Translations under genes and position numbers: made by a program
Notes under the pieces: generated by a model
Database searches by the model: none
The model's input: only the letters and a program-made list of their open reading frames with translations
What the model was told of the DNA's origin: nothing
Shown here: one piece after another, positions 1 to 59,490 of the stretch
Layout: every line of letters begins with the position of its first letter
Position numbering within the stretch: the stretch's first letter is position 1
Origin: Acidobacteriota bacterium
Lineage (GTDB): Bacteria; Acidobacteriota; UBA4820; DSQY01
Length of the DNA stretch: 59,490 nt
Reading direction: 5' to 3'
Assembly (NCBI GenBank): GCA_040752915.1
Contig: JBFMHB010000008.1
Coordinates: 1-59,490 of the forward strand

Positions 1-1
1 G

Positions 2-1069
2 GGGAAGACCACCCTGGTCCTGCAGATTCTCGGGCATCTGGCCCTCGAGCGGGACGTCCTCTACGCGACGGGAGAGGAATCGCTGGAGCAAGTGGCTTCC
101 AGGGCCTCCCGCCTGGGGGTGAGGGCCCCCCGGCTTCACCTGCTGGCCGAAACCTCGGTGGAGGGGGTGCTGGAGGAGGCGGACCGTCTCGCCCCCGCGG
201 TCCTCGGGGTGGACTCCATCCAGACGGCCGCCACCGCCGGCCTGGCCTCGGCCCCCGGGTCCCTTTCCCAGGTGAGGGATTCGGCGGCGCGCCTGATCGA
301 GGCGGGCAAACAGCGGGGAATGCCGGTCCTTCTGGTGGGCCACATCACCAAGGAGGGGCTCATCGCGGGTCCCAAGGCCCTCGAGCACATGGTGGACGCC
401 GTGCTCTACCTGGAAGGAGAACGCTACCGGCACCTCAAGGTGCTGCGGGCCCAGAAGAACCGGTTCGGGGCCACCTCGGAGCTGGCCCTCCTGGAGATGA
501 CGGCCTCCGGGCTGGTCGCCGTCGAAAACCCCTCCGCGGCGCTCCTGGCGGACCGGCCCCTGGGCGTCGCGGGGACGGTCATCGGGGTGGCGGTCCAGGG
601 GACGCGGCCCCTTCTCGTGGAGATCCAGGCGCTGACCTCCGCGTCGGCCTTCGGGCTTTCCAAGAGGATGAGCGCGGGCCTCGATCGAAACCGCGTCCAG
701 CTGCTATCGGCCGTGCTCGAACGCGCCCTCCACATCACCCTGGGGGACCGGGACCTCTTCGTCAACGTGGTGGGCGGCATCGAACTCGAGGAGCCGGCCC
801 TCGATCTTCCCCTCTGCCTCGCCGTGGCCTCCGCGTTCTTCGGCAAGCCCCTTCCCCAAGACCTCGCGGCCTTTGGGGAAGTGGGGCTCGCGGGGGAGGT
901 CCGGGGGGTGGGCTCCGTTTCCGAACGGGTCCGGGAGGCCTCGGCCTTGGGATTCTCCCGGGGGATCCTCCCGGCATCGGACCTGGAACGGCTGAAAGAG
1001 AAGGTTCCCGGCTCGAAACTCCACCCCGTCCGAAGCCTCGCCGAGGCCGCCGAGATCCTTTTTCCCTGA
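2..1069 (+). CDS. radA: DNA repair protein RadA (5'-truncated by window edge)
   Basis: RadA/Sms is a RecA-like ATPase that promotes branch migration of recombination intermediates. The reading frame is open from the first bases of the window, so the start codon and N-terminal zinc finger lie upstream; about 355 residues remain. The frame begins inside the Walker A motif (GKTT), followed by a Walker B segment (VDSIQT) and the family-specific KNRFG motif in the middle. The last third is the Lon-protease-like domain typical of RadA (NVVGGIELEEPALDLPL). The gene ends in a TGA 21 bp before a convergent lipoprotein gene. Identification is firm because KNRFG plus the Lon-like domain is diagnostic. 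Confidence 0.95.
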   Translation, partial: GKTTLVLQILGHLALERDVLYATGEESLEQVASRASRLGVRAPRLHLLAETSVEGVLEEADRLAPAVLGVDSIQTAATAGLASAPGSLSQVRDSAARLIEAGKQRGMPVLLVGHITKEGLIAGPKALEHMVDAVLYLEGERYRHLKVLRAQKNRFGATSELALLEMTASGLVAVENPSAALLADRPLGVAGTVIGVAVQGTRPLLVEIQALTSASAFGLSKRMSAGLDRNRVQLLSAVLERALHITLGDRDLFVNVVGGIELEEPALDLPLCLAVASAFFGKPLPQDLAAFGEVGLAGEVRGVGSVSERVREASALGFSRGILPASDLERLKEKVPGSKLHPVRSLAEAAEILFP

Positions 1070-1090
1070 CGGGCGGTCCCGCTCGGTCCC

Positions 1091-1630
1091 TTAGTTGGAG
1101 GGAGACGGGGGCTGAGCCGGGGCCACCGGCGGGTGGCCCGCGGGGAGATCGGCGGGGTCCGAATGGCCGGCGGCCATCCCGTGGGGGTCGGCTCCGGACG
1201 CACGCGGGTGACCCCCCGGCATGGAGGCCCCGCCGGACGGCACCGCGCCGTGGCCGGTTCCGTCCGCCGGCCGGGAGGCGGAGACAGCCCACCGCCCGTC
1301 CTTCCGGGACAGCGTATAGGCGTAGGTCATGGCGGGGGCGCCCGGGGCCTCCTTCAAGCCGAAGTCCACGACGCACTCCGCCGAATCCCCGTTCACCTTG
1401 AGGTCGCGAAGTCCAAGGGTCATCTTGGTCACGTCCATTTGCCGGACCTCCGCCAGGTACGTCCGGACGGCGTCCAACACCGCGGCTTCCTCGGGCGAGG
1501 CCTGCGGGCCCGCGGACGCTTTTTCGGGAAGCGGCGCCTGGGCGGCGTCGGCGGTGGGGGAGGTCTGCGGGGACGAGCAGGCCGAGAGAAGAAGGCCCAC
1601 GGGAAGGACGATCCAGGCCATGTGTCGCAT
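1091..1630 (-). CDS. Putative lipoprotein with His/Pro/Gly-rich C-terminal tail
   Basis: A 179-aa protein of unknown function. The N-terminus has a short charged segment, a hydrophobic stretch and a lipobox ending LLSAC (Cys 18), so it is probably acylated and exported. A small globular part (about residues 40-120) contains alternating beta-strand-like segments (VNGDSAECVVDFGLKE, YTLSRKDGRWAV) that resemble scaffold proteins measuring or binding small ligands, but I recognise no family. The last 50 residues are low complexity, rich in Gly, Pro, Ala and His (several HP/HG pairs), which could bind metal ions; that is inference. It lies 35 bp downstream of the HAD phosphatase gene on the same strand and is likely co-transcribed with it. 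Confidence 0.75.
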   Translation of the reverse strand: MRHMAWIVLPVGLLLSACSSPQTSPTADAAQAPLPEKASAGPQASPEEAAVLDAVRTYLAEVRQMDVTKMTLGLRDLKVNGDSAECVVDFGLKEAPGAPAMTYAYTLSRKDGRWAVSASRPADGTGHGAVPSGGASMPGGHPRASGADPHGMAAGHSDPADLPAGHPPVAPAQPPSPSN

Positions 1631-1665
1631 CGAAATCTCCTCGGGATGCGGGGCGCCCTGCTCCT

Positions 1666-2154
1666 TCAGGGCCGCAGGGTCGCCACGAGCCGGTCAGGAT
1701 ACAGGAAAAGTTCGAGTCCCTCCAGGGGGTCCTTGACAAGGATTCGCGCGGCCTCCAGAGCCTCCCGGGCGCAGCCCTCGGGCCCAAGGACCGCGATTCC
1801 CAGGGCGGCGAGCCGGAGCATCGGCGCGTCGTTGACGCCGTTCCCCATGGCGGCGACCCCCTCCGGACCGAGCGACTGGACGGCTTCGGCCTTCCGCGGA
1901 CCTCCGGGTCGGCCCGCCGGGAGGGTCTCCAGCCGAGCCCCCAAGGCGCGCGCCACCTCCCCGGCCGTGCCGAAGGTGTCGGCCGTGAGCAGGCGCACCT
2001 CCAGGACCTCCGCCACCCGGGCCACCGCCTCCGCCACCCCCGGGAGGAGCCGGCCATCCCGGGCGAGGGTGCCGTTCAGGTCAAGAAGAAGGTACCGGAG
2101 GTCCAGGCGGCCTCCTCCAGGGAGGGTCAGATGGATTCCCTTCGGTTCCGGCAC
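1666..2154 (-). CDS. HAD-superfamily hydrolase, soluble P-type-ATPase-like
   Basis: A phosphatase-like protein of about 162 aa. The motif I segment reads LDLNGTLARDG, with the nucleophile Asp kept but the usual second Asp replaced by Asn. The C-terminal motif GNGVNDAPML closely matches the hinge motif of P-type ATPases, as in the stand-alone soluble P-type ATPase group (COG4087). No cap domain or membrane segment is visible. I chose the GTG at 2154 because AAAGGGGG lies just upstream; the frame stays open to an ATG at 2328, but that would overlap the divergent DUF4097 gene. A TATACT box on the minus strand at 2177-2182 could be its -10. The substrate is unknown. Confidence 0.75.
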   Translation of the reverse strand: MPEPKGIHLTLPGGGRLDLRYLLLDLNGTLARDGRLLPGVAEAVARVAEVLEVRLLTADTFGTAGEVARALGARLETLPAGRPGGPRKAEAVQSLGPEGVAAMGNGVNDAPMLRLAALGIAVLGPEGCAREALEAARILVKDPLEGLELFLYPDRLVATLRP

Positions 2155-2266
2155 GGAGTCCCCCTTTCCGCTGAGCAGTATAGACCCCGGGACGCGAGGG
2201 GAGGGGCTTGAAACTCCTGGGCGGGGGTTCCCGTCTAACGCTTCGGACGGTCGGCGGAGGTGGCCC

Positions 2267-3121
2267 ATGACGAGACGAGCGGCGGGATTCCTGGCGGCGG
2301 CGACCTTGTGCGTGTGGGCCGGTTGCACTCAGGGCATCCTCGGGGCGGCGGCGACGGACCGGGTGGAGAAGACCCTCGCCTTGTCGGACGGGGGGACTCT
2401 CCGCCTGGAAAACGTGAACGGATCCGTAAGGGTGACCGAGGGGAAGCCCGGCGAGGTCCGCCTGGTGGCCGAGAAGCAGGTGCGGGCCCTGGAAGACGCC
2501 CGGGCGCGCGAGGTCCTGTCGCAAGTCCGTGTGGAGATCGAGGAATCGCCCGGCGAGGTGCGCATCCGGACCGTCTACCCGAAGATGAAGTCCGGGGGCT
2601 TCTTGAACCCCGGGGCGTCGGTTTCCGTCACGTACGCGCTCGAGGTCCCGAGGGGAACGGTCCTCGAACTCGCCACCGTCAACGGATCGGTGGACGTGAA
2701 TGTGGCCGATGCTCGGGTGACGTGCGAAACGACCAACGGATCCATCGGCGTGGACCGGGCCGCCCTTCTCCATGCCGCCACCGTCAACGGCAAGGTCCGC
2801 TTCGACGTGGAAGACGTGGGCGAAGTCAGCAGCACCAACGGGGGCCTGACGGGCCGCATCCGCTCCCAGAGGCCCAAGGGGGGCCAGCTGGAGACGGTGA
2901 ACGGGAGCATCGAGGTCACCCTCTCCGCGGAGGCCGCCTTGCGCGTCGAGGCGGAGAACGTGAACGGGTCCATCCGGTCCGAACTTCCGGGGCTCTCCCG
3001 CGCCAAGCACTCGGTGCGCGGGGAACTGAACGGAGGCGGGGGCACCCTGACCGTGGAGACGGTGAACGGGTCCATCGAGCTCCTTCAGAGCGGCCCTGGC
3101 CAGGAGAAGGCCGCCGCCTGA
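2267..3121 (+). CDS. DUF4097-type secreted beta-repeat protein
   Basis: A 284-aa exported protein; the start at 2267 follows GGCGGAGG and gives a signal sequence with a possible lipobox (WAGC). The rest is made of short beta-strand repeats carrying the motif [T/E]-x-N-G-S-[V/I], which occurs at least eight times at roughly 20-40 residue spacing (ENVNGSVRV, TVNGSVDV, TTNGSIGV, TVNGKVRF, TVNGSIEV, ENVNGSIRS and so on). This is the pattern of the DUF4097 adhesin-like beta-helix family, whose members are often membrane- or envelope-associated; the exact role is unknown. It is divergent from the HAD gene and ends in two tandem hairpins. Confidence 0.8.
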   Translation: MTRRAAGFLAAATLCVWAGCTQGILGAAATDRVEKTLALSDGGTLRLENVNGSVRVTEGKPGEVRLVAEKQVRALEDARAREVLSQVRVEIEESPGEVRIRTVYPKMKSGGFLNPGASVSVTYALEVPRGTVLELATVNGSVDVNVADARVTCETTNGSIGVDRAALLHAATVNGKVRFDVEDVGEVSSTNGGLTGRIRSQRPKGGQLETVNGSIEVTLSAEAALRVEAENVNGSIRSELPGLSRAKHSVRGELNGGGGTLTVETVNGSIELLQSGPGQEKAAA

Positions 3122-3146
3122 GGCGCATGCACGATTGGGAAGCTCG

Positions 3147-3178
3147 GGGGCGTCCGGCAGGGCGCCCCGTTCTTTCTT
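3147..3178 (+). terminator. Rho-independent terminator after the DUF4097 gene
   Basis: GGGGCG (3147-3152) pairs with CGCCCC (3163-3168) around a 10-nt loop and is followed by a T-rich tail (GTTCTTTCTT). It sits 25 bp after the stop codon of the DUF4097 gene. Confidence 0.65.
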
Positions 3179-3183
3179 CCGGG

Positions 3184-3210
3184 AACGCCCTCCGCCCTGG
3201 GGGCGTTTTG
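3184..3210 (+). terminator. Second tandem hairpin terminator
   Basis: AACGCCC (3184-3190) pairs with GGGCGTT (3201-3207), followed by TTG. It backs up the first hairpin and insulates uvrA from upstream transcription. The T-run is short, so activity is less sure. Confidence 0.45.
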
Positions 3211-3301
3211 CATTCCGGCCCGTACGGGGCCAGCCGCTAAGATCCCTGGCGTTGGGAGCCAAAACGTGATACATGGGAAGTTTCGGGAGCGCGCGAAGAC
3301 C

Positions 3302-6148
<2,847 letters not shown>

Positions 6149-7546
6149 GATGATCGAGTCCATCCGCCTGCCCGAAAGGGCGGAGCGGGAAGCGCACCTG
6201 CAACGCGCCGGGTACAACCTGTTTCTGATCCCCGCCGAGGCGGTTTTCGTGGACTTGCTGACGGATTCGGGGACGGGCGCCATGAGCGACCGCCAGTGGT
6301 CGGCGCTCATGCGCGGGGACGAATCGTACGCCCAGGCCCGGTCGTGGTTCCGATTCTACGAAACGGTCAAAGGGATCACGGGCATGGACCACGTGCTGCC
6401 CACCCATCAGGGCCGCGCCGCGGAGAACATCCTGTTCTCGGAAGTGTCCCGCCCGGGCCGGATCATTCCCAGCAACAACCACTTCGACACGACGCGGGCC
6501 AACATCGAGTACTTCGGGGCCGAGGCTCTCGACCTGGTGATCCCCGAGGGGCGGGACCTGACTTCGCGCCACCCCTTCAAGGGCAACATGGACCTCCACG
6601 CCCTCGAGCAGACCCTTGCGCGCTGGGGGCGGGACAAGGTCCCGCTCTGCATGCTGACGATCACCAACAACACGGGTGGAGGACAGCCCGTCTCCCTGGA
6701 GAACATCCGGGGCGTCTCCGAAATCTGCCGCCGGGCGGGGGTGCCCTTCTTCCTCGACTGTTGCCGATTCGCGGAGAACGCGTACTTCATCAAGGCCAGG
6801 GAGGAGGCGTGCCGCTCCATGACCATCCCCGAGATCGTGCGCGCCATGTTCTCCTGCGCCGACGGGGCCACCATGAGCGCCAAGAAGGACGGGCTCGGCA
6901 ACATCGGCGGTTTCCTGGCCCTGCGGGACGGGGACCTGGCGGGACGTCTGAAAAACCAGCTCATCCTCCGAGAGGGCTTTCCCACATACGGAGGGCTGGC
7001 GGGAAGGGACCTGGAGGCCCTGGCCACCGGCCTGGAAGAGGTGCAGGACGAGGCCTACCTGGAGGCCCGGATCGGCCAGGTCCGCCGTTTCGGTGAGGCC
7101 CTCGCGGCCCGCGGGGTGCCCATCCTCGAGCCCGTCGGCGGGCACGCCGTGTACCTGGATGCTCGGCGGGCGCTCCCCCACCTTTCCCCCGAGGAGCTGC
7201 CCGCCCAGAGCCTGGCGGTGGCCCTGTACAGGGAGGGGGGGGTCCGGGGCGTGGAAATCGGATCGCTCATGTTCGGAAAGCGGGCCGCCGACGGCACGTT
7301 TCTTCCGGCCGCCCTGGAACTCGTGCGGCTGGCCGTCCCGCGCAGGGTGTACACGGACAACCACCTGTCCTACACGGCGGAGGTGGCGGGCGAGGTGCTC
7401 CGCGATCCCGGTCGGTGCACCGGGTTCCGTATCGCCCAGGAGCCTCCCTTCCTCCGACACTTCACGGCCCGGCTGGAGCCCCTCCCGGGGCGGGGTTGAG
7501 GGGCGCCCGTGGAATCGGATAAGGTGGAGCGGGAGAGCGAGCGGCC

Positions 7547-8197
7547 ATGATCACGGGATTCAACCAGGACGTGGTGTACCAGGGGAAGGTTTACCACGTT
7601 CAGACCGAGGACCGCGGGCTCGCCAATCCCATCATCGAGACGCTCATCTACGTCGGCGGGGAGATCCTCGCCTCGAAAAAGACCTCCTACGCCTCCCTGG
7701 TGGAATCGGATAAAGACGAGAAGAAGATCGCCGCGCTTCTCGAGCAGCAGCACAAGAAGGTGGTGGTGGACGTGCGTCTGGGCAAGTACGCAAAGGACGC
7801 AGGCCCCGCGGCATTTGGGGAGGGGATCATCTCCCCTCGGAGCCTGGACGAGGTGATTCTCGACTACCTGACCAGCGAGAGCGAGGGGGAGCGCCTTTCG
7901 GTGGAGGTCCTGGACCAGTCACCCTTTGTGGCCGCCGAGCGCGGGTGGTTCCAGGTGAGGGCCAAGACCGACATCAGCGGAACGCCCCTGAAGGGCGCCG
8001 CGGTCTGCGTGGACCTCGTCTCGGCCGATGGGGCTCGCCAACGCCTCTTTTCGGGGACCACCGGTTCGGAGGGCCTCTGCTCGGCCGCCTTTCAGATCCC
8101 GGCCGTGTCGGGGAGCGCCGTGGTCCTCCTGGAGGTGAGCCACGAGCGCGGGACCTTCAGCCACAAGGCGCTCGTGACCCGGGGGGGAGGACCGTGA
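7547..8197 (+). CDS. Conserved hypothetical protein (FNxDVVYxGKxYHVQTED family)
   Basis: A 216-aa soluble protein with no signal peptide. The N-terminal 70 residues carry a recognisable conserved block ([20 protein letters not shown], then [12 protein letters not shown]) that I associate with uncharacterised proteins of Acidobacteriota and deltaproteobacterial lineages. The middle is charged, and the C-terminal 90 residues look like an immunoglobulin-like beta-sandwich ([18 protein letters not shown], ...[11 protein letters not shown]). Function is unknown. It lies between the tryptophanase gene and thiS; its TGA overlaps the GTG of thiS, which suggests translational coupling. Confidence 0.75.
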
Positions 8198-8394
8198 CCC
8201 TCCTGGTGAACGGCGCCCCGCGTGAAGCGGTGGAGGGGATCACCCTCCGGGAGTTCCTCGAAAGCCTGGGACTGGCCACTTCCCGAGTGGCGGTGGAGCG
8301 GAACGGAACCGTGGTCCCGCGGGCCGAGTACGACTCCGAAGTCCTGGTGGAGGGGGACCGCTTGGAGGTGGTCCAACTCGTGGGCGGCGGCTAG
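8194..8394 (+). CDS. thiS: Sulfur carrier protein ThiS
   Basis: A 66-aa ubiquitin-like protein that carries sulfur as a C-terminal thiocarboxylate for thiazole synthesis in thiamine biosynthesis. It has the beta-grasp pattern ([21 protein letters not shown], ...[15 protein letters not shown], ...[13 protein letters not shown]) and ends in the required Gly-Gly. GTG at 8194 overlaps the upstream stop codon by 4 bp. No thiG, thiF or TPP riboswitch is next to it, so MoaD-like or other sulfur-carrier roles remain possible, but the length and RNG...LVGGG ending fit ThiS best. Confidence 0.85.
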
Positions 8395-8450
8395 GGGCTG
8401 CCTCGTGGAGGGCATTCGCCCCATCCCCGCGCCTCGGTTTCCGTCTGGAC

Positions 8451-8525
8451 TGGTGGGCGGTGTCCGGTTCGAACGGACGACATCCTGCGTGTAAGGCAGA
8501 CGCTCTTCCGCTGAGCTAACCGCCC
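8451..8525 (-). tRNA. tRNA-Val (anticodon UAC), CCA encoded
   Basis: The minus strand folds into a full cloverleaf: acceptor stem GGGCGGT/ACCGCCC, D arm with AGCTCAG, anticodon stem TCTGC/GCAGG around the loop CTTACAC (anticodon TAC), and T arm with GTTCGAAC. Discriminator A is followed by an encoded CCA (8451-8453 read as TGG on plus). Confidence 0.95.
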
Positions 8526-8534
8526 GGAGGAGAG

Positions 8535-8563
8535 AGTGTAACGAAATGGTGCGTTTTCGTCAA
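8535..8563 (-). promoter_or_regulatory. Sigma-70-type promoter for tRNA-Val
   Basis: On the minus strand, TTGACG (8563-8558) and TACACT (8540-8535) are separated by exactly 17 bp. The predicted start is about 8528, a few bases before the tRNA 5' end at 8525. Both boxes are close to consensus, as expected for a stable-RNA gene. Confidence 0.75.
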
Positions 8564-8592
8564 AGGCGCTTTCACCCGTCGGGCGGCACACC

Positions 8593-8620
8593 TTGACCCT
8601 GTGGAGGCAAGTCTGTTACT
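8593..8620 (+). promoter_or_regulatory. Possible promoter of the ATP synthase operon
   Basis: TTGACC (8593-8598) is followed after 16 bp by GTTACT (8615-8620). The -35 is good, the -10 is poor. It is the only candidate I see in the 143-bp gap before the first atp gene and would give a leader of about 40 nt. Confidence 0.35.
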
Positions 8621-8668
8621 CTCTTTCTTCTCGATCGAGCGTCCGATCCTCTCTGGGGGGGAGCACAG

Positions 8669-9112
8669 GTGCTTGAAGAAATCGCAAGGAACTGGTGGCA
8701 TATCCCTATCCTCATGGGGATGATCCTGATCTATGGCTGGCTCCTGAACCGGGCCTTCTTCCGGCCGGTCCAGGGTGTGCTCGAAGAGCGAAAGAGAAGG
8801 ATCCAGGAATCCTCCTCCCTGTCCGCCATGTCCCAGGAGACCCTGAAGGCCCGCTACCTGGAGTACGACCAGGCCGTTCTCGAGGCCCACCGCCGCGCCA
8901 CGCGGGTGAAGGAAGAAGCCCGGAACCAGGCCCTCCAGACGCGGAGCGAGGTGCTCGGGTCGGTCAAGGCCGAGGTGGACCGGGACCTGCGGCGGCGCGA
9001 AGCGGAGCTGAGCGCCAACGTGGCGGAGGTGAAGCGGGCCCTGGAAAAGGAGATCCCCCAGGTGTCGCGGCTCCTGGCCGGGAAGATCCTGGGCAGGGAG
9101 GTGGCCCTTTGA
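8669..9112 (+). CDS. ATP synthase F0 subunit b (first of two b-type subunits)
   Basis: A 147-aa peripheral-stalk subunit. It has an N-terminal membrane helix (about residues 8-30, IPILMGMILIYGWLLNRAFF), followed by a long charged alpha-helical region that pairs with the other b subunit. The start is a GTG at 8669 after GGGGGGGAG. It is the first gene of the atp operon and its stop overlaps the next gene. Two b-type genes in a row are the b/b' arrangement known from cyanobacteria, alphaproteobacteria and several anaerobic lineages. Which of the two should be called b or b' is not decidable here. Confidence 0.88.
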   Translation: MLEEIARNWWHIPILMGMILIYGWLLNRAFFRPVQGVLEERKRRIQESSSLSAMSQETLKARYLEYDQAVLEAHRRATRVKEEARNQALQTRSEVLGSVKAEVDRDLRRREAELSANVAEVKRALEKEIPQVSRLLAGKILGREVAL

Positions 9113-9711
9113 AGAACCGAATCGGGCTCGCCATCATGCTTCTGTGGCCGTCCCTGTCCGCGCTGGCGGAGGGGGCGCAGGAAGGCCACGGCGAGGCGGC
9201 GGGTTGGGGTGCGCCCATCTGGGGCGTTCCTACCATCGCCTGGCAGATCATCAACACCCTCCTCGTCGTCGTCTTGTTCGTCTTCCTCCTCCGCCGCCCC
9301 GCCCCGAAGTTCTTCGCGGGCCGGGCCAAGGAAATCCAGGACCTCCTGGAGAAGGCCCTTCGTGAAAAAGAAGAGGCCACCCGGAGCCTCCGCGAGATCG
9401 AGGTGAAGATGTCCCGCCTCGACGAGGAAGTGGCGGCCATCGAGCGCGCCGCCCGCGAGGCCGCCGAGGCGGACAAGGTCCGGCTCCAGCAGGAGGCCGA
9501 AGCCGCCAAGGCTCGGATCCAGCAGGAGGCGGGCCTCGAAATGGAGCGACAAATGGTCCAGGCCAAACGGGACCTTCGGGCCTGCGCTGCGGACCTCGCC
9601 GTCCAGGCGGCCCGGGAGATCCTCGCCAAGAGCCTCACGCCCGAGGACGAGGCGCGCATCCAGGGACGGTTCCTCAACCTGATGGAGGATCGCCATGAGC
9701 GGCGTGGGTAG
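9109..9711 (+). CDS. atpF: ATP synthase F0 subunit b (second b-type subunit)
   Basis: A 200-aa subunit that starts at a TTG (9109) overlapping the previous TGA; an ATG at 9136 is the alternative. With the TTG start it has a signal-like N-terminus (about residues 6-21), then a membrane helix at about residues 43-63 (IAWQIINTLLVVVLFVFLL) and a long coiled coil rich in Glu, Ala, Lys and Arg. The cleavable-looking N-terminus ahead of the membrane helix resembles b subunits of Geobacter-like and acidobacterial ATP synthases. It overlaps atpH by 17 bp. Together with the upstream gene it forms the b-b' peripheral stalk. Confidence 0.88.
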   Translation: MKNRIGLAIMLLWPSLSALAEGAQEGHGEAAGWGAPIWGVPTIAWQIINTLLVVVLFVFLLRRPAPKFFAGRAKEIQDLLEKALREKEEATRSLREIEVKMSRLDEEVAAIERAAREAAEADKVRLQQEAEAAKARIQQEAGLEMERQMVQAKRDLRACAADLAVQAAREILAKSLTPEDEARIQGRFLNLMEDRHERRG

Positions 9712-10228
9712 GCGGTACGCCGGCGCGCTGATGGCCTCCCTCAAGGGGGCCGACCCCGAGGCCGTCCTCCGGGACCTCACGGCCTTCGAAGGCTGGTTGA
9801 AAGACGTCAAGGGCCTTCGGGCCGCCTTCGAGAACCCCGGCGTGCCCGCGGGGATCAAGGAGAACCTGGTGCGTGAGCTGGCCGGAAAGGCGGGCTTCCA
9901 GGAAGCCAGCGCCCGGTTCATTCTCCTCGTCGTGGAGAAGGGCCGCGTGGGCCAGTGGAGCGACATGGTCAAGGCCTTCGGGGAAACCCTGGACGAGTCC
10001 AGAGGGGTCCTGCGCGGGCAAGTCGTGACGGCCCGGCCCCTGGATGGGAAGGAGGCCGAGGCCTTCGCCTCGCGGCTGGGAAAGGTGTTCGGGCGCCCCG
10101 TTCGGCTGGATGCCCGCGTGGCCCCGGAGATCCTCGGGGGGGTGCAGGTTCAGGTCGGTTCGACCGTTTACGACGGGTCCGTGGCGGGGGCGCTCAAGGC
10201 CCTCCGCGAAGACCTGGCGAAGGGGTAG
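9695..10228 (+). CDS. atpH: ATP synthase F1 subunit delta
   Basis: A 177-aa subunit linking the peripheral stalk to the top of the F1 head. It has the OSCP/delta pattern: an N-terminal helical part starting GVGRRYAGALM, and a C-terminal conserved segment ending with APEILGGVQVQVGSTVYDGS, which is the family signature. Length is normal. It starts within the 3' end of the second b gene and is followed after 6 bp by atpA. Confidence 0.93.
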   Translation: MSGVGRRYAGALMASLKGADPEAVLRDLTAFEGWLKDVKGLRAAFENPGVPAGIKENLVRELAGKAGFQEASARFILLVVEKGRVGQWSDMVKAFGETLDESRGVLRGQVVTARPLDGKEAEAFASRLGKVFGRPVRLDARVAPEILGGVQVQVGSTVYDGSVAGALKALREDLAKG

Positions 10229-10234
10229 GCGAGC

Positions 10235-11755
<1,521 letters not shown>

Positions 11756-11758
11756 GCC

Positions 11759-14076
<2,318 letters not shown>

Positions 14077-14079
14077 GCC

Positions 14080-14511
14080 ATGGCGGCGACCTTCGAAATC
14101 CCGAAAAAGCTCCTCCTGACCGTGGTCACGCCCGAGCGCCACCTCGTCCACGAACCGGTGGACGAGGTATCCCTGCCGGGCACCGAAGGGTACCTCGGCG
14201 CCCTCCCCGGGCACACCCAGCTCTTGACGTCGCTCAAGATTGGTGAGATAAAGTACAGGATCGGGAGCGACTGGCGCTACCTCGCCGTTTCGTGGGGTTT
14301 CGTGGAGATCCTTCCCGACAAGGTGACGGTGCTCGCGGACTTGGCCGAGCGGGCCGAAGACATTGACGTGGAGCAGGCCAAGCAGGACGCCGAGTCGGCG
14401 AGGGCGCGCCTCCGGCACCCCGACGCCGATTTCGTTCAGGCCCAGATCGCCCTGGAGCAGGCGCTCGTTCGGATGCAGGTGGCCTCCAAAGGCGCGCCGC
14501 TCCCCCGGTGA
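14080..14511 (+). CDS. atpC: ATP synthase F1 subunit epsilon
   Basis: A 143-aa rotor subunit that can inhibit ATP hydrolysis. The N-terminal beta-sandwich has the familiar pattern (LLLTVVTPERHLVHEPVDEV, PGTEGYLGALPGHTQLLTSL) followed by the C-terminal two-helix part rich in Ala, Glu and Arg. It is the last gene of the atp operon. rpmH begins 31 bp downstream with no visible terminator between them. Confidence 0.94.
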   Translation: MAATFEIPKKLLLTVVTPERHLVHEPVDEVSLPGTEGYLGALPGHTQLLTSLKIGEIKYRIGSDWRYLAVSWGFVEILPDKVTVLADLAERAEDIDVEQAKQDAESARARLRHPDADFVQAQIALEQALVRMQVASKGAPLPR

Positions 14512-14542
14512 GTGAAGAGGGGCCAGTCAGGAAGGCAGTAGC

Positions 14543-14680
14543 ATGAAACGGACTTTCCAGCCGAACCGGCACCGCAGGGCGAAGACGCACGGATTCAGGG
14601 CCCGCATGGCCACGCGCGGCGGGCGAGAGGTGCTCTCGCGGCGGCGGGCGAAGGGTCGCTGGCGCCTGACGCCGGCGTGA
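14543..14680 (+). CDS. rpmH: 50S ribosomal protein L34
   Basis: A 45-aa, very basic protein beginning [18 protein letters not shown] and ending [12 protein letters not shown]-Ala, the invariant L34 pattern. It is preceded by AGGAAGG. The TGA overlaps the GTG of rnpA (GTGA), as in most bacteria where rpmH and rnpA are coupled. In many genomes dnaA lies upstream of rpmH; here the atp operon takes that place. Confidence 0.96.
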
Positions 14681-15039
14681 CCGTTCCCACCGGACCCTTT
14701 TCCAAGCAAGACCGGATTCGCTCCCGCGCCGAATACAGAGCCCTGTACGGATCGTGCAAGGCGATGCACGTGGGGTGCCTCGTTTTCTACGCCGCGTCGG
14801 GCGACGGGCCGCGTCGCCTGGGCGTCACGGTGCCCAAAAAGGTCGGCGGAGCGGTCGTGCGAAACCGGGTCAAGCGTTTGGTGCGGGAGGCCTTTCGCCA
14901 GGAGCGTGGCGGGCTTCCCGACGGGTGCCGGATCGTGGTCAACGCCAGGCATTCGGCGGCTCGGCTTACGCTGGCCGAGGCCATGGGGGCTTTCCGAAAG
15001 GTGGCGGAGCGCCTGGCTCGTGAGGGGTATCCGCAATGA
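14677..15039 (+). CDS. rnpA: Ribonuclease P protein component
   Basis: A 120-aa basic protein that binds the RNase P RNA and assists 5' maturation of tRNAs. The RNR signature is [13 protein letters not shown] in the second half, preceded by [15 protein letters not shown]. The GTG start at 14677 overlaps the rpmH stop codon. It also overlaps yidD by 4 bp. Confidence 0.95.
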
Positions 15040-15257
15040 GGCGGCTTGCGATCTGGGCCATTCGCGTCTACCAGATGTCCCTCTCGCCCTATCTCGGGGG
15101 GGCCTGCCGGTTCGTGCCCTCCTGTTCGCAGTATACCCTGGAGGCCATCGAAAGGTTCGGCGCCCTCCGGGGGACATGGCTGGGGGTGCGGCGCATCGTG
15201 CGCTGTCATCCCTTTGCGGAGGGCGGGTACGATCCGTGTCCGCCCGGGCCGCGCTGA
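15036..15257 (+). CDS. yidD: Membrane protein insertion efficiency factor YidD
   Basis: A 73-aa protein with the YidD hallmark segments [31 protein letters not shown] and [14 protein letters not shown], including the conserved cysteines. It is an amphipathic, membrane-associated helper of YidC-dependent insertion. ATG overlaps the rnpA stop (ATGA). yidC follows after 10 bp. Confidence 0.95.
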
Positions 15258-15267
15258 GGAGCGGGTG

Positions 15268-17034
15268 ATGGAGCAGCTCGGACAAGAAGATCCCAAGAGC
15301 ACGCAGCGTTTTGTCGTGGCCATGGTGGTCATGATGGCCCTCATCGGGGTCTGGTCCCTGTTCACGGGAACGCGCCAGGGTTCTCCTCCCGCCCCCGCGC
15401 CCGTCCCGGCCGCCCAGGGGGGCGCGAGGCCTCCTGCGGAGTCGCTGGCGGCCCCTTCGGTGGAGGCCGCGGGGCCCGCGGCGAGCGCCTTGACCGTGGC
15501 GGATACCGCGGAACGGCAGATCACCTTGGAAAGCGAGGACCTCCGGCTGGTCCTGAGCAACCGTGGCGCCGTTCTCACCCGCGTAGAATTGAAGAAGTAC
15601 CGGTTGAAGGACGGACCCCTGGACGAGCTCGTCTCACCCCTGTCGGCGGCTTCGGGGCGGTACCCCCTCGCGATCCAGTCGGGGACCAAGGCCTTCGACG
15701 ATGCCGCCGGACAGGCGTTGTTCCACGTGGAACAACGCACGGGACCGGCGGGGGAGAAGGTGGCCGAATTCTCCTGGTCGGACGGGAAGGGAAACGCGGT
15801 CCGGAAGGTCTTTACCCTTCCGGGCGCGGGCTACCTCCTGGGATTCGAGGCCTCGGCCGAGATGGACGGCAAGGCGCTTTCACCGGTTCCGCTGGCCTGG
15901 GGACCCGGCTTCGCGGCCCTGAACGCGCAGCAGGCCAAGAACCGGTATTTCCAGCAGGAGTACGTGGGCTTGCTGGAGGCGGGGAGCTTCAAGAAGGTCA
16001 AGCGCGCCGACAAGGTGACCGGGGACAAGGCGCCCGTCACCGACTCCTACGGGACGAAGGGTCCCATCGCCTGGGCCGCCATCAGCAACAACTACTTCGC
16101 CGCGGCGCTCCTGCCGGATGCCCCGATGCCCTGGGTGCGGGTGGTCACCGAAGCCCTTTCACCCGAGCTGCAAAAGGTCCATCCGGCGGAAAACGACATC
16201 ACGCTGGTGGCCGGATTTACGGGGAAGGGGAGGCTCTTCCTTGGACCCAAGCAGTGGGGGCTTCTTTCGGGCGTCGCGGACCAGTTCAACCGCCTCACCG
16301 ACTGGGGATGGCTCACCCCCCTGTGCGGACTTCTCCTGTGGGGCCTGAAGAAGCTTTACTCCTTCGCGGGAAACTACGGGATCGCCATCATCCTCATCAC
16401 CTTGCTGATCAAGGTCGCGTTCTATCCGTTGACCCAGGGCTCCATGGTGAAAATGAAGCAGATGGGCGACACCATGAAGCGCCTCAAGCCCCAGGTGGAC
16501 CGGATCAAGGCCAAGTACAAGAAGATGGGAAAGGACATGGCCACCCGGCAGAAAATGAACGAGGAGATGATGGCCCTGTACCAGAAGGAGGGCATCAATC
16601 CCCTCGGACAGATGAGCGGGTGCCTCCCGCTCCTCCTGCAGATGCCCATCTTCTTCGCCCTCTTCGAACTCCTCCCCAGGGCGATCGAACTCCGGGGCGC
16701 CCCCTTCTTCGGGTGGATCCAGGACCTCTCGATCCCCGACCCCTACTACGTCACGCCGCTTCTGATGGGCGCCACCATGATCGTGTCCACCCGGATGTCG
16801 GGTTCCCAGGGCCTGGAGGGGGCTCAAAAACTCATGCTCTGGTTCATGCCCGTCATGTTCACCTGGTTCTGCCTTTGGGCTCCCGCGGGACTGACGGTCT
16901 ACTGGCTCGCCAACAACGTCCTGACCATGGGGCAACAGGCCCTCATCAACCGTCAGGCGGCGGCCCGGGCCCTCGAGGCCGAGAAGGCCCGAAAGTCCAC
17001 GCCGAAGGGGCCGTCCCGTCCCTCCCGTGCCTGA
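15268..17034 (+). CDS. yidC: Membrane protein insertase YidC
   Basis: A 588-aa inner-membrane insertase of the Gram-negative type. It has an N-terminal membrane anchor (about residues 13-33), a large periplasmic beta-domain (about 70-360), and the conserved C-terminal five-helix core with LYSFAGNYGIAIILITLLIK, the cytoplasmic helical hairpin (MKQMGDTMKRLKPQVDRIKAKY), and NPLGQMSGCLPLLLQMPIFFALF. The start is fixed by GAGGAGCGG before the ATG at 15268. A perfect parS palindrome is embedded in the periplasmic-domain coding sequence. The 3' end overlaps mnmE by 8 bp. Confidence 0.96.
   Translation: MEQLGQEDPKSTQRFVVAMVVMMALIGVWSLFTGTRQGSPPAPAPVPAAQGGARPPAESLAAPSVEAAGPAASALTVADTAERQITLESEDLRLVLSNRGAVLTRVELKKYRLKDGPLDELVSPLSAASGRYPLAIQSGTKAFDDAAGQALFHVEQRTGPAGEKVAEFSWSDGKGNAVRKVFTLPGAGYLLGFEASAEMDGKALSPVPLAWGPGFAALNAQQAKNRYFQQEYVGLLEAGSFKKVKRADKVTGDKAPVTDSYGTKGPIAWAAISNNYFAAALLPDAPMPWVRVVTEALSPELQKVHPAENDITLVAGFTGKGRLFLGPKQWGLLSGVADQFNRLTDWGWLTPLCGLLLWGLKKLYSFAGNYGIAIILITLLIKVAFYPLTQGSMVKMKQMGDTMKRLKPQVDRIKAKYKKMGKDMATRQKMNEEMMALYQKEGINPLGQMSGCLPLLLQMPIFFALFELLPRAIELRGAPFFGWIQDLSIPDPYYVTPLLMGATMIVSTRMSGSQGLEGAQKLMLWFMPVMFTWFCLWAPAGLTVYWLANNVLTMGQQALINRQAAARALEAEKARKSTPKGPSRPSRA
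15719..15734. promoter_or_regulatory. parS centromere site inside yidC
   Basis: TGTTCCACGTGGAACA is a perfect 16-bp palindrome matching the bacterial parS consensus (TGTTNCACGTGNAACA). Flanking bases extend the symmetry to 20 bp (15717-15736). parA and parB lie 5-6 kb downstream, so this should be a ParB loading site. Confidence 0.9.
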
Positions 17035-18379
17035 TCTGGGAGGGACCATCGCGGCGGAGGCCACTCCCCCCGGGAGGGGCGCCGTTCGGGTGGTGAGGAT
17101 TTCGGGCCCGCTGGCCGGGCCTTTTCTTGAGAGCCACTTCCACCCTGTGGGTCCCCCGCCCTCCGAAGCCCCCCGGCGGTTGTGCCTGGGAGAGTTGCGT
17201 CGGGAGGATGGAAGGCCTCTGGACCGCGCCCTGGCGGTCCTTTTCCTGGGGCCCGATTCGCTCACCGGCGAGGACGTTGCGGAAATCCAGGTACACGGGT
17301 CTCCGGGGGTGGTTCGAGGGTGCCTGGATCTCTGCTTCCGATTCGGGATCCGGCAGGCGCGCCCCGGGGAGTTCCTCTGGAGGGCCGTGAGCCTGGGTAA
17401 GATGAGCCTGACGGAGGCGGAGGCGGTGGACGCCATGGTCGCCGCGGATACCGAGGCCCTCGCCCTGAGGGCGGCCTCGGCGCTGGGCGGGCGCCTCGCC
17501 GGGCGCCTGTCGGGCCTGAGCGCGCGGTTGCTGGAGCTCCGGGCGGCCTGGGAGGCCCGGCTCGATTTTCCTGAGGAGCTGGGGGAGGCGGCCTCCCCGC
17601 AGGAGACGGCGGAGCTCGAAGGGCTGGCCTCCGGTCTGGCCGCCCTCGCGCGGGAAGGGGAGATCGGGGCCAGGATGAAGCGGGGCTGGAGCGTGGCCAT
17701 CGTGGGGCCGCCCAATTCCGGCAAATCCTCCCTGTTCAACCGGCTCCTGAGCCGGGAGCGAGCCCTGGTGACGCCCCATCCCGGAACCACCCGCGACGTG
17801 CTCGAAGAGACGCTGGAAATCGGCGGCCTTCCCCTCGTCGTGAAGGACACGGCGGGGGTCCGGGAGGCCGTGGGCGAGGTGGAGGGCCTCGGCGTGGAGC
17901 GCGGTCTGGAGGCTGCGGCGGCCTCGGATGGCACCCTTCTGGTTTTCGACGCTTCGAAGGGGTGGGGGGAGGAGGAGGAGGCCGTTCTCGCCCGCCTCGA
18001 GCGCCCTCCCATCCTTACGCTGGCCAACAAGCGGGACCTGTGCTCCGCTGGGCCGACCCACCCGGGCGCCCTGCCCGTGAGCGCCCTCACGGGGCAGGGC
18101 CTGGATGAGCTTGTGGGGGCCCTCAGGGCCTGGATGGGGGAGGTTCCCCCGACGGGAGGGGAAATCCCGCCCGCCGGGGAGAGGCAGGCGCAGGCCGTGT
18201 CCAGGGCCGCCGCCGCCGTGGCGGAAGCCCTCCAGGGACATCGTGAAGGCGTGGGGCTCGAAGTCAGTCTGAGCGCCCTTTCCGCGGCCCATCGGTGGCT
18301 TCGAGAGGCCCTCTCGGGTGAGGGATCGGACGAGGAGCTCTACGAACGCATCTTCTCCCGCTTCTGCATCGGGAAGTGA
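17027..18379 (+). CDS. mnmE: tRNA modification GTPase MnmE
   Basis: With MnmG it installs the carboxymethylaminomethyl group on U34 of certain tRNAs. The 450-aa protein has the N-terminal folate-binding domain (APPGRGAV-like segment [15 protein letters not shown]), a helical domain, and an inserted G domain with G1 [10 protein letters not shown]2 HPGTTRD, G3 DTAG and G4 NKRD. It ends with the catalytic FCIGK motif. The GTG start at 17027 overlaps yidC by 8 bp. mnmG follows on the same strand. Confidence 0.96.
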
Positions 18380-18458
18380 GGCGCTCCATGGCGATCCGGC
18401 GCGAGACACCCGATGCGGCTCCTTGGGGATCCGCCCGGATTCCGGGGGGGGGCCTTTC

Positions 18459-20288
18459 ATGAGGTCGTGCGACGCCGTGGTCGTAGGGGGCGGCCACGCC
18501 GGGGCGGAGGCGGCGAGGGTGCTGGCCCGAAAGGGGCTCGACACGGTCCTCCTCACCGACTCCCTCAAAGCCCTCGCCCTCATGTCCTGCAACCCGGCCA
18601 TCGGAGGCCTGGGGAAGGGCCACCTCGTCCGCGAAATCGACGCGCTGGGCGGACTCATGGCGCGGGCCGCCGACGACACGGGGATCCACTTCCGTCTCCT
18701 GGGGGCCAGCCGGGGTCCCGCCGTGCAGGGGCTGAGGAGCCAGAACGACCGGGAGGCCTACCATCGAGCCGTCCGCGCCATTCTGGAGTCGGTCCCAGGG
18801 CTTCGGCTCCTGGAGGGGCGCGCCGTGGGGGTCCTTGTGGAAGGGGGACGGGCCGCCGGGGTGGGGCTCCTTGGAGGCGGAACCCTCCGGTGCCGGGCCG
18901 TGATCTTGACGACGGGCACCTTTCTGGGAGGCCTCATGCACCGGGGGGACGAGCGGACCCCGGGCGGGCGGGTGGGGGAGTTTGCGGCGGTCGAGCTTTC
19001 CGAGTGCCTCCAGCGCCTGGGTCTTCCCCTATTCCGGCTCAAGACGGGCACTCCGCCCCGATTGAAAAAGGCCAGCGTCCGATGGGACCGCACCACCCCT
19101 CAGGAGGGAGACCGTGACCCCGAGCCCTTCTCGGTTCTGAGCCGGCCCTTTCCGCGCCTCCCTCAGGTGTCCTGCCACCTGTCCCGCACCACTCCGGAGA
19201 CCCGAAAGGTCATCCTCGGGGCCCTTCACCGGTCGCCGCTGTTCACGGGGGCCATCCGCGGCCTGGGTCCGCGGTACTGTCCGTCCATCGAGGACAAGGT
19301 GGTTCGCTTTCCCCACAACGAGACCCATCAGGTCTTCCTGGAGCCCGACGGAATCGCGTCGGAGGAGATCTATCCAAACGGGCTGTCCACTTCCCTACCA
19401 AGGGATGTCCAGGAGGCGCTCGTCCGGACCGTTCCGGGGTTGGAGGAGGCGGAGTTCGTGCGCTACGGGTACGCCGTGGAGTACGACGCGGTGGACCCCA
19501 GGGCCCTGTCCGCCACCCTGGAGGCCAAGCACGTCCCCGGTCTGTACCTGGCGGGACAGGTGGTGGGAACCACGGGGTACGAGGAAGCCGCGGGGCTGGG
19601 CTTCTGGGCGGGCCTGAACGCTGCGCGCGCCCTTCGGAAGGAGGCGCCCTTTCTGCTCGGGCGGGAGGAGGCGTACCTGGGCGTGATGGTGGACGACTTG
19701 GTCACGCGGGGGGTCCTGGAGCCATACCGAATGTTGACTTCCCGGGCGGAATTCCGCCTCCTCCTGGACCGGCATTCCGCCTACCGGCGCCTGGCGGGGA
19801 AGACCGAGGCGGACGGACTTGCGTCCCCCGACGATCTGCGGATCCTGCGGGAGAGGGAGGCCAGGGTGGCCTCGGTCCTGGCGGATCTGGAGCGGATTTC
19901 CGCGCGAATCGACGGCGAGGGCGTGTCCCTCGCCAGGCTGTTGAGTCGTCCCGAGGAGTCCCTGGCCTCCGTGGCGCGCCACTTGGAGGCGGTCGCCGCC
20001 CTGGATCGACTGGAGGTCCACTACGTGGAGTCGGAGGTCAAGGGCCGGGGATACCGGGACCGCGAAAAGGCCGAGGCGGCAAGGCTGAAGGGCGCGCGTG
20101 CCCTGCGGCTTCCCCGGGATCTGGAGTACGGGGCCATCCCGGGACTGAGCCGGGAGGTGGTGGAGCGGCTTACGGCGGTCCGCCCCGAGACGCTGGACCA
20201 GGCTTCCAGGATTCCGGGCGTGACGCCCGCGGCGCTCCTGCGGATCCGTTTCGCCCTGCCAAGGAGGGGAAGACTTGAGCGCGGATGA
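18459..20288 (+). CDS. mnmG: tRNA U34 carboxymethylaminomethyl synthesis enzyme MnmG
   Basis: The FAD/NADH-dependent partner of MnmE. The 609-aa protein opens with the dinucleotide-binding motif [13 protein letters not shown], then [31 protein letters not shown], the FLKTGTPPR-type segment ([13 protein letters not shown]), and the second signature [22 protein letters not shown]. The ATG at 18459 follows a run of eight G residues. It overlaps rsmG by 14 bp. Confidence 0.97.
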
Positions 20289-20874
20289 CAGGATGGCCCT
20301 CTACCTCGAACTCCTCCTTTCCCGAAACGCGGGGGCCGGGCTCACCGCCTTCCGGGACCGGCAGGAGGTCCTTCGCAAGGGCATCGCCCCATCGCTTCAG
20401 GGGGAGCCGTTCCTGCCCAGGGGGGCCACCGTTCTGGACGTGGGGAGCGGGGGAGGGATCCCCTCCCTTCCCCTCGCCATCCACCGGCCCGATCTGGGGT
20501 TCGTCCTGTGCGAACCTTCGGGGGCCAAGGCGCAGTTTCTCCGGGAGGCCGTGGGCCTGTTGGGCGTGTCGGCCCAGGTGCGGTGCACCACGGTGGAGGA
20601 GGAACTTTCGCGCGGCGGGACCTACGGGGCCGTGACCGTGCGCGGGGTTCGCCTGAGGAGGGGACTGCTCAAGCGACTCGCCAAGGCCCTGGAGCCGGGC
20701 GGCTCGTTGCTGGTCTGGACGGGCGGGGATCGGGAGGCGCTCTACGCCGCATGGCTGCGGGCGCTCGGAGCGGACGTGCGGCGGATCGACATCCCCGAGG
20801 CGGGAATCGCCCTGCTGGCCGCCACTGTTCCACGTGGAACAGTGGCCCCCGGGGACCGGGACCCGCATCTCTGA
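20275..20874 (+). CDS. rsmG: 16S rRNA (guanine527-N7)-methyltransferase RsmG
   Basis: A 199-aa SAM-dependent methyltransferase. It has the SAM-binding motif [15 protein letters not shown] and the family pattern [20 protein letters not shown] at the N-terminus, with [13 protein letters not shown] in the middle. The TTG start at 20275 is supported by a strong AAGGAGGGG ribosome site. A 26-bp palindrome with a parS core forms part of its 3' coding region (residues around ATVPRGTVA), so the protein's C-terminus appears to be dictated partly by a DNA site. Confidence 0.9.
20826..20841. promoter_or_regulatory. parS centromere site at the end of rsmG
   Basis: A second perfect TGTTCCACGTGGAACA. Symmetry extends outward to a 26-bp perfect palindrome (20821-20846). 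It is 96 bp upstream of the parA start, so ParB bound here could both nucleate the partition complex and affect parAB transcription. Confidence 0.92.
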
Positions 20875-20936
20875 GCGCCGTCCGGCGGGCTTCCCGGATG
20901 GCCGTGTCTGTGGTACAAGAGCGGGGGAGGAATCAC

Positions 20937-21698
20937 GTGGGAGACATCATCGCCGTGGCCAACCAAAAAGGCGGGGTCGGAAAGACTACGACGGTCATCA
21001 ACCTGGGGGCCTCGCTGGCCGCCGCCGAGCGCCGTGTCCTCCTGGTGGACTTCGATCCCCAGTCCAACTGCACCTCCGGAGTGGGGGCCGCCGCAGAGGA
21101 CGGCCGCACGGTTTACGCCTGCCTCTCCGGATCTCAGGCGCCCGAGGAGGTCATCGTCTCCTGCGGACTCCCCGGACTGAGCCTCCTTCCGGGATCGGTG
21201 TCGCTCGCCGGAGCGGAGGTGGAGCTTGCCGTCGCCCAGGACCGGGAGTTTGTCCTGAAGCGCCTCCTGGAGCCCATCAAGGACCGCTACGACTTCATCC
21301 TCGTGGACTGCCCCCCCTCCCTGGGCCTCCTCACCCTCAACGCCCTGGTGGCGGCCGACAGCGTGCTGATCCCCATCCAGGCGGAGTTCTTCGCCATGGA
21401 AGGGGTGAGCCAGCTCCTTCGCACCCTCGAGCGGGTCCGGGAGTCCCTGAACCCCGATCTGAAGGTGGCCGGCGTCCTCCTCACCATGGTGGACGAGCGG
21501 ACGAACCTGTCGAGGCAAGTGTCCTCCGAAGTGCAGCGGTTCTTCGGCGGCCGAGTCTTCCGTGTCGCCATCCCCCGAAACGTGAAGCTGGCCGAAGCGC
21601 CCTCCTTCGGACGCCCGGCCCTCCTGTACGACGTGGCCTCCCGGGGAGCGCAGTCGTACCTCTTGATGGCACAGGAGCTGCTCGCCCATGCATCCTAA
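20937..21698 (+). CDS. parA: Chromosome partitioning ATPase ParA
   Basis: A 253-aa deviant Walker ATPase that drives origin segregation. It begins with the Walker A motif NQKGGVGKTTT and continues with LLVDFDPQSNCT and the Walker B-type VDCPPSLGLLTLNAL. The GTG at 20937 is preceded by GGGGGAGG with good spacing; an in-frame ATG at 20898 is less likely. The 3' end overlaps parB by 11 bp. Two parS sites in the window indicate the chromosomal, not plasmid, system. Confidence 0.95.
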   Translation: MGDIIAVANQKGGVGKTTTVINLGASLAAAERRVLLVDFDPQSNCTSGVGAAAEDGRTVYACLSGSQAPEEVIVSCGLPGLSLLPGSVSLAGAEVELAVAQDREFVLKRLLEPIKDRYDFILVDCPPSLGLLTLNALVAADSVLIPIQAEFFAMEGVSQLLRTLERVRESLNPDLKVAGVLLTMVDERTNLSRQVSSEVQRFFGGRVFRVAIPRNVKLAEAPSFGRPALLYDVASRGAQSYLLMAQELLAHAS

Positions 21699-22533
21699 GA
21701 ACGTCCTCGGTCGAGGACTGGACGCGCTGATCGCCACGCCCGGCCCGGAGGCCAGGCGGGTCCTGGAGGTGGAGATCCATCGCCTGAGACCCAACCCGCG
21801 CCAGCCTCGGGCCCGGTTCCAGGAGGAATCCCTCGAGGATCTGGCCCGGTCCATCTCGTCCAACGGGATCCTCCAGCCGATCCTCGTCCGCCCTTCCGAC
21901 GGCTCCTACGAGATCATCGCGGGAGAACGGCGCTGGCGGGCGGCCCAGAAGGCGGGGCTCCACCGGGTACCCGTCCTGGTCAAGGAGGCCGCCGACGCGC
22001 AGATGCTGGAACTGGCGCTCGTGGAGAACCTCCAACGGGACGACCTCAATCCCGTGGAGGAGGCCCGGGCCTACCGGCTCCTCGTGGAGGATCTGGAGCT
22101 CACCCAGGAGGAGGTGGCGCGGCGCGTGGGGAAAGAGCGGGCCACCGTGGCGAACATGCTGCGGTTGCTCCACCTCTCCGAGCCCGCCCTCTCCGCCTTG
22201 GAAGAGGGACGGATCAGCGTGGGCCACGCCAAGGCCATCCTTTCCCGGCGCCGCAGGGAGGACCAGGCGGCCCTGCTCGACGCGATCCTCCGCCGCGGCC
22301 TATCGGTGCGGGAGGCCGAGGCCTTTCGGGTCAGAGAGCCGCGGGGTCCGGCGAACCCGTCCTTGGACCCTGACACGGAGAAGGCGGCCAGGACGCTGGG
22401 GCGCCACCTCGGCCTGCGGGTGGAGATCCAGCGGCGGGGGAAGGGCGGCCGGGTGGTCGTCTCCTTCCGCAATGAGGACGAACTCCAGGCCCTGTACGAC
22501 CGGCTCCTGGGAGAGAAGGGGAGAAATCCATGA
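21688..22533 (+). CDS. parB: Chromosome partitioning protein ParB
   Basis: A 281-aa parS-binding CTPase. It has the N-terminal ParA-interacting stretch ([11 protein letters not shown]), the CTP-binding/ParB box ([26 protein letters not shown]), the HTH segment ([26 protein letters not shown]) and a C-terminal dimerisation part ([21 protein letters not shown]). It overlaps parA upstream and the bactofilin gene downstream by 4 bp (ATGA), forming one tightly coupled parA-parB-bactofilin unit. Confidence 0.95.
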
Positions 22534-22937
22534 TGGGAAAGCGGCCCGGCGAGGTGACCCAGGTGGGGGGGATGCTCGGAGAGGGCGTCGTCATGGAGGG
22601 GACCCTCACCTTCACGCAGACCTTCCGCGTGGACGGCGAATTCAAGGGCAAGGTGCTCCGGTCGGATCGGCTCGTGGTGGGGGAGAAGGGAAAGGTGAGC
22701 GGCGAGCTGGAGGTGAACTCCCTCGTGGTGTACGGCCGGGTCGAAGGGAAGGCCCTCGTGAAGGGCCCTGTGGAAATCCACCCCAAGGGCCGTCTTCTGG
22801 GAGAGCTGGAGATGACCTCCCCGCTCCTGACGGTGATGGACGGGGGTTTCGTGGAGGGCACGCTGCGGCTCGCCTCCGCCCGCGGGGCCGAGGCACCGGC
22901 GGAGAAGAAGCCCACTCAGGGCGGCGGCGGGAAATGA
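22530..22937 (+). CDS. Bactofilin (parAB-linked)
   Basis: A 135-aa polymer-forming cytoskeletal protein. The bactofilin core is a short right-handed beta-helix with repeated hydrophobic/Gly/Val turns: GTLTFTQTFRVDGEFKGKV, SDRLVVGEKGKVSGELEV, NSLVVYGRVEGKA, VEIHPKGRLLGELE. Flanking ends are disordered and charged. Its ATG overlaps the parB stop and its TGA overlaps the ATG of the next gene. In Myxococcus, bactofilins scaffold the ParABS system at the cell poles, so a role in chromosome segregation is a reasonable inference from position. Confidence 0.9.
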   Translation: MMGKRPGEVTQVGGMLGEGVVMEGTLTFTQTFRVDGEFKGKVLRSDRLVVGEKGKVSGELEVNSLVVYGRVEGKALVKGPVEIHPKGRLLGELEMTSPLLTVMDGGFVEGTLRLASARGAEAPAEKKPTQGGGGK

Positions 22938-24232
22938 GCGCCCGACCGGCGGGGGGACCGACCGTTCGAAGGGCCGACGTACCTCCCCAAGTTACGAAGC
23001 GGCGCCGGGAGGAGTGGACCAAGCGCCTTCTGGAGGCGGCGGGTGGCCGACGGGGGGTTGCGATCCTCTTCTCGGGGTCCGAGGCGGGGCTGGAGAGCTT
23101 CCGCGTATCTCCGAATTTCTACTACCTGACGGGTCTGGATCTGCCCGGAGCCTCCCTCCTCGTGGTTCTCGAGCGGGACCGGGCGGAGGAGACCCTGCTT
23201 CTCCCACCGGCCGACCCGGCGAAGGACCGGTGGAACGGACCCGGGCTGGACCCCGGCGGTCTCACGGCCCAGGCGGCGCCCGATCCCAAGCGCCTGCGAG
23301 CGATGAAACAGACGGGTTTCGACAGGATCCTGCTCGCGCACCAGTTGGAGGACGCCCTGGTCCGGCCCCTCCGCCAGGCGGAGGTCCTCTTCCTCGATTT
23401 TCCCGTGGACGCTCCCGACCCCAGGCCCGACGATCCCGTGGCCCGACGCCTCCTGGATCGGATGCCGTACCTGGCCGTGCTCCACGCGGGCCGCCTGCTC
23501 GGAGATCTTCGGCGGGTGAAGGACCCGGACGAACTCGAGCGAATGGCCCGCGCGGCGGCGGCGACGGACGCGGCCCTGCGCACCGTGCTGGGCCACCTGA
23601 GGCCCGGCCTGTACGAATACGAGGTGCAGGCCCTGGTGGAATACGTCTTTACGGCCTCGGGGGCGAGGGAACGGGCCTTCGCCTCCATCGTGGGCTCGGG
23701 GCCCAACTCCTGCCTCCTCCATTACGGCCAGAACCGGCGCCGGATGGAGGCCGGGGACCTGGTGATCTGCGACGTGGGAGCCCGGATGGGCGGGTACTGC
23801 GCCGACGAAACCCGGACCTTCCCGGTTTCCGGGAGGTTCACCCGACGCCAGGCCGAAGTGTACGACCTCGTTCTCGAGGCCCATGATGCGGCCGTCGCCG
23901 CGGTACGGCCGGGAGTCCTGGTTCGCGACGTCCACCAGGCGGCCCTCGAGATCATTCGAAAGGCCGGCCACGAGGCCCATTTCTTCCACGGCACCAGTCA
24001 TTACCTCGGGCTCGAAGCCCACGACACGGGTTCCTACGACCTGCCGCTCGAGCCGGGCGTTGTCCTTACCGTGGAACCGGGCGTGTACATCGCCGGGGAG
24101 AGCCTGGGGGTCCGGATCGAGGATGACGTGGTGGTGACGCCCTCGGGCGCCCGCCTCCTCACATCGGCCCCGCGTACGCGGCGCGACATCGAGCGCCGGC
24201 TCGCCGCCCGCCGAAGGCGCTGGATCGTCTGA
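22934..24232 (+). CDS. Xaa-Pro aminopeptidase (M24 family)
   Basis: A 432-aa pita-bread metallopeptidase. The N-terminal domain contains the aminopeptidase P pattern (FSGSEAGLESFRVSPNFYYLTGL). The catalytic domain shows the dinuclear metal ligands in order: Asp in CDVGARMGGY, Asp in CADETRTF, His in HGTSHYLGLEAHD, Glu in VEPGVYI and Glu in RIEDDVVVT. It removes N-terminal residues preceding proline. The ATG overlaps the bactofilin stop, so it is probably in the parAB transcript, though functional linkage is not obvious. It converges on glmS. Confidence 0.9.
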   Translation: MSARPAGGPTVRRADVPPQVTKRRREEWTKRLLEAAGGRRGVAILFSGSEAGLESFRVSPNFYYLTGLDLPGASLLVVLERDRAEETLLLPPADPAKDRWNGPGLDPGGLTAQAAPDPKRLRAMKQTGFDRILLAHQLEDALVRPLRQAEVLFLDFPVDAPDPRPDDPVARRLLDRMPYLAVLHAGRLLGDLRRVKDPDELERMARAAAATDAALRTVLGHLRPGLYEYEVQALVEYVFTASGARERAFASIVGSGPNSCLLHYGQNRRRMEAGDLVICDVGARMGGYCADETRTFPVSGRFTRRQAEVYDLVLEAHDAAVAAVRPGVLVRDVHQAALEIIRKAGHEAHFFHGTSHYLGLEAHDTGSYDLPLEPGVVLTVEPGVYIAGESLGVRIEDDVVVTPSGARLLTSAPRTRRDIERRLAARRRRWIV

Positions 24233-24239
24233 GGCGATC

Positions 24240-24264
24240 GGCGGAGGGATCCCTCCCCTCCGCC
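24240..24264. terminator. Hairpin between convergent pepP-like gene and glmS
   Basis: GGCGGAGGG (24240-24248) pairs perfectly with CCCTCCGCC (24256-24264) around a 7-nt loop, in the 34-bp gap between two convergent genes. No T-run follows on either strand, so it may be a bidirectional but weak or Rho-assisted stop. Confidence 0.45.
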
Positions 24265-24266
24265 GC

Positions 24267-26093
24267 CTACTCCACCGTGACGCTCTTGGCGAGGTTCCTG
24301 GGCTGGTCCACGTCGGCCCCCCGCTTGACGGCGATGTGATAGGCCAGGAGTTGAAGGGGGACCACGGTCAGGATCGGCATCAGAAGGGGATCCGTTTCCG
24401 GGACCAGGAAGACCTCGTCGGCCAGGCCCCTCAGGCGGGCGTCGGCTTCGTTGCACACGGCGATCACCTTGCCGTCGCGGGCCCTGACCTCTTCCAGGTT
24501 GGACAGCAGTTTTCCGTAGACGTCGTCCCGGGGCGCCACCGCCACCACAGGGAGGTTCTCGTCGATGAGGGCGATGGGACCGTGCTTCATTTCGCCCGAA
24601 GGGTACCCTTCGGCGTGGATGTAGGAGATCTCCTTCAGCTTCAGGGCTCCCTCCAGGGCGATGGGATACTGGATGCCCCGTCCCAGGTACAGGAAGTCCC
24701 GGTAGCGGCTGTATCGGCGAGCCACGTCCTCGATCTGGGGCTCCAGGGCCAGGGCCTGCTCCATGAGCCCGGAGAGGGAGGTGAGGGCCTGCAGCCTCGG
24801 GCGCAGATCCTCCGAGGAGAGCACGCCGCGGACCTGGGCCAGGTGAAGCGCCAGAAGGCTCAAGGCGGCGAGCTGGGTCGTGAAGGCCTTGGTGGAGGCC
24901 ACGCTGATTTCGGGACCGGCGTGGGTGAAGAGCGTGCCGTCCGCCTCCCGGGATAGCATGCTCCCCACGACGTTGCAGATGGCCAGCGTGGGGGCCCCCT
25001 TGGACTTGGCCTCCCGAAGGGCGGCGAGGGTGTCCGCCGTCTCCCCTGACTGGGAAATGAACACGCACAGGGTGGACGCATCCACGAGGGGGTCCCGGTA
25101 CCTGAACTCGGAACTGTAATCCACCTCCGCGTGGAGGCGGGCGAGACCCTCCAGGAGGTACCGCGCGCAGAGGCCCGCGTGCCAGGAGGTCCCACACGCC
25201 ACCAGGAGGACCCTTCGAACCTCTCGGGCCGTTTCGTCCGACAGCCCCACCTCCTCGAGGAAGACCTGTCCCCGGTCCAGCGAGATTCGTCCCACGAGGG
25301 TGTCCGCCACCGCCCGGGGCTGTTCGAAGATCTCCTTCTGCATGAAGTGCTTGAACCCGGCCTTCTCGGCCTGGATGGGGTCCCAGGCGATCCGTGTGGG
25401 GGACTTGGTCCGGGGCCGGCCCTCGAAATCCGTGAACCGGATGGACTCTTCCGTCACCACGGCGATCTCGCCATCGTCCAGAAACACCATGTCCCGGGTG
25501 TGGCTGAGGATGGCGGGGATGTCACTGGCCACGAAGTTCTCGCCGCGGCCGAGCCCGACGACGAGGGGCGGGCCCATCCGGGCCGCGACGATCCGTCCGG
25601 GGTCCCTCGCGCTGGCCGCCGCCAGGGCGAAAATGCCCGCCAGGCGTCGAGCCACGGCGCCCATGGCCGCTTCCAGGTCATCCCCCTGCTCCTCGAGCAG
25701 GTGGGCCACCACCTCCGTGTCCGTCTCCGTCCGGAAGGTGTGGCCGCGGCCGATCAGTTCCTCCTTGAGGGCCAGGTAGTTCTCGATGATCCCGTTGTGA
25801 ACGACCACGAGGCGCCCCGCGCAGTCGGTGTGGGGGTGGGCGTTTTCCTCGGTGGGCCTCCCGTGGGTCGCCCAGCGGGTGTGGCCGAGCCCGTAAGCGC
25901 CGCGCAAGGGGTTCAGCCTCAGCTTGTCCTCCAGGTTCACGATCTTCCCGGCGGCGCGCTCGGTCCGGAGGCCGTCCCCTTCGAAGACGGCGATGCCCGC
26001 CGAATCGTATCCCCTGTACTCGAGCCGCTTGAGCCCGTCCATCAGGATGGGCACCGGGTCCTTGGGGCCGATGTAGCCCACGATCCCGCACAT
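24267..26093 (-). CDS. glmS: Glucosamine-fructose-6-phosphate aminotransferase (isomerizing)
   Basis: The 608-aa enzyme makes glucosamine-6-phosphate from fructose-6-phosphate and glutamine, the first step to UDP-GlcNAc. Cys 2 (MCGIVGYIG) is the glutaminase nucleophile, followed by [11 protein letters not shown] and [10 protein letters not shown]. Two SIS domains follow ([43 protein letters not shown]), and the C-terminus [11 protein letters not shown] is typical. AGGAGG precedes the ATG, and a TATACT box (26116-26111, minus) may be its -10. glmU lies upstream on the same strand. No glmS ribozyme is evident in the 87-bp upstream gap. Confidence 0.97.
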
Positions 26094-26180
26094 GACCGCC
26101 TCCTGAAACGAGTATACGCCGCCCCCGCGCCGGGCTCCGCCGACGGGGTCAGCAAGGACCGCTCCCCATCGGCCGGCGGA

Positions 26181-27560
26181 TCAGCGGCCTCGCGCCTTCT
26201 TCCGTTCGGCCCACCCCTCCACGTTTTTTTGCGGAACCCGCGAGATGGCGAGGGCTCCGGCGGGAACGTCCTTCGTGACCGTGGCGCCCGCGCCGATGTA
26301 CGCGCCGTCCCCGACCGTGACGGGGGCCACGAGCTGGGTGTCGCTTCCCACGAACACCCCTTCGCCCAGGACCGTCGGATGCTTCATCCGGCCGTCGTAG
26401 TTGCAGGTGATGGTTCCCGCGCCGATGTTGGAGCCCGCGCCCACGGTGGCGTCGCCCAGGTAGGAAAGGTGGTTCGCCTTGACCCCCTTGCCGAGGCGGG
26501 CCTTCTTGGTCTCCACGAAGTTCCCAAGGTGGACCCCCTCCTCCAGAACCGTCCCCTCCCGGGTGCGGCTGAAGGGGCCCAGGATGCAGCGGGGGCCGAC
26601 GGCGGTCCTCTCGAGAACGCAATGCTCCTTGATCAGGGTGCCCTCCCCGATCTCGCAGTCGGTCAGGACGCTGAAGCTCCTCACCTCCACCCCCGACTCG
26701 AGGCGGGTGGTGCCGCACAGGCGGACGAAGGGATGGAGGACGACCCCCGCGCCGAGCCTCACTCCGGCCTCGATCCAGGTGGAGGGGGGATCCATGACCG
26801 TTGCTCCCGCCTCCATCCACCGCCGCACCAGGTCCTCTCGGAGCCGTTGGGTGGTGCGGGCCAGCTCCTCCTGGGTGTTGATTCCGAGCCAGTCCCTCGG
26901 GTCAGGGGCGGCGAAGAGGGAGGCGGAACGGCCCTCCCGGTGCAGGAGGGCGAAGAGGTCCGTCAGGTAATACTCTCCCTGGGCGTTGTCCCGGCCCACC
27001 CGTTCGAGGAGAGCCCAGAGGCCGGGGGACCGGAAGAAGTAGACCCCCGAGTTCACCTCGGTCAGCGCCCGCTCCTCCGGCTTGGCGTCCCGCTCCTCCA
27101 CGATCCGGACGAGGGATGCCCCGTCCCGCAGGATCCTGCCGTACCCAAAGGGCCGCTCCAGGCGCAGCGTGACGACGGCGGCCGCCTCTCCCGAGCGGTG
27201 GAAGGTGTCCCACATTCCCGCCAATGCGTCGCCCGGAAGAAGGGGGGCGTCGCCGGGCACGAGGAGGACCTCGGCCGGGCCCTCGGCCTCGATGGCGTTC
27301 CGGCAAGCCATGAGGGCGTGGCCGGTTCCCAACTGTGGCTCCTGAACGACGCAGGTCACCCCGCAGGAAGAGAGCGCCTCCTGGACGGCTTCGCGCTGGT
27401 GGCCCACCACGACGAAGGTGCGGTCCGCCGAGAGGGTTTCCAGGGACGCGAGGGTCTGGATCGCCATGGGCCGGCCGAGGACGGGATGGAGAACCTTGGC
27501 CCGAGGGGATTTCATGCGGGTGCCCTGGCCCGCGGCCAGGACGACGACGAGGCGTTTCAT
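26181..27560 (-). CDS. glmU: Bifunctional UDP-GlcNAc pyrophosphorylase/GlcN-1-P acetyltransferase
   Basis: A 459-aa enzyme for the last two steps to UDP-GlcNAc. The uridyltransferase domain starts VVVLAAGQGTRMKS and has GYGRI and EVNSGVY. The C-terminal left-handed beta-helix carries KKARLGKGVKANHLSYLGDA and NIGAGTITCNYDG with the catalytic His, and ends with the usual charged tail. I start at the ATG of 27560; the frame is open six codons further upstream. Its start overlaps the end of hutI by 4 bp, and glmS follows downstream. Confidence 0.96.
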   Translation of the reverse strand: MKRLVVVLAAGQGTRMKSPRAKVLHPVLGRPMAIQTLASLETLSADRTFVVVGHQREAVQEALSSCGVTCVVQEPQLGTGHALMACRNAIEAEGPAEVLLVPGDAPLLPGDALAGMWDTFHRSGEAAAVVTLRLERPFGYGRILRDGASLVRIVEERDAKPEERALTEVNSGVYFFRSPGLWALLERVGRDNAQGEYYLTDLFALLHREGRSASLFAAPDPRDWLGINTQEELARTTQRLREDLVRRWMEAGATVMDPPSTWIEAGVRLGAGVVLHPFVRLCGTTRLESGVEVRSFSVLTDCEIGEGTLIKEHCVLERTAVGPRCILGPFSRTREGTVLEEGVHLGNFVETKKARLGKGVKANHLSYLGDATVGAGSNIGAGTITCNYDGRMKHPTVLGEGVFVGSDTQLVAPVTVGDGAYIGAGATVTKDVPAGALAISRVPQKNVEGWAERKKARGR

Positions 27561-28813
27561 GATGTCTCCTTGCTCCACGCGAGCCGGCCCGCGCAGTAGG
27601 TGGCGGCGAGCTGGGCCTCCCCGTAAGGGTAGAAGAGGTGAAGGTAGTCCGGGGCGTCCCAGAGGGTGAAATCGGCCCGCTTGCCGGCCTCGAGGGATCC
27701 CACATCCTCATGCAGGCGCAAACCGTACGCGGCGTTCAGGGTCACGGCCCACAGGGCCTCCTCGGGGAGCAGCCCCATCCCGAAGACGGCGAGGGCGCAG
27801 ACGTGAAGGAGGTTGGTCGTGTAGCTGGAGCCGGGGTTGCAGTCCGTCGAGAGGGCGATGGGGCACCCGGCCTCGATGAAGGCGCGGGCGGGGGCATAGG
27901 GCTTTCTCAGGTAGAACGAGGTCCCGGGAAGAAAGGTGGCGCACACGCCCGCCCGGGCCATGGCCTCGATTCCCCGAGGGGAAGCGGCCATGAGGTGGTC
28001 GGCGCTCACGGCACCCACCTCCGCGGCCAGGGCCGCGCCTCCGGTGTCCACGATTTCGTCGGCGTGGAGCCGGGGAAGAAGCCCCAGCTCCTTGGCGGCC
28101 AGCAGGATGCGCCTGGACTGGTCGGGGGTGAAGGCGCCGTCCTCACAGAACACGTCGCAGAATCGCGCAAGCCCCTCCCGCGCCACGCGCGGGAGGAGGC
28201 CGTCCACGAGCAGGTCCACGTACTCCGAGGGGGACTCGCGGAACTCGGGAGGAACGAAGTGGGCCCCGAGGAAGGTCGGGGTCACCGTCTGCGGCCCCTC
28301 GCCGGCCAGGCGCCGGATGACCTCCAGCTGCTTGATCTCGTCGGTCTCGTTCAGTCCGTATCCGCTCTTGGCTTCGAAGGTCGTGACGCCGTGGCTCAAG
28401 AACCGGGCCGCCAGGCGCCGGGCCGAGGCGTGAAGCTCGTCGGCGGAGGCGTGCCTCACGGCGGCCATGGTGCTCAAGATGCCTCCTCCGGCACGGCCGA
28501 TTTCCATGTAGGTGGCGCCCTCGAGGCGCAACCGGAGCTCGTGGGCCCGGTCCCCCAGGAAGGGAACGTGGGTATGCGGGTCCACGAGACCCGGCAGGAG
28601 GGTCCCCTTTGGCAGGGCCACCCGCTCCCGGGCGGAGGCGTCATGCACCTCTTTCCAAGGCCCCGCGAAGGCGACGCGGCCCCCGCGGACGCCCAGGGCC
28701 CCGGGGGAGAGGGTGGGAAGGACCTTCAAGGCGGCGCCGAGGCGCGGAGCGGGACCCGCGCAGGGGACCAGGCAGCCGACGGGACCCACGAGAAGGTCGA
28801 AATCCGCCGCCAT
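27557..28813 (-). CDS. hutI: Imidazolonepropionase
   Basis: A 418-aa metal-dependent amidohydrolase that opens the imidazolone ring in histidine degradation, giving N-formimino-glutamate. Seen are the metal-binding DPHTHVPFLGDR, the ThyMEI-type segment TYMEIGRAGGGILSTM, the loop FEAKSGYGLN, the ligand LHADEI and the late Asp in LSTDCNPGS. Other hut genes are absent from the window; here it is sandwiched between a DivIVA-like gene and glmU with 1-4 bp overlaps, an unusual operon context. Confidence 0.94.
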   Translation of the reverse strand: MAADFDLLVGPVGCLVPCAGPAPRLGAALKVLPTLSPGALGVRGGRVAFAGPWKEVHDASARERVALPKGTLLPGLVDPHTHVPFLGDRAHELRLRLEGATYMEIGRAGGGILSTMAAVRHASADELHASARRLAARFLSHGVTTFEAKSGYGLNETDEIKQLEVIRRLAGEGPQTVTPTFLGAHFVPPEFRESPSEYVDLLVDGLLPRVAREGLARFCDVFCEDGAFTPDQSRRILLAAKELGLLPRLHADEIVDTGGAALAAEVGAVSADHLMAASPRGIEAMARAGVCATFLPGTSFYLRKPYAPARAFIEAGCPIALSTDCNPGSSYTTNLLHVCALAVFGMGLLPEEALWAVTLNAAYGLRLHEDVGSLEAGKRADFTLWDAPDYLHLFYPYGEAQLAATYCAGRLAWSKETS

Positions 28814-29313
28814 CAGCCCTCCCGCCCCATGGACGCCACGTTGTCCCGGGTCTTGGATTCCTCCAGCGCCTCGACGAGGGCCAGGATCCGGGCCGTGAGG
28901 TCCCGCATCCCCTGGAGCATGGATTCGCGCTCCATCCTCAGGTCGAGGATCTGCCGCTCCACGGCGTGGGCCCGGACCTGCGCCTGCTGGACGAGGGCCT
29001 GCCCGCGGACCTCCGCCTCCTGGACGGTGCTTTGGGCCTCTCGAAGGGCCTGGGCTTTGATGTCGTCGGAGACCTTCTGAGCCGTGTACAGAGCATCCCG
29101 GAGGAGCCCTTCCCGGCGCCGGAATTCGTCGAGGGCGCTCTGGAGGTGCTCCACGTCCTTTTGGAGGCGCTGGTTTTCAAGGGTCAGGGTTTGGTAGGAC
29201 TCGGCCACGGCCTGGAGGTAAAGATGCACCTCCTCCGGGTCGAATCCCCGGAAGGTCCGGCGGAATACGGCGGTCTGGATTTCGATGGGGGACAGGGGTT
29301 TGCGCGTCGTCAT
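28813..29313 (-). CDS. DivIVA-domain coiled-coil protein
   Basis: A 166-aa protein with a DivIVA/GpsB-like N-terminal lipid-binding motif (SPIEIQTAVFRRTFRGFDPEEVHLYLQAV), then long coiled coils (residues about 40-150) rich in Glu, Gln, Leu and Arg. Such proteins mark poles or division sites by sensing membrane curvature. The ATG at 29313 follows AGGAGG and overlaps the yggS stop by 1 bp (TGATG). The frame extends 37 codons upstream but only as overlap with yggS. Confidence 0.88.
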   Translation of the reverse strand: MTTRKPLSPIEIQTAVFRRTFRGFDPEEVHLYLQAVAESYQTLTLENQRLQKDVEHLQSALDEFRRREGLLRDALYTAQKVSDDIKAQALREAQSTVQEAEVRGQALVQQAQVRAHAVERQILDLRMERESMLQGMRDLTARILALVEALEESKTRDNVASMGREG

Positions 29314-30029
29314 CAGGGCCTCCTGGGACCGAAGAGGGCGGTCCCGATGCGCACGAGGGTGCTCCCCTCCTGCACGGCCACGGGAAAATCGTGGCTCATC
29401 CCCATGGAGAGCCACCGCATGCATTCCGGTTCCGGGTGGAAGGACCTCAGGCGGCCAAAGAGATCGGCCAATCTGCGAAAATGCGGGCGCGACGCTTCCG
29501 GATCTTCCCCCAGGGGGGGGACGCCCATGAGGCCCGTCAGCCGGAGCCCGGGAAGGTCCAGGATCAGGCGGGCCAGGTCCCCCGCCTCCTCCGGAGGCAC
29601 CCCTCCCTTCTGCGACTCTTCGCCCAGGTTCACTTCGATCATAACCTCCCGGACGAGTCCCTCCTCCTCCGCGATGCGAGAAAGGCGCCGGGCCAGGATC
29701 GGGGAATCGACGCTATCCAGGCTGTCAAAGAGCCGGAGGGCCCTCCGGACCTTGTTGGCCTGAAGCCGCCCGATGAAATGGAGCCGCACCCGATCTCTGA
29801 GGTCCTCGGGGAGTTCGGCCCAGCGTGCTTCTCCTTCCTGGACGCGGTTCTCTCCGAACATCCGGACCCCGAGGTCCGCCGCGGCGGATACGTGGGCGGC
29901 GGGTTGAGTCTTGACCACCGCCATCAGGTGCACCGATCCGGGAGGCCTCCCCGCCCCCGCCGCCGCCGTGTCCAGAGCCCTTTGAACGGCCGCCAAGCGG
30001 CCTTTTAGCTGTGTCGCCGGCGTCTCCAT
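29313..30029 (-). CDS. YggS-family PLP homeostasis protein
   Basis: A 238-aa single-domain PLP-binding protein (YggS/PROSC/YlmE family) that buffers pyridoxal phosphate. The PLP lysine is Lys 40 in MAVVKTQP; other family motifs are FGENRVQE, HFIGRLQANKVR, EVNLGEESQKGG, MSHDFPVAV and VRIGTALFG. Members often sit next to division genes (ylm cluster), matching the neighbouring DivIVA gene. The start at 30029 gives the typical N-terminus; there is no ribosome-binding site, and the promoter geometry predicts that transcription begins at the A of this ATG. Confidence 0.93.
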   Translation of the reverse strand: METPATQLKGRLAAVQRALDTAAAGAGRPPGSVHLMAVVKTQPAAHVSAAADLGVRMFGENRVQEGEARWAELPEDLRDRVRLHFIGRLQANKVRRALRLFDSLDSVDSPILARRLSRIAEEEGLVREVMIEVNLGEESQKGGVPPEEAGDLARLILDLPGLRLTGLMGVPPLGEDPEASRPHFRRLADLFGRLRSFHPEPECMRWLSMGMSHDFPVAVQEGSTLVRIGTALFGPRRP

Positions 30030-30035
30030 GGCCCT

Positions 30036-30065
30036 ACAGTAGGAGACGGGCGCTTGACAAGTCAA
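30036..30065 (-). promoter_or_regulatory. Promoter of yggS-divIVA-hutI operon, predicted leaderless
   Basis: On the minus strand TTGACT (30065-30060) and TACTGT (30041-30036) are 18 bp apart. The last base of the -10 box lies 7 nt before the A of the yggS ATG, so +1 would coincide with the start codon. The -35 is part of the inverted repeat CTTGAC-AA-GTCAAG. Confidence 0.6.
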
Positions 30066-30207
30066 GGAATGGGGCGCGCGTCCCCCAAGAAAGGCCTTGT
30101 GTTTGAAGGAGTTGCGAAGCAAAGAAAGAAGGCCCTTCCTCCCTCTTGCCCCTTCGCCGTTTGCCCGGAGGGGCCATCTGCCCTATCCTGAAGGGCCGGA
30201 GGTTCAG

Positions 30208-31008
30208 GTGCCCAGCGGATCCACCCTTCGCTACGACGGACTGCTCATGGAGGACTTCCTGGCGGTCTTGAACCATCGGGGCGCCGGCAGCGCGGACGGG
30301 CTCCCCCTGCCCCAGCACCTCAAGGAGGCGCGCATCGAGTCCACCTGGACGGCCGGCGTCCTCGGCGCCACGTCCCTGACTCTCTTTCTCCTGCAGGAGC
30401 AGGACGCCCTTTCCGGCCGGAGGGAGGTGTTCGTACTCCTCCACGGCGAGGGGAGGGCCTCCCGGCCCCTCCGGGACCTCGCCCTGCATCTGCGGGCCTA
30501 TCTGAAAACCCGGGGGATCGCCAGCCTTCTCCGGATCGACCCGCGGTACGGCCTTCTCTGCGGGAGCGCCCTGGAACCGCTGGACCCTTCGGTCCAGTGG
30601 GACCGTCCCACGGTGTACGCGGCCCTCTACCTCACCGACGATCCCGCCTCTCCCTCGCTCGCCGTCATGGAGTACGTTCCGATCACCCTCCAGGGGACAT
30701 TCCGGGAGATCTTCCTGAAGTACAACGGAGTGGAGCCGGCACGGTCCGGGATCCTGGCCAGCGCCTTCCGCCGATTCGCGGGGGGAAAGCCGCCCTCCTC
30801 CTCTTCCGCCGGGAAGCTCTCCTACGGAATGGTGGCCACCCTGGCGGCCTTTCTGGCCCGGGAAGGCGGCAAGGAGGCGCGCCTGTCCCTCATTTTCAAG
30901 GACCTCTCTCCCCTGGACGCGCGCACGTGCCTGCTGGATCCGGACCGGGCCACGTACCACCCATCGGGGAACGACCGTTTCTTCGCCTCCCTCGGGGAAC
31001 TGGCGTGA
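30208..31008 (+). CDS. Hypothetical protein
   Basis: A 266-aa protein I do not recognise. It is predicted soluble, with no signal peptide or membrane helix. It begins VPSGSTLRYDGLLMEDFLAVL at a GTG preceded by CCGGAGG; the frame is open back to 30097 but has no better start. It contains EVFVLLHGEGRA, a Gly/Ser linker (GGKPPSSSSAG), and an alpha/beta pattern. Its stop overlaps the GTG of the lytic transglycosylase gene, so the two are translated in tandem. Confidence 0.7.
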   Translation: MPSGSTLRYDGLLMEDFLAVLNHRGAGSADGLPLPQHLKEARIESTWTAGVLGATSLTLFLLQEQDALSGRREVFVLLHGEGRASRPLRDLALHLRAYLKTRGIASLLRIDPRYGLLCGSALEPLDPSVQWDRPTVYAALYLTDDPASPSLAVMEYVPITLQGTFREIFLKYNGVEPARSGILASAFRRFAGGKPPSSSSAGKLSYGMVATLAAFLAREGGKEARLSLIFKDLSPLDARTCLLDPDRATYHPSGNDRFFASLGELA

Positions 31009-31640
31009 AGCGCGCGGTGACACGGGCCGGCATCCTCCTGGCGTGCCTCGGGGCCGTCCCCCTCGGGGCCATGGAGCTCGTGGTCTTTCAATCCGAGCGC
31101 TCCCTCGTGGCGGAGAGGGTGGAGCCCTCCGACGGCCTGGTGGTCCTTCACCTGCCCGGCGGCGGGCAGATGGGCGTGCCCGCCGAGTCCATTCTCCGTC
31201 GGTACGAGGGCTACGTTCCTCCGCCCAACCTGGAAGACCCCGAGGCCATGCTCCCTGAATCCCTTCCCTTTCGAGATCTCATCGCGCGCTACTGCCAGGA
31301 GAACCAGATCGACTGGAAGCTCGTGGCGGCGCTCATCCGCGTGGAGTCGAACTTCAATCCAAGAGCCGTCTCCCCCAAGGGCGCCCAGGGCCTGATGCAA
31401 CTGATGCCCGGGACCCAGAAGGACCTCGGCGTCCAAGATCCCTTCTCCCCTGAAGAAAACATCCGCGGGGGCGTGGCCTACTTGAAATGGCTGCTGGACA
31501 CCTTTCAGGGAGACCTCGAGCTCACCCTGGCCGCCTACAACGCCGGCGTGAACCGCGTTCAGAACCTGCAGGCGGTGCCGCCGATTCCCGAGACGCGGGC
31601 CTACGTCGCCCGTATCCTGGCCCTGTATCCGACGCTTTGA
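31005..31640 (+). CDS. Lytic transglycosylase (SLT domain), exported
   Basis: A 211-aa periplasmic or envelope murein lyase that cleaves the MurNAc-GlcNAc bond. A signal peptide (about residues 1-23, TRAGILLACLGAVPLGA) is followed by a short beta-rich segment and the Slt domain with catalytic Glu 114 in RVESNFNPRAVSPKGAQGLMQLMP and LAAYNAGVNRV. The GTG at 31005 overlaps the upstream TGA. A glycosyltransferase gene follows after 29 bp. Confidence 0.92.
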   Translation: MKRAVTRAGILLACLGAVPLGAMELVVFQSERSLVAERVEPSDGLVVLHLPGGGQMGVPAESILRRYEGYVPPPNLEDPEAMLPESLPFRDLIARYCQENQIDWKLVAALIRVESNFNPRAVSPKGAQGLMQLMPGTQKDLGVQDPFSPEENIRGGVAYLKWLLDTFQGDLELTLAAYNAGVNRVQNLQAVPPIPETRAYVARILALYPTL

Positions 31641-31669
31641 GGGGGGGCTCCGGTCCGGGGGGAGGAATC

Positions 31670-32839
31670 GTGGGACCCGTGCTCCATCTGAACACCGAGG
31701 CCACTTACCGGGGGGGAGAGGTCCAGACCCTCGGACTTCTGCGGGAACTGGCGAAGGCGGGCGGCCGGGGGTTCCTCGCCGCTCCGGCCGGTGCTCCCCT
31801 GGCCCGCAAGGCCGCCGAACTCGGGGTGGAAGTGGCGTCCTGGAACCCACGGGGGGAATGGGATCTCGCGGCGGCTTGGGCCGTCCTGAGGGAGGCTCGG
31901 CGATTCGGGGCGCGCATCCTTCATGCGCACACGGCCCACGCCCTCACCCCCGCCCTCGTGGCGGCGGCCCTGGATCCTCGTCTGAAGGTGGTGGCCACCC
32001 GCAGGGTTTCCTTCCCCCTCCGCTCGAGACTTTCCCGGATCAAGTACGGGCGGGCCCATGTCGTGGTGGCGGTGAGCGGAACCATCCAGGAAGCGCTGGA
32101 GGCCTCCGGAATCGCACCGGATCGGATCCGGGTCATCCACAGCGGCGTCGACTTGGAGCGCTTCCGGGACCTGCCGGGAAGAGACCAAGCGAGGCGATCC
32201 CTCCACGTCCCTCAGGGCGCGTTCGTGGTGGGCGTGGCGGCGGCCCTGGCTCCCCACAAGGGCCATGCCCGGTTCCTGTCGGCCCTTTCGCCCCGGCGGG
32301 GCGGATTCTCCGACCTCCACCTCCTCCTGGCGGGAGACGGGCCCTGCAGGGGGGACCTCGAGGCGATGTGCGCCCGCGAGGCGCTTCCCGTGAGGTTCCT
32401 GGGTCATCTGGACGACCTGCGCGCCTTCTATGGCTCCCTGGACGTTCTGGTTCTGCCCTCCCTGTCCGGCGAGGGGTCGCCGGGCGCGGTGAAGGAGGCC
32501 GCCGCCGCCGGCGTGCCCGTCGTGGCCTCGGAAGTGGGCGGCGTGGCGGAAATCCTGCGCCACGAACGCGAAGCCCTGCTGGTCCCCCCCGCGGATTCGG
32601 AAGGTCTTTGGGAAGCCGTCCACCGGCTGGCGCGGGATTCTCGCCTGAGGGAGGCCCTCGCGTCCGGAGCGGCCCGGCGGATCCTGGAATTCGGGATGGA
32701 CCGGATGGCGGGGGCCTACGCCCGGCTGTACGCAGACCTCACGATTCCCGCGCCCGGGGGCGGAGGGCCGTCCACCGGGCGTAGGGAAACAGGCGGCGGA
32801 GATACCGGCGGAAGAGGCCCGGGTCCACGGGGTGGGTGA
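31670..32839 (+). CDS. Family-4-type glycosyltransferase
   Basis: A 389-aa GT-B enzyme. The N-terminal half has LHLNTEATYRGGEVQTLGLL and ILHAHTAHAL; the C-terminal half has RIRVIHSGVDLERF, VGVAAALAPHKGH, LLLAGDGP, VLPSLSGEGSPGAVKEAAAAGVPVVASEVGGVAEI, the nucleotide-sugar binding E-x7-E region. The acceptor is unknown, possibly envelope polysaccharide or lipopolysaccharide. The GTG at 31670 follows GGGGGGAGGAATC. The last 33 residues are Gly/Arg low complexity and lie antisense to the end of the next gene, suggesting a C-terminal extension after loss of an earlier stop. Confidence 0.88.
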   Translation: MGPVLHLNTEATYRGGEVQTLGLLRELAKAGGRGFLAAPAGAPLARKAAELGVEVASWNPRGEWDLAAAWAVLREARRFGARILHAHTAHALTPALVAAALDPRLKVVATRRVSFPLRSRLSRIKYGRAHVVVAVSGTIQEALEASGIAPDRIRVIHSGVDLERFRDLPGRDQARRSLHVPQGAFVVGVAAALAPHKGHARFLSALSPRRGGFSDLHLLLAGDGPCRGDLEAMCAREALPVRFLGHLDDLRAFYGSLDVLVLPSLSGEGSPGAVKEAAAAGVPVVASEVGGVAEILRHEREALLVPPADSEGLWEAVHRLARDSRLREALASGAARRILEFGMDRMAGAYARLYADLTIPAPGGGGPSTGRRETGGGDTGGRGPGPRGG

Positions 32840-33344
32840 AGACCGCGGAAATGCCCAGGGATTCCAGCGATTCCAAAGTGTCCACGTCCTGGCCCTGCAC
32901 GAAGGCCGCCAGACGGACCTGCGCCGTCTCGGGCGTACGGGCCAGGCGCCGGAGGGTTTCCATTCCGCCCCAGCGGGCATCGGACAGGTCCATCGCGATC
33001 ACGTGCGGACGGAAGGTCAGGAGGGCGAGCCCCCCCTCGAAGGCCGACGGCGCCACCTCGACCTCCAAATCGGGGCTCCAAAGGGCCGTCTCCTGGACCA
33101 CGGGGAGGCTCCCCTCGGAAACCAGGAACAACACCCGCTTGGATCCGATGACGAAGGCCTCCGGCACGGGCATGGCGTGGGCCTCGAGGAAGGAATCCAG
33201 GTCGCGGCGGCGGATGCGGTGGTGCCCTCCGGGCGTCTTGAAGGCCTCCAGCTCTCCCGTCCGGATCCAGTTGCGAACCGTGTAGGGGCTGACGTTGCAG
33301 TAACGCGCGGCCTGCCACGTGGTGAGCAGCACCCTGGAGGCCAT
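32739..33344 (-). CDS. Helix-turn-helix protein with receiver-like domain
   Basis: A 201-aa regulator. The first 60 residues are an excisionase/MerR-type winged HTH (TTWQAARYCNVSPYTVRNWI...FKTPGGHHRIRRRDLDSFL). After a linker, about residues 70-190 show a receiver-like alpha/beta pattern (RVLFLVSE, HVIAMDLSD, AAFVQGQD, GISAVFTHPVD) in which the acidic cluster and conserved Lys of true receivers are missing (His in the Lys position), so phosphorylation is unlikely. It lies 4 bp after the second bactofilin gene. Its 3' end overlaps the convergent glycosyltransferase by 101 bp. I chose ATG 33344; a GTG at 33356 is possible. Confidence 0.85.
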   Translation of the reverse strand: MASRVLLTTWQAARYCNVSPYTVRNWIRTGELEAFKTPGGHHRIRRRDLDSFLEAHAMPVPEAFVIGSKRVLFLVSEGSLPVVQETALWSPDLEVEVAPSAFEGGLALLTFRPHVIAMDLSDARWGGMETLRRLARTPETAQVRLAAFVQGQDVDTLESLESLGISAVFTHPVDPGLFRRYLRRLFPYARWTALRPRARES

Positions 33345-33348
33345 GGCG

Positions 33349-33681
33349 TCACTCACCGCGGACCGGGGCGGACTCCTCCGTGAGTACCCGCCCCTGGAGC
33401 ACCCCGCCGTCTTCCACCTGGATGTGGGGGGAGCGAACGTCTCCCGTGATGCGGCCCCCCGCGGCGAGGCGCACGCTCTCGGATCCCCAGATCATCCCCT
33501 CCACCGTGCCCTCCACCACCACGTGCCGCGCGCTCACGGGGCCCCGGACCCGGCCCCCGCGCGCGACGCGCACGGAGGCGGTGGATCGGATCTCGCCTTC
33601 GAGGGACCCCTCCAAGAGAAGGTCCTCCTCGGTGCGCAAGCGTCCCTTCACCCGGGCCGCGCCATCGATCACGGTTTCCAT
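33349..33681 (-). CDS. Bactofilin (second copy)
   Basis: A 110-aa bactofilin with beta-helix repeats (GAARVKGRLRTEEDLLLEGSLEGEI, STASVRVARGGRVRGPVSA, RHVVVEGTVEGMIWGSESVRLAAGGRITGDV, HIQVEDGGVLQGRV). It is shorter-tailed than the parB-linked copy and is co-transcribed with an HTH/receiver-like protein. ATG 33681 has GGAGG five bases upstream; ATG 33693, four codons earlier, lies almost exactly at the predicted transcription start. Confidence 0.9.
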   Translation of the reverse strand: METVIDGAARVKGRLRTEEDLLLEGSLEGEIRSTASVRVARGGRVRGPVSARHVVVEGTVEGMIWGSESVRLAAGGRITGDVRSPHIQVEDGGVLQGRVLTEESAPVRGE

Positions 33682-33698
33682 GCGACCCTCCATCCGGC

Positions 33699-33727
33699 AC
33701 TATACCTCGGGCGAGTCTCCCGTAGAA
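33699..33727 (-). promoter_or_regulatory. Promoter of the bactofilin-HTH operon
   Basis: On the minus strand TTCTAC (33727-33722), 17 bp, TATAGT (33704-33699). The predicted +1 (about 33692) sits at the first ATG of the bactofilin frame, leaving at most a very short leader. It is divergent from the promoter at 33734-33762. Confidence 0.5.
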
Positions 33728-33733
33728 GCGGGC

Positions 33734-33762
33734 TTGGTGGCCCGGCCGGGCCCGTCTATACT
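33734..33762 (+). promoter_or_regulatory. Promoter predicting a leaderless mRNA
   Basis: TTGGTG (33734-33739), 17 bp, TATACT (33757-33762), then six bases (GGTCTC) and the ATG at 33769. With the usual 7-nt offset, +1 is the A of ATG. No Shine-Dalgarno sequence is present. Confidence 0.65.
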
Positions 33763-33768
33763 GGTCTC

Positions 33769-34218
33769 ATGCGCAGGGTAGGCAGGGTGCTGATCACGGG
33801 GTTTCTCCTCCTTTTGCCGTTCCTACCCGGACGAGCTCAGGAGGCATCGTCCGGAGAGGGGCCGAAGGCGGACCCGATCCTCATCGGGGTCGCCCTCTCG
33901 TGGGACCGCGACTTCGACCTCATCTACGACTGGGAGACCCCTCCCGAGCCTGAGCGGGCCGTGGCCGGGCGGCGGAGGGAGGGCTACGAACTGGAACGCA
34001 AAGCCCTGGAGGACCGGCTCGCCGACCTCACGGCGCGGATGGCCGCGGTTCAGGGGAGCTACAGCACCGAGGCGCTCCTGAAGGAGATGCTGGCCCAGGA
34101 CGTGGCGAGCCTCCAAGAGGTCCAGGACAACCTGAGGAAAGAAATGGCCGACACCGAACGGAGGATCAAGGAGGTGGACCAGGTCCTCCGCCGCCTGGCC
34201 CAGGAGGCGAAGCCTTGA
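33769..34218 (+). CDS. Hypothetical exported coiled-coil protein
   Basis: A 149-aa protein of unknown function. Residues 1-23 form a signal peptide (VGRVLITGFLLLLPFLPGRAQA-like, cleaved near RAQ). The mature part has a short unique segment with DRDFDLIYDWETPPEP and then a coiled coil over about residues 70-145 (alternating Leu, Glu, Arg, Lys). The sigma-54 regulator gene starts at a TTG overlapping its stop, so expression is coupled. Confidence 0.72.
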   Translation: MRRVGRVLITGFLLLLPFLPGRAQEASSGEGPKADPILIGVALSWDRDFDLIYDWETPPEPERAVAGRRREGYELERKALEDRLADLTARMAAVQGSYSTEALLKEMLAQDVASLQEVQDNLRKEMADTERRIKEVDQVLRRLAQEAKP

Positions 34219-35582
34219 ACCCCCGCGTCCTTCTCGCGGAGGACCGGGCCAGCCTCCGCAGGGCTGTGGCGGAGGTGCTCGTCCGGGAGGGATTCGAAGT
34301 GGTGGAGGCGGCGGAGGGGCGCGCCGCCATGGCCATCGTGGAAGAGGGCGGGTACGATCTGGCGCTGCTGGACCTCAAGCTTCCCGTTCACACGGGGCTT
34401 GAACTACTTCGGGCCAGCAGGGACCGCTGGCCTCTCGCCCCCGTCGTGCTCCTCACGGCTTACGGATCGGTGGAAACGGCCGTGGAGGCCATGAAGGGGG
34501 GCGCCGCCGACTTCCTGAGCAAGCCCGTGGATCCCGACCACCTTCTGCTGGTCGTGCGCAGGGCCCTGGATACGGTGCGGCAGGGCCGCGTCCACGAAGC
34601 CCTTTCGGCGGACCTCGACCGCATCGCGGCGTTTCGCCCCATCCGGGGGAAAAGCCGGCTCCTGTTGGAGGCGCAGGAGCAGGCGGCCAGGGTGGCGCCG
34701 ACGTCCACCACGTGCCTCATCCTCGGGGAGACGGGCGTGGGCAAGGAGCTCTTCGCCCGAGCCATCCACGACGCGGGCCCGAGGCGAAATCAGCCCTTCG
34801 TGGCCGTGAATTGCGCGGCTCTTCCCGAGACCCTGCTCGAGAACGAGCTCTTCGGCCACGAAAAGGGGGCCTTTACGGGGGCGCACGCCTCGGCTCTCGG
34901 GAAGATCGAATACGCCCACGGCGGCACGCTCTTTCTCGACGAAATCGGGGAGATGGGCCCCGCCCTCCAGGCCAAACTCCTGAGGGTCCTCGAGGACAAG
35001 TCCTTCACCCGGGTCGGGGGGACGCGGCCCATTCGGGTGGATGTCCGGGTCCTGTGCGCCACCCACCGGGACCTCTCCCGGATGGTCCGGGACGGTAGCT
35101 TCCGGGAGGACCTCTTTTTTCGGGTGAGCGCCTTTCCCATTCGGATTCCCCCCTTGAGGGAACGCCCCGGCGACGTGGAGGACCTGGCCGAGCATTTCCT
35201 GGTACACTTCCGGCGGGAGTTGGGCCGCCCGGCCCTCTCCTTCACGCCGGAGGCGATCTCCTGGATGAAGTCCCAGCCTTGGCCGGGAAACGTCCGGGAA
35301 CTCATGAACCGCGTGGAGAGGGGAGCCATCCTTGCTCCGGCGGACGGCCTCATCGGCCCCGAGATTCTCGCGGGCGGTCGAATGCCCCCACCCGGGGGGA
35401 CGGACCCGCCGCCCGTGCAGGAGGAAGATCCGGAGGCCTGGCTCGAAGCCGAGGAGCGGTGGAGAGCCCGGGAGGTCCTCCGACGTTGCGGGGGGGACCG
35501 GCGCAGGGCCGCGCGGCTGCTGGACTGGACGGGAAGCCGCCTGGAAGCGGCCCTGGCCAAAGAAGAGGCGGGGGGCGAGTGA
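34215..35582 (+). CDS. Sigma-54-dependent response regulator, NtrC family
   Basis: A 455-aa transcription activator with receiver, AAA+ and HTH parts. The receiver is complete: acidic pair Glu 9-Asp 10, phospho-acceptor Asp 53 (LLDLKLP), Thr in LLTAYG and Lys in LSKPVD. The AAA+ domain has Walker A GETGVGKE, the sigma-54 contact loop GAFTGA and Walker B LFLDEIGE. The Fis-type HTH at the end is short and somewhat degenerate. The start is a TTG (34215) overlapping the previous TGA. No histidine kinase is adjacent, so it is an orphan regulator; its targets are unknown. Confidence 0.93.
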   Translation: MNPRVLLAEDRASLRRAVAEVLVREGFEVVEAAEGRAAMAIVEEGGYDLALLDLKLPVHTGLELLRASRDRWPLAPVVLLTAYGSVETAVEAMKGGAADFLSKPVDPDHLLLVVRRALDTVRQGRVHEALSADLDRIAAFRPIRGKSRLLLEAQEQAARVAPTSTTCLILGETGVGKELFARAIHDAGPRRNQPFVAVNCAALPETLLENELFGHEKGAFTGAHASALGKIEYAHGGTLFLDEIGEMGPALQAKLLRVLEDKSFTRVGGTRPIRVDVRVLCATHRDLSRMVRDGSFREDLFFRVSAFPIRIPPLRERPGDVEDLAEHFLVHFRRELGRPALSFTPEAISWMKSQPWPGNVRELMNRVERGAILAPADGLIGPEILAGGRMPPPGGTDPPPVQEEDPEAWLEAEERWRAREVLRRCGGDRRRAARLLDWTGSRLEAALAKEEAGGE

Positions 35583-35634
35583 AACCCCGAGCCCCGCGTA
35601 CCCGTTTAAACGTGATTGCAGGAGGAGTGTGCCC

Positions 35635-37443
35635 ATGAGCGAGAATCCAACATCCGCCCCCCGACGCGTTCGCTGGGGCCTCATCGTCGCCCTCGTCGTG
35701 GTGGTCGGCCTGGTCCTCGCCGTCGTCCTGGCCCTGGCGGGCTTCGCGTCCCTCATGAAGGGACCCGCGGTTTCGGTGAAGCCGGACTCCACGCTGGTCA
35801 TCGCCTTGGACCGCCCCCTCCAGGAACTTCCGCCCAACCCTCTCTTCACCGAGTTTTTCAAGATCAAGGTGTACTCGGTCCATGAGGTGGTGGCGGCCCT
35901 GGACCGGGCGTCCGTGGACGACCGGATCACCGGCGTCCTTCTGGATGTGGGCGCCATCCCTGCCGGTTTCGGCAAGATCCAGGAAATCCGTGCCGCCGTC
36001 GAGCGCTTCAAGAAAAGCGGGAAACCGGTGTGGGCCTACTTTGAGAGCGCGGGCAACGGGGGCTACTACCTGGCCTCCTCGGCCGACAAGATCTTCGCGC
36101 CGCCTTCGGCCAACCTGATGCTGACGGGCCTGCTGGCGGAGATTCCCTTTTACCGCGGAGTACTGGACAAGATCCGCGTGGAGCCGCAGCTCTACCACAT
36201 CGGGGATTACAAGTCCTACTCCGACACCTTCATGCGGAAAGACATGACGGAGGCCCAGCGGGAAGCCACGAACGCCATCCTGGACAGCCTGTACGGCCAG
36301 ATGGTCCGCGGCATCGCGGAGGGGCGGAAGGTGACCCCCGAATCCGTCATGGCGAAGGTGGACCGCGGATTCCTTTGGGGGGCCCAGCTCAAGGAGGAGG
36401 GCCTCGTGGATGACCTGCTCTACCGGGACCAGGTGGAGGAGGCCCTGAGGAAGGCGAACGGGAACGAAGAGAAGTGGAACCGTGTGGAGATGGACCAGTA
36501 CATCAAGGACCACCGGGTGGACCCGTCCTCCAAGGCTCGAAAAACCGTCGCCCTTGTGCTCGCCAGCGGTGGGATCATCTCGGGCGAAGGGGAAGGGTCA
36601 GACGGCGGCTCCGGTGGTAACGTGGGCTCCGCCACCCTTGTGAAGTGGTTGAGGAAGGTCGGAGAGGACAAGGGCGTGTCGGCCGTGGTGCTTCGGGTGG
36701 ACAGCCCTGGCGGATCCGGCCTGGCGTCGGACATCATTTGGCGCCAGGTCCAGGTTCTCAGGAAGTCCAAGCCCGTCGTCGTGTCCATGTCGGATGTGGC
36801 CGCCTCCGGGGGCTACTACATCGCCATGGGCTCCGACGGGATCGTGGCCCAGCCGGGAACCATTACGGGTTCCATCGGGGTGGTGTCCGGAAAATTCGTC
36901 CTCAAAGGGCTCTACGATTGGATCGATTACAGGGAGGAGATCCTGAAAAGGGGGGCCAACGCCGACATGCTCAGCTCCGGCGTCCGGTTCTCCCCGGAGC
37001 AGGAGAAGATCATCGAGGGGCAGATGAGGGCCTTCTACCAGGACTTCGTGGCCAAGGCCGCGGAGGGCCGCAAAATGTCCTACGAGGACGTGGACCGGGT
37101 GGCCCAGGGGCGCATCTGGTCGGGTGAGGACGCCCTGAAGATCGGGCTCGTGGACCGCCTGGGCGGGATCCCGGAGGCCATGGACCTGGCCAAGGAGAAG
37201 GCGGGGATCCCCAAGGACGAGCGGGTCCGGGTGCGCGTGTACCCGCGCCCCAAGAGTTTCTTCGAGTCCTTCCTGGATGGGGGCGCCGAGGAGGTGGTTC
37301 GGGCGAGGCAGATCCGCGCCCTTCCGCCTGAACTGGCCACGGCCTACGCCGAGTACGAGCAACTCAGGCCCCTCGCCTCCGAGCCGTTCGTCCTGGTGGC
37401 CCCGGCCGGTTTGCCCGGGGCGCTGGCCGGTCCCGCCCGATGA
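35635..37443 (+). CDS. sppA: Signal peptide peptidase SppA, long (67K) type
   Basis: A 602-aa membrane-anchored serine protease that degrades cleaved signal peptides. One N-terminal membrane helix (about residues 15-42) is followed by two tandem Clp-like domains. The general-base Lys is in the first half (GDYKSYSD) and the nucleophile Ser in the second (SDVAASGGYYIAMG), with DSPGGSG before it, as in E. coli SppA. GGAGGAG precedes the ATG at 35635. The 191-bp gap downstream holds the next promoter. Confidence 0.93.
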   Translation: MSENPTSAPRRVRWGLIVALVVVVGLVLAVVLALAGFASLMKGPAVSVKPDSTLVIALDRPLQELPPNPLFTEFFKIKVYSVHEVVAALDRASVDDRITGVLLDVGAIPAGFGKIQEIRAAVERFKKSGKPVWAYFESAGNGGYYLASSADKIFAPPSANLMLTGLLAEIPFYRGVLDKIRVEPQLYHIGDYKSYSDTFMRKDMTEAQREATNAILDSLYGQMVRGIAEGRKVTPESVMAKVDRGFLWGAQLKEEGLVDDLLYRDQVEEALRKANGNEEKWNRVEMDQYIKDHRVDPSSKARKTVALVLASGGIISGEGEGSDGGSGGNVGSATLVKWLRKVGEDKGVSAVVLRVDSPGGSGLASDIIWRQVQVLRKSKPVVVSMSDVAASGGYYIAMGSDGIVAQPGTITGSIGVVSGKFVLKGLYDWIDYREEILKRGANADMLSSGVRFSPEQEKIIEGQMRAFYQDFVAKAAEGRKMSYEDVDRVAQGRIWSGEDALKIGLVDRLGGIPEAMDLAKEKAGIPKDERVRVRVYPRPKSFFESFLDGGAEEVVRARQIRALPPELATAYAEYEQLRPLASEPFVLVAPAGLPGALAGPAR

Positions 37444-37595
37444 GGACCTGAGGCCGCCCCGAGGGAATGGAAGGGGCGTCCAGAGGGTTCCCTGATCAGA
37501 GCGCCGCAACCAGGCCGTCTTTCTCCAAGATGGAGCGCGGTCCGGCCTTGCCCGGATGGGGATCCTCCGGTGCGGCCCCTTTCATGGAGGTCGGG

Positions 37596-37625
37596 TTGGC
37601 CCGTGGGAGAGGAAGAACCTATATT
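37596..37625 (+). promoter_or_regulatory. Promoter of the second lytic transglycosylase gene
   Basis: TTGGCC (37596-37601), 18 bp, TATATT (37620-37625). The predicted +1 (about 37632) is only 3 nt before the ATG at 37635, so the mRNA would have almost no leader. The rest of the 191-bp gap after sppA shows only a weak GC-rich inverted repeat (CGCCCC/GGGGCG) without a T-run. Confidence 0.5.
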
Positions 37626-37634
37626 GGGAGCAGG

Positions 37635-38270
37635 ATGAGACGCGCCTTTCGGGTCATTGAGCGCCTATTGGCGTGCAGCGCCGCCCTGTCGGGGCTGTTC
37701 CTCGTGAACGTCTGGAGCAAACCCGCGGGCCATACGGGAGAGGTGGCGGTGCGGGTGAACCGGCCGGCATCCTGCCGCCCCGCACCCTCCCGAACCCCCC
37801 TCCTGCTCTCCCGAGCCCTGGTGGACTGCCGCCAGCGGTGGCCCCGTCCCCTTTTCGACCGAACCGCCTCGGCCGTGGACGAAGTTTCCCGAACCCACGG
37901 GTATTCGCCCGACTTCGTCCTCAGCGTGATCAAGCACGAGAGCACCTTTCAGGTGGGCGCCGTCTCCCCGAAGGGAGCCGTGGGACTCATGCAGCTGCTT
38001 CCCGCGACGGCACGGTCCGTCGCCTCCAAGGAGGGGATCGACCTCGACGGGGCGAGCCTCTTCGACCCCGCGCTCAATATCCGGCTGGGATTCGCGTACC
38101 TCAAGTCGCTCGAGGAATCCTATGGGACCGTGGACGCCGCCCTGGTCGTCTACAACGCGGGCCCCCAGGCTCTGAAGCGGGGCGGAGAGGACGGCCTTCC
38201 CCGAAAGGCCTACCGCCGCGACATCGAGGAGACGCGAAGGACCTACGCGCTGTGGTTGAAAAGCCCCTGA
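37635..38270 (+). CDS. Lytic transglycosylase (SLT domain), exported
   Basis: A 211-aa murein lyase. The N-terminus has a hydrophobic segment (residues about 10-28, LLACSAALSGLFLVNVW) that is either a signal peptide or an anchor. The Slt domain has catalytic Glu 102 in IKHESTFQVGAVSPKGAVGLMQLLP, followed by NIRLGFAYLK and VVYNAGPQAL. It is a different protein from the one at 31005-31640 but of the same family and size. A GC-rich hairpin without T-run follows before the NifU gene. Confidence 0.9.
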   Translation: MRRAFRVIERLLACSAALSGLFLVNVWSKPAGHTGEVAVRVNRPASCRPAPSRTPLLLSRALVDCRQRWPRPLFDRTASAVDEVSRTHGYSPDFVLSVIKHESTFQVGAVSPKGAVGLMQLLPATARSVASKEGIDLDGASLFDPALNIRLGFAYLKSLEESYGTVDAALVVYNAGPQALKRGGEDGLPRKAYRRDIEETRRTYALWLKSP

Positions 38271-38348
38271 AATGGAGCGGACCGCCCTCCGGGACTCGCC
38301 CCGGAGGATCCTGCGGACTATTCTTAAGGGCTACGAGGAGGCCGTCGC

Positions 38349-38579
38349 ATGTCCGAGACCTTTGAGAGCCGCGTCCGCGAAGTCATCGCTCGAATCCGGC
38401 CGGCGTTGCAGATGGACGGTGGAGACATCGAGATCGTGGAGATCCAGGAGCCGAACCTCAAGGTCAGGCTGGTGGGGGCCTGTCACGGCTGTCCAGGAGC
38501 CGTCTACACGCTCTATCAAGGGGTCTACGGCGAACTCAAGCGGACCATCCCCGAATTCGGGGAGTTGGTTGCGGTCTGA
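38349..38579 (+). CDS. NifU C-terminal-domain (Nfu-type) iron-sulfur carrier
   Basis: A 76-aa protein with the Nfu fold: RVREVIARIRPALQMDGGDIEIVEI and the cluster-binding CxxC in GACHGCPGA. It would hold a 4Fe-4S cluster between two monomers and deliver it to apo-proteins. GAGGAGG precedes the ATG. The AMMECR1 gene begins within its 3' end. Confidence 0.93.
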   Translation: MSETFESRVREVIARIRPALQMDGGDIEIVEIQEPNLKVRLVGACHGCPGAVYTLYQGVYGELKRTIPEFGELVAV

Positions 38580-39144
38580 CGCCCCTCCGGCCCCCCTTGG
38601 GGCGGAGACCCGCAAGGCCCTGCTGGCCCTTGCCCGAGAGGCCATCCGGGTCTATGTGACGGAGGGCCGGAAGCTCCGGCCCGGACAGGATTTCCCGATC
38701 GTGGCCCCCCACCCCCGGGGGGCCTTCGTGACCCTGAAGACCCGGGAGGGAGACCTGCGGGGATGCATCGGCACCGTCCTGCCCGCCGGCTCCCTCGACG
38801 CCACCGTCGCCCGCATGGCGGTCAGCGCCGCCGTGGAGGACCCCCGGTTTCCACCGGTAAAGACCCGGGACTTGACACGGATCCGCCTGGAAATCAGCGC
38901 GCTCACGGTTCCGGAGCCCGTGCCGGATGAGGAGTCCGTCGAAGTGGGCCGCCACGGCCTCATCGTCCGCCTGGGAAACCGTACTGGCCTTCTTCTCCCC
39001 CAGGTGGCCGTCGATTGGGGCTGGAGCCGAGAGGAATTTCTGAGGCAGGTCTGCCTGAAGGCAGGCCTGCCGCCCCGCGCGTGGAGGGCCCCGGGTACGG
39101 TCCTGGAGAGGTTCGAGGCCGAGGTCTGGGGGGAGGAGCCCTGA
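38569..39144 (+). CDS. AMMECR1-domain protein
   Basis: A 191-aa protein with the AMMECR1 signature GDLRGCIGTV plus ALLALAREAIRVYV at the start and the later DLTRIRLEISALTVPEPV and VCLKAGLPPRAW. Members are conserved from archaea to humans, with a role not established in bacteria. The most upstream start in keeping with the neighbour is a TTG at 38569, overlapping the NifU-domain gene by 11 bp. No ATG is available near the N-terminus of the domain. Confidence 0.88.
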   Translation: MRSDAPPAPLGAETRKALLALAREAIRVYVTEGRKLRPGQDFPIVAPHPRGAFVTLKTREGDLRGCIGTVLPAGSLDATVARMAVSAAVEDPRFPPVKTRDLTRIRLEISALTVPEPVPDEESVEVGRHGLIVRLGNRTGLLLPQVAVDWGWSREEFLRQVCLKAGLPPRAWRAPGTVLERFEAEVWGEEP

Positions 39145-39168
39145 TCCGCCTCCTCCCGGCCGAACGCC

Positions 39169-40050
39169 CTAGCGCGTTGTGGAATCGAGCTTCATCGTAT
39201 CTTTGCTTTTGACGTCCAGGGCCTTGCCGTCCCCTGAAAGGAACTTTCCCCGCACATCGTTCACGAGGGTCAGGACCCGGTGGGCTCGGATCGAGGAGGC
39301 ATCCTCGGGCAACCACAGATCCTCCGTGACCTCCGTTCGGATCGTGCCGACGAACTGGGGGACCTTGAGGTCCTTCACGACCAGGGATGCGCGGAGGTGT
39401 GAGCAGGGCATCCCGTCCCAGGTTTCCGGACCCAGGTAGGTCATGGTTCCCTCGAAGTTTGTGGGTGCGGGCCCCGCATCGCCCTCGGCTCCGGACGCCA
39501 GCATCCGGGCCAGGACCTCCGGTTTCAGGGTCCACGACTCCCCCGGTCTCACGGGCCGTCCGGGGCCGAACGCCTCATCCGGGTGGAGCGCCTTGGGCGG
39601 TGCAAAGGCCTGAGAAAGCAACCCTTCGGCCTCTTTGGCCATGACCTTGCCATCCTTGCGCGTGAAGCGAACCTTGCCGGAGGGGAAGGAGATCCCGAGG
39701 TCCGCCCCGTCCAGACCCAGCGCCATCTCCTCTCCGTCGAGCAGAAGCCGTGCCTTTGCGACGGACAGAACGAGGAGCGTCGGCTGCCCCATGGAGTCGA
39801 CGGACACGACCTTGACGGTGCCCGACAGGTCGAGCCCGAACTCCTGACTCTGGCCCGATGTGGATTCCCCGATTCCCGTGGTCCCCTTGCTATGCCCCTC
39901 GAGGCGCAGGGCCAACTCGTAGCTCTGTCCCCTCGAAAGCGGTCGGTGGAGGACAAGGACCTTCGCCTCTCCAGACGAAGGTTCCGTACCCTGGGCCCAA
40001 TGGGCGGCGCCCATCAGGAGGAAGAGAAGCAGCCAGGCAGCGCGTTTCAT
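39169..40050 (-). CDS. Hypothetical exported protein
   Basis: A 293-aa protein. A clear signal peptide (MKRAAWLLLFLLMGAAHWAQG) is followed by an all-beta pattern: SYELALRLEG, GTVKVVSVDSMGQPTLLVLSVAKARLLLDGEEMAL, KVRFTRKDGKVMAKEAEGLLS, GRPVRPGESWTL. The arrangement resembles DUF6263-like proteins that share a YxLxLxL strand and a late VRPGESW motif, but I would not assign the family firmly. AAAAGGAG precedes the ATG. It is divergent from the sigma-54 activator and converges on the AMMECR1 gene. Confidence 0.72.
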   Translation of the reverse strand: MKRAAWLLLFLLMGAAHWAQGTEPSSGEAKVLVLHRPLSRGQSYELALRLEGHSKGTTGIGESTSGQSQEFGLDLSGTVKVVSVDSMGQPTLLVLSVAKARLLLDGEEMALGLDGADLGISFPSGKVRFTRKDGKVMAKEAEGLLSQAFAPPKALHPDEAFGPGRPVRPGESWTLKPEVLARMLASGAEGDAGPAPTNFEGTMTYLGPETWDGMPCSHLRASLVVKDLKVPQFVGTIRTEVTEDLWLPEDASSIRAHRVLTLVNDVRGKFLSGDGKALDVKSKDTMKLDSTTR

Positions 40051-40262
40051 CGAGTCTCCTTTTCCACTGGGGGGCGCCCGAATGCCTGCCGCCGGCCCCC
40101 CCCGGCGGCGGCTTCACCTTTTCAAATTCTGATCCCGGCGTCAAGGCGTGGGAAAGGGAAGAAATCGTCCGGTCCAGGGGTTATCTCATTGCACGTCGGT
40201 CAGTATGAATTGGCGAGGTCCGCATCAGTCTTGCTCGAGAAAGAGGAGGGGTGTCGAAAACC

Positions 40263-41666
40263 ATGGCCCAGTTCGCTCCCGACCCCGCGACCGATGCTCC
40301 CGAAAGCCTGCTCCTTGGACCCGAGTTCACCCGGACGCTGCTGGGGGCCATTCCTTGCGGCATGCTCCTCATGGACGAGGAAAGGCGCGTTCTCGCGGTC
40401 AACGACGTGCTCGAAAAGGCGCTGGGAGTTCCGGCGAACCGACTCCTTGGCATGAGAGGGGGCGGGGCGCTGGGGTGTGTGTACGCTCGCCGTCTCGAGT
40501 CGTGCGGAGATGCAGAGGCGTGCAGGTCTTGCGATGTTCTGAGACTCGCCGAAGTGGCGCTCCAGGAAGGGAGGACCCAGCGGACCCGGGCCCGACTTCA
40601 GGTGGTCCTCGGTGGAAAGGTCCAAGACCTGGAGCTTCACTTGAGCGCTTCTCCGTTCATCCACCGGAGCCGGAAATACGTCATGGTGCTGATCGAGGAC
40701 CTCTCCCGGCTGGTGCGATTGAAGCAGGCCCCCAGGGAAGAGGGCTTTCACGGGATGATCGGGAAGGACCCCCAAATGGAGGGCCTGTTCGAGGCCATCC
40801 GCGTGGTGGCGCGCCTTCCTGTTCCGGTGCTGGTGCACGGCGAAAGCGGCGTGGGAAAAGAACTTGTGGCGGTGGCCATCCACAAGGAGAGCCCGAGAGC
40901 CCTCCGGCACATCGTCCCCGTGAACTGCGGGGTGCTCACCGACGGCCTGCTTGAAAGCGAGCTGTTCGGGCACGTCCGGGGCGCCTTCACGGGAGCCATT
41001 CGGGACAAGAAGGGCCGCTTCGAACTGGCCGACGGCGGGACCATCTTCCTCGACGAAATCGGGGAACTCAGTCCGGCCATGCAAGTCAAGCTCTTGCGGG
41101 TCCTTCAGGATGGAAGCTTTGAGCGCGTGGGGGGGGAGCACACGACGCGCGTGGACGTCCGCGTCATCTGCGCCACCAACCGCAACTTGGAGCGGGAGGT
41201 CGCCCAGGGTCGCTTCCGGGCGGACCTGTACTACCGCCTCGCCGTGGTTCCCATCCAGGTGCCTCCCCTGCGCCACCGCCGGGAGGACATCCCGGTCCTC
41301 GCCCGACACTTGCTCGAGAGGATCTGCTCCGAGCACGGCCACCCGCCGGCCAGAATCTCGGCGGAGGCGCTGGATCGTCTGCAGGCCCACGACTGGCCGG
41401 GCAACGTGCGGGAGCTGGAAAACGCCCTGCATTTCGCGCTGGTTCAGTCCCGCGGGGCGGACCTTGAAGTCCGCCATCTGCCCGGTACCGTGAGAGGGCC
41501 CGCGGAGGTGGAACTCTTGCGCGGGGCGGTGCGGCGCAGAAGGCCGCTGGCCCGCCTGGCGGTTTCGGAGGCCCTGCTCTCGTGCGGTGGGAACAAGGTG
41601 CTGGCGGCTCGAAAGCTGGGAGTGAGCCGGGCCACACTCTATCGGTTTCTCGAACGCAACACCTAG
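40263..41666 (+). CDS. Sigma-54 activator with cysteine-rich PAS sensor
   Basis: A 467-aa enhancer-binding protein. A PAS domain (about residues 20-150) carries Cys 72, 81, 87 and 90 in a GC-x8-C-x5-C-x2-C pattern, suited to bind a metal or sense redox state; this is inference. The AAA+ domain has Walker A GESGVGKE, the sigma-54 loop GAFTGA and LFLDEIGE-type Walker B (IFLDEIGE). The C-terminal Fis HTH is LSCGGNKVLAARKLGVSRATLYRFL. It has no receiver, so it senses its signal directly. The ATG at 40263 is chosen over a GTG at 40251 because AGGAGG touches the latter. It lies upstream of the sigma-54 promoter of the multicopper-oxidase operon and is its most likely activator. Confidence 0.92.
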   Translation: MAQFAPDPATDAPESLLLGPEFTRTLLGAIPCGMLLMDEERRVLAVNDVLEKALGVPANRLLGMRGGGALGCVYARRLESCGDAEACRSCDVLRLAEVALQEGRTQRTRARLQVVLGGKVQDLELHLSASPFIHRSRKYVMVLIEDLSRLVRLKQAPREEGFHGMIGKDPQMEGLFEAIRVVARLPVPVLVHGESGVGKELVAVAIHKESPRALRHIVPVNCGVLTDGLLESELFGHVRGAFTGAIRDKKGRFELADGGTIFLDEIGELSPAMQVKLLRVLQDGSFERVGGEHTTRVDVRVICATNRNLEREVAQGRFRADLYYRLAVVPIQVPPLRHRREDIPVLARHLLERICSEHGHPPARISAEALDRLQAHDWPGNVRELENALHFALVQSRGADLEVRHLPGTVRGPAEVELLRGAVRRRRPLARLAVSEALLSCGGNKVLAARKLGVSRATLYRFLERNT

Positions 41667-41692
41667 GTTGCTGGCTGGGTTGCACTCGAGTC

Positions 41693-41715
41693 TGTCTCGG
41701 TGTCTCGATGTCTCG
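41693..41715 (+). repeat. Three direct repeats TGTCTCG with 8-bp period
   Basis: TGTCTCG occurs at 41693, 41701 and 41709. It lies just after the activator gene and about 200 bp upstream of the sigma-54 promoter. It could be an upstream activating site, but the 8-bp period is not helical, so it may be incidental. Confidence 0.4.
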
Positions 41716-41805
41716 TCCCCAAGGGATCCAAATGGACACCTTCCAACAATCGGATGGGCCCCGAGGGCTCAGGCCCGAACCCTTATGTGCGGCGGGGATG
41801 GATGG

Positions 41806-41821
41806 CGAACCCGGCGGTTCG
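41806..41821. promoter_or_regulatory. Inverted repeat, candidate activator-binding site
   Basis: CGAACC-CGGC-GGTTCG is a perfect 6-bp inverted repeat with a 4-bp spacer, centred about 95 bp upstream of the sigma-54 -24 element. That is the usual distance for binding of a Fis-type enhancer-binding protein. No experiment supports it. Confidence 0.4.
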
Positions 41822-41907
41822 GCCATCTGTACGGGCGACGTATCGGCCGTTGGAGCTGAAGATGCGAAGTTCTTGTTTTGCACCCCGTTACGAGGCGCCC
41901 TGATTAA

Positions 41908-41923
41908 TGGCAACTAGTTTGCT
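41908..41923 (+). promoter_or_regulatory. Sigma-54 promoter of the multicopper-oxidase operon
   Basis: TGGCAACTAGTTTGCT matches the sigma-54 consensus (TGGCACG-N4-TTGCW) with the invariant GG and GC at the correct 10-bp gap and a perfect -12 TTGCT. Transcription should start near 41934, 21 nt before the ATG of the first gene, with a GGGAGGG ribosome site in between. Confidence 0.8.
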
Positions 41924-41954
41924 AAGGATAAGGCCAGGCCTTAGGGAGGGCGGA

Positions 41955-42161
41955 ATGCGATCGGAGTGCAGGCAGCACGTGGAGGCCGTTCTGGAAGTGT
42001 CCCGCAGGCTTCTGGAGCTGGCCGACTGGGGCGGGCCCGAAGAAGGGGGCGACGCCTGCCTCGTGTTCGACGCCATCGCCCGAGACTGCGCCTACAAAAT
42101 CCGCAACGCCGCGGAGGCCTTCATGGCCCGCAGCGACGATTACCAAGTTGAAGCCAGCTAA
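41955..42161 (+). CDS. Small conserved-looking protein, first gene of sigma-54 operon
   Basis: A 68-aa protein without signal peptide. It has three cysteines (Cys 5, 35, 45) and the pattern RSECRQHVEAVLEVSRRLLELA...CLVFDAIARDCAYKIRNAAE, which I associate with short uncharacterised proteins found near multiheme cytochrome or anaerobic-metabolism genes. AGGGAGGG precedes the ATG. As the first gene after the sigma-54 promoter it may be regulatory or a thiol/metal carrier; that is inference. Confidence 0.7.
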   Translation: MRSECRQHVEAVLEVSRRLLELADWGGPEEGGDACLVFDAIARDCAYKIRNAAEAFMARSDDYQVEAS

Positions 42162-42231
42162 CGCGGCGGCCGCCGAGGATCCGCACGGACTCGCGGCGAT
42201 GGGGCTCAGCCGCAGGGATGGAGAGGTTGAC

Positions 42232-45200
42232 ATGAGCGACCGGCGAATCGGTTTCGAAGCGTTTCGGAAGGTGGCCTGCACGGTGTCCTCCCTTTGCCTG
42301 TTTCTGATCGGGGGGCTGGCCGCGTGGGCCCGTGCGCCGCTGACGATCGTGGTGAGGGACCCGGCGGGGAACAACGTGAGCGGGTTCCGCTACCTCATCG
42401 AGGAAGACACCACGGAGCATACGGTTCCGGGCCTGCCCGTGACGGACAGCATCGGGACGGTGGTGCACAAGAGCTACGCCCCCGTGGTGGCGAAGGGGAC
42501 CTCCATTTTCCACACGGTCTCCGTTCCCGGGCTTCCCGACGACATGCGGTTCGTCGTGTCCGTCCTTCCGGCCGCCGACTACAGCATCAGCGGCCAGCTC
42601 GTGGACATCGGCCAGAATACCGTCTACGTCACGGTGGAGCCCCTTCCGCTGGAAACGTCCCAGATCTTCCTGTTTTGTTTCGTAGATCACAACACGATCA
42701 ACAACGTGCCCGACGCCGGCGAGCCGGGCCTGGGGCACTTCAGCGTGGTTCTCGCCGACTACGCCGGCCCCGTGAGCGTGGACGCCTTCGGAAATCCCCT
42801 GGGGACCACCTATCAGTACAATCCGGACGGCACCCCCGTGCTGGACGTGGACGGAAACCCGGTGCCGGACCAGATCGGCACGGGGTCCGTCACGACCATC
42901 GGCGAGGACGAAGTCAACGATCCCCTCCTGAACCCGTACGGTCTCCAGGTCGGTGAGGCCCTCATCAAGTATCTCCCCCAGGGCAAGTACGGGGTCATCA
43001 TCATTCCCGAGGACGCCACCAACTGGATTCAGACGGCCACCATCGAAGGAACGCCCACCGTCGACGCCTGGGTGCGGGCGGGAGAGCCCCAGTTCTTCAC
43101 CGAAGGGTGGGGCCCCGGCTCCTGGCACTGCTTCTTCGGTTTCGTAAACCCGGACGCCACGGGCCCCGTGGAGCCCAAATTGCCCTGGCTGGCGACTCCT
43201 CCCGCCGGCACCGGTTCCCTGCACGGTTATCTCCGGTACAACCACTTCGGCGCGCCGCCCTCCAACCAGCAGTTCGCGGTGGGCGAGCCCGTCGGGGAGG
43301 CCTGGATCGGCCTGAACGACCCGGCCACCGGTCAGGGCCTGTATGCCGCCCCCTGCAACCCCGACACGGGCGAATTCTCGATCACGGGGATCCCGCCGGG
43401 AACCTATCAGCTGGTCTGGTGGGACATCCCCCTCGACGCGCTCTTCGGCTTCCAGTCCGTGGTCGTGCCCGCCGGAGGGGGAGGGACCGGAGAGGCCGTG
43501 GAGCTCGGGAACGTGCTCGCCTTCCGGTGGTTCGGCAACTACGAAGGAAGCGTCTTCTGGGACGACGGAGGCCCCACCCACATTCCCGGGCACATCGGAA
43601 ACGGCTTCCGGGATCCCGAAGAATTGGGCATCGACAACCAGGCGGTCCTCCTGCGCTTTCGCAACGGCATGATCTATCAAGCCCAGGCCACGGATGCCGT
43701 CGGCAACTTCCAGTTCTCCGAGGTCTTTCCCTTCTTCAAGTGGCTCGTCGCCGAGGTGGACTACACCCGCTACAAGCCAACAGGGGTGACGAACGTCGTG
43801 GACGCCGGAGGCGCCTTCGGTCCCCACCAGGGATGGGATTACCCCTCCTTCGACAAGCTGACGCCCAGGCCTCAGGTCGATCCGCCCAACTGGCCCTACG
43901 GTTCGGCTCCTTCCACGGTCCCCGTGAACAACCCGAACACGGGGAACAACCTCTCCACGACGGAAACCGGGCCCGTTCTCACCCAGGCCATCCAGCTTTT
44001 CCTGAACCAGTCCAACTACTCCGACTATGGAAAGGTTCTGTACGGACCCGGTGAAAACGGGGGCATCAGCGGCATCGTCTACTACGCAACCACCCGCGCG
44101 GAGAACGACCCCCGCTGGGCCGCCGGGGAAGACTGGGAGCCGGGAGTCCCGAGGGTTCAGTTGGCCCTCTACCTGGATGCCAACATCGACGCGGTCATCG
44201 ACGACTTGAACGGCAGCGGGGCCCCCGACCTGGCCGACGTGGACAATTACCCCTTCGGGTGGGCCGACGGGGGCACCCAGGGCAGCGAGGACGTGGACCG
44301 CCACCCGGCCGATCCCCTCTTCAACCCTGGGGACGCCGTCCAGATCGCCACCTCCGATTCCTGGGACGACAACATGCCCACGGGGTGCGGCCAGACGCTG
44401 CCCATCATCCACGGGAATCCTGCCCGGGAATGCTTCGACAACTACGGAACGTGGAACCAGATCCGCCCCGGCGTCTTCGACGGCGGATTCGCCTTCGGGG
44501 ATTACTTCCCCGCCGGCCTGGCCAACGCCCTTCCGGGCGACCAGCCGGTCCCCCTTCCGCGCGGAATGTACATCGTGGAAGCGGCCACCCCTCCGGGGTA
44601 CACCCTCCTGAAGGAAGAGGACAAGAACGTGGATTACGGGGACAGCTACGTTCCCCCGACGCAGGACCTTGTCCCCGCCATCTGCGTGGGAACCGCGGCC
44701 AATCTCCCGAGCTCCTTCGAGGGTCTCTCCATTCCGTACATCGTTCCCCCGGAGCTGGCGCTCTTCCCTGGAATCCCCGCCCCCTACGCGGGCACCGAAA
44801 GGCCCCTGTGCAACCTCAAGCAGGTCCGGCTCACCGACGCCTCCAACGCGCCCGTCAACTTCTTCGTCCTGACGGAAGTGCCCAAGGCGGCGCGGGCCGT
44901 GGGCTTCGTGAACAACGACCTCACGGCGGAATTCAACGCGGCGAGCCCGAACTTCGGGGAGAAATCGGCGCCCTCCTGGCTGCCCCTCTCCTTCCAGGAC
45001 TGGAACGGTGTGGAAATCGCCCGGGTTTACACGGACGAGTGGGGCGCCTACAACGCCATGCTCCCCTCCACCTTTACGGTCAACGCGCCCACTCCATCGG
45101 GCGTGGCGCCCCACATGGTCACCGTGGTCCTGAACCACCCCCTCATGCAGGATCCGGCTTTTCCGGGTGACCCCACGAAAAAGATCCTGGACCCCCACTG

Positions 45201-48114
45201 GGACCCCAACTTCGCGCAGGTCTCGTGGACCCTCCACTATTACCCCGGTTCGGTGACCTATCTGGACACCCCCATCGTCCCCATCGCGGCCATGGTCGGC
45301 TATCCCTATCGGAACCTCGATGTGGAAGCCCCGGCGGGAACGCCCGGCATCGCCTCGGTGAACGGGGACGCGCCCGGAGGAGGCCCCGTCGTCTGCGACA
45401 CGGGCGGGACCATCACGGTCGCCTCGAAGGGCCTCGTGAGCGTGCCCAACCCGCTCTACGATCCAAACCTGCCCGCCGGCCCCGGGAACGAGACCACGGT
45501 GCAGAGGGACTACGGGTTCGGACCCTACGACCCCGGCTTCAGCCTGATCACTTTGGGCGGGGTGCCCCTGACCGTCGTGAGCTGGACCGATTCGACCATT
45601 GAGGCGACGGTCCCGGCCTCTTCGACCACGGGGCAGCTCCTGGTCACTCGGGCCGACACGGGGCGAACCTCCACCACGGGCCTGACCTTGCACGTCATCG
45701 ACTGCGTGAACGACTGCGTTTTGCGCGTCCCCTCCCAGTACGCCACCATCCAGGCCGCCATCGACGCCGCCGCCGACGGGTGTCTCATCCTCGTGGCGCC
45801 CGGCGTGTACAACGAGAATCCCATCGTCTACAAGCCCGTGACGGTCCAGGGCTCGGGGATGGACAATACGATCCTCAACGCCCAGCCCCTTTCCGTGGAC
45901 GCGCTGACCGCCTGGCACGCCAAGGTGGTCTCCATCCTGGGGGCGGACCCCTTCGTCGCCACGGAGGCCCCGGGTTTCATGGTGTTCGGCAACGCGCCGG
46001 GTCATCCCTTCTCGGCCGGGCAGACGGCCCATATCGACGGATTCCAGGTGACGGGCGCCATCACCGGAGGCGGGGTCGCGATCGACACCCTGGCCCATTA
46101 CACCGAGATCAGCAACATGAAGATCCGCGGGAACCAGGGCATGTTCGCCGGGGGGATCTCCCTCGGCCGCAACGACCAGGTCACCAGCAACACGAACGTG
46201 TCCATCCACCACTGCGAGATCGCGAAGAACGGCGGCGTGGACGGAGCGGGCGGCATCGCCATTTTCACCGGACAGGACGGATACTCCATCACCGACAACC
46301 TCATCTCCGGCAACCTCTCCCGCTTCAACGGCGGCGGCATCCTCCACGAGGGGCTCAGCGACGGCGGCACCATCGCCCGCAACCGGATCACATTCAACGA
46401 GGTCTTTTCCGGCCTCCAGATCGGCGGCGAGGGCGGGGGCCTGTGGCTCGGTGGTCCCGGCGTGGGCGGCGCGCTCGGAACGGGCGCCGGTGACGTGACG
46501 GTGGACTCCAACCTCTTCCAGGGGAACATCGCCGGTGCGGGGAAGGGGGGCGCCATCCGCGTCATGGGCTTCAACGGGGCCGACGTGGAGGCCGCGCCGA
46601 CGACCCCCGGGTCCTGGTACCAGCTCCGGATTCACAACAACATCATCGCCAACAACGTGGCGGCCCACTCCGGCGCGGGGATCATCCTTCAGGACGCGGC
46701 CCGGGCGGACCTCACGAACAACACCATCGCCCACAACGACAGCACGGCCACGGCCATCACGGCCTTTGGCGCCGGGCAGACGGTCTCCACCCCCAGGGCA
46801 TCGGGCCTCGTGGCTGCCTACCACAGCCTGGCCCTGCGAAGCATCCCCGGCTTCACCCAGACCTATTCGAACCCGCTCTTGGAGGACTGCATCCTCTGGG
46901 AAAACCGGTCCTGGTACTACGACCCGACGGCCAATGCCGGTGCGGGGGGCCTGCTGGCCAACCCCGCCGGGCTTTACCAGGATCTCTTCGTGGAAGACGC
47001 TCCCTCCCCGGAGGTCCTGGATCCTCAGTACTGCGTCCTCACGAGCACCACGGGCTACGCCGCCACGAACACCTCCGGCGATCCCATGTTCGTCACGCCG
47101 TACTTCAATGCCCTGGCCGCCGCGGCGGTTCTCGACGAAGGCGGCACGCACATCTCCGTCCGCTTCGACCCCATCTATCCCTCCGCGGGGGACTACCACC
47201 TCTCCACCACCGCGTCCTCGGCCTTCAACCTGGGCCGCAGCTCCTCCTGGACCCCCGGGGTGGGCTACTCGGTTCCCGAACTGGCCCAGGACTTCGACGG
47301 GCAGGTCCGTCCCCGCTTCTTCTACCCCGATGCGGGAGCAGACGAATTGCATCCCGCCTTCCTCCCGCTGGCCAACCTCCAGGTTTCCCTCACGGCCTTC
47401 CCCGATCCCGTGGCCGTGGGCCAGCCCTTGACGCTGACCGTGACCGTCACGAACTCCGGCCCCAATGGCGCCGACGGTGTGGTGGCCGTCACCGAACTTC
47501 CCGGCGGGGCGGGCCTGATCCACGCCGCCTCCTCCAAGGGAACCCTCCGGATGGGTTCTGCGGACGGGATCCGCGGACCGCTCGCGCCCGGGGAATCCGT
47601 GGTGGCGGCCGACGTGGGCTCCCTGGCCCCCGGCGAGGTGGCGGTAGTGGTCCTTACGATCACCCCTTCGGCCCCCGGACCCGTGCCCACAACGAGCACC
47701 GTGGAAGGCGCCGTCCAGGAGGCGGACCCCGTGGACAACACCGCTTCCGCCGCGCCCGAGGCCATGCCGGATGCGGACGGCGACGCGGCCTACGACGCCA
47801 TCGACTGCCGGCCCGCCGACCCGTCGGTCTGGTCCGCACCGGGTGTGGCGAGGTTCCTCGCCCTGTCCGGTTCGGCCTCCACCGACTTCACCTGGAGCGC
47901 CCCTTCGGCGCCGGGATCCGTCGCCGTCACCTACGATCTCGTCCGGAGCCTCACCGCCTCTGACTTCTCATCCGCGGCGTGCGTGGCCTCCGCGCTCACC
48001 GCACCCGGTGCCACGATTTCCGAAAGCCCCGCCGCGGGTCAGGTCTTCTACTACGTCGTGAGGACGCGGAACCTCTGCGGACTCGCCCCCAACGTGGGAC
48101 AGGGCTGTCCGTGA
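42232..48114 (+). CDS. Giant secreted protein: SdrD-like, IPT and beta-helix domains
   Basis: A 1960-aa exported protein, predicted extracellular. The signal peptide spans about residues 14-34 (ending AAWARA). Residues about 40-1090 hold carboxypeptidase-regulatory/SdrD B-like beta-sandwiches (e.g. GSLHGYLRYNHFG, GEFSITGIPPGTYQLVWWD, ISGIVYYATTRAEND). An IPT/TIG-like domain lies at about 1098-1157, and a right-handed parallel beta-helix (DUF1565-like entry RVPSQYATIQAAIDAA) at 1165-1690. Next come a DUF11/CARDB-type domain (1713-1840), a MopE-like metal-binding motif (DADGDAAYDAIDCRPADPSVW) and a C-terminal fibronectin-like module. It is first among the secreted products of the operon and may be the scaffold for the cupredoxin proteins that follow. 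GGAGAGG fixes the start at 42232. Confidence 0.85.
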   Translation: MSDRRIGFEAFRKVACTVSSLCLFLIGGLAAWARAPLTIVVRDPAGNNVSGFRYLIEEDTTEHTVPGLPVTDSIGTVVHKSYAPVVAKGTSIFHTVSVPGLPDDMRFVVSVLPAADYSISGQLVDIGQNTVYVTVEPLPLETSQIFLFCFVDHNTINNVPDAGEPGLGHFSVVLADYAGPVSVDAFGNPLGTTYQYNPDGTPVLDVDGNPVPDQIGTGSVTTIGEDEVNDPLLNPYGLQVGEALIKYLPQGKYGVIIIPEDATNWIQTATIEGTPTVDAWVRAGEPQFFTEGWGPGSWHCFFGFVNPDATGPVEPKLPWLATPPAGTGSLHGYLRYNHFGAPPSNQQFAVGEPVGEAWIGLNDPATGQGLYAAPCNPDTGEFSITGIPPGTYQLVWWDIPLDALFGFQSVVVPAGGGGTGEAVELGNVLAFRWFGNYEGSVFWDDGGPTHIPGHIGNGFRDPEELGIDNQAVLLRFRNGMIYQAQATDAVGNFQFSEVFPFFKWLVAEVDYTRYKPTGVTNVVDAGGAFGPHQGWDYPSFDKLTPRPQVDPPNWPYGSAPSTVPVNNPNTGNNLSTTETGPVLTQAIQLFLNQSNYSDYGKVLYGPGENGGISGIVYYATTRAENDPRWAAGEDWEPGVPRVQLALYLDANIDAVIDDLNGSGAPDLADVDNYPFGWADGGTQGSEDVDRHPADPLFNPGDAVQIATSDSWDDNMPTGCGQTLPIIHGNPARECFDNYGTWNQIRPGVFDGGFAFGDYFPAGLANALPGDQPVPLPRGMYIVEAATPPGYTLLKEEDKNVDYGDSYVPPTQDLVPAICVGTAANLPSSFEGLSIPYIVPPELALFPGIPAPYAGTERPLCNLKQVRLTDASNAPVNFFVLTEVPKAARAVGFVNNDLTAEFNAASPNFGEKSAPSWLPLSFQDWNGVEIARVYTDEWGAYNAMLPSTFTVNAPTPSGVAPHMVTVVLNHPLMQDPAFPGDPTKKILDPHWDPNFAQVSWTLHYYPGSVTYLDTPIVPIAAMVGYPYRNLDVEAPAGTPGIASVNGDAPGGGPVVCDTGGTITVASKGLVSVPNPLYDPNLPAGPGNETTVQRDYGFGPYDPGFSLITLGGVPLTVVSWTDSTIEATVPASSTTGQLLVTRADTGRTSTTGLTLHVIDCVNDCVLRVPSQYATIQAAIDAAADGCLILVAPGVYNENPIVYKPVTVQGSGMDNTILNAQPLSVDALTAWHAKVVSILGADPFVATEAPGFMVFGNAPGHPFSAGQTAHIDGFQVTGAITGGGVAIDTLAHYTEISNMKIRGNQGMFAGGISLGRNDQVTSNTNVSIHHCEIAKNGGVDGAGGIAIFTGQDGYSITDNLISGNLSRFNGGGILHEGLSDGGTIARNRITFNEVFSGLQIGGEGGGLWLGGPGVGGALGTGAGDVTVDSNLFQGNIAGAGKGGAIRVMGFNGADVEAAPTTPGSWYQLRIHNNIIANNVAAHSGAGIILQDAARADLTNNTIAHNDSTATAITAFGAGQTVSTPRASGLVAAYHSLALRSIPGFTQTYSNPLLEDCILWENRSWYYDPTANAGAGGLLANPAGLYQDLFVEDAPSPEVLDPQYCVLTSTTGYAATNTSGDPMFVTPYFNALAAAAVLDEGGTHISVRFDPIYPSAGDYHLSTTASSAFNLGRSSSWTPGVGYSVPELAQDFDGQVRPRFFYPDAGADELHPAFLPLANLQVSLTAFPDPVAVGQPLTLTVTVTNSGPNGADGVVAVTELPGGAGLIHAASSKGTLRMGSADGIRGPLAPGESVVAADVGSLAPGEVAVVVLTITPSAPGPVPTTSTVEGAVQEADPVDNTASAAPEAMPDADGDAAYDAIDCRPADPSVWSAPGVARFLALSGSASTDFTWSAPSAPGSVAVTYDLVRSLTASDFSSAACVASALTAPGATISESPAAGQVFYYVVRTRNLCGLAPNVGQGCP

Positions 48115-48146
48115 GCGCAGACAAAGCGAGAAAGGGAGAGACCCCC

Positions 48147-49373
48147 ATGCGAGGAAGGAAGATCTGGCTGTCGGCCCTGGTCCTCGGGCTCCTGCTCCTG
48201 GCGGGGGCACAGGCGGCCAAGGCCCACGTCTTCGTGCAATGCCCCCCCGATACGGACGGGGTGGACACGGATGGAGACGGCATCGTCAACAACGACTACG
48301 TGTGCTACCACCTCTCCGGAGGGGACGGATACGTCCGGATGGCGGACGGGCTGGACATGTACGCCTTCGGCTTTTCCGACCTGACAGGCATCAACGATGA
48401 TTCGGCCCTCATCGTCGGGAGGCTCGCCGCGGAGACCCCCGCCCCGCCCCTCGTCTTCCGCGAAGGCCAGAAGGTCTTTCTGACCCTGACCAACACGGGG
48501 ATGTTCATGCGCCCCGACCTCTTCGATCCCCACAGCGTCCACTTCCACGGCTTCCCCAACGCCGCCGTGATTTTCGACGGCGAGCCCATGGCTTCCATCT
48601 CCATCAACATGAGCGAGTCCCTGACCTACTACTACAACCTGGTGGAGCCGGGCACCTTCATGTACCACTGCCACGTGGAAGCCACCGAGCACATGCAGAT
48701 GGGCATGCTGGGCATCCTGTACGTGCGGCCCAGGCAGGACATGCTGCCGGCCGGGACGACCTTCTCCAACGGGTTTGTCCACCAGGCGGGGTACAAGTAC
48801 GCCTACAACGACGAGGACGGCTCCACCTACTACGACGTGGATTTCCCCATCCAGGTGACCTCATTCGACCCCCGCTTCCACTGGTCCAGCGAAAACGTCC
48901 AGCCTCTGGACTTCGCGTACATGCACGACACGTACCCCATGATCAACGGCCGAGGGTATCCGGACACCGTGAACACGGGAAACATCCTCAATAACGCAGG
49001 CAGGCCTTCCCAGAAAGTGAACGCCCTGGTGACCGCCACCCAGGGCCAGAAGGTCCTGCTCCGGATCTCCAGCCTGGCCACCGGGGAGTTCTACACGGTC
49101 GGCATCGCCGGAATCCCCATGACGGTCGTCGGCCAGGGGGCCAGGCTTCTGCGCGGCCCCGATCCGGACGGCCCGGGGCCCCTTCTCGGCAAGAACCTCT
49201 ACTACACGACCCAGTCCTTGACCCTCGGTGGGGGCCAATCCGTGGACGTGATCCTGGACACCGCCGGGGTTCCCGCCGGGACCTACTGCCTGTACGGGAC
49301 CAACCTGAACCAGCTGAGCAACGACAACGAGGACTTCGGCGGAATGATGACCGAGATCCGGATCACGCCGTGA
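48147..49373 (+). CDS. Multicopper oxidase-like protein 1 (intact type-1 site)
   Basis: A 408-aa exported cupredoxin protein; signal peptide residues 1-26. A DTDGVDTDGDG calcium-type loop follows. The N-terminal cupredoxin domain carries HSVHFHG (His 129, 132, 134) and the classic HCHVEATEHMQMGM (His 174, Cys 175, His 176, His 182, Met 187), that is a complete type-1 copper set plus type-2/3 histidines. These motifs normally close the last domain of a multicopper oxidase, but here they lie in the first of two domains; the C-terminal domain (to LYGTNLNQLSNDNEDFGGMMTEI) has no copper motif. It is followed by two related genes in the same operon. Confidence 0.87.
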   Translation: MRGRKIWLSALVLGLLLLAGAQAAKAHVFVQCPPDTDGVDTDGDGIVNNDYVCYHLSGGDGYVRMADGLDMYAFGFSDLTGINDDSALIVGRLAAETPAPPLVFREGQKVFLTLTNTGMFMRPDLFDPHSVHFHGFPNAAVIFDGEPMASISINMSESLTYYYNLVEPGTFMYHCHVEATEHMQMGMLGILYVRPRQDMLPAGTTFSNGFVHQAGYKYAYNDEDGSTYYDVDFPIQVTSFDPRFHWSSENVQPLDFAYMHDTYPMINGRGYPDTVNTGNILNNAGRPSQKVNALVTATQGQKVLLRISSLATGEFYTVGIAGIPMTVVGQGARLLRGPDPDGPGPLLGKNLYYTTQSLTLGGGQSVDVILDTAGVPAGTYCLYGTNLNQLSNDNEDFGGMMTEIRITP

Positions 49374-49416
49374 GGCTTGGACGGGCGTCGGATCCCTCGG
49401 AAGGGAGCGAAGGACC

Positions 49417-50967
49417 ATGATGAACACGATTACCCATGGAATGCCGAAGCGATCGGGCTTCCGGGCGCTCCGGTGGGCGGCGGCCGTGGCGGCGGTGTGC
49501 GGGTACGCCGCCGCCACCCAGGCGGCCATCCCCGGACTCACGGGGCCGAACTTCAGTCTGGCCACCCGGGATGGCTACATCAGCACGGCGGACGGGGGCA
49601 GCGTCTACATGTGGGGGTTCGCGCAAAGCGGGGGCGTCATGCAGTTCCCCGGGCCGACCCTCATCGTGGAGCAGGGACAGCTGGTCACCGTGACCCTCGA
49701 GAACACGCTGACGGTGCCCACCTCCATCCTCTTTCCGGGGCAGGAAGGCGTGGAGGCCGTCGGGGGCACCCCGGGCCTACTGACCCAGGAGGCCGCCGCT
49801 TCGGGAGGGACGGTCACCTACCGATTCGTGGCTTCCCGGCCGGGGACCTACACCTATTACAGCGGGACCAGCCCCGAACTCCAGGTGGAAATGGGGCTCG
49901 TGGGCGCGCTCATCGTCCGTCCCCAAGGCCAGCCCAACTGGGCCTATGGCCACCCCGACACGGCCTTCGACCACGAGTACCTTTTCGTCCTGAGCGACAT
50001 GGATGTGGACGTTCACAACCGGGTCGAGTTCGGGCAAGCCGTGGACAACACCAAATGGTGGCCCGTCTACTGGTTCATCAATGGGCGGACCGGCCCCGAC
50101 ACCATGGCGGCCGACGGGGTTCCGTGGCTTCCTCACCAGCCCTACTCGTGCCTGCCTCGCATGCACCCGGAGGACGTGGTTCTCCTTCGGGTCATCGGGA
50201 CGGGCCACGACGCCCACCCCTACCACACCCATGGAAACAACCACCTCCTGATCGCCCGGAACGCGCGCCTGTTGGAAAGCGCACCCGGCGCGGGTCCGGA
50301 TCTCGCCGAATCGAACTTCACCATGTCGGTCCACCCCGGAGAAACCTACGACGCCCTGTTCACCTGGACGGGATACGGACTGGGTTGGGACGTGTACGGC
50401 CACACCCTGGGCGTGATCAACCCCGACGCCAACAAGGCGCTTCAAAGCCATGAACTCTACGCCCAATCCGCCCTTGCGGCGCCGTTGGCCTCCGGCGACA
50501 CCACGATGACCCTCCCCGCCGGGGAAGGCCGCAAATACCCCTACGGATTCCGGGCCATCCTCTGGGATCCGGCCTTTCCCACGCCGGACCACGATCCGAA
50601 CCGTGAGGTCGTCCTCCTGAGCCACCCGGGGACCTCCGACACCTTCACGATCCTGAGGGCCCAGGAGGGCACGGCGGCTCAGAACTGGGCGGCGGGCACG
50701 ATCCTCGCCCACACGGATCACGGCGTTCCGGTTCCGGTGGTCCTGCCTGCCCAGCAATCCCTTACCTTCGGCATGTTCTACAGCGGCAGCCCGAACCTCG
50801 GCAGCGCCGGCGCCCTTCCACCCGGAGACGGGGGGTTCAACGCAAACGGCGGCCTCTATTTCATGTGGCACTCCCACAACGAGAGGGAGATCGTGAACTT
50901 CGACCTCTTCCCGGGAGGCATGCTCACCATGGCCGTGGTGGAGCCCCCCGGCGTGGCCATCCCTTGA
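49417..50967 (+). CDS. Multicopper oxidase-like protein 2 (partial ligand set)
   Basis: A 516-aa exported protein with signal peptide (about residues 17-37). The first cupredoxin domain keeps the fold (FPGPTLIVEQGQLVTVTLEN, YTYYSGTSPELQVEMGLVGALIV), but the usual HWHG and HSH histidines are replaced. The second part keeps HPYHTHGNNH (His 267, 270, 272, 276) and a C-terminal WHSHNERE (His 485, 487), where the type-1 cysteine of HCH is Ser. It therefore has trinuclear-type histidines but no blue-copper cysteine. It could act only with partners supplying the missing ligands, or may not be an oxidase. Confidence 0.85.
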   Translation: MMNTITHGMPKRSGFRALRWAAAVAAVCGYAAATQAAIPGLTGPNFSLATRDGYISTADGGSVYMWGFAQSGGVMQFPGPTLIVEQGQLVTVTLENTLTVPTSILFPGQEGVEAVGGTPGLLTQEAAASGGTVTYRFVASRPGTYTYYSGTSPELQVEMGLVGALIVRPQGQPNWAYGHPDTAFDHEYLFVLSDMDVDVHNRVEFGQAVDNTKWWPVYWFINGRTGPDTMAADGVPWLPHQPYSCLPRMHPEDVVLLRVIGTGHDAHPYHTHGNNHLLIARNARLLESAPGAGPDLAESNFTMSVHPGETYDALFTWTGYGLGWDVYGHTLGVINPDANKALQSHELYAQSALAAPLASGDTTMTLPAGEGRKYPYGFRAILWDPAFPTPDHDPNREVVLLSHPGTSDTFTILRAQEGTAAQNWAAGTILAHTDHGVPVPVVLPAQQSLTFGMFYSGSPNLGSAGALPPGDGGFNANGGLYFMWHSHNEREIVNFDLFPGGMLTMAVVEPPGVAIP

Positions 50968-50998
50968 GCGGGCGAGAGAAAGGGAGGAGATGAACCCA

Positions 50999-52273
50999 AT
51001 GAAGAGAAGGACCCTTTCCCGAACGCTGTCCTGGGCCGCTCTGTTCGCGCTGGCCCTTGTTAGCCAGGCCGCGCGCGCGGAGACCTATTACCTGCGAGCC
51101 GCCCAGACCACCCTGAGTCTTCCCGGAGGGGCCACGACCCCCATGTGGGGCTTCGCCCTGGACAGCGGAGCCGCGGTGGACGATGGAACCGTCACCGTTC
51201 CCGGCCCGAGGCTCACGGTGTCCCCGGGCCAGTCCCTGACGGTCGTCTTGAAAAACCGCCTGCCCGCCTCCATCCCGGGTGTGACCACCGATGTCTCCAT
51301 CCTCATCCCCGGGGTTGTTCCGGACGCCGACCTCAATCCCGTAAGAAACGCGGGAGGCCGCATCACGTCCTTCACGCAAGTGACCACCCCCGGCAACAAT
51401 GGAACCTACACGTGGAGCAACCTGCCCCCCGGCACCTACCTCTACCACAGCGGCACGCACCCCCAGGTCCAGGTCCAGATGGGGCTCTACGGCGCCGTGA
51501 CAAAGGACAGCGCCGCCGGTGAGGCCTACCCTGGCGTCTTCTATGACCAGGATCTCCTCCTTCTCTTCAGCGAAGTGGATCTGACGCTCCACGCCTCCGT
51601 GGACGGAGGCACCTACGGAACGGCGCCGGCTCCCACGAGCACCATGTACTACAAGCCCTCGTATTTCTTGATCAATGGCAAACCCTTTCCGGAAGTCCCT
51701 CCCGTTCCGGCCTTCTCGGCGGGGGATCAGGTACTCGTCCGGCTGGTCAACGCCGGTATCGAGACCCACGTTCCGCTCTTCCAGGGCCTTTACGTGCGCC
51801 AGGTCGCGGAAACCGGCAACAAGTTGACCTATCCTCGCGATACCTACAGCGTGGTCCTGGGAGCGGGAACGACGGCGGATGCCCTGCTCCTTGGTCCCTC
51901 GAGCCAGCTGGGGGGGTGCACCTTCCCGGTTTTCGACCGGGCCATGAACCTGACCAACGCCGCGGCTACGGGGGGCGGGATGCTCACCTACTTGAGCCTG
52001 ACGGCTGGAGGCCCGCCTCCTCCGCGAGTCGGCGACACCCTCATGGCCGTACAGGGCCCCGGCACGGTCACGCTCACCTGGACGGACATTCCGGAGGCCA
52101 ACTTCTACAGGGTCTACTCCAGCACCACACCGGGACCGGCTGATTTTACAAACCTCCAAGCCGTTGTCTCGTCCGGGGCCGTGGGTGCCACTCTTTCGCT
52201 TCCGCCCGAGCCGCTGGTATTCTTCCAGGTAACGGGATGCGTGACGTGCGGGGCGGAAGGCCCCCAAAAGTAA
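50999..52273 (+). CDS. Multicopper oxidase-like protein 3 (mostly degenerate) with Fn3-like tail
   Basis: A 424-aa exported protein; signal peptide MKRRTLSRTLSWAALFALAL...ARA. The N-terminal cupredoxin domain is clearly homologous to protein 2 (PMWGFALDSGAAVDDGTVTVPGP, TYLYHSGTHPQVQVQMGLYGAV) and retains one His pair (His 150, 154). The second cupredoxin region lacks the HxH and HCH motifs (FPVFDRAMNL...GGGML at the corresponding place). Residues about 340-424 form a fibronectin-type-III-like module related to the C-terminus of the giant protein. The second ATG (50999) fits the AGGGAGGAG site better than that at 50990. Confidence 0.83.
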   Translation: MKRRTLSRTLSWAALFALALVSQAARAETYYLRAAQTTLSLPGGATTPMWGFALDSGAAVDDGTVTVPGPRLTVSPGQSLTVVLKNRLPASIPGVTTDVSILIPGVVPDADLNPVRNAGGRITSFTQVTTPGNNGTYTWSNLPPGTYLYHSGTHPQVQVQMGLYGAVTKDSAAGEAYPGVFYDQDLLLLFSEVDLTLHASVDGGTYGTAPAPTSTMYYKPSYFLINGKPFPEVPPVPAFSAGDQVLVRLVNAGIETHVPLFQGLYVRQVAETGNKLTYPRDTYSVVLGAGTTADALLLGPSSQLGGCTFPVFDRAMNLTNAAATGGGMLTYLSLTAGGPPPPRVGDTLMAVQGPGTVTLTWTDIPEANFYRVYSSTTPGPADFTNLQAVVSSGAVGATLSLPPEPLVFFQVTGCVTCGAEGPQK

Positions 52274-52288
52274 TCCCGACGGAGACCC

Positions 52289-52768
52289 ATGAACCCTACA
52301 CCCAGAGCTCTTGACCTGGACCGCGGGCCGGAGGAAGTCGGAATCTTCCGGCCCGCCGCGTATTTGCTCTTCCTCCTCGCCCTTGCGGCGGCCCTCGCCT
52401 GCGGTGTCCGGAAGCCCCCCGCCGAAGCGCAAGACTACCGGGCACTCCTTGGGATCGAGGTGGAATCCCTGCGCCTGAGCGCCTCGGACATGGTCGTGGA
52501 CATGCGGTACCGGGTCCTCGACGCCGCCAAGGCCCAGGCCGTGCACAAGAAGGGCCTCACCATTTCCCTCATCGATGAGGCCACCCACTCCGTGCTCAAG
52601 GTCCCCAGCCCCGCCTACGTCGGGCCTCTCCGCCAGCGATCCGACAGGATCCAGGAGGGGAAGGTCTACTTCATGCTTTTCGCCAACGGCGGCCGCGTCG
52701 TGAAGTCCGGCAACCGCGTGACGCTGGTCCTCGGGGACGTTCGGATTCCGGGCCTGACCGTGGAGTGA
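52289..52768 (+). CDS. Putative lipoprotein, last gene of the copper operon
   Basis: A 159-aa protein of unknown function. A hydrophobic segment (residues 21-39) ends at a cysteine (ALAC-G), a possible lipobox, though 20 polar residues precede it. The mature part is beta-rich (YRALLGIEVESLRLSASDMVVDMRYRVLDA, GRVVKSGNRVTLVLGDVRI). It starts 15 bp after protein 3 and is followed by a strong terminator. Confidence 0.72.
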   Translation: MNPTPRALDLDRGPEEVGIFRPAAYLLFLLALAAALACGVRKPPAEAQDYRALLGIEVESLRLSASDMVVDMRYRVLDAAKAQAVHKKGLTISLIDEATHSVLKVPSPAYVGPLRQRSDRIQEGKVYFMLFANGGRVVKSGNRVTLVLGDVRIPGLTVE

Positions 52769-52796
52769 CGGAAAAGGGGAGCCTTCGAAAACGAGG

Positions 52797-52826
52797 GGGG
52801 CGGCCACCGGCCGCCCCTGTTTCGTT
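52797..52826. terminator. Terminator closing the copper operon
   Basis: GGGGCGGCC (52797-52805) and GGCCGCCCC (52809-52817) form a 9-bp stem with a 3-nt loop, followed by TGTTTCGTT. It lies in the 79-bp gap between convergent genes and could serve both. Confidence 0.75.
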
Positions 52827-52847
52827 GCAAGAGAAACCCCGCGGGAG

Positions 52848-53465
52848 CTACTTCCTGCGGTAGGTGATCTCCATCATCCTGAATTCTTTCCCGTCGGGAC
52901 CGACGTCGTACATTTCCATCACGTGCGTGTCGGCGTCCACGATTTTCAGGACGCTTCGGGTCCGTTTGACCTTGCCCGTCAAGGGGTCGGGATAGGTCTC
53001 CACCGAGTTCAGCACTTTCCCCGTGGCGTCGAGGGAAGCTTCGCTGGTCATCATTCCCGTGCTCATGGAGTCGATCCAGAGCCCCGTGAACTTCTGGAAG
53101 GTGTTGTCAAATCCGGTCAGGCCCAAGCCCTCGAACGTCTGGCCCATGACCGAGCCCGTAAACTTCTGATGAAGATAGCGCCCCCCGAAGATCATGGTGT
53201 TTTCGGAGATTCCCTCGGAAACCTCCGGCTCGCCGGGTCCCATCCAACTCTTTACCGTGGCCTTGAAGGTGCCCACGAGCTGGGCGAGGAAGGCGTGGCC
53301 CGGCCCCGGCTGGGCGGCCTTTGCATAGGCCTCCATCATGGCCTGCATCTCCTGGGAGGGCGCGGGTGGCGCTTGACCCTCCTTCTCTTGGGCGCGGGCG
53401 GGGGCCGAAACGAGGGCGGCGGCGAGGATCGCGCCGGCGGCGAAGCGGATGACCATAGGTCTCAT
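52848..53465 (-). CDS. DUF1579-family exported protein
   Basis: A 205-aa protein. After a signal peptide (residues about 1-25, ending APARA) comes a low-complexity linker and the DUF1579 domain with FLAQLVGTFKATVKSWMGPGEPEVSEGISENTMIFGGRYL, GLGLTGFDNTFQKFTGLWIDSMSTGMM and MEMYDVGPDGKEFRMMEI. The domain is a calycin-like beta-barrel of unknown role. AAAGGAGAA precedes the ATG at 53465. Confidence 0.85.
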   Translation of the reverse strand: MRPMVIRFAAGAILAAALVSAPARAQEKEGQAPPAPSQEMQAMMEAYAKAAQPGPGHAFLAQLVGTFKATVKSWMGPGEPEVSEGISENTMIFGGRYLHQKFTGSVMGQTFEGLGLTGFDNTFQKFTGLWIDSMSTGMMTSEASLDATGKVLNSVETYPDPLTGKVKRTRSVLKIVDADTHVMEMYDVGPDGKEFRMMEITYRRK

Positions 53466-53521
53466 TGGATTTCTCCTTTGGGCGGCTTGTGCCTGCTCTG
53501 TAAAACGGGAAAAACAACGCA

Positions 53522-53821
53522 TTATTCTCCAGTCCCGGAGGCGAATTCCCCGAGGGCGCGAAAGAGAAAGTCGAAGGTCTCTCCATCCACTTGAACGCGC
53601 AAGGATGCGCCTCGGGTCACGGCGTATTCGACATAGCCGGGAACCTCACAGGAGCCGTGGCAGTCGGAGGCGTTGGACGGAGACTCGCGGCCGGAGTTCC
53701 GGTCGCGCCAGGACAGGCAGGTGCATTCGCCCAGGAGCGATTGGGCCACGGAGCCCGCCAGACGTCGGGCCAGGTCAAAATCGGCTGCCGGCTCCCCGGT
53801 CTCGATGCGCATCGTTCGCAT
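53522..53821 (-). CDS. Small AF1514-like protein
   Basis: A 99-aa cytoplasmic protein. It has a conserved-looking cysteine/histidine segment (CTCLSW, then CHGSCEVPGYVEYAVTRGASLRVQVDGETFDFLF) that resembles small proteins annotated as the AF1514 family in archaea and anaerobic bacteria. The function is unknown; the CxC and CHxxCxxP motifs could bind a metal. The ATG at 53821 is chosen because GGAGGG lies 4-5 nt upstream. It lies between the octaheme cytochrome terminator and the DUF1579 gene. Confidence 0.65.
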   Translation of the reverse strand: MRTMRIETGEPAADFDLARRLAGSVAQSLLGECTCLSWRDRNSGRESPSNASDCHGSCEVPGYVEYAVTRGASLRVQVDGETFDFLFRALGEFASGTGE

Positions 53822-53925
53822 GGGGCCCTCCAAAACAGTATGGCGCCGTTCCGCCCCGGGGCGAAAGGGCCCGTTCCACGACGGAGGGGGCCCTCCGGGG
53901 AAGAACCAGGGGGGGCTCTACGGTC

Positions 53926-53952
53926 AAAAAAAGGGGCCCCCGAAGGGGCCCC
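53926..53952 (-). terminator. Rho-independent terminator of the octaheme cytochrome gene
   Basis: Read on the minus strand: GGGGCCCC, a TTCG tetraloop, GGGGCCCC, then seven T residues. It is the strongest intrinsic terminator in the window and lies 25 bp after the cytochrome stop codon. Confidence 0.93.
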
Positions 53953-53977
53953 GTCCAGTCAGAAAGAGGAGGTAAGT

Positions 53978-55765
53978 TCAGGGCTTCTCGTCGGAGGAGG
54001 GGGCGGAAGACGGGGTGGTGTTCCACCAGGTCCCGCCCGGACCGTAGTAGTTGACGAGGTGGTCTGCCAGCTTCACCTCGTCGGCCGTACCGAAGAGGGA
54101 GTTGGTCCAGTCGCTGATGACGGGCGTGTCCTGCCAGATCCGGACGTTGCCCCGGTGGCACGCGGTGGCGCAGGCGTTGGGGTTGCCCGTCGCGGTGGCC
54201 GAGATCCGCGAGGTCTGGAAGGCGATGGTGTCCTCGGGCCGTGCCGGGTGGAAGCTGTGGTTCACCTGCCGGGCCATGTGGCACGAAACGCAGTTGCCCA
54301 GGCCCATATCGCGGTCTTCCATGTACGGGTGGTGGGAATGTTCCTCGGTCTTGGAGCGGATGAGCTCGAAATTCGCGTCGTAGTCCTTGATCATCTGCTT
54401 GGTCATGCCGGCGAAGTCGCCGTAACCCGCGTGGCAGGACAGGCAGAAGCTCGGGTTGTGGACGCTGGCGGGGATGTCCGTGACCCCGCTTCGGGTGATC
54501 TTGTCGCGGACCTGGGCCGGGTTGCTCGTCTCCGCATGGCTGTTGTGGCAGTCGTTGCACGCAATGCCGTGGCTGCCGGTGTAGTGCGCGCTGCTCATGT
54601 ACGAATCGATGCGCTCGTACTGGTAGTTGATACCGTCCGGCCACTTGACCGCCTTGGAAAGCTGGTAACTGGAAAGGGCGGCGGGCGGGTTGCTCATGAA
54701 GTAGCCCTTATTGTTCACCTCGTCGAAGGGGAATCCCCAGACCTTGTTCGGCGTGGAGGTGACCTGCACGTGGCACTGGAGGCAGGTGGCGCTCCTCTGC
54801 TGGTTGTTGGCGATGTCCTTGGGGTTCACGATCTTGGACGGGTCGCCGCCGGCGAGGATGTGGGCCGATCCGGGACCGTGGCAGCTCTCGCAACCGATGT
54901 TGGCGAGATCGGGAAGTCCGTCACCATCCAGGTCGGGGTAGTTCGGGCTGTTCTCTGGAACCAAGGAAGCCGGGAAGGGGTTCACGACGTATTCCCCGGC
55001 GGCCGTCACCCTGGCCACCCGGACTCCCGTGATGTGGCACCCCGAGCAGTTCTTCAGGTAGTTCTGTCCCTGAAGGGGAACCAGTGCGGCGCTGGTGAGG
55101 CCTGGAGCGTACTTGGGGGTGCTCCCGGTGTACCAGTTCGACAGGTTGCTCGAATAAGCCGACCCGGACCAGGAGAAGGGTCCGAAGTAGATGGCGCTGC
55201 TAAAACCCGTGGGGCTGTCGCTCACGGGGATGCGGACCATGTACCGCTGTCCGTTCGTGGCGGACATCCCGGCCCACGTGGCCACCACCTGGAGCTGGAG
55301 TCCTCCGGGACCGAGCTGGATCCAGTAGGTGTCGTTGGCGGCGTTGTAGGAAAGGATGGGGGCATTGGGTTTGGCGGAATCCAAAGCCGAGGAGATCGCG
55401 TTGAAATCGAGCCCCTGCATGAAATCGTCCATGCCGTTCTTGTCGTAGTCGGCGAGGATGCCCTCCCCCGGCTGGAGGGAGTACATGCCCATGGGCTTGC
55501 GGAGGGCGTGAGAGTGGTTGGTGTGGCGCCACTCCACCGAATCCCCGTAGGATCCGTGACACGCCAGACAGAACTCCGAGCCCACCATGGTGCCCGCCTG
55601 GAGCTGGGCCTTCGTGTAGTACCGAAGGAGGGTCTTCTCGAGGCTCCCATCCCGCTGGGGGGGGACCTGAACGGGACCCGACGCGCCCTTGGCCCGAGAG
55701 CCGGCCAGAACGGCCACCGCGGAAGCGGCCACGACGACAGCGATCCAAATGCGGATGTGCTTCAT
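53978..55765 (-). CDS. Secreted octaheme c-type cytochrome with one CX3CH site
   Basis: A 595-aa exported multiheme protein; signal peptide residues 1-29. Seven CXXCH sites start at Cys 66, 240, 292, 328, 403, 441 and 492. An eighth, unusual site at Cys 532-His 537 has three residues between cysteines (CATACH). Between hemes 1 and 2 there is a 170-residue non-heme beta domain. DYDKNGMDDF and DLDGDGLPDL look like calcium loops. I cannot assign it to a named octaheme enzyme (sulfite, hydroxylamine or tetrathionate types). AAGGAGG precedes the ATG at 55765, and a sigma-54 promoter lies about 230 bp upstream. Confidence 0.9.
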   Translation of the reverse strand: MKHIRIWIAVVVAASAVAVLAGSRAKGASGPVQVPPQRDGSLEKTLLRYYTKAQLQAGTMVGSEFCLACHGSYGDSVEWRHTNHSHALRKPMGMYSLQPGEGILADYDKNGMDDFMQGLDFNAISSALDSAKPNAPILSYNAANDTYWIQLGPGGLQLQVVATWAGMSATNGQRYMVRIPVSDSPTGFSSAIYFGPFSWSGSAYSSNLSNWYTGSTPKYAPGLTSAALVPLQGQNYLKNCSGCHITGVRVARVTAAGEYVVNPFPASLVPENSPNYPDLDGDGLPDLANIGCESCHGPGSAHILAGGDPSKIVNPKDIANNQQRSATCLQCHVQVTSTPNKVWGFPFDEVNNKGYFMSNPPAALSSYQLSKAVKWPDGINYQYERIDSYMSSAHYTGSHGIACNDCHNSHAETSNPAQVRDKITRSGVTDIPASVHNPSFCLSCHAGYGDFAGMTKQMIKDYDANFELIRSKTEEHSHHPYMEDRDMGLGNCVSCHMARQVNHSFHPARPEDTIAFQTSRISATATGNPNACATACHRGNVRIWQDTPVISDWTNSLFGTADEVKLADHLVNYYGPGGTWWNTTPSSAPSSDEKP

Positions 55766-55855
55766 GCAACCCTCCTTACGCTCTAGAAAACCCTGCCCTT
55801 CACCGGGTGAGGCGGTCCGGCCGGCGGTCCTGCCCCCGGTCACCTTCAACGCCTA

Positions 55856-55868
55856 CCAAGTTACTTGG
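55856..55868. repeat. Inverted repeat CCAAGT-T-ACTTGG
   Basis: A perfect 6-bp inverted repeat with a 1-bp centre, about 90 bp upstream of the octaheme cytochrome start and inside its predicted leader. It might be an operator or an mRNA element. Confidence 0.4.
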
Positions 55869-55957
55869 CGCAGGGGGCTTCGACAAGGTTTGCTGAGAGC
55901 GAAGCGGGCCGTGGGGGGATATCGCGCAGTTTGCCATGATGCGCTAGAGGCTTAAAT

Positions 55958-55980
55958 TCATAGACAACTGGAATCTATGA
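55958..55980. repeat. Inverted repeat TCATAGA-N9-TCTATGA
   Basis: Perfect 7-bp arms (55958-55964 and 55974-55980) in the AT-rich part of the gap, just downstream of the predicted sigma-54 transcription start of the octaheme gene. The arms and spacing fit a dimeric repressor site. Confidence 0.45.
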
Positions 55981-56007
55981 GTAATTTAGTATAAGAAGGA
56001 AGCCTGG

Positions 56008-56023
56008 AGCACCAGGCGTGCCA
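56008..56023 (-). promoter_or_regulatory. Sigma-54 promoter of the octaheme cytochrome gene
   Basis: On the minus strand TGGCACGCCTGGTGCT: a perfect -24 TGGCACG, and GC at the right distance in a GTGCT -12 element (one mismatch from TTGCT). The start would be near 55997, giving a leader of about 230 nt. Confidence 0.75.
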
Positions 56024-56128
56024 ATGCGCCATATACCCCTATTGTACCAAGTGATGTAGATGTGGAAGTCGGACCACGGGGGAGGAGCAAGAAGCCTCCC
56101 GCGGCGAAAGGGGGAGCCCCGGTTTTCC

Positions 56129-56977
56129 CTATTCGTCGAACAGCACCGCGCTTCGGTTCGAGCCGTGAACCGCCGTGTGGCAGTTCAGGCAGTTCCGATA
56201 CCGAGGGCGTGCCAGGTTGTGAAAGGAGGGGACGCGGGTGTGGCACTCCAGACAAAGGTCTGCGGCTTGGCGGCGAAGGAGGAGCCGGGGGTTCGCGGAC
56301 CCGTGGGGGGTGTGGCAGGAAAGACAGGCGGAGAGGCGCTGGGGCGGATGCGGAAAGACGAAGGGTCCGGCCTTCTCCGAATGGCAATCGAGGCAGACGC
56401 CTCCGTCCTGACCCTGGGTCAGGCGTCCCCGTGCCGACAGCCCGTGGACGTCGTGGCAAGCCGTGCAGTCCATAGCCCCGGGACCCTCTCGGTGAGCGTA
56501 CGGGAGCCGGAAGGCCGCCGCCTCGGCCCGGTGGCAGGAGGCGCACAATTCCCTGGGCGAGGCGGAGAGGAGGGGCTCGGCGGCCGCTGGTTTCATGTGT
56601 CCTGCGGCGTGGCAGTCCGAGCAGGCGATGCCCGTCCTCTCGTGGCCGGGTGTCGCGAGGGCTACGGACCCCAGCCGGTCCCCGTGGCAGGTCAGGCAGG
56701 CGGACGGACCGGGAACCCTGCGAACGTTCTCGGCGGAAGGTTCTTCGAGGTGGGCGGGCGTGGGACGGTGGCAGGCGGCGCAGGCCGAGGCCAGGACTTC
56801 CGGAGAGCGCGCCGCCATGGCGGCGCCGTGGGCCGTCCCCGCAAAGGCCTGGGTGACTTCTTCATGACAGGCGGCGCAGTCCTCCAGGGAGGGCGCTTTC
56901 TCCTGGGCCGCGGAGAATCTCGCCGCCAGGACGGCGGCCACCAGTCCGATCAGCCAGGCGAAACGAAGGGCCTTCAT
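56129..56977 (-). CDS. Decaheme c-type cytochrome, MtrA/DmsE family
   Basis: A 282-aa exported cytochrome with ten CXXCH motifs (Cys 34, 66, 94, 119, 145, 171, 195, 218, 242, 263) spread evenly over the protein; signal peptide residues 1-24. Length, heme number and the ending ECHTRVPSFHN...NCLNCHTAVHGSN fit MtrA/DmsE/PioA-type cytochromes that sit inside an outer-membrane barrel. The ATG overlaps the stop of the barrel gene by 1 bp (TGATG). It would pass electrons across the outer membrane with that barrel. Confidence 0.93.
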   Translation of the reverse strand: MKALRFAWLIGLVAAVLAARFSAAQEKAPSLEDCAACHEEVTQAFAGTAHGAAMAARSPEVLASACAACHRPTPAHLEEPSAENVRRVPGPSACLTCHGDRLGSVALATPGHERTGIACSDCHAAGHMKPAAAEPLLSASPRELCASCHRAEAAAFRLPYAHREGPGAMDCTACHDVHGLSARGRLTQGQDGGVCLDCHSEKAGPFVFPHPPQRLSACLSCHTPHGSANPRLLLRRQAADLCLECHTRVPSFHNLARPRYRNCLNCHTAVHGSNRSAVLFDE

Positions 56978-58842
56978 CAGAACCTCCACCCGAAGACGAT
57001 GCCGTACCGAGTAACCTGGAAATCATCCTGAGAACTCCGGTCCTCATCGTACTCGCGCCGCTGAGCGAACACCGAAACGCGCGTGCCCTTGGGGCCTTGG
57101 ACGGTGGCGCGCGCGTCGCCGATCCACGACGAGGACGGCCAGGTGTGCCCCGAATCCTTCACGCGGAGGATGGAGCCGTCCAGGGAGAGCCTGCCGACGG
57201 TAAAGTAGCCGCGAAGACCGACGGTCCAAAGGCCCAGGTCGTAGATCGAAAGGTCGGCCGCGCGGTCGGGCAGGACAATGTCGGTCCGAGAGCGGAGTCG
57301 GTTGCGATCCACTTCCAGAGCCACCCCTCCCCGGCCCTTGGGGTCGTCCCAGGCCACCGAGGCCCCGAAAGCGTCGCTCCGACCGTCGAGTCCGCTTTGA
57401 GAGGCGGGGGCATCGGTCCGTTCGAAGCGTCCGTGGAGGGAGAAGGACCATCCGCTGTCGAGCCTGGACCGCAGGCGCAGGGTGAGGCGGTCCACCGTTT
57501 CGGGGTCGACCCTCAAGACGTACCGCTCGAAGGTGCCTCGCTCGTATTCGCCGCTCAGGGTCAGCCGTCGGCCGGCGCGCCAGGAAGCCCCCAGGCGGTA
57601 TCCCGATGAATCCCGGTCCGCCGAGCGAAGGCCGCCGTCGGTCGTGCGCCTCCAATCCACGGCTCTGCTTCCGCCGAAAACCGCCCCCCAGGCTCCGAAC
57701 CGACGTCCTTCATAGGCGGCCTCCAGGGACGCGGAGCGATCCGTCACGTCGAAGAACCCCCGCTCGTCCACGGGAACCGAAAAGTCCAGGCCGGGGATTC
57801 CGGGAAAGCCCACGTGAAGGAGCGACCGTCCGACCAGGTCCGAATCGGACTGGGACTTCCGGTAAGCCCCCCGAAGGCGAAGGGACCAGGCGTCGGTCAG
57901 CCGGTAGGCGGCCCGTAGGTCGCCCGCGAGGGTGTCCTGGGAAGCCGACCCCACGAGCTCGTCGAGGTAGGCGATCTGGCCCGTGGAGCCGCCGGCGATG
58001 TCGAAGGTCCGCCAGGTTGAGCCGGCCGCGTCCAGATCCGAACGACTGTACAGGAAGGTCCCCGCCACGTCCCACCGATCATTGCGGTAGAAGGCGCCGA
58101 GCCGGGAAGTGGGAACGTCGATCTCGTCCTTGCGGGAGGTCTCCAGCCGGGAGAGGAGGTCGGGGTCCGTGCCCGAAAGATCCCGCCCGCCCAGAGGGCG
58201 CCACCGGTTCTCCCGCTCGAAGGCGCCCAGACTCTGCTCGAAAAAGAGGCGCACGGGAAGGGTCCGGGTCTCCACGCGCAGGGTGACTTCCCGGTAGGAT
58301 TCATCGAGGTCCACCCGCATCGGATAGAGCTCGTTGAGTCCGTACAAAACCCGGTCCACCTGCCCGTCCCGCTTCGAGTGGCGTAGCCCCAGCGCGATCC
58401 GGGCTGCATTCCAGCCGTCGTAGACCGCCTCGGCGCTCCATCGCTCGATCGTCCACCGGTCCGCCCGATGGTCCTCGGGCGGCTCCATGAGGGAAAAGAC
58501 CGAGGCGCGACCGTCGTATCCCAGGTTGAATCGCCACGTGCGGGCCGGGGCAAAGACAAGCCTCGCATGGTGGTCCGGCTCCGGGTCACCCAGGCTCCAG
58601 GCCTTCAGGGAGAAGCGGGGCGCGGCCCCGGGAGCGGGGCGCCATTCAAGAAGGAGGTTCTCCAGGAAAGCTCCCTCTCCCTGGTTGTACTGGGTTGAAA
58701 AGCTCGAGAGGCTGCCCCCCTCGTTGAGCCACGCGTGGCCCGCCGCCACATCGCCCGAGAACCCCTGGGCGGCCACCCGCGAAGCCCCCAGCAGGAGGGC
58801 GGCCAGGCCCAAGCCAACGCCAAGACGGTCTTTTTTGCCCAC
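56977..58842 (-). CDS. Outer-membrane beta-barrel, MtrB/PioB family
   Basis: A 621-aa exported barrel. Signal peptide residues about 1-25 (LGLAALLLGASRVAAQ). The rest is a long series of amphipathic strands with alternating aromatic/polar residues (e.g. ARTWRFNLGYDGRASVF, WSLRLRGAYRKSQSD, RLTLSGEYERGTFERY), ending in a C-terminal Phe (YGIVFGWRF) as required for outer-membrane insertion. The GTG at 58842 is fixed by AAGGAG six bases upstream; the frame is open far beyond but without a better start. It is the sheath of the decaheme cytochrome encoded next. It lacks the N-terminal CxxC pair of Shewanella MtrB. Confidence 0.9.
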   Translation of the reverse strand: MGKKDRLGVGLGLAALLLGASRVAAQGFSGDVAAGHAWLNEGGSLSSFSTQYNQGEGAFLENLLLEWRPAPGAAPRFSLKAWSLGDPEPDHHARLVFAPARTWRFNLGYDGRASVFSLMEPPEDHRADRWTIERWSAEAVYDGWNAARIALGLRHSKRDGQVDRVLYGLNELYPMRVDLDESYREVTLRVETRTLPVRLFFEQSLGAFERENRWRPLGGRDLSGTDPDLLSRLETSRKDEIDVPTSRLGAFYRNDRWDVAGTFLYSRSDLDAAGSTWRTFDIAGGSTGQIAYLDELVGSASQDTLAGDLRAAYRLTDAWSLRLRGAYRKSQSDSDLVGRSLLHVGFPGIPGLDFSVPVDERGFFDVTDRSASLEAAYEGRRFGAWGAVFGGSRAVDWRRTTDGGLRSADRDSSGYRLGASWRAGRRLTLSGEYERGTFERYVLRVDPETVDRLTLRLRSRLDSGWSFSLHGRFERTDAPASQSGLDGRSDAFGASVAWDDPKGRGGVALEVDRNRLRSRTDIVLPDRAADLSIYDLGLWTVGLRGYFTVGRLSLDGSILRVKDSGHTWPSSSWIGDARATVQGPKGTRVSVFAQRREYDEDRSSQDDFQVTRYGIVFGWRF

Positions 58843-59490
58843 GCCACACTCCTTAATGCCGTCGCCGAGACATCGGCTTACACCTAGTATGACAGTATGC
58901 TTAACCGGCTTCCTCTGGAAATGCAACCCGCCGTCGCGACTGGGGCATTTCCCCAAACAAGGTGGCCTCGAAAGAAAGGGGTCGTGCCATCCAACCCGAA
59001 GATCAAGTCCCTTTGCTTGACGGAGTGGGCTCCATATGAATTGCGCCATTTGCCCCTTTTCGCACGGTGCGCCCCCCCTCCTTTGGGGTACCCACCCCCC
59101 CGATGGGGAATGAGGTCCTTCGAAATACAATATGGGGCACCTTGCCCTGACCGGGCCATGCATGAAGCCAGCACATCCCCCACGCGGCGAGTTTTGATGG
59201 CGTGGGCGGGAATGGCCTGGAGCTTCCAGCCGGGTCTTGCTTCGAAGCAGCCCCGGCGGGTGGCCCTTCGAAAGACGACCGGATGGCCGCCCTTCGAATC
59301 CCTCTCCAAAACCGTCCTGTGCGGGATGCCTTCGAAGAAGCCCTCTGGCGGAGGACCCCTTGAAGGTTGGATTCCTTTCGAGCCCCGCTAGGAGCCTCGC
59401 TCGCGTCGGAGTCCGCTCGCTGCGTTCCAAGCGGGGCTGCGAAAGCCGGCCCAAGGAATCCTCCGCGGACGCTCCGGCTGCGAACGCTCC
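58843..59490. other. 648-bp region without a convincing gene
   Basis: Upstream of the barrel gene no frame has recognisable protein sequence on either strand; the open frames here look like chance. TTGCAT-17-TAAGCA on the minus strand (about 58923-58895) is a weak promoter candidate for the barrel operon. The right part (59119-59490) is repeat-like, see separate entry. The last 100 bp alternate GCTCGCTCGCG-like and GGACGCTCCGG-like segments. Confidence 0.6.
59119..59336. repeat. Cluster of five TTCGAA hexamers
   Basis: TTCGAA occurs at 59119, 59241, 59267, 59293 and 59331, most in the context CCTTCGAA. The three middle copies have a period of 26 bp. By chance one copy per 4 kb is expected. 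The nature of the element is unknown. Confidence 0.55.

Follow-up and report, generated by a model that had tools for sequence, protein, structure and literature searches.

The window analyzed here, meaning the whole 59,490-nucleotide stretch of DNA from an Acidobacteriota bacterium, holds six genes at positions 41955-52768 between a sigma-54-like site and an intrinsic terminator, with the gene for a sigma-54-dependent activator just upstream:

40251-41666, forward strand: sigma-54-dependent activator gene (Pfam Sigma54_activat, 1.9e-68; HTH_8; weak PAS)
41907-41923, forward strand: sigma-54-like promoter ATGGCAACTAGTTTGCT, score 36/40
41955-42161, forward strand: g1, a Cys-containing small protein of 68 aa
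42232-48114, forward strand: scaffold, an exported protein of 1960 aa with SdrD_B-like, parallel beta-helix and DUF11 regions
48147-49373, forward strand: P1, a two-domain cupredoxin matching Pfam Cu-oxidase families
49417-50967, forward strand: P2, a two-domain cupredoxin
50990-52273, forward strand: P3, a two-domain cupredoxin without copper ligands, matching Pfam Cu-oxidase_3
52289-52768, forward strand: g6, a small protein of 159 aa with a lipobox-like LAAALAC
52796-52818, forward strand: intrinsic terminator, a stem of 10 pairs, 9 of them G-C, with a T-rich tail after it

Each of the six genes is preceded by a purine-rich Shine-Dalgarno-like stretch, and the six-gene operon described in the initial annotation, running from a sigma-54 promoter to a terminator, is borne out by the presence of all of its genes and both elements. 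The score of the sigma-54-like site was matched or exceeded by 0.4% of mononucleotide shuffles, and a comparable site lies near the operon start in the relative L048, one of three Acidobacteria MAG contigs among the relatives (L048, L049 and L050; JAKAKG010000228, JAFGBY010000049 and JAGOJY010000019, respectively). The upstream activator, which combines a weakly matched PAS domain with a Fis-type HTH, is the probable regulator of the operon. L048 has a homologue of g1 at the start of its operon (53% identity), and L059 has one upstream of P1 (50% identity); a homologue of g6, a probable lipoprotein judging from its lipobox-like motif, follows P3 in most loci. The larger proteins have signal-like N-termini, as judged by eye, and these, taken with the surface-protein domains of the scaffold, suggest that their complex is exported and probably sits at the cell surface.

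P1, P2 and P3 each match multicopper-oxidase Pfam models in two regions, some of them below cut-off, and none of the three reaches a curated single-enzyme model at its cut-off. The ligands for a type-1 (T1) copper and a trinuclear copper center (TNC) are divided between P1 and P2, as listed here with P1 residue numbers that refer to the ORF starting at 47979:

48531-48551, forward strand: P1 HSVHFHG, with T1 His185 and TNC His188 and His190; 100% in 91 aligned P1 sequences
48666-48707, forward strand: P1 HCHVEATEHMQMGM, with TNC His230 and His232 and T1 Cys231, His238 and Met243
50215-50235, forward strand: P2 HPYHTHG, with TNC His270 and His272, and His267 at the T1-His position
50869-50877, forward strand: P2 HSH, with TNC His485 and His487, and Ser at the T1-Cys position

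Domain 1 of P1 carries a full T1 set (H185, C231, H238 and M243, all invariant) together with half of the TNC; domain 1 of P2 has lost its ligands and domain 2 of P2 carries the other TNC half; P3 has no copper ligands, and its ligand columns are lost in the relatives examined. The ligands of HCHVEATEHMQMGM are likewise 100% conserved in the 91 aligned P1 sequences, as are H267, H270 and H272 in 89 aligned P2 sequences, while H485 and H487 are conserved in 96% of these 89 rows, some of which are cut short; the HSH motif is found in every P2 that is not interrupted by a contig end. The motifs first reported for these proteins (HSVHFHG and HCHVEATEHMQMGM in P1, HPYHTHG and WHSHNERE in P2) are exact in the sequence, and the third protein, said to have almost no copper motifs, has none of them.

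Highly conserved histidines also lie outside the canonical ligand motifs, at P2 H435 (98% conserved) and P1 H301, and possibly belong to another metal site or a structural site. A beta-rich insertion is found between strands of the second cupredoxin domain of P2 (residues ~347-433; 50455-50715) and is shorter or absent in many relatives. Copper nitrite reductases have a T2 site with a single His next to the T1 Cys, and no HCH; the trinuclear pattern of P1, HxHG plus HCH, rules out its assignment to this group.

For comparison we used 12 single-chain two-domain multicopper oxidases (2dMCOs) from the same phylum, placed in a multiple alignment with 15 P1 and 15 P2 sequences and with P3 sequences. 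All 12 controls have both TNC halves in one chain. The domain-1 TNC columns are His in every control (12/12) and every P1 (15/15); three of these four columns are lost in every row of P2 and P3, with the first His of HCH kept in some. Conversely, His fills the domain-2 HxH columns in 12/12 controls and 15/15 P2 sequences, whereas P1 and P3 never have it there. In P2 the insertion throws the HSH motif out of register in this alignment; the motif was assigned from a predicted strand and from a profile alignment, in a low-scoring segment, with the domain-2 HDH of 3g5w; the controls carry their own HxH in the second half of domain 2, where P2 has HSH. What survives among the six cupredoxin domains is therefore one domain-1 half and one domain-2 half, in adjacent genes.

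The best PDB match of both the P1 and the P2 profile is 3g5w, in which HTIHWHG..YHCH aligns with P1 and HAIHTHG..MIHDH aligns with P2. Single-chain AlphaFold models of P1 (pLDDT 89.9) and P2 (pLDDT 83.1) find 2zwn and 3g5w as their best solved fold matches over approximately 285-360 columns. Both structures, a metagenome laccase (2zwn) and the blue copper oxidase of Nitrosomonas europaea (3g5w), are type C 2dMCOs, the class with T1 copper in the N-terminal domain; in 2dMCOs adjacent protomers share the TNC, one contributing its domain 1 and the other its domain 2 (PMC13151041). P1 and P2 share with this class the two cupredoxin domains per chain, the TNC half-sets in domains 1 and 2 and, for P1, a T1 copper site in domain 1 with none in domain 2. 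The two trinuclear half-sets, which share a polypeptide in type C enzymes, are here on different ones, the domain-1 half in P1 and the domain-2 half in P2. An unrooted tree with 13 single-chain 2dMCOs recovers P1, P2 and P3 as separate clades, each with 100% support; P2 groups with P3 as its sister, and a single branch divides all three from the controls. This topology would fit an ancient triplication with complementary ligand loss, followed by spread of the whole set.

The initial annotation had suggested a genome search for the same gene order, and had held that homologous operons with a full ligand set in each protein would speak against a divided site. We examined operons from genomes of the same phylum and 80 loci out of 403 confirmed matches from a GTDB-wide scan; most of these relatives are MAGs, a few contigs of which are possibly mis-binned, and a scan of viral contigs gave no match. 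The same gene order surrounds around 90 P1 genes from many phyla, P1-P2-P3 follow one another identically in all loci, and no operon with a full ligand set in each protein was found among them. Both P1 motifs are present in 90/90 loci and both P2 motifs in 84/84 copies long enough to judge; the six exceptions are four short pieces at contig edges, one copy with a frameshift or stop and one with an N gap, and in the latter two HSH is present just beyond the interruption. No P3 with the ligands occurs in these roughly 90 loci. Recurrence of gene order and ligand division on this scale takes the arrangement far beyond chance. The source labels include Acidobacteria, Desulfobulbaceae, Desulfuromonadales, Planctomycetes, Nitrospirae, Myxococcales, Bdellovibrionales, Verrucomicrobia, Hydrogenedentes, Kiritimatiellae and Omnitrophota, and several proteobacteria such as Thiobacillus, Sulfuricella, Methylocaldum, Amphritea and Thiohalomonas.

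The commonest architecture is scaffold-P1-P2-P3-g6; some loci have a scaffold-P1 fusion, and another group has P1, P2 and a P3 fused to the scaffold. Nearly all loci have a scaffold homologue that adjoins P1 or P3 or is fused to one of them, and the natural fusions indicate that the parts belong together. The fused P3-scaffold form is found, with the ligand split unchanged, in Paraburkholderia, where the operon's proteins are annotated as hypothetical in the record examined, and on the megaplasmid of Cupriavidus metallidurans CH34. On the latter (L142, 9906-25462), two LolA-like genes and one for cytochrome c come after the fused operon, in a region for which the plasmid table lists no genes.

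Downstream of the operon, and convergent with it, lie three genes on the opposite strand:

53978-55849, reverse strand: multiheme c-type cytochrome with seven CxxCH and one CxxxCH, outside the operon
56129-56989, reverse strand: decaheme MtrA/DmsE-type cytochrome with ten CxxCH
56977-59490, reverse strand: probable MtrB/PioB-like outer-membrane porin, truncated where the contig ends

The decaheme product matches TIGR03508 (5.4e-50, just under the curated cut-off) and chain A of PDB 6r2q (2.2e-28), and the porin product gives weak matches to MtrB_PioB (0.003) and the GSU2204 family (3.1e-8); together the three genes may encode a porin-cytochrome conduit. Such an MtrAB-like set fits electron exchange with outside minerals, yet it is suggestive only, because a multiheme cytochrome is within reach in just 10/90 loci, which rules these proteins out as a conserved neighbor of the operon. 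Very large multiheme cytochromes with 23-39 CxxCH motifs were observed near the operon in four relatives (L053 3464-5623; L077 3-2639; L078 3-2753; L079 2-1909). Commoner neighbors are an S8 peptidase (39 loci, mostly downstream), a sigma-54 activator (37 homologous loci, usually upstream and in the same orientation), SCO1/SenC (18 loci) and a c-type cytochrome that also carries a binding-protein domain. Neither an S8 subtilase next to the operon nor SCO1/SenC was seen in the window; the single SenC gene of the host genome lies on another contig beside a COX1 gene. The S8 subtilase of one relative (L051, 4276-6066) carries a MopE-type metal-binding motif.

Taken together, the ligand pattern, the predicted folds and the analogy with type C 2dMCOs make it probable that the operon encodes a heteromeric copper oxidase in which P1 and P2 share a trinuclear site. 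We propose that the paralogues P1, P2 and P3 together take the place of the identical subunits in a type C 2dMCO homotrimer. Domain 1 of P1 would supply the T1 copper site and four TNC histidines (188/190/230/232) and domain 2 of P2 the remaining four (270/272/485/487), the copper sites of P1 domain 2, P2 domain 1 and both P3 domains having been lost. In the simplest assembly the six cupredoxin domains of P1, P2 and P3 would form a ring in which one interface of three is active; as the other P1 and P2 domains and both P3 domains lack sites, the ring would hold one T1 copper and one TNC, placed where P1 meets P2. Electrons would enter at the T1 copper and reach the TNC by way of the Cys231-His230/His232 link, and the TNC would reduce O2. 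The exported complex would be tied to the giant surface protein. We infer the assembly, stoichiometry, copper content and activity of P1-P2-P3, as well as the geometry of the shared site, which is taken from the 2dMCO literature; the complex could also consist of P1 and P2 only, or P3 could act elsewhere. The earlier suggestion that the active center forms at subunit interfaces is strongly supported by the sequence pattern, in which P1 domain 1 and P2 domain 2 are type C halves that all copies long enough to judge have kept. Its companion, that proteins 2 and 3 became structural, seems to apply to P3, which looks structural, and not to P2. Use of O2 is consistent with the heme-copper and bd oxidase genes of the host genome (3.07 Mb, 98% complete), in which no other Cu-oxidase_3 protein was found.

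As to what such an oxidase would act on, we tentatively prefer metals or minerals, with extracellular Fe(II), another metal or a mineral-linked donor as the source of electrons. A widespread heterotrimeric oxidase with its site divided over two subunits, a dead third subunit as spacer, a tie to the scaffold and a role in extracellular metal or mineral oxidation is a possible full description, which we advance with caution. Instead of acting on metals, the oxidase might build or cross-link the giant surface protein through tyrosine or phenol coupling, a use that is also compatible with a shared copper site. The scaffold gene lies in the same operon and is fused to P1 or P3 in some genomes, and an S8 peptidase gene, mostly downstream in the 39 loci that have it nearby, would suit surface-protein maturation. 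We nevertheless consider this use rather unlikely, since a probable relative, from Sideroxydans, shows induction on magnetite (PMC12016527) and the neighbors include the sigma-54 activator and, less often, a gene for a c-type cytochrome.

The shared site itself has competitors. P1 and P2 might bind copper separately, P1 as a T1 electron carrier or a partial-site homotrimer and P2 as a mononuclear copper protein, with no shared trinuclear center. The shared complex is itself an inference, and the conserved H435 of P2 leaves room for a site of its own; against this, the eight histidines fall into two complementary 2dMCO half-sets that are kept across phyla in adjacent genes, and proteins acting alone would have no need for both HxH pairs each, so that we regard separate binding as improbable. 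That P1 and P2 are inactive remnants in a purely structural, adhesive operon, as the ligand loss in P3 might suggest, is very improbable given that their ligand residues are fully conserved over many phyla.

Two-domain multicopper oxidases assemble as homotrimers, and the usual explanation for six-domain enzymes is that 2dMCOs became fused into single chains. If the shared P1-P2 site is real, it represents another evolutionary route, in which a trinuclear copper center was split over two genes through duplication and complementary loss. The gene set spans sulfate reducers, sulfur oxidizers, methanotrophs and a Nitrospira, and CH34, a laboratory strain that can be cultured, carries it too. The operon is a specific candidate for extracellular oxidation based on copper.

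A type C 2dMCO is the product of one gene with both halves, and its homotrimer has three active sites; in the operon each half is on a different protein, and a third paralogue lacks both. As far as the open-access literature shows, this apparent split of the ligands over two proteins is new relative to described 2dMCOs. Ceruloplasmin and other six-domain oxidases have the architecture proposed here, six cupredoxin domains arranged in a ring that has just one trinuclear center; ceruloplasmin has as many as three T1 sites in its one chain, whereas we propose three chains and one T1 site. The MnxEFG manganese oxidase of Bacillus is, like the proposed complex, a multi-subunit copper oxidase, in which MnxG alone has the full multicopper set and MnxE/F are small, unrelated proteins. 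The initial annotation knew of no described enzyme with this layout, and for biochemically described enzymes in the open-access literature this stands; a related cluster, Slit_1812-1818 of Sideroxydans lithotrophicus ES-1, has been reported, with the ligand split unremarked (PMC12016527). Three cupredoxin proteins of this cluster rise on magnetite, two with typical multicopper-oxidase motifs and a larger third without, and similar clusters were noted in Paraburkholderia and Ralstonia (PMC12016527). The largest protein, which lacks copper motifs, has adhesin-like domains, and by its published description the cluster resembles the fused-form loci in composition and order. It is likely a relative of the operon described here, from which it and the Burkholderiales clusters differ in their accessory genes and in having P3 and the scaffold as one giant protein; the Burkholderiales clusters (Paraburkholderia, CH34) read P1-P2-(P3 fused to scaffold), with the ligands split as they are here.
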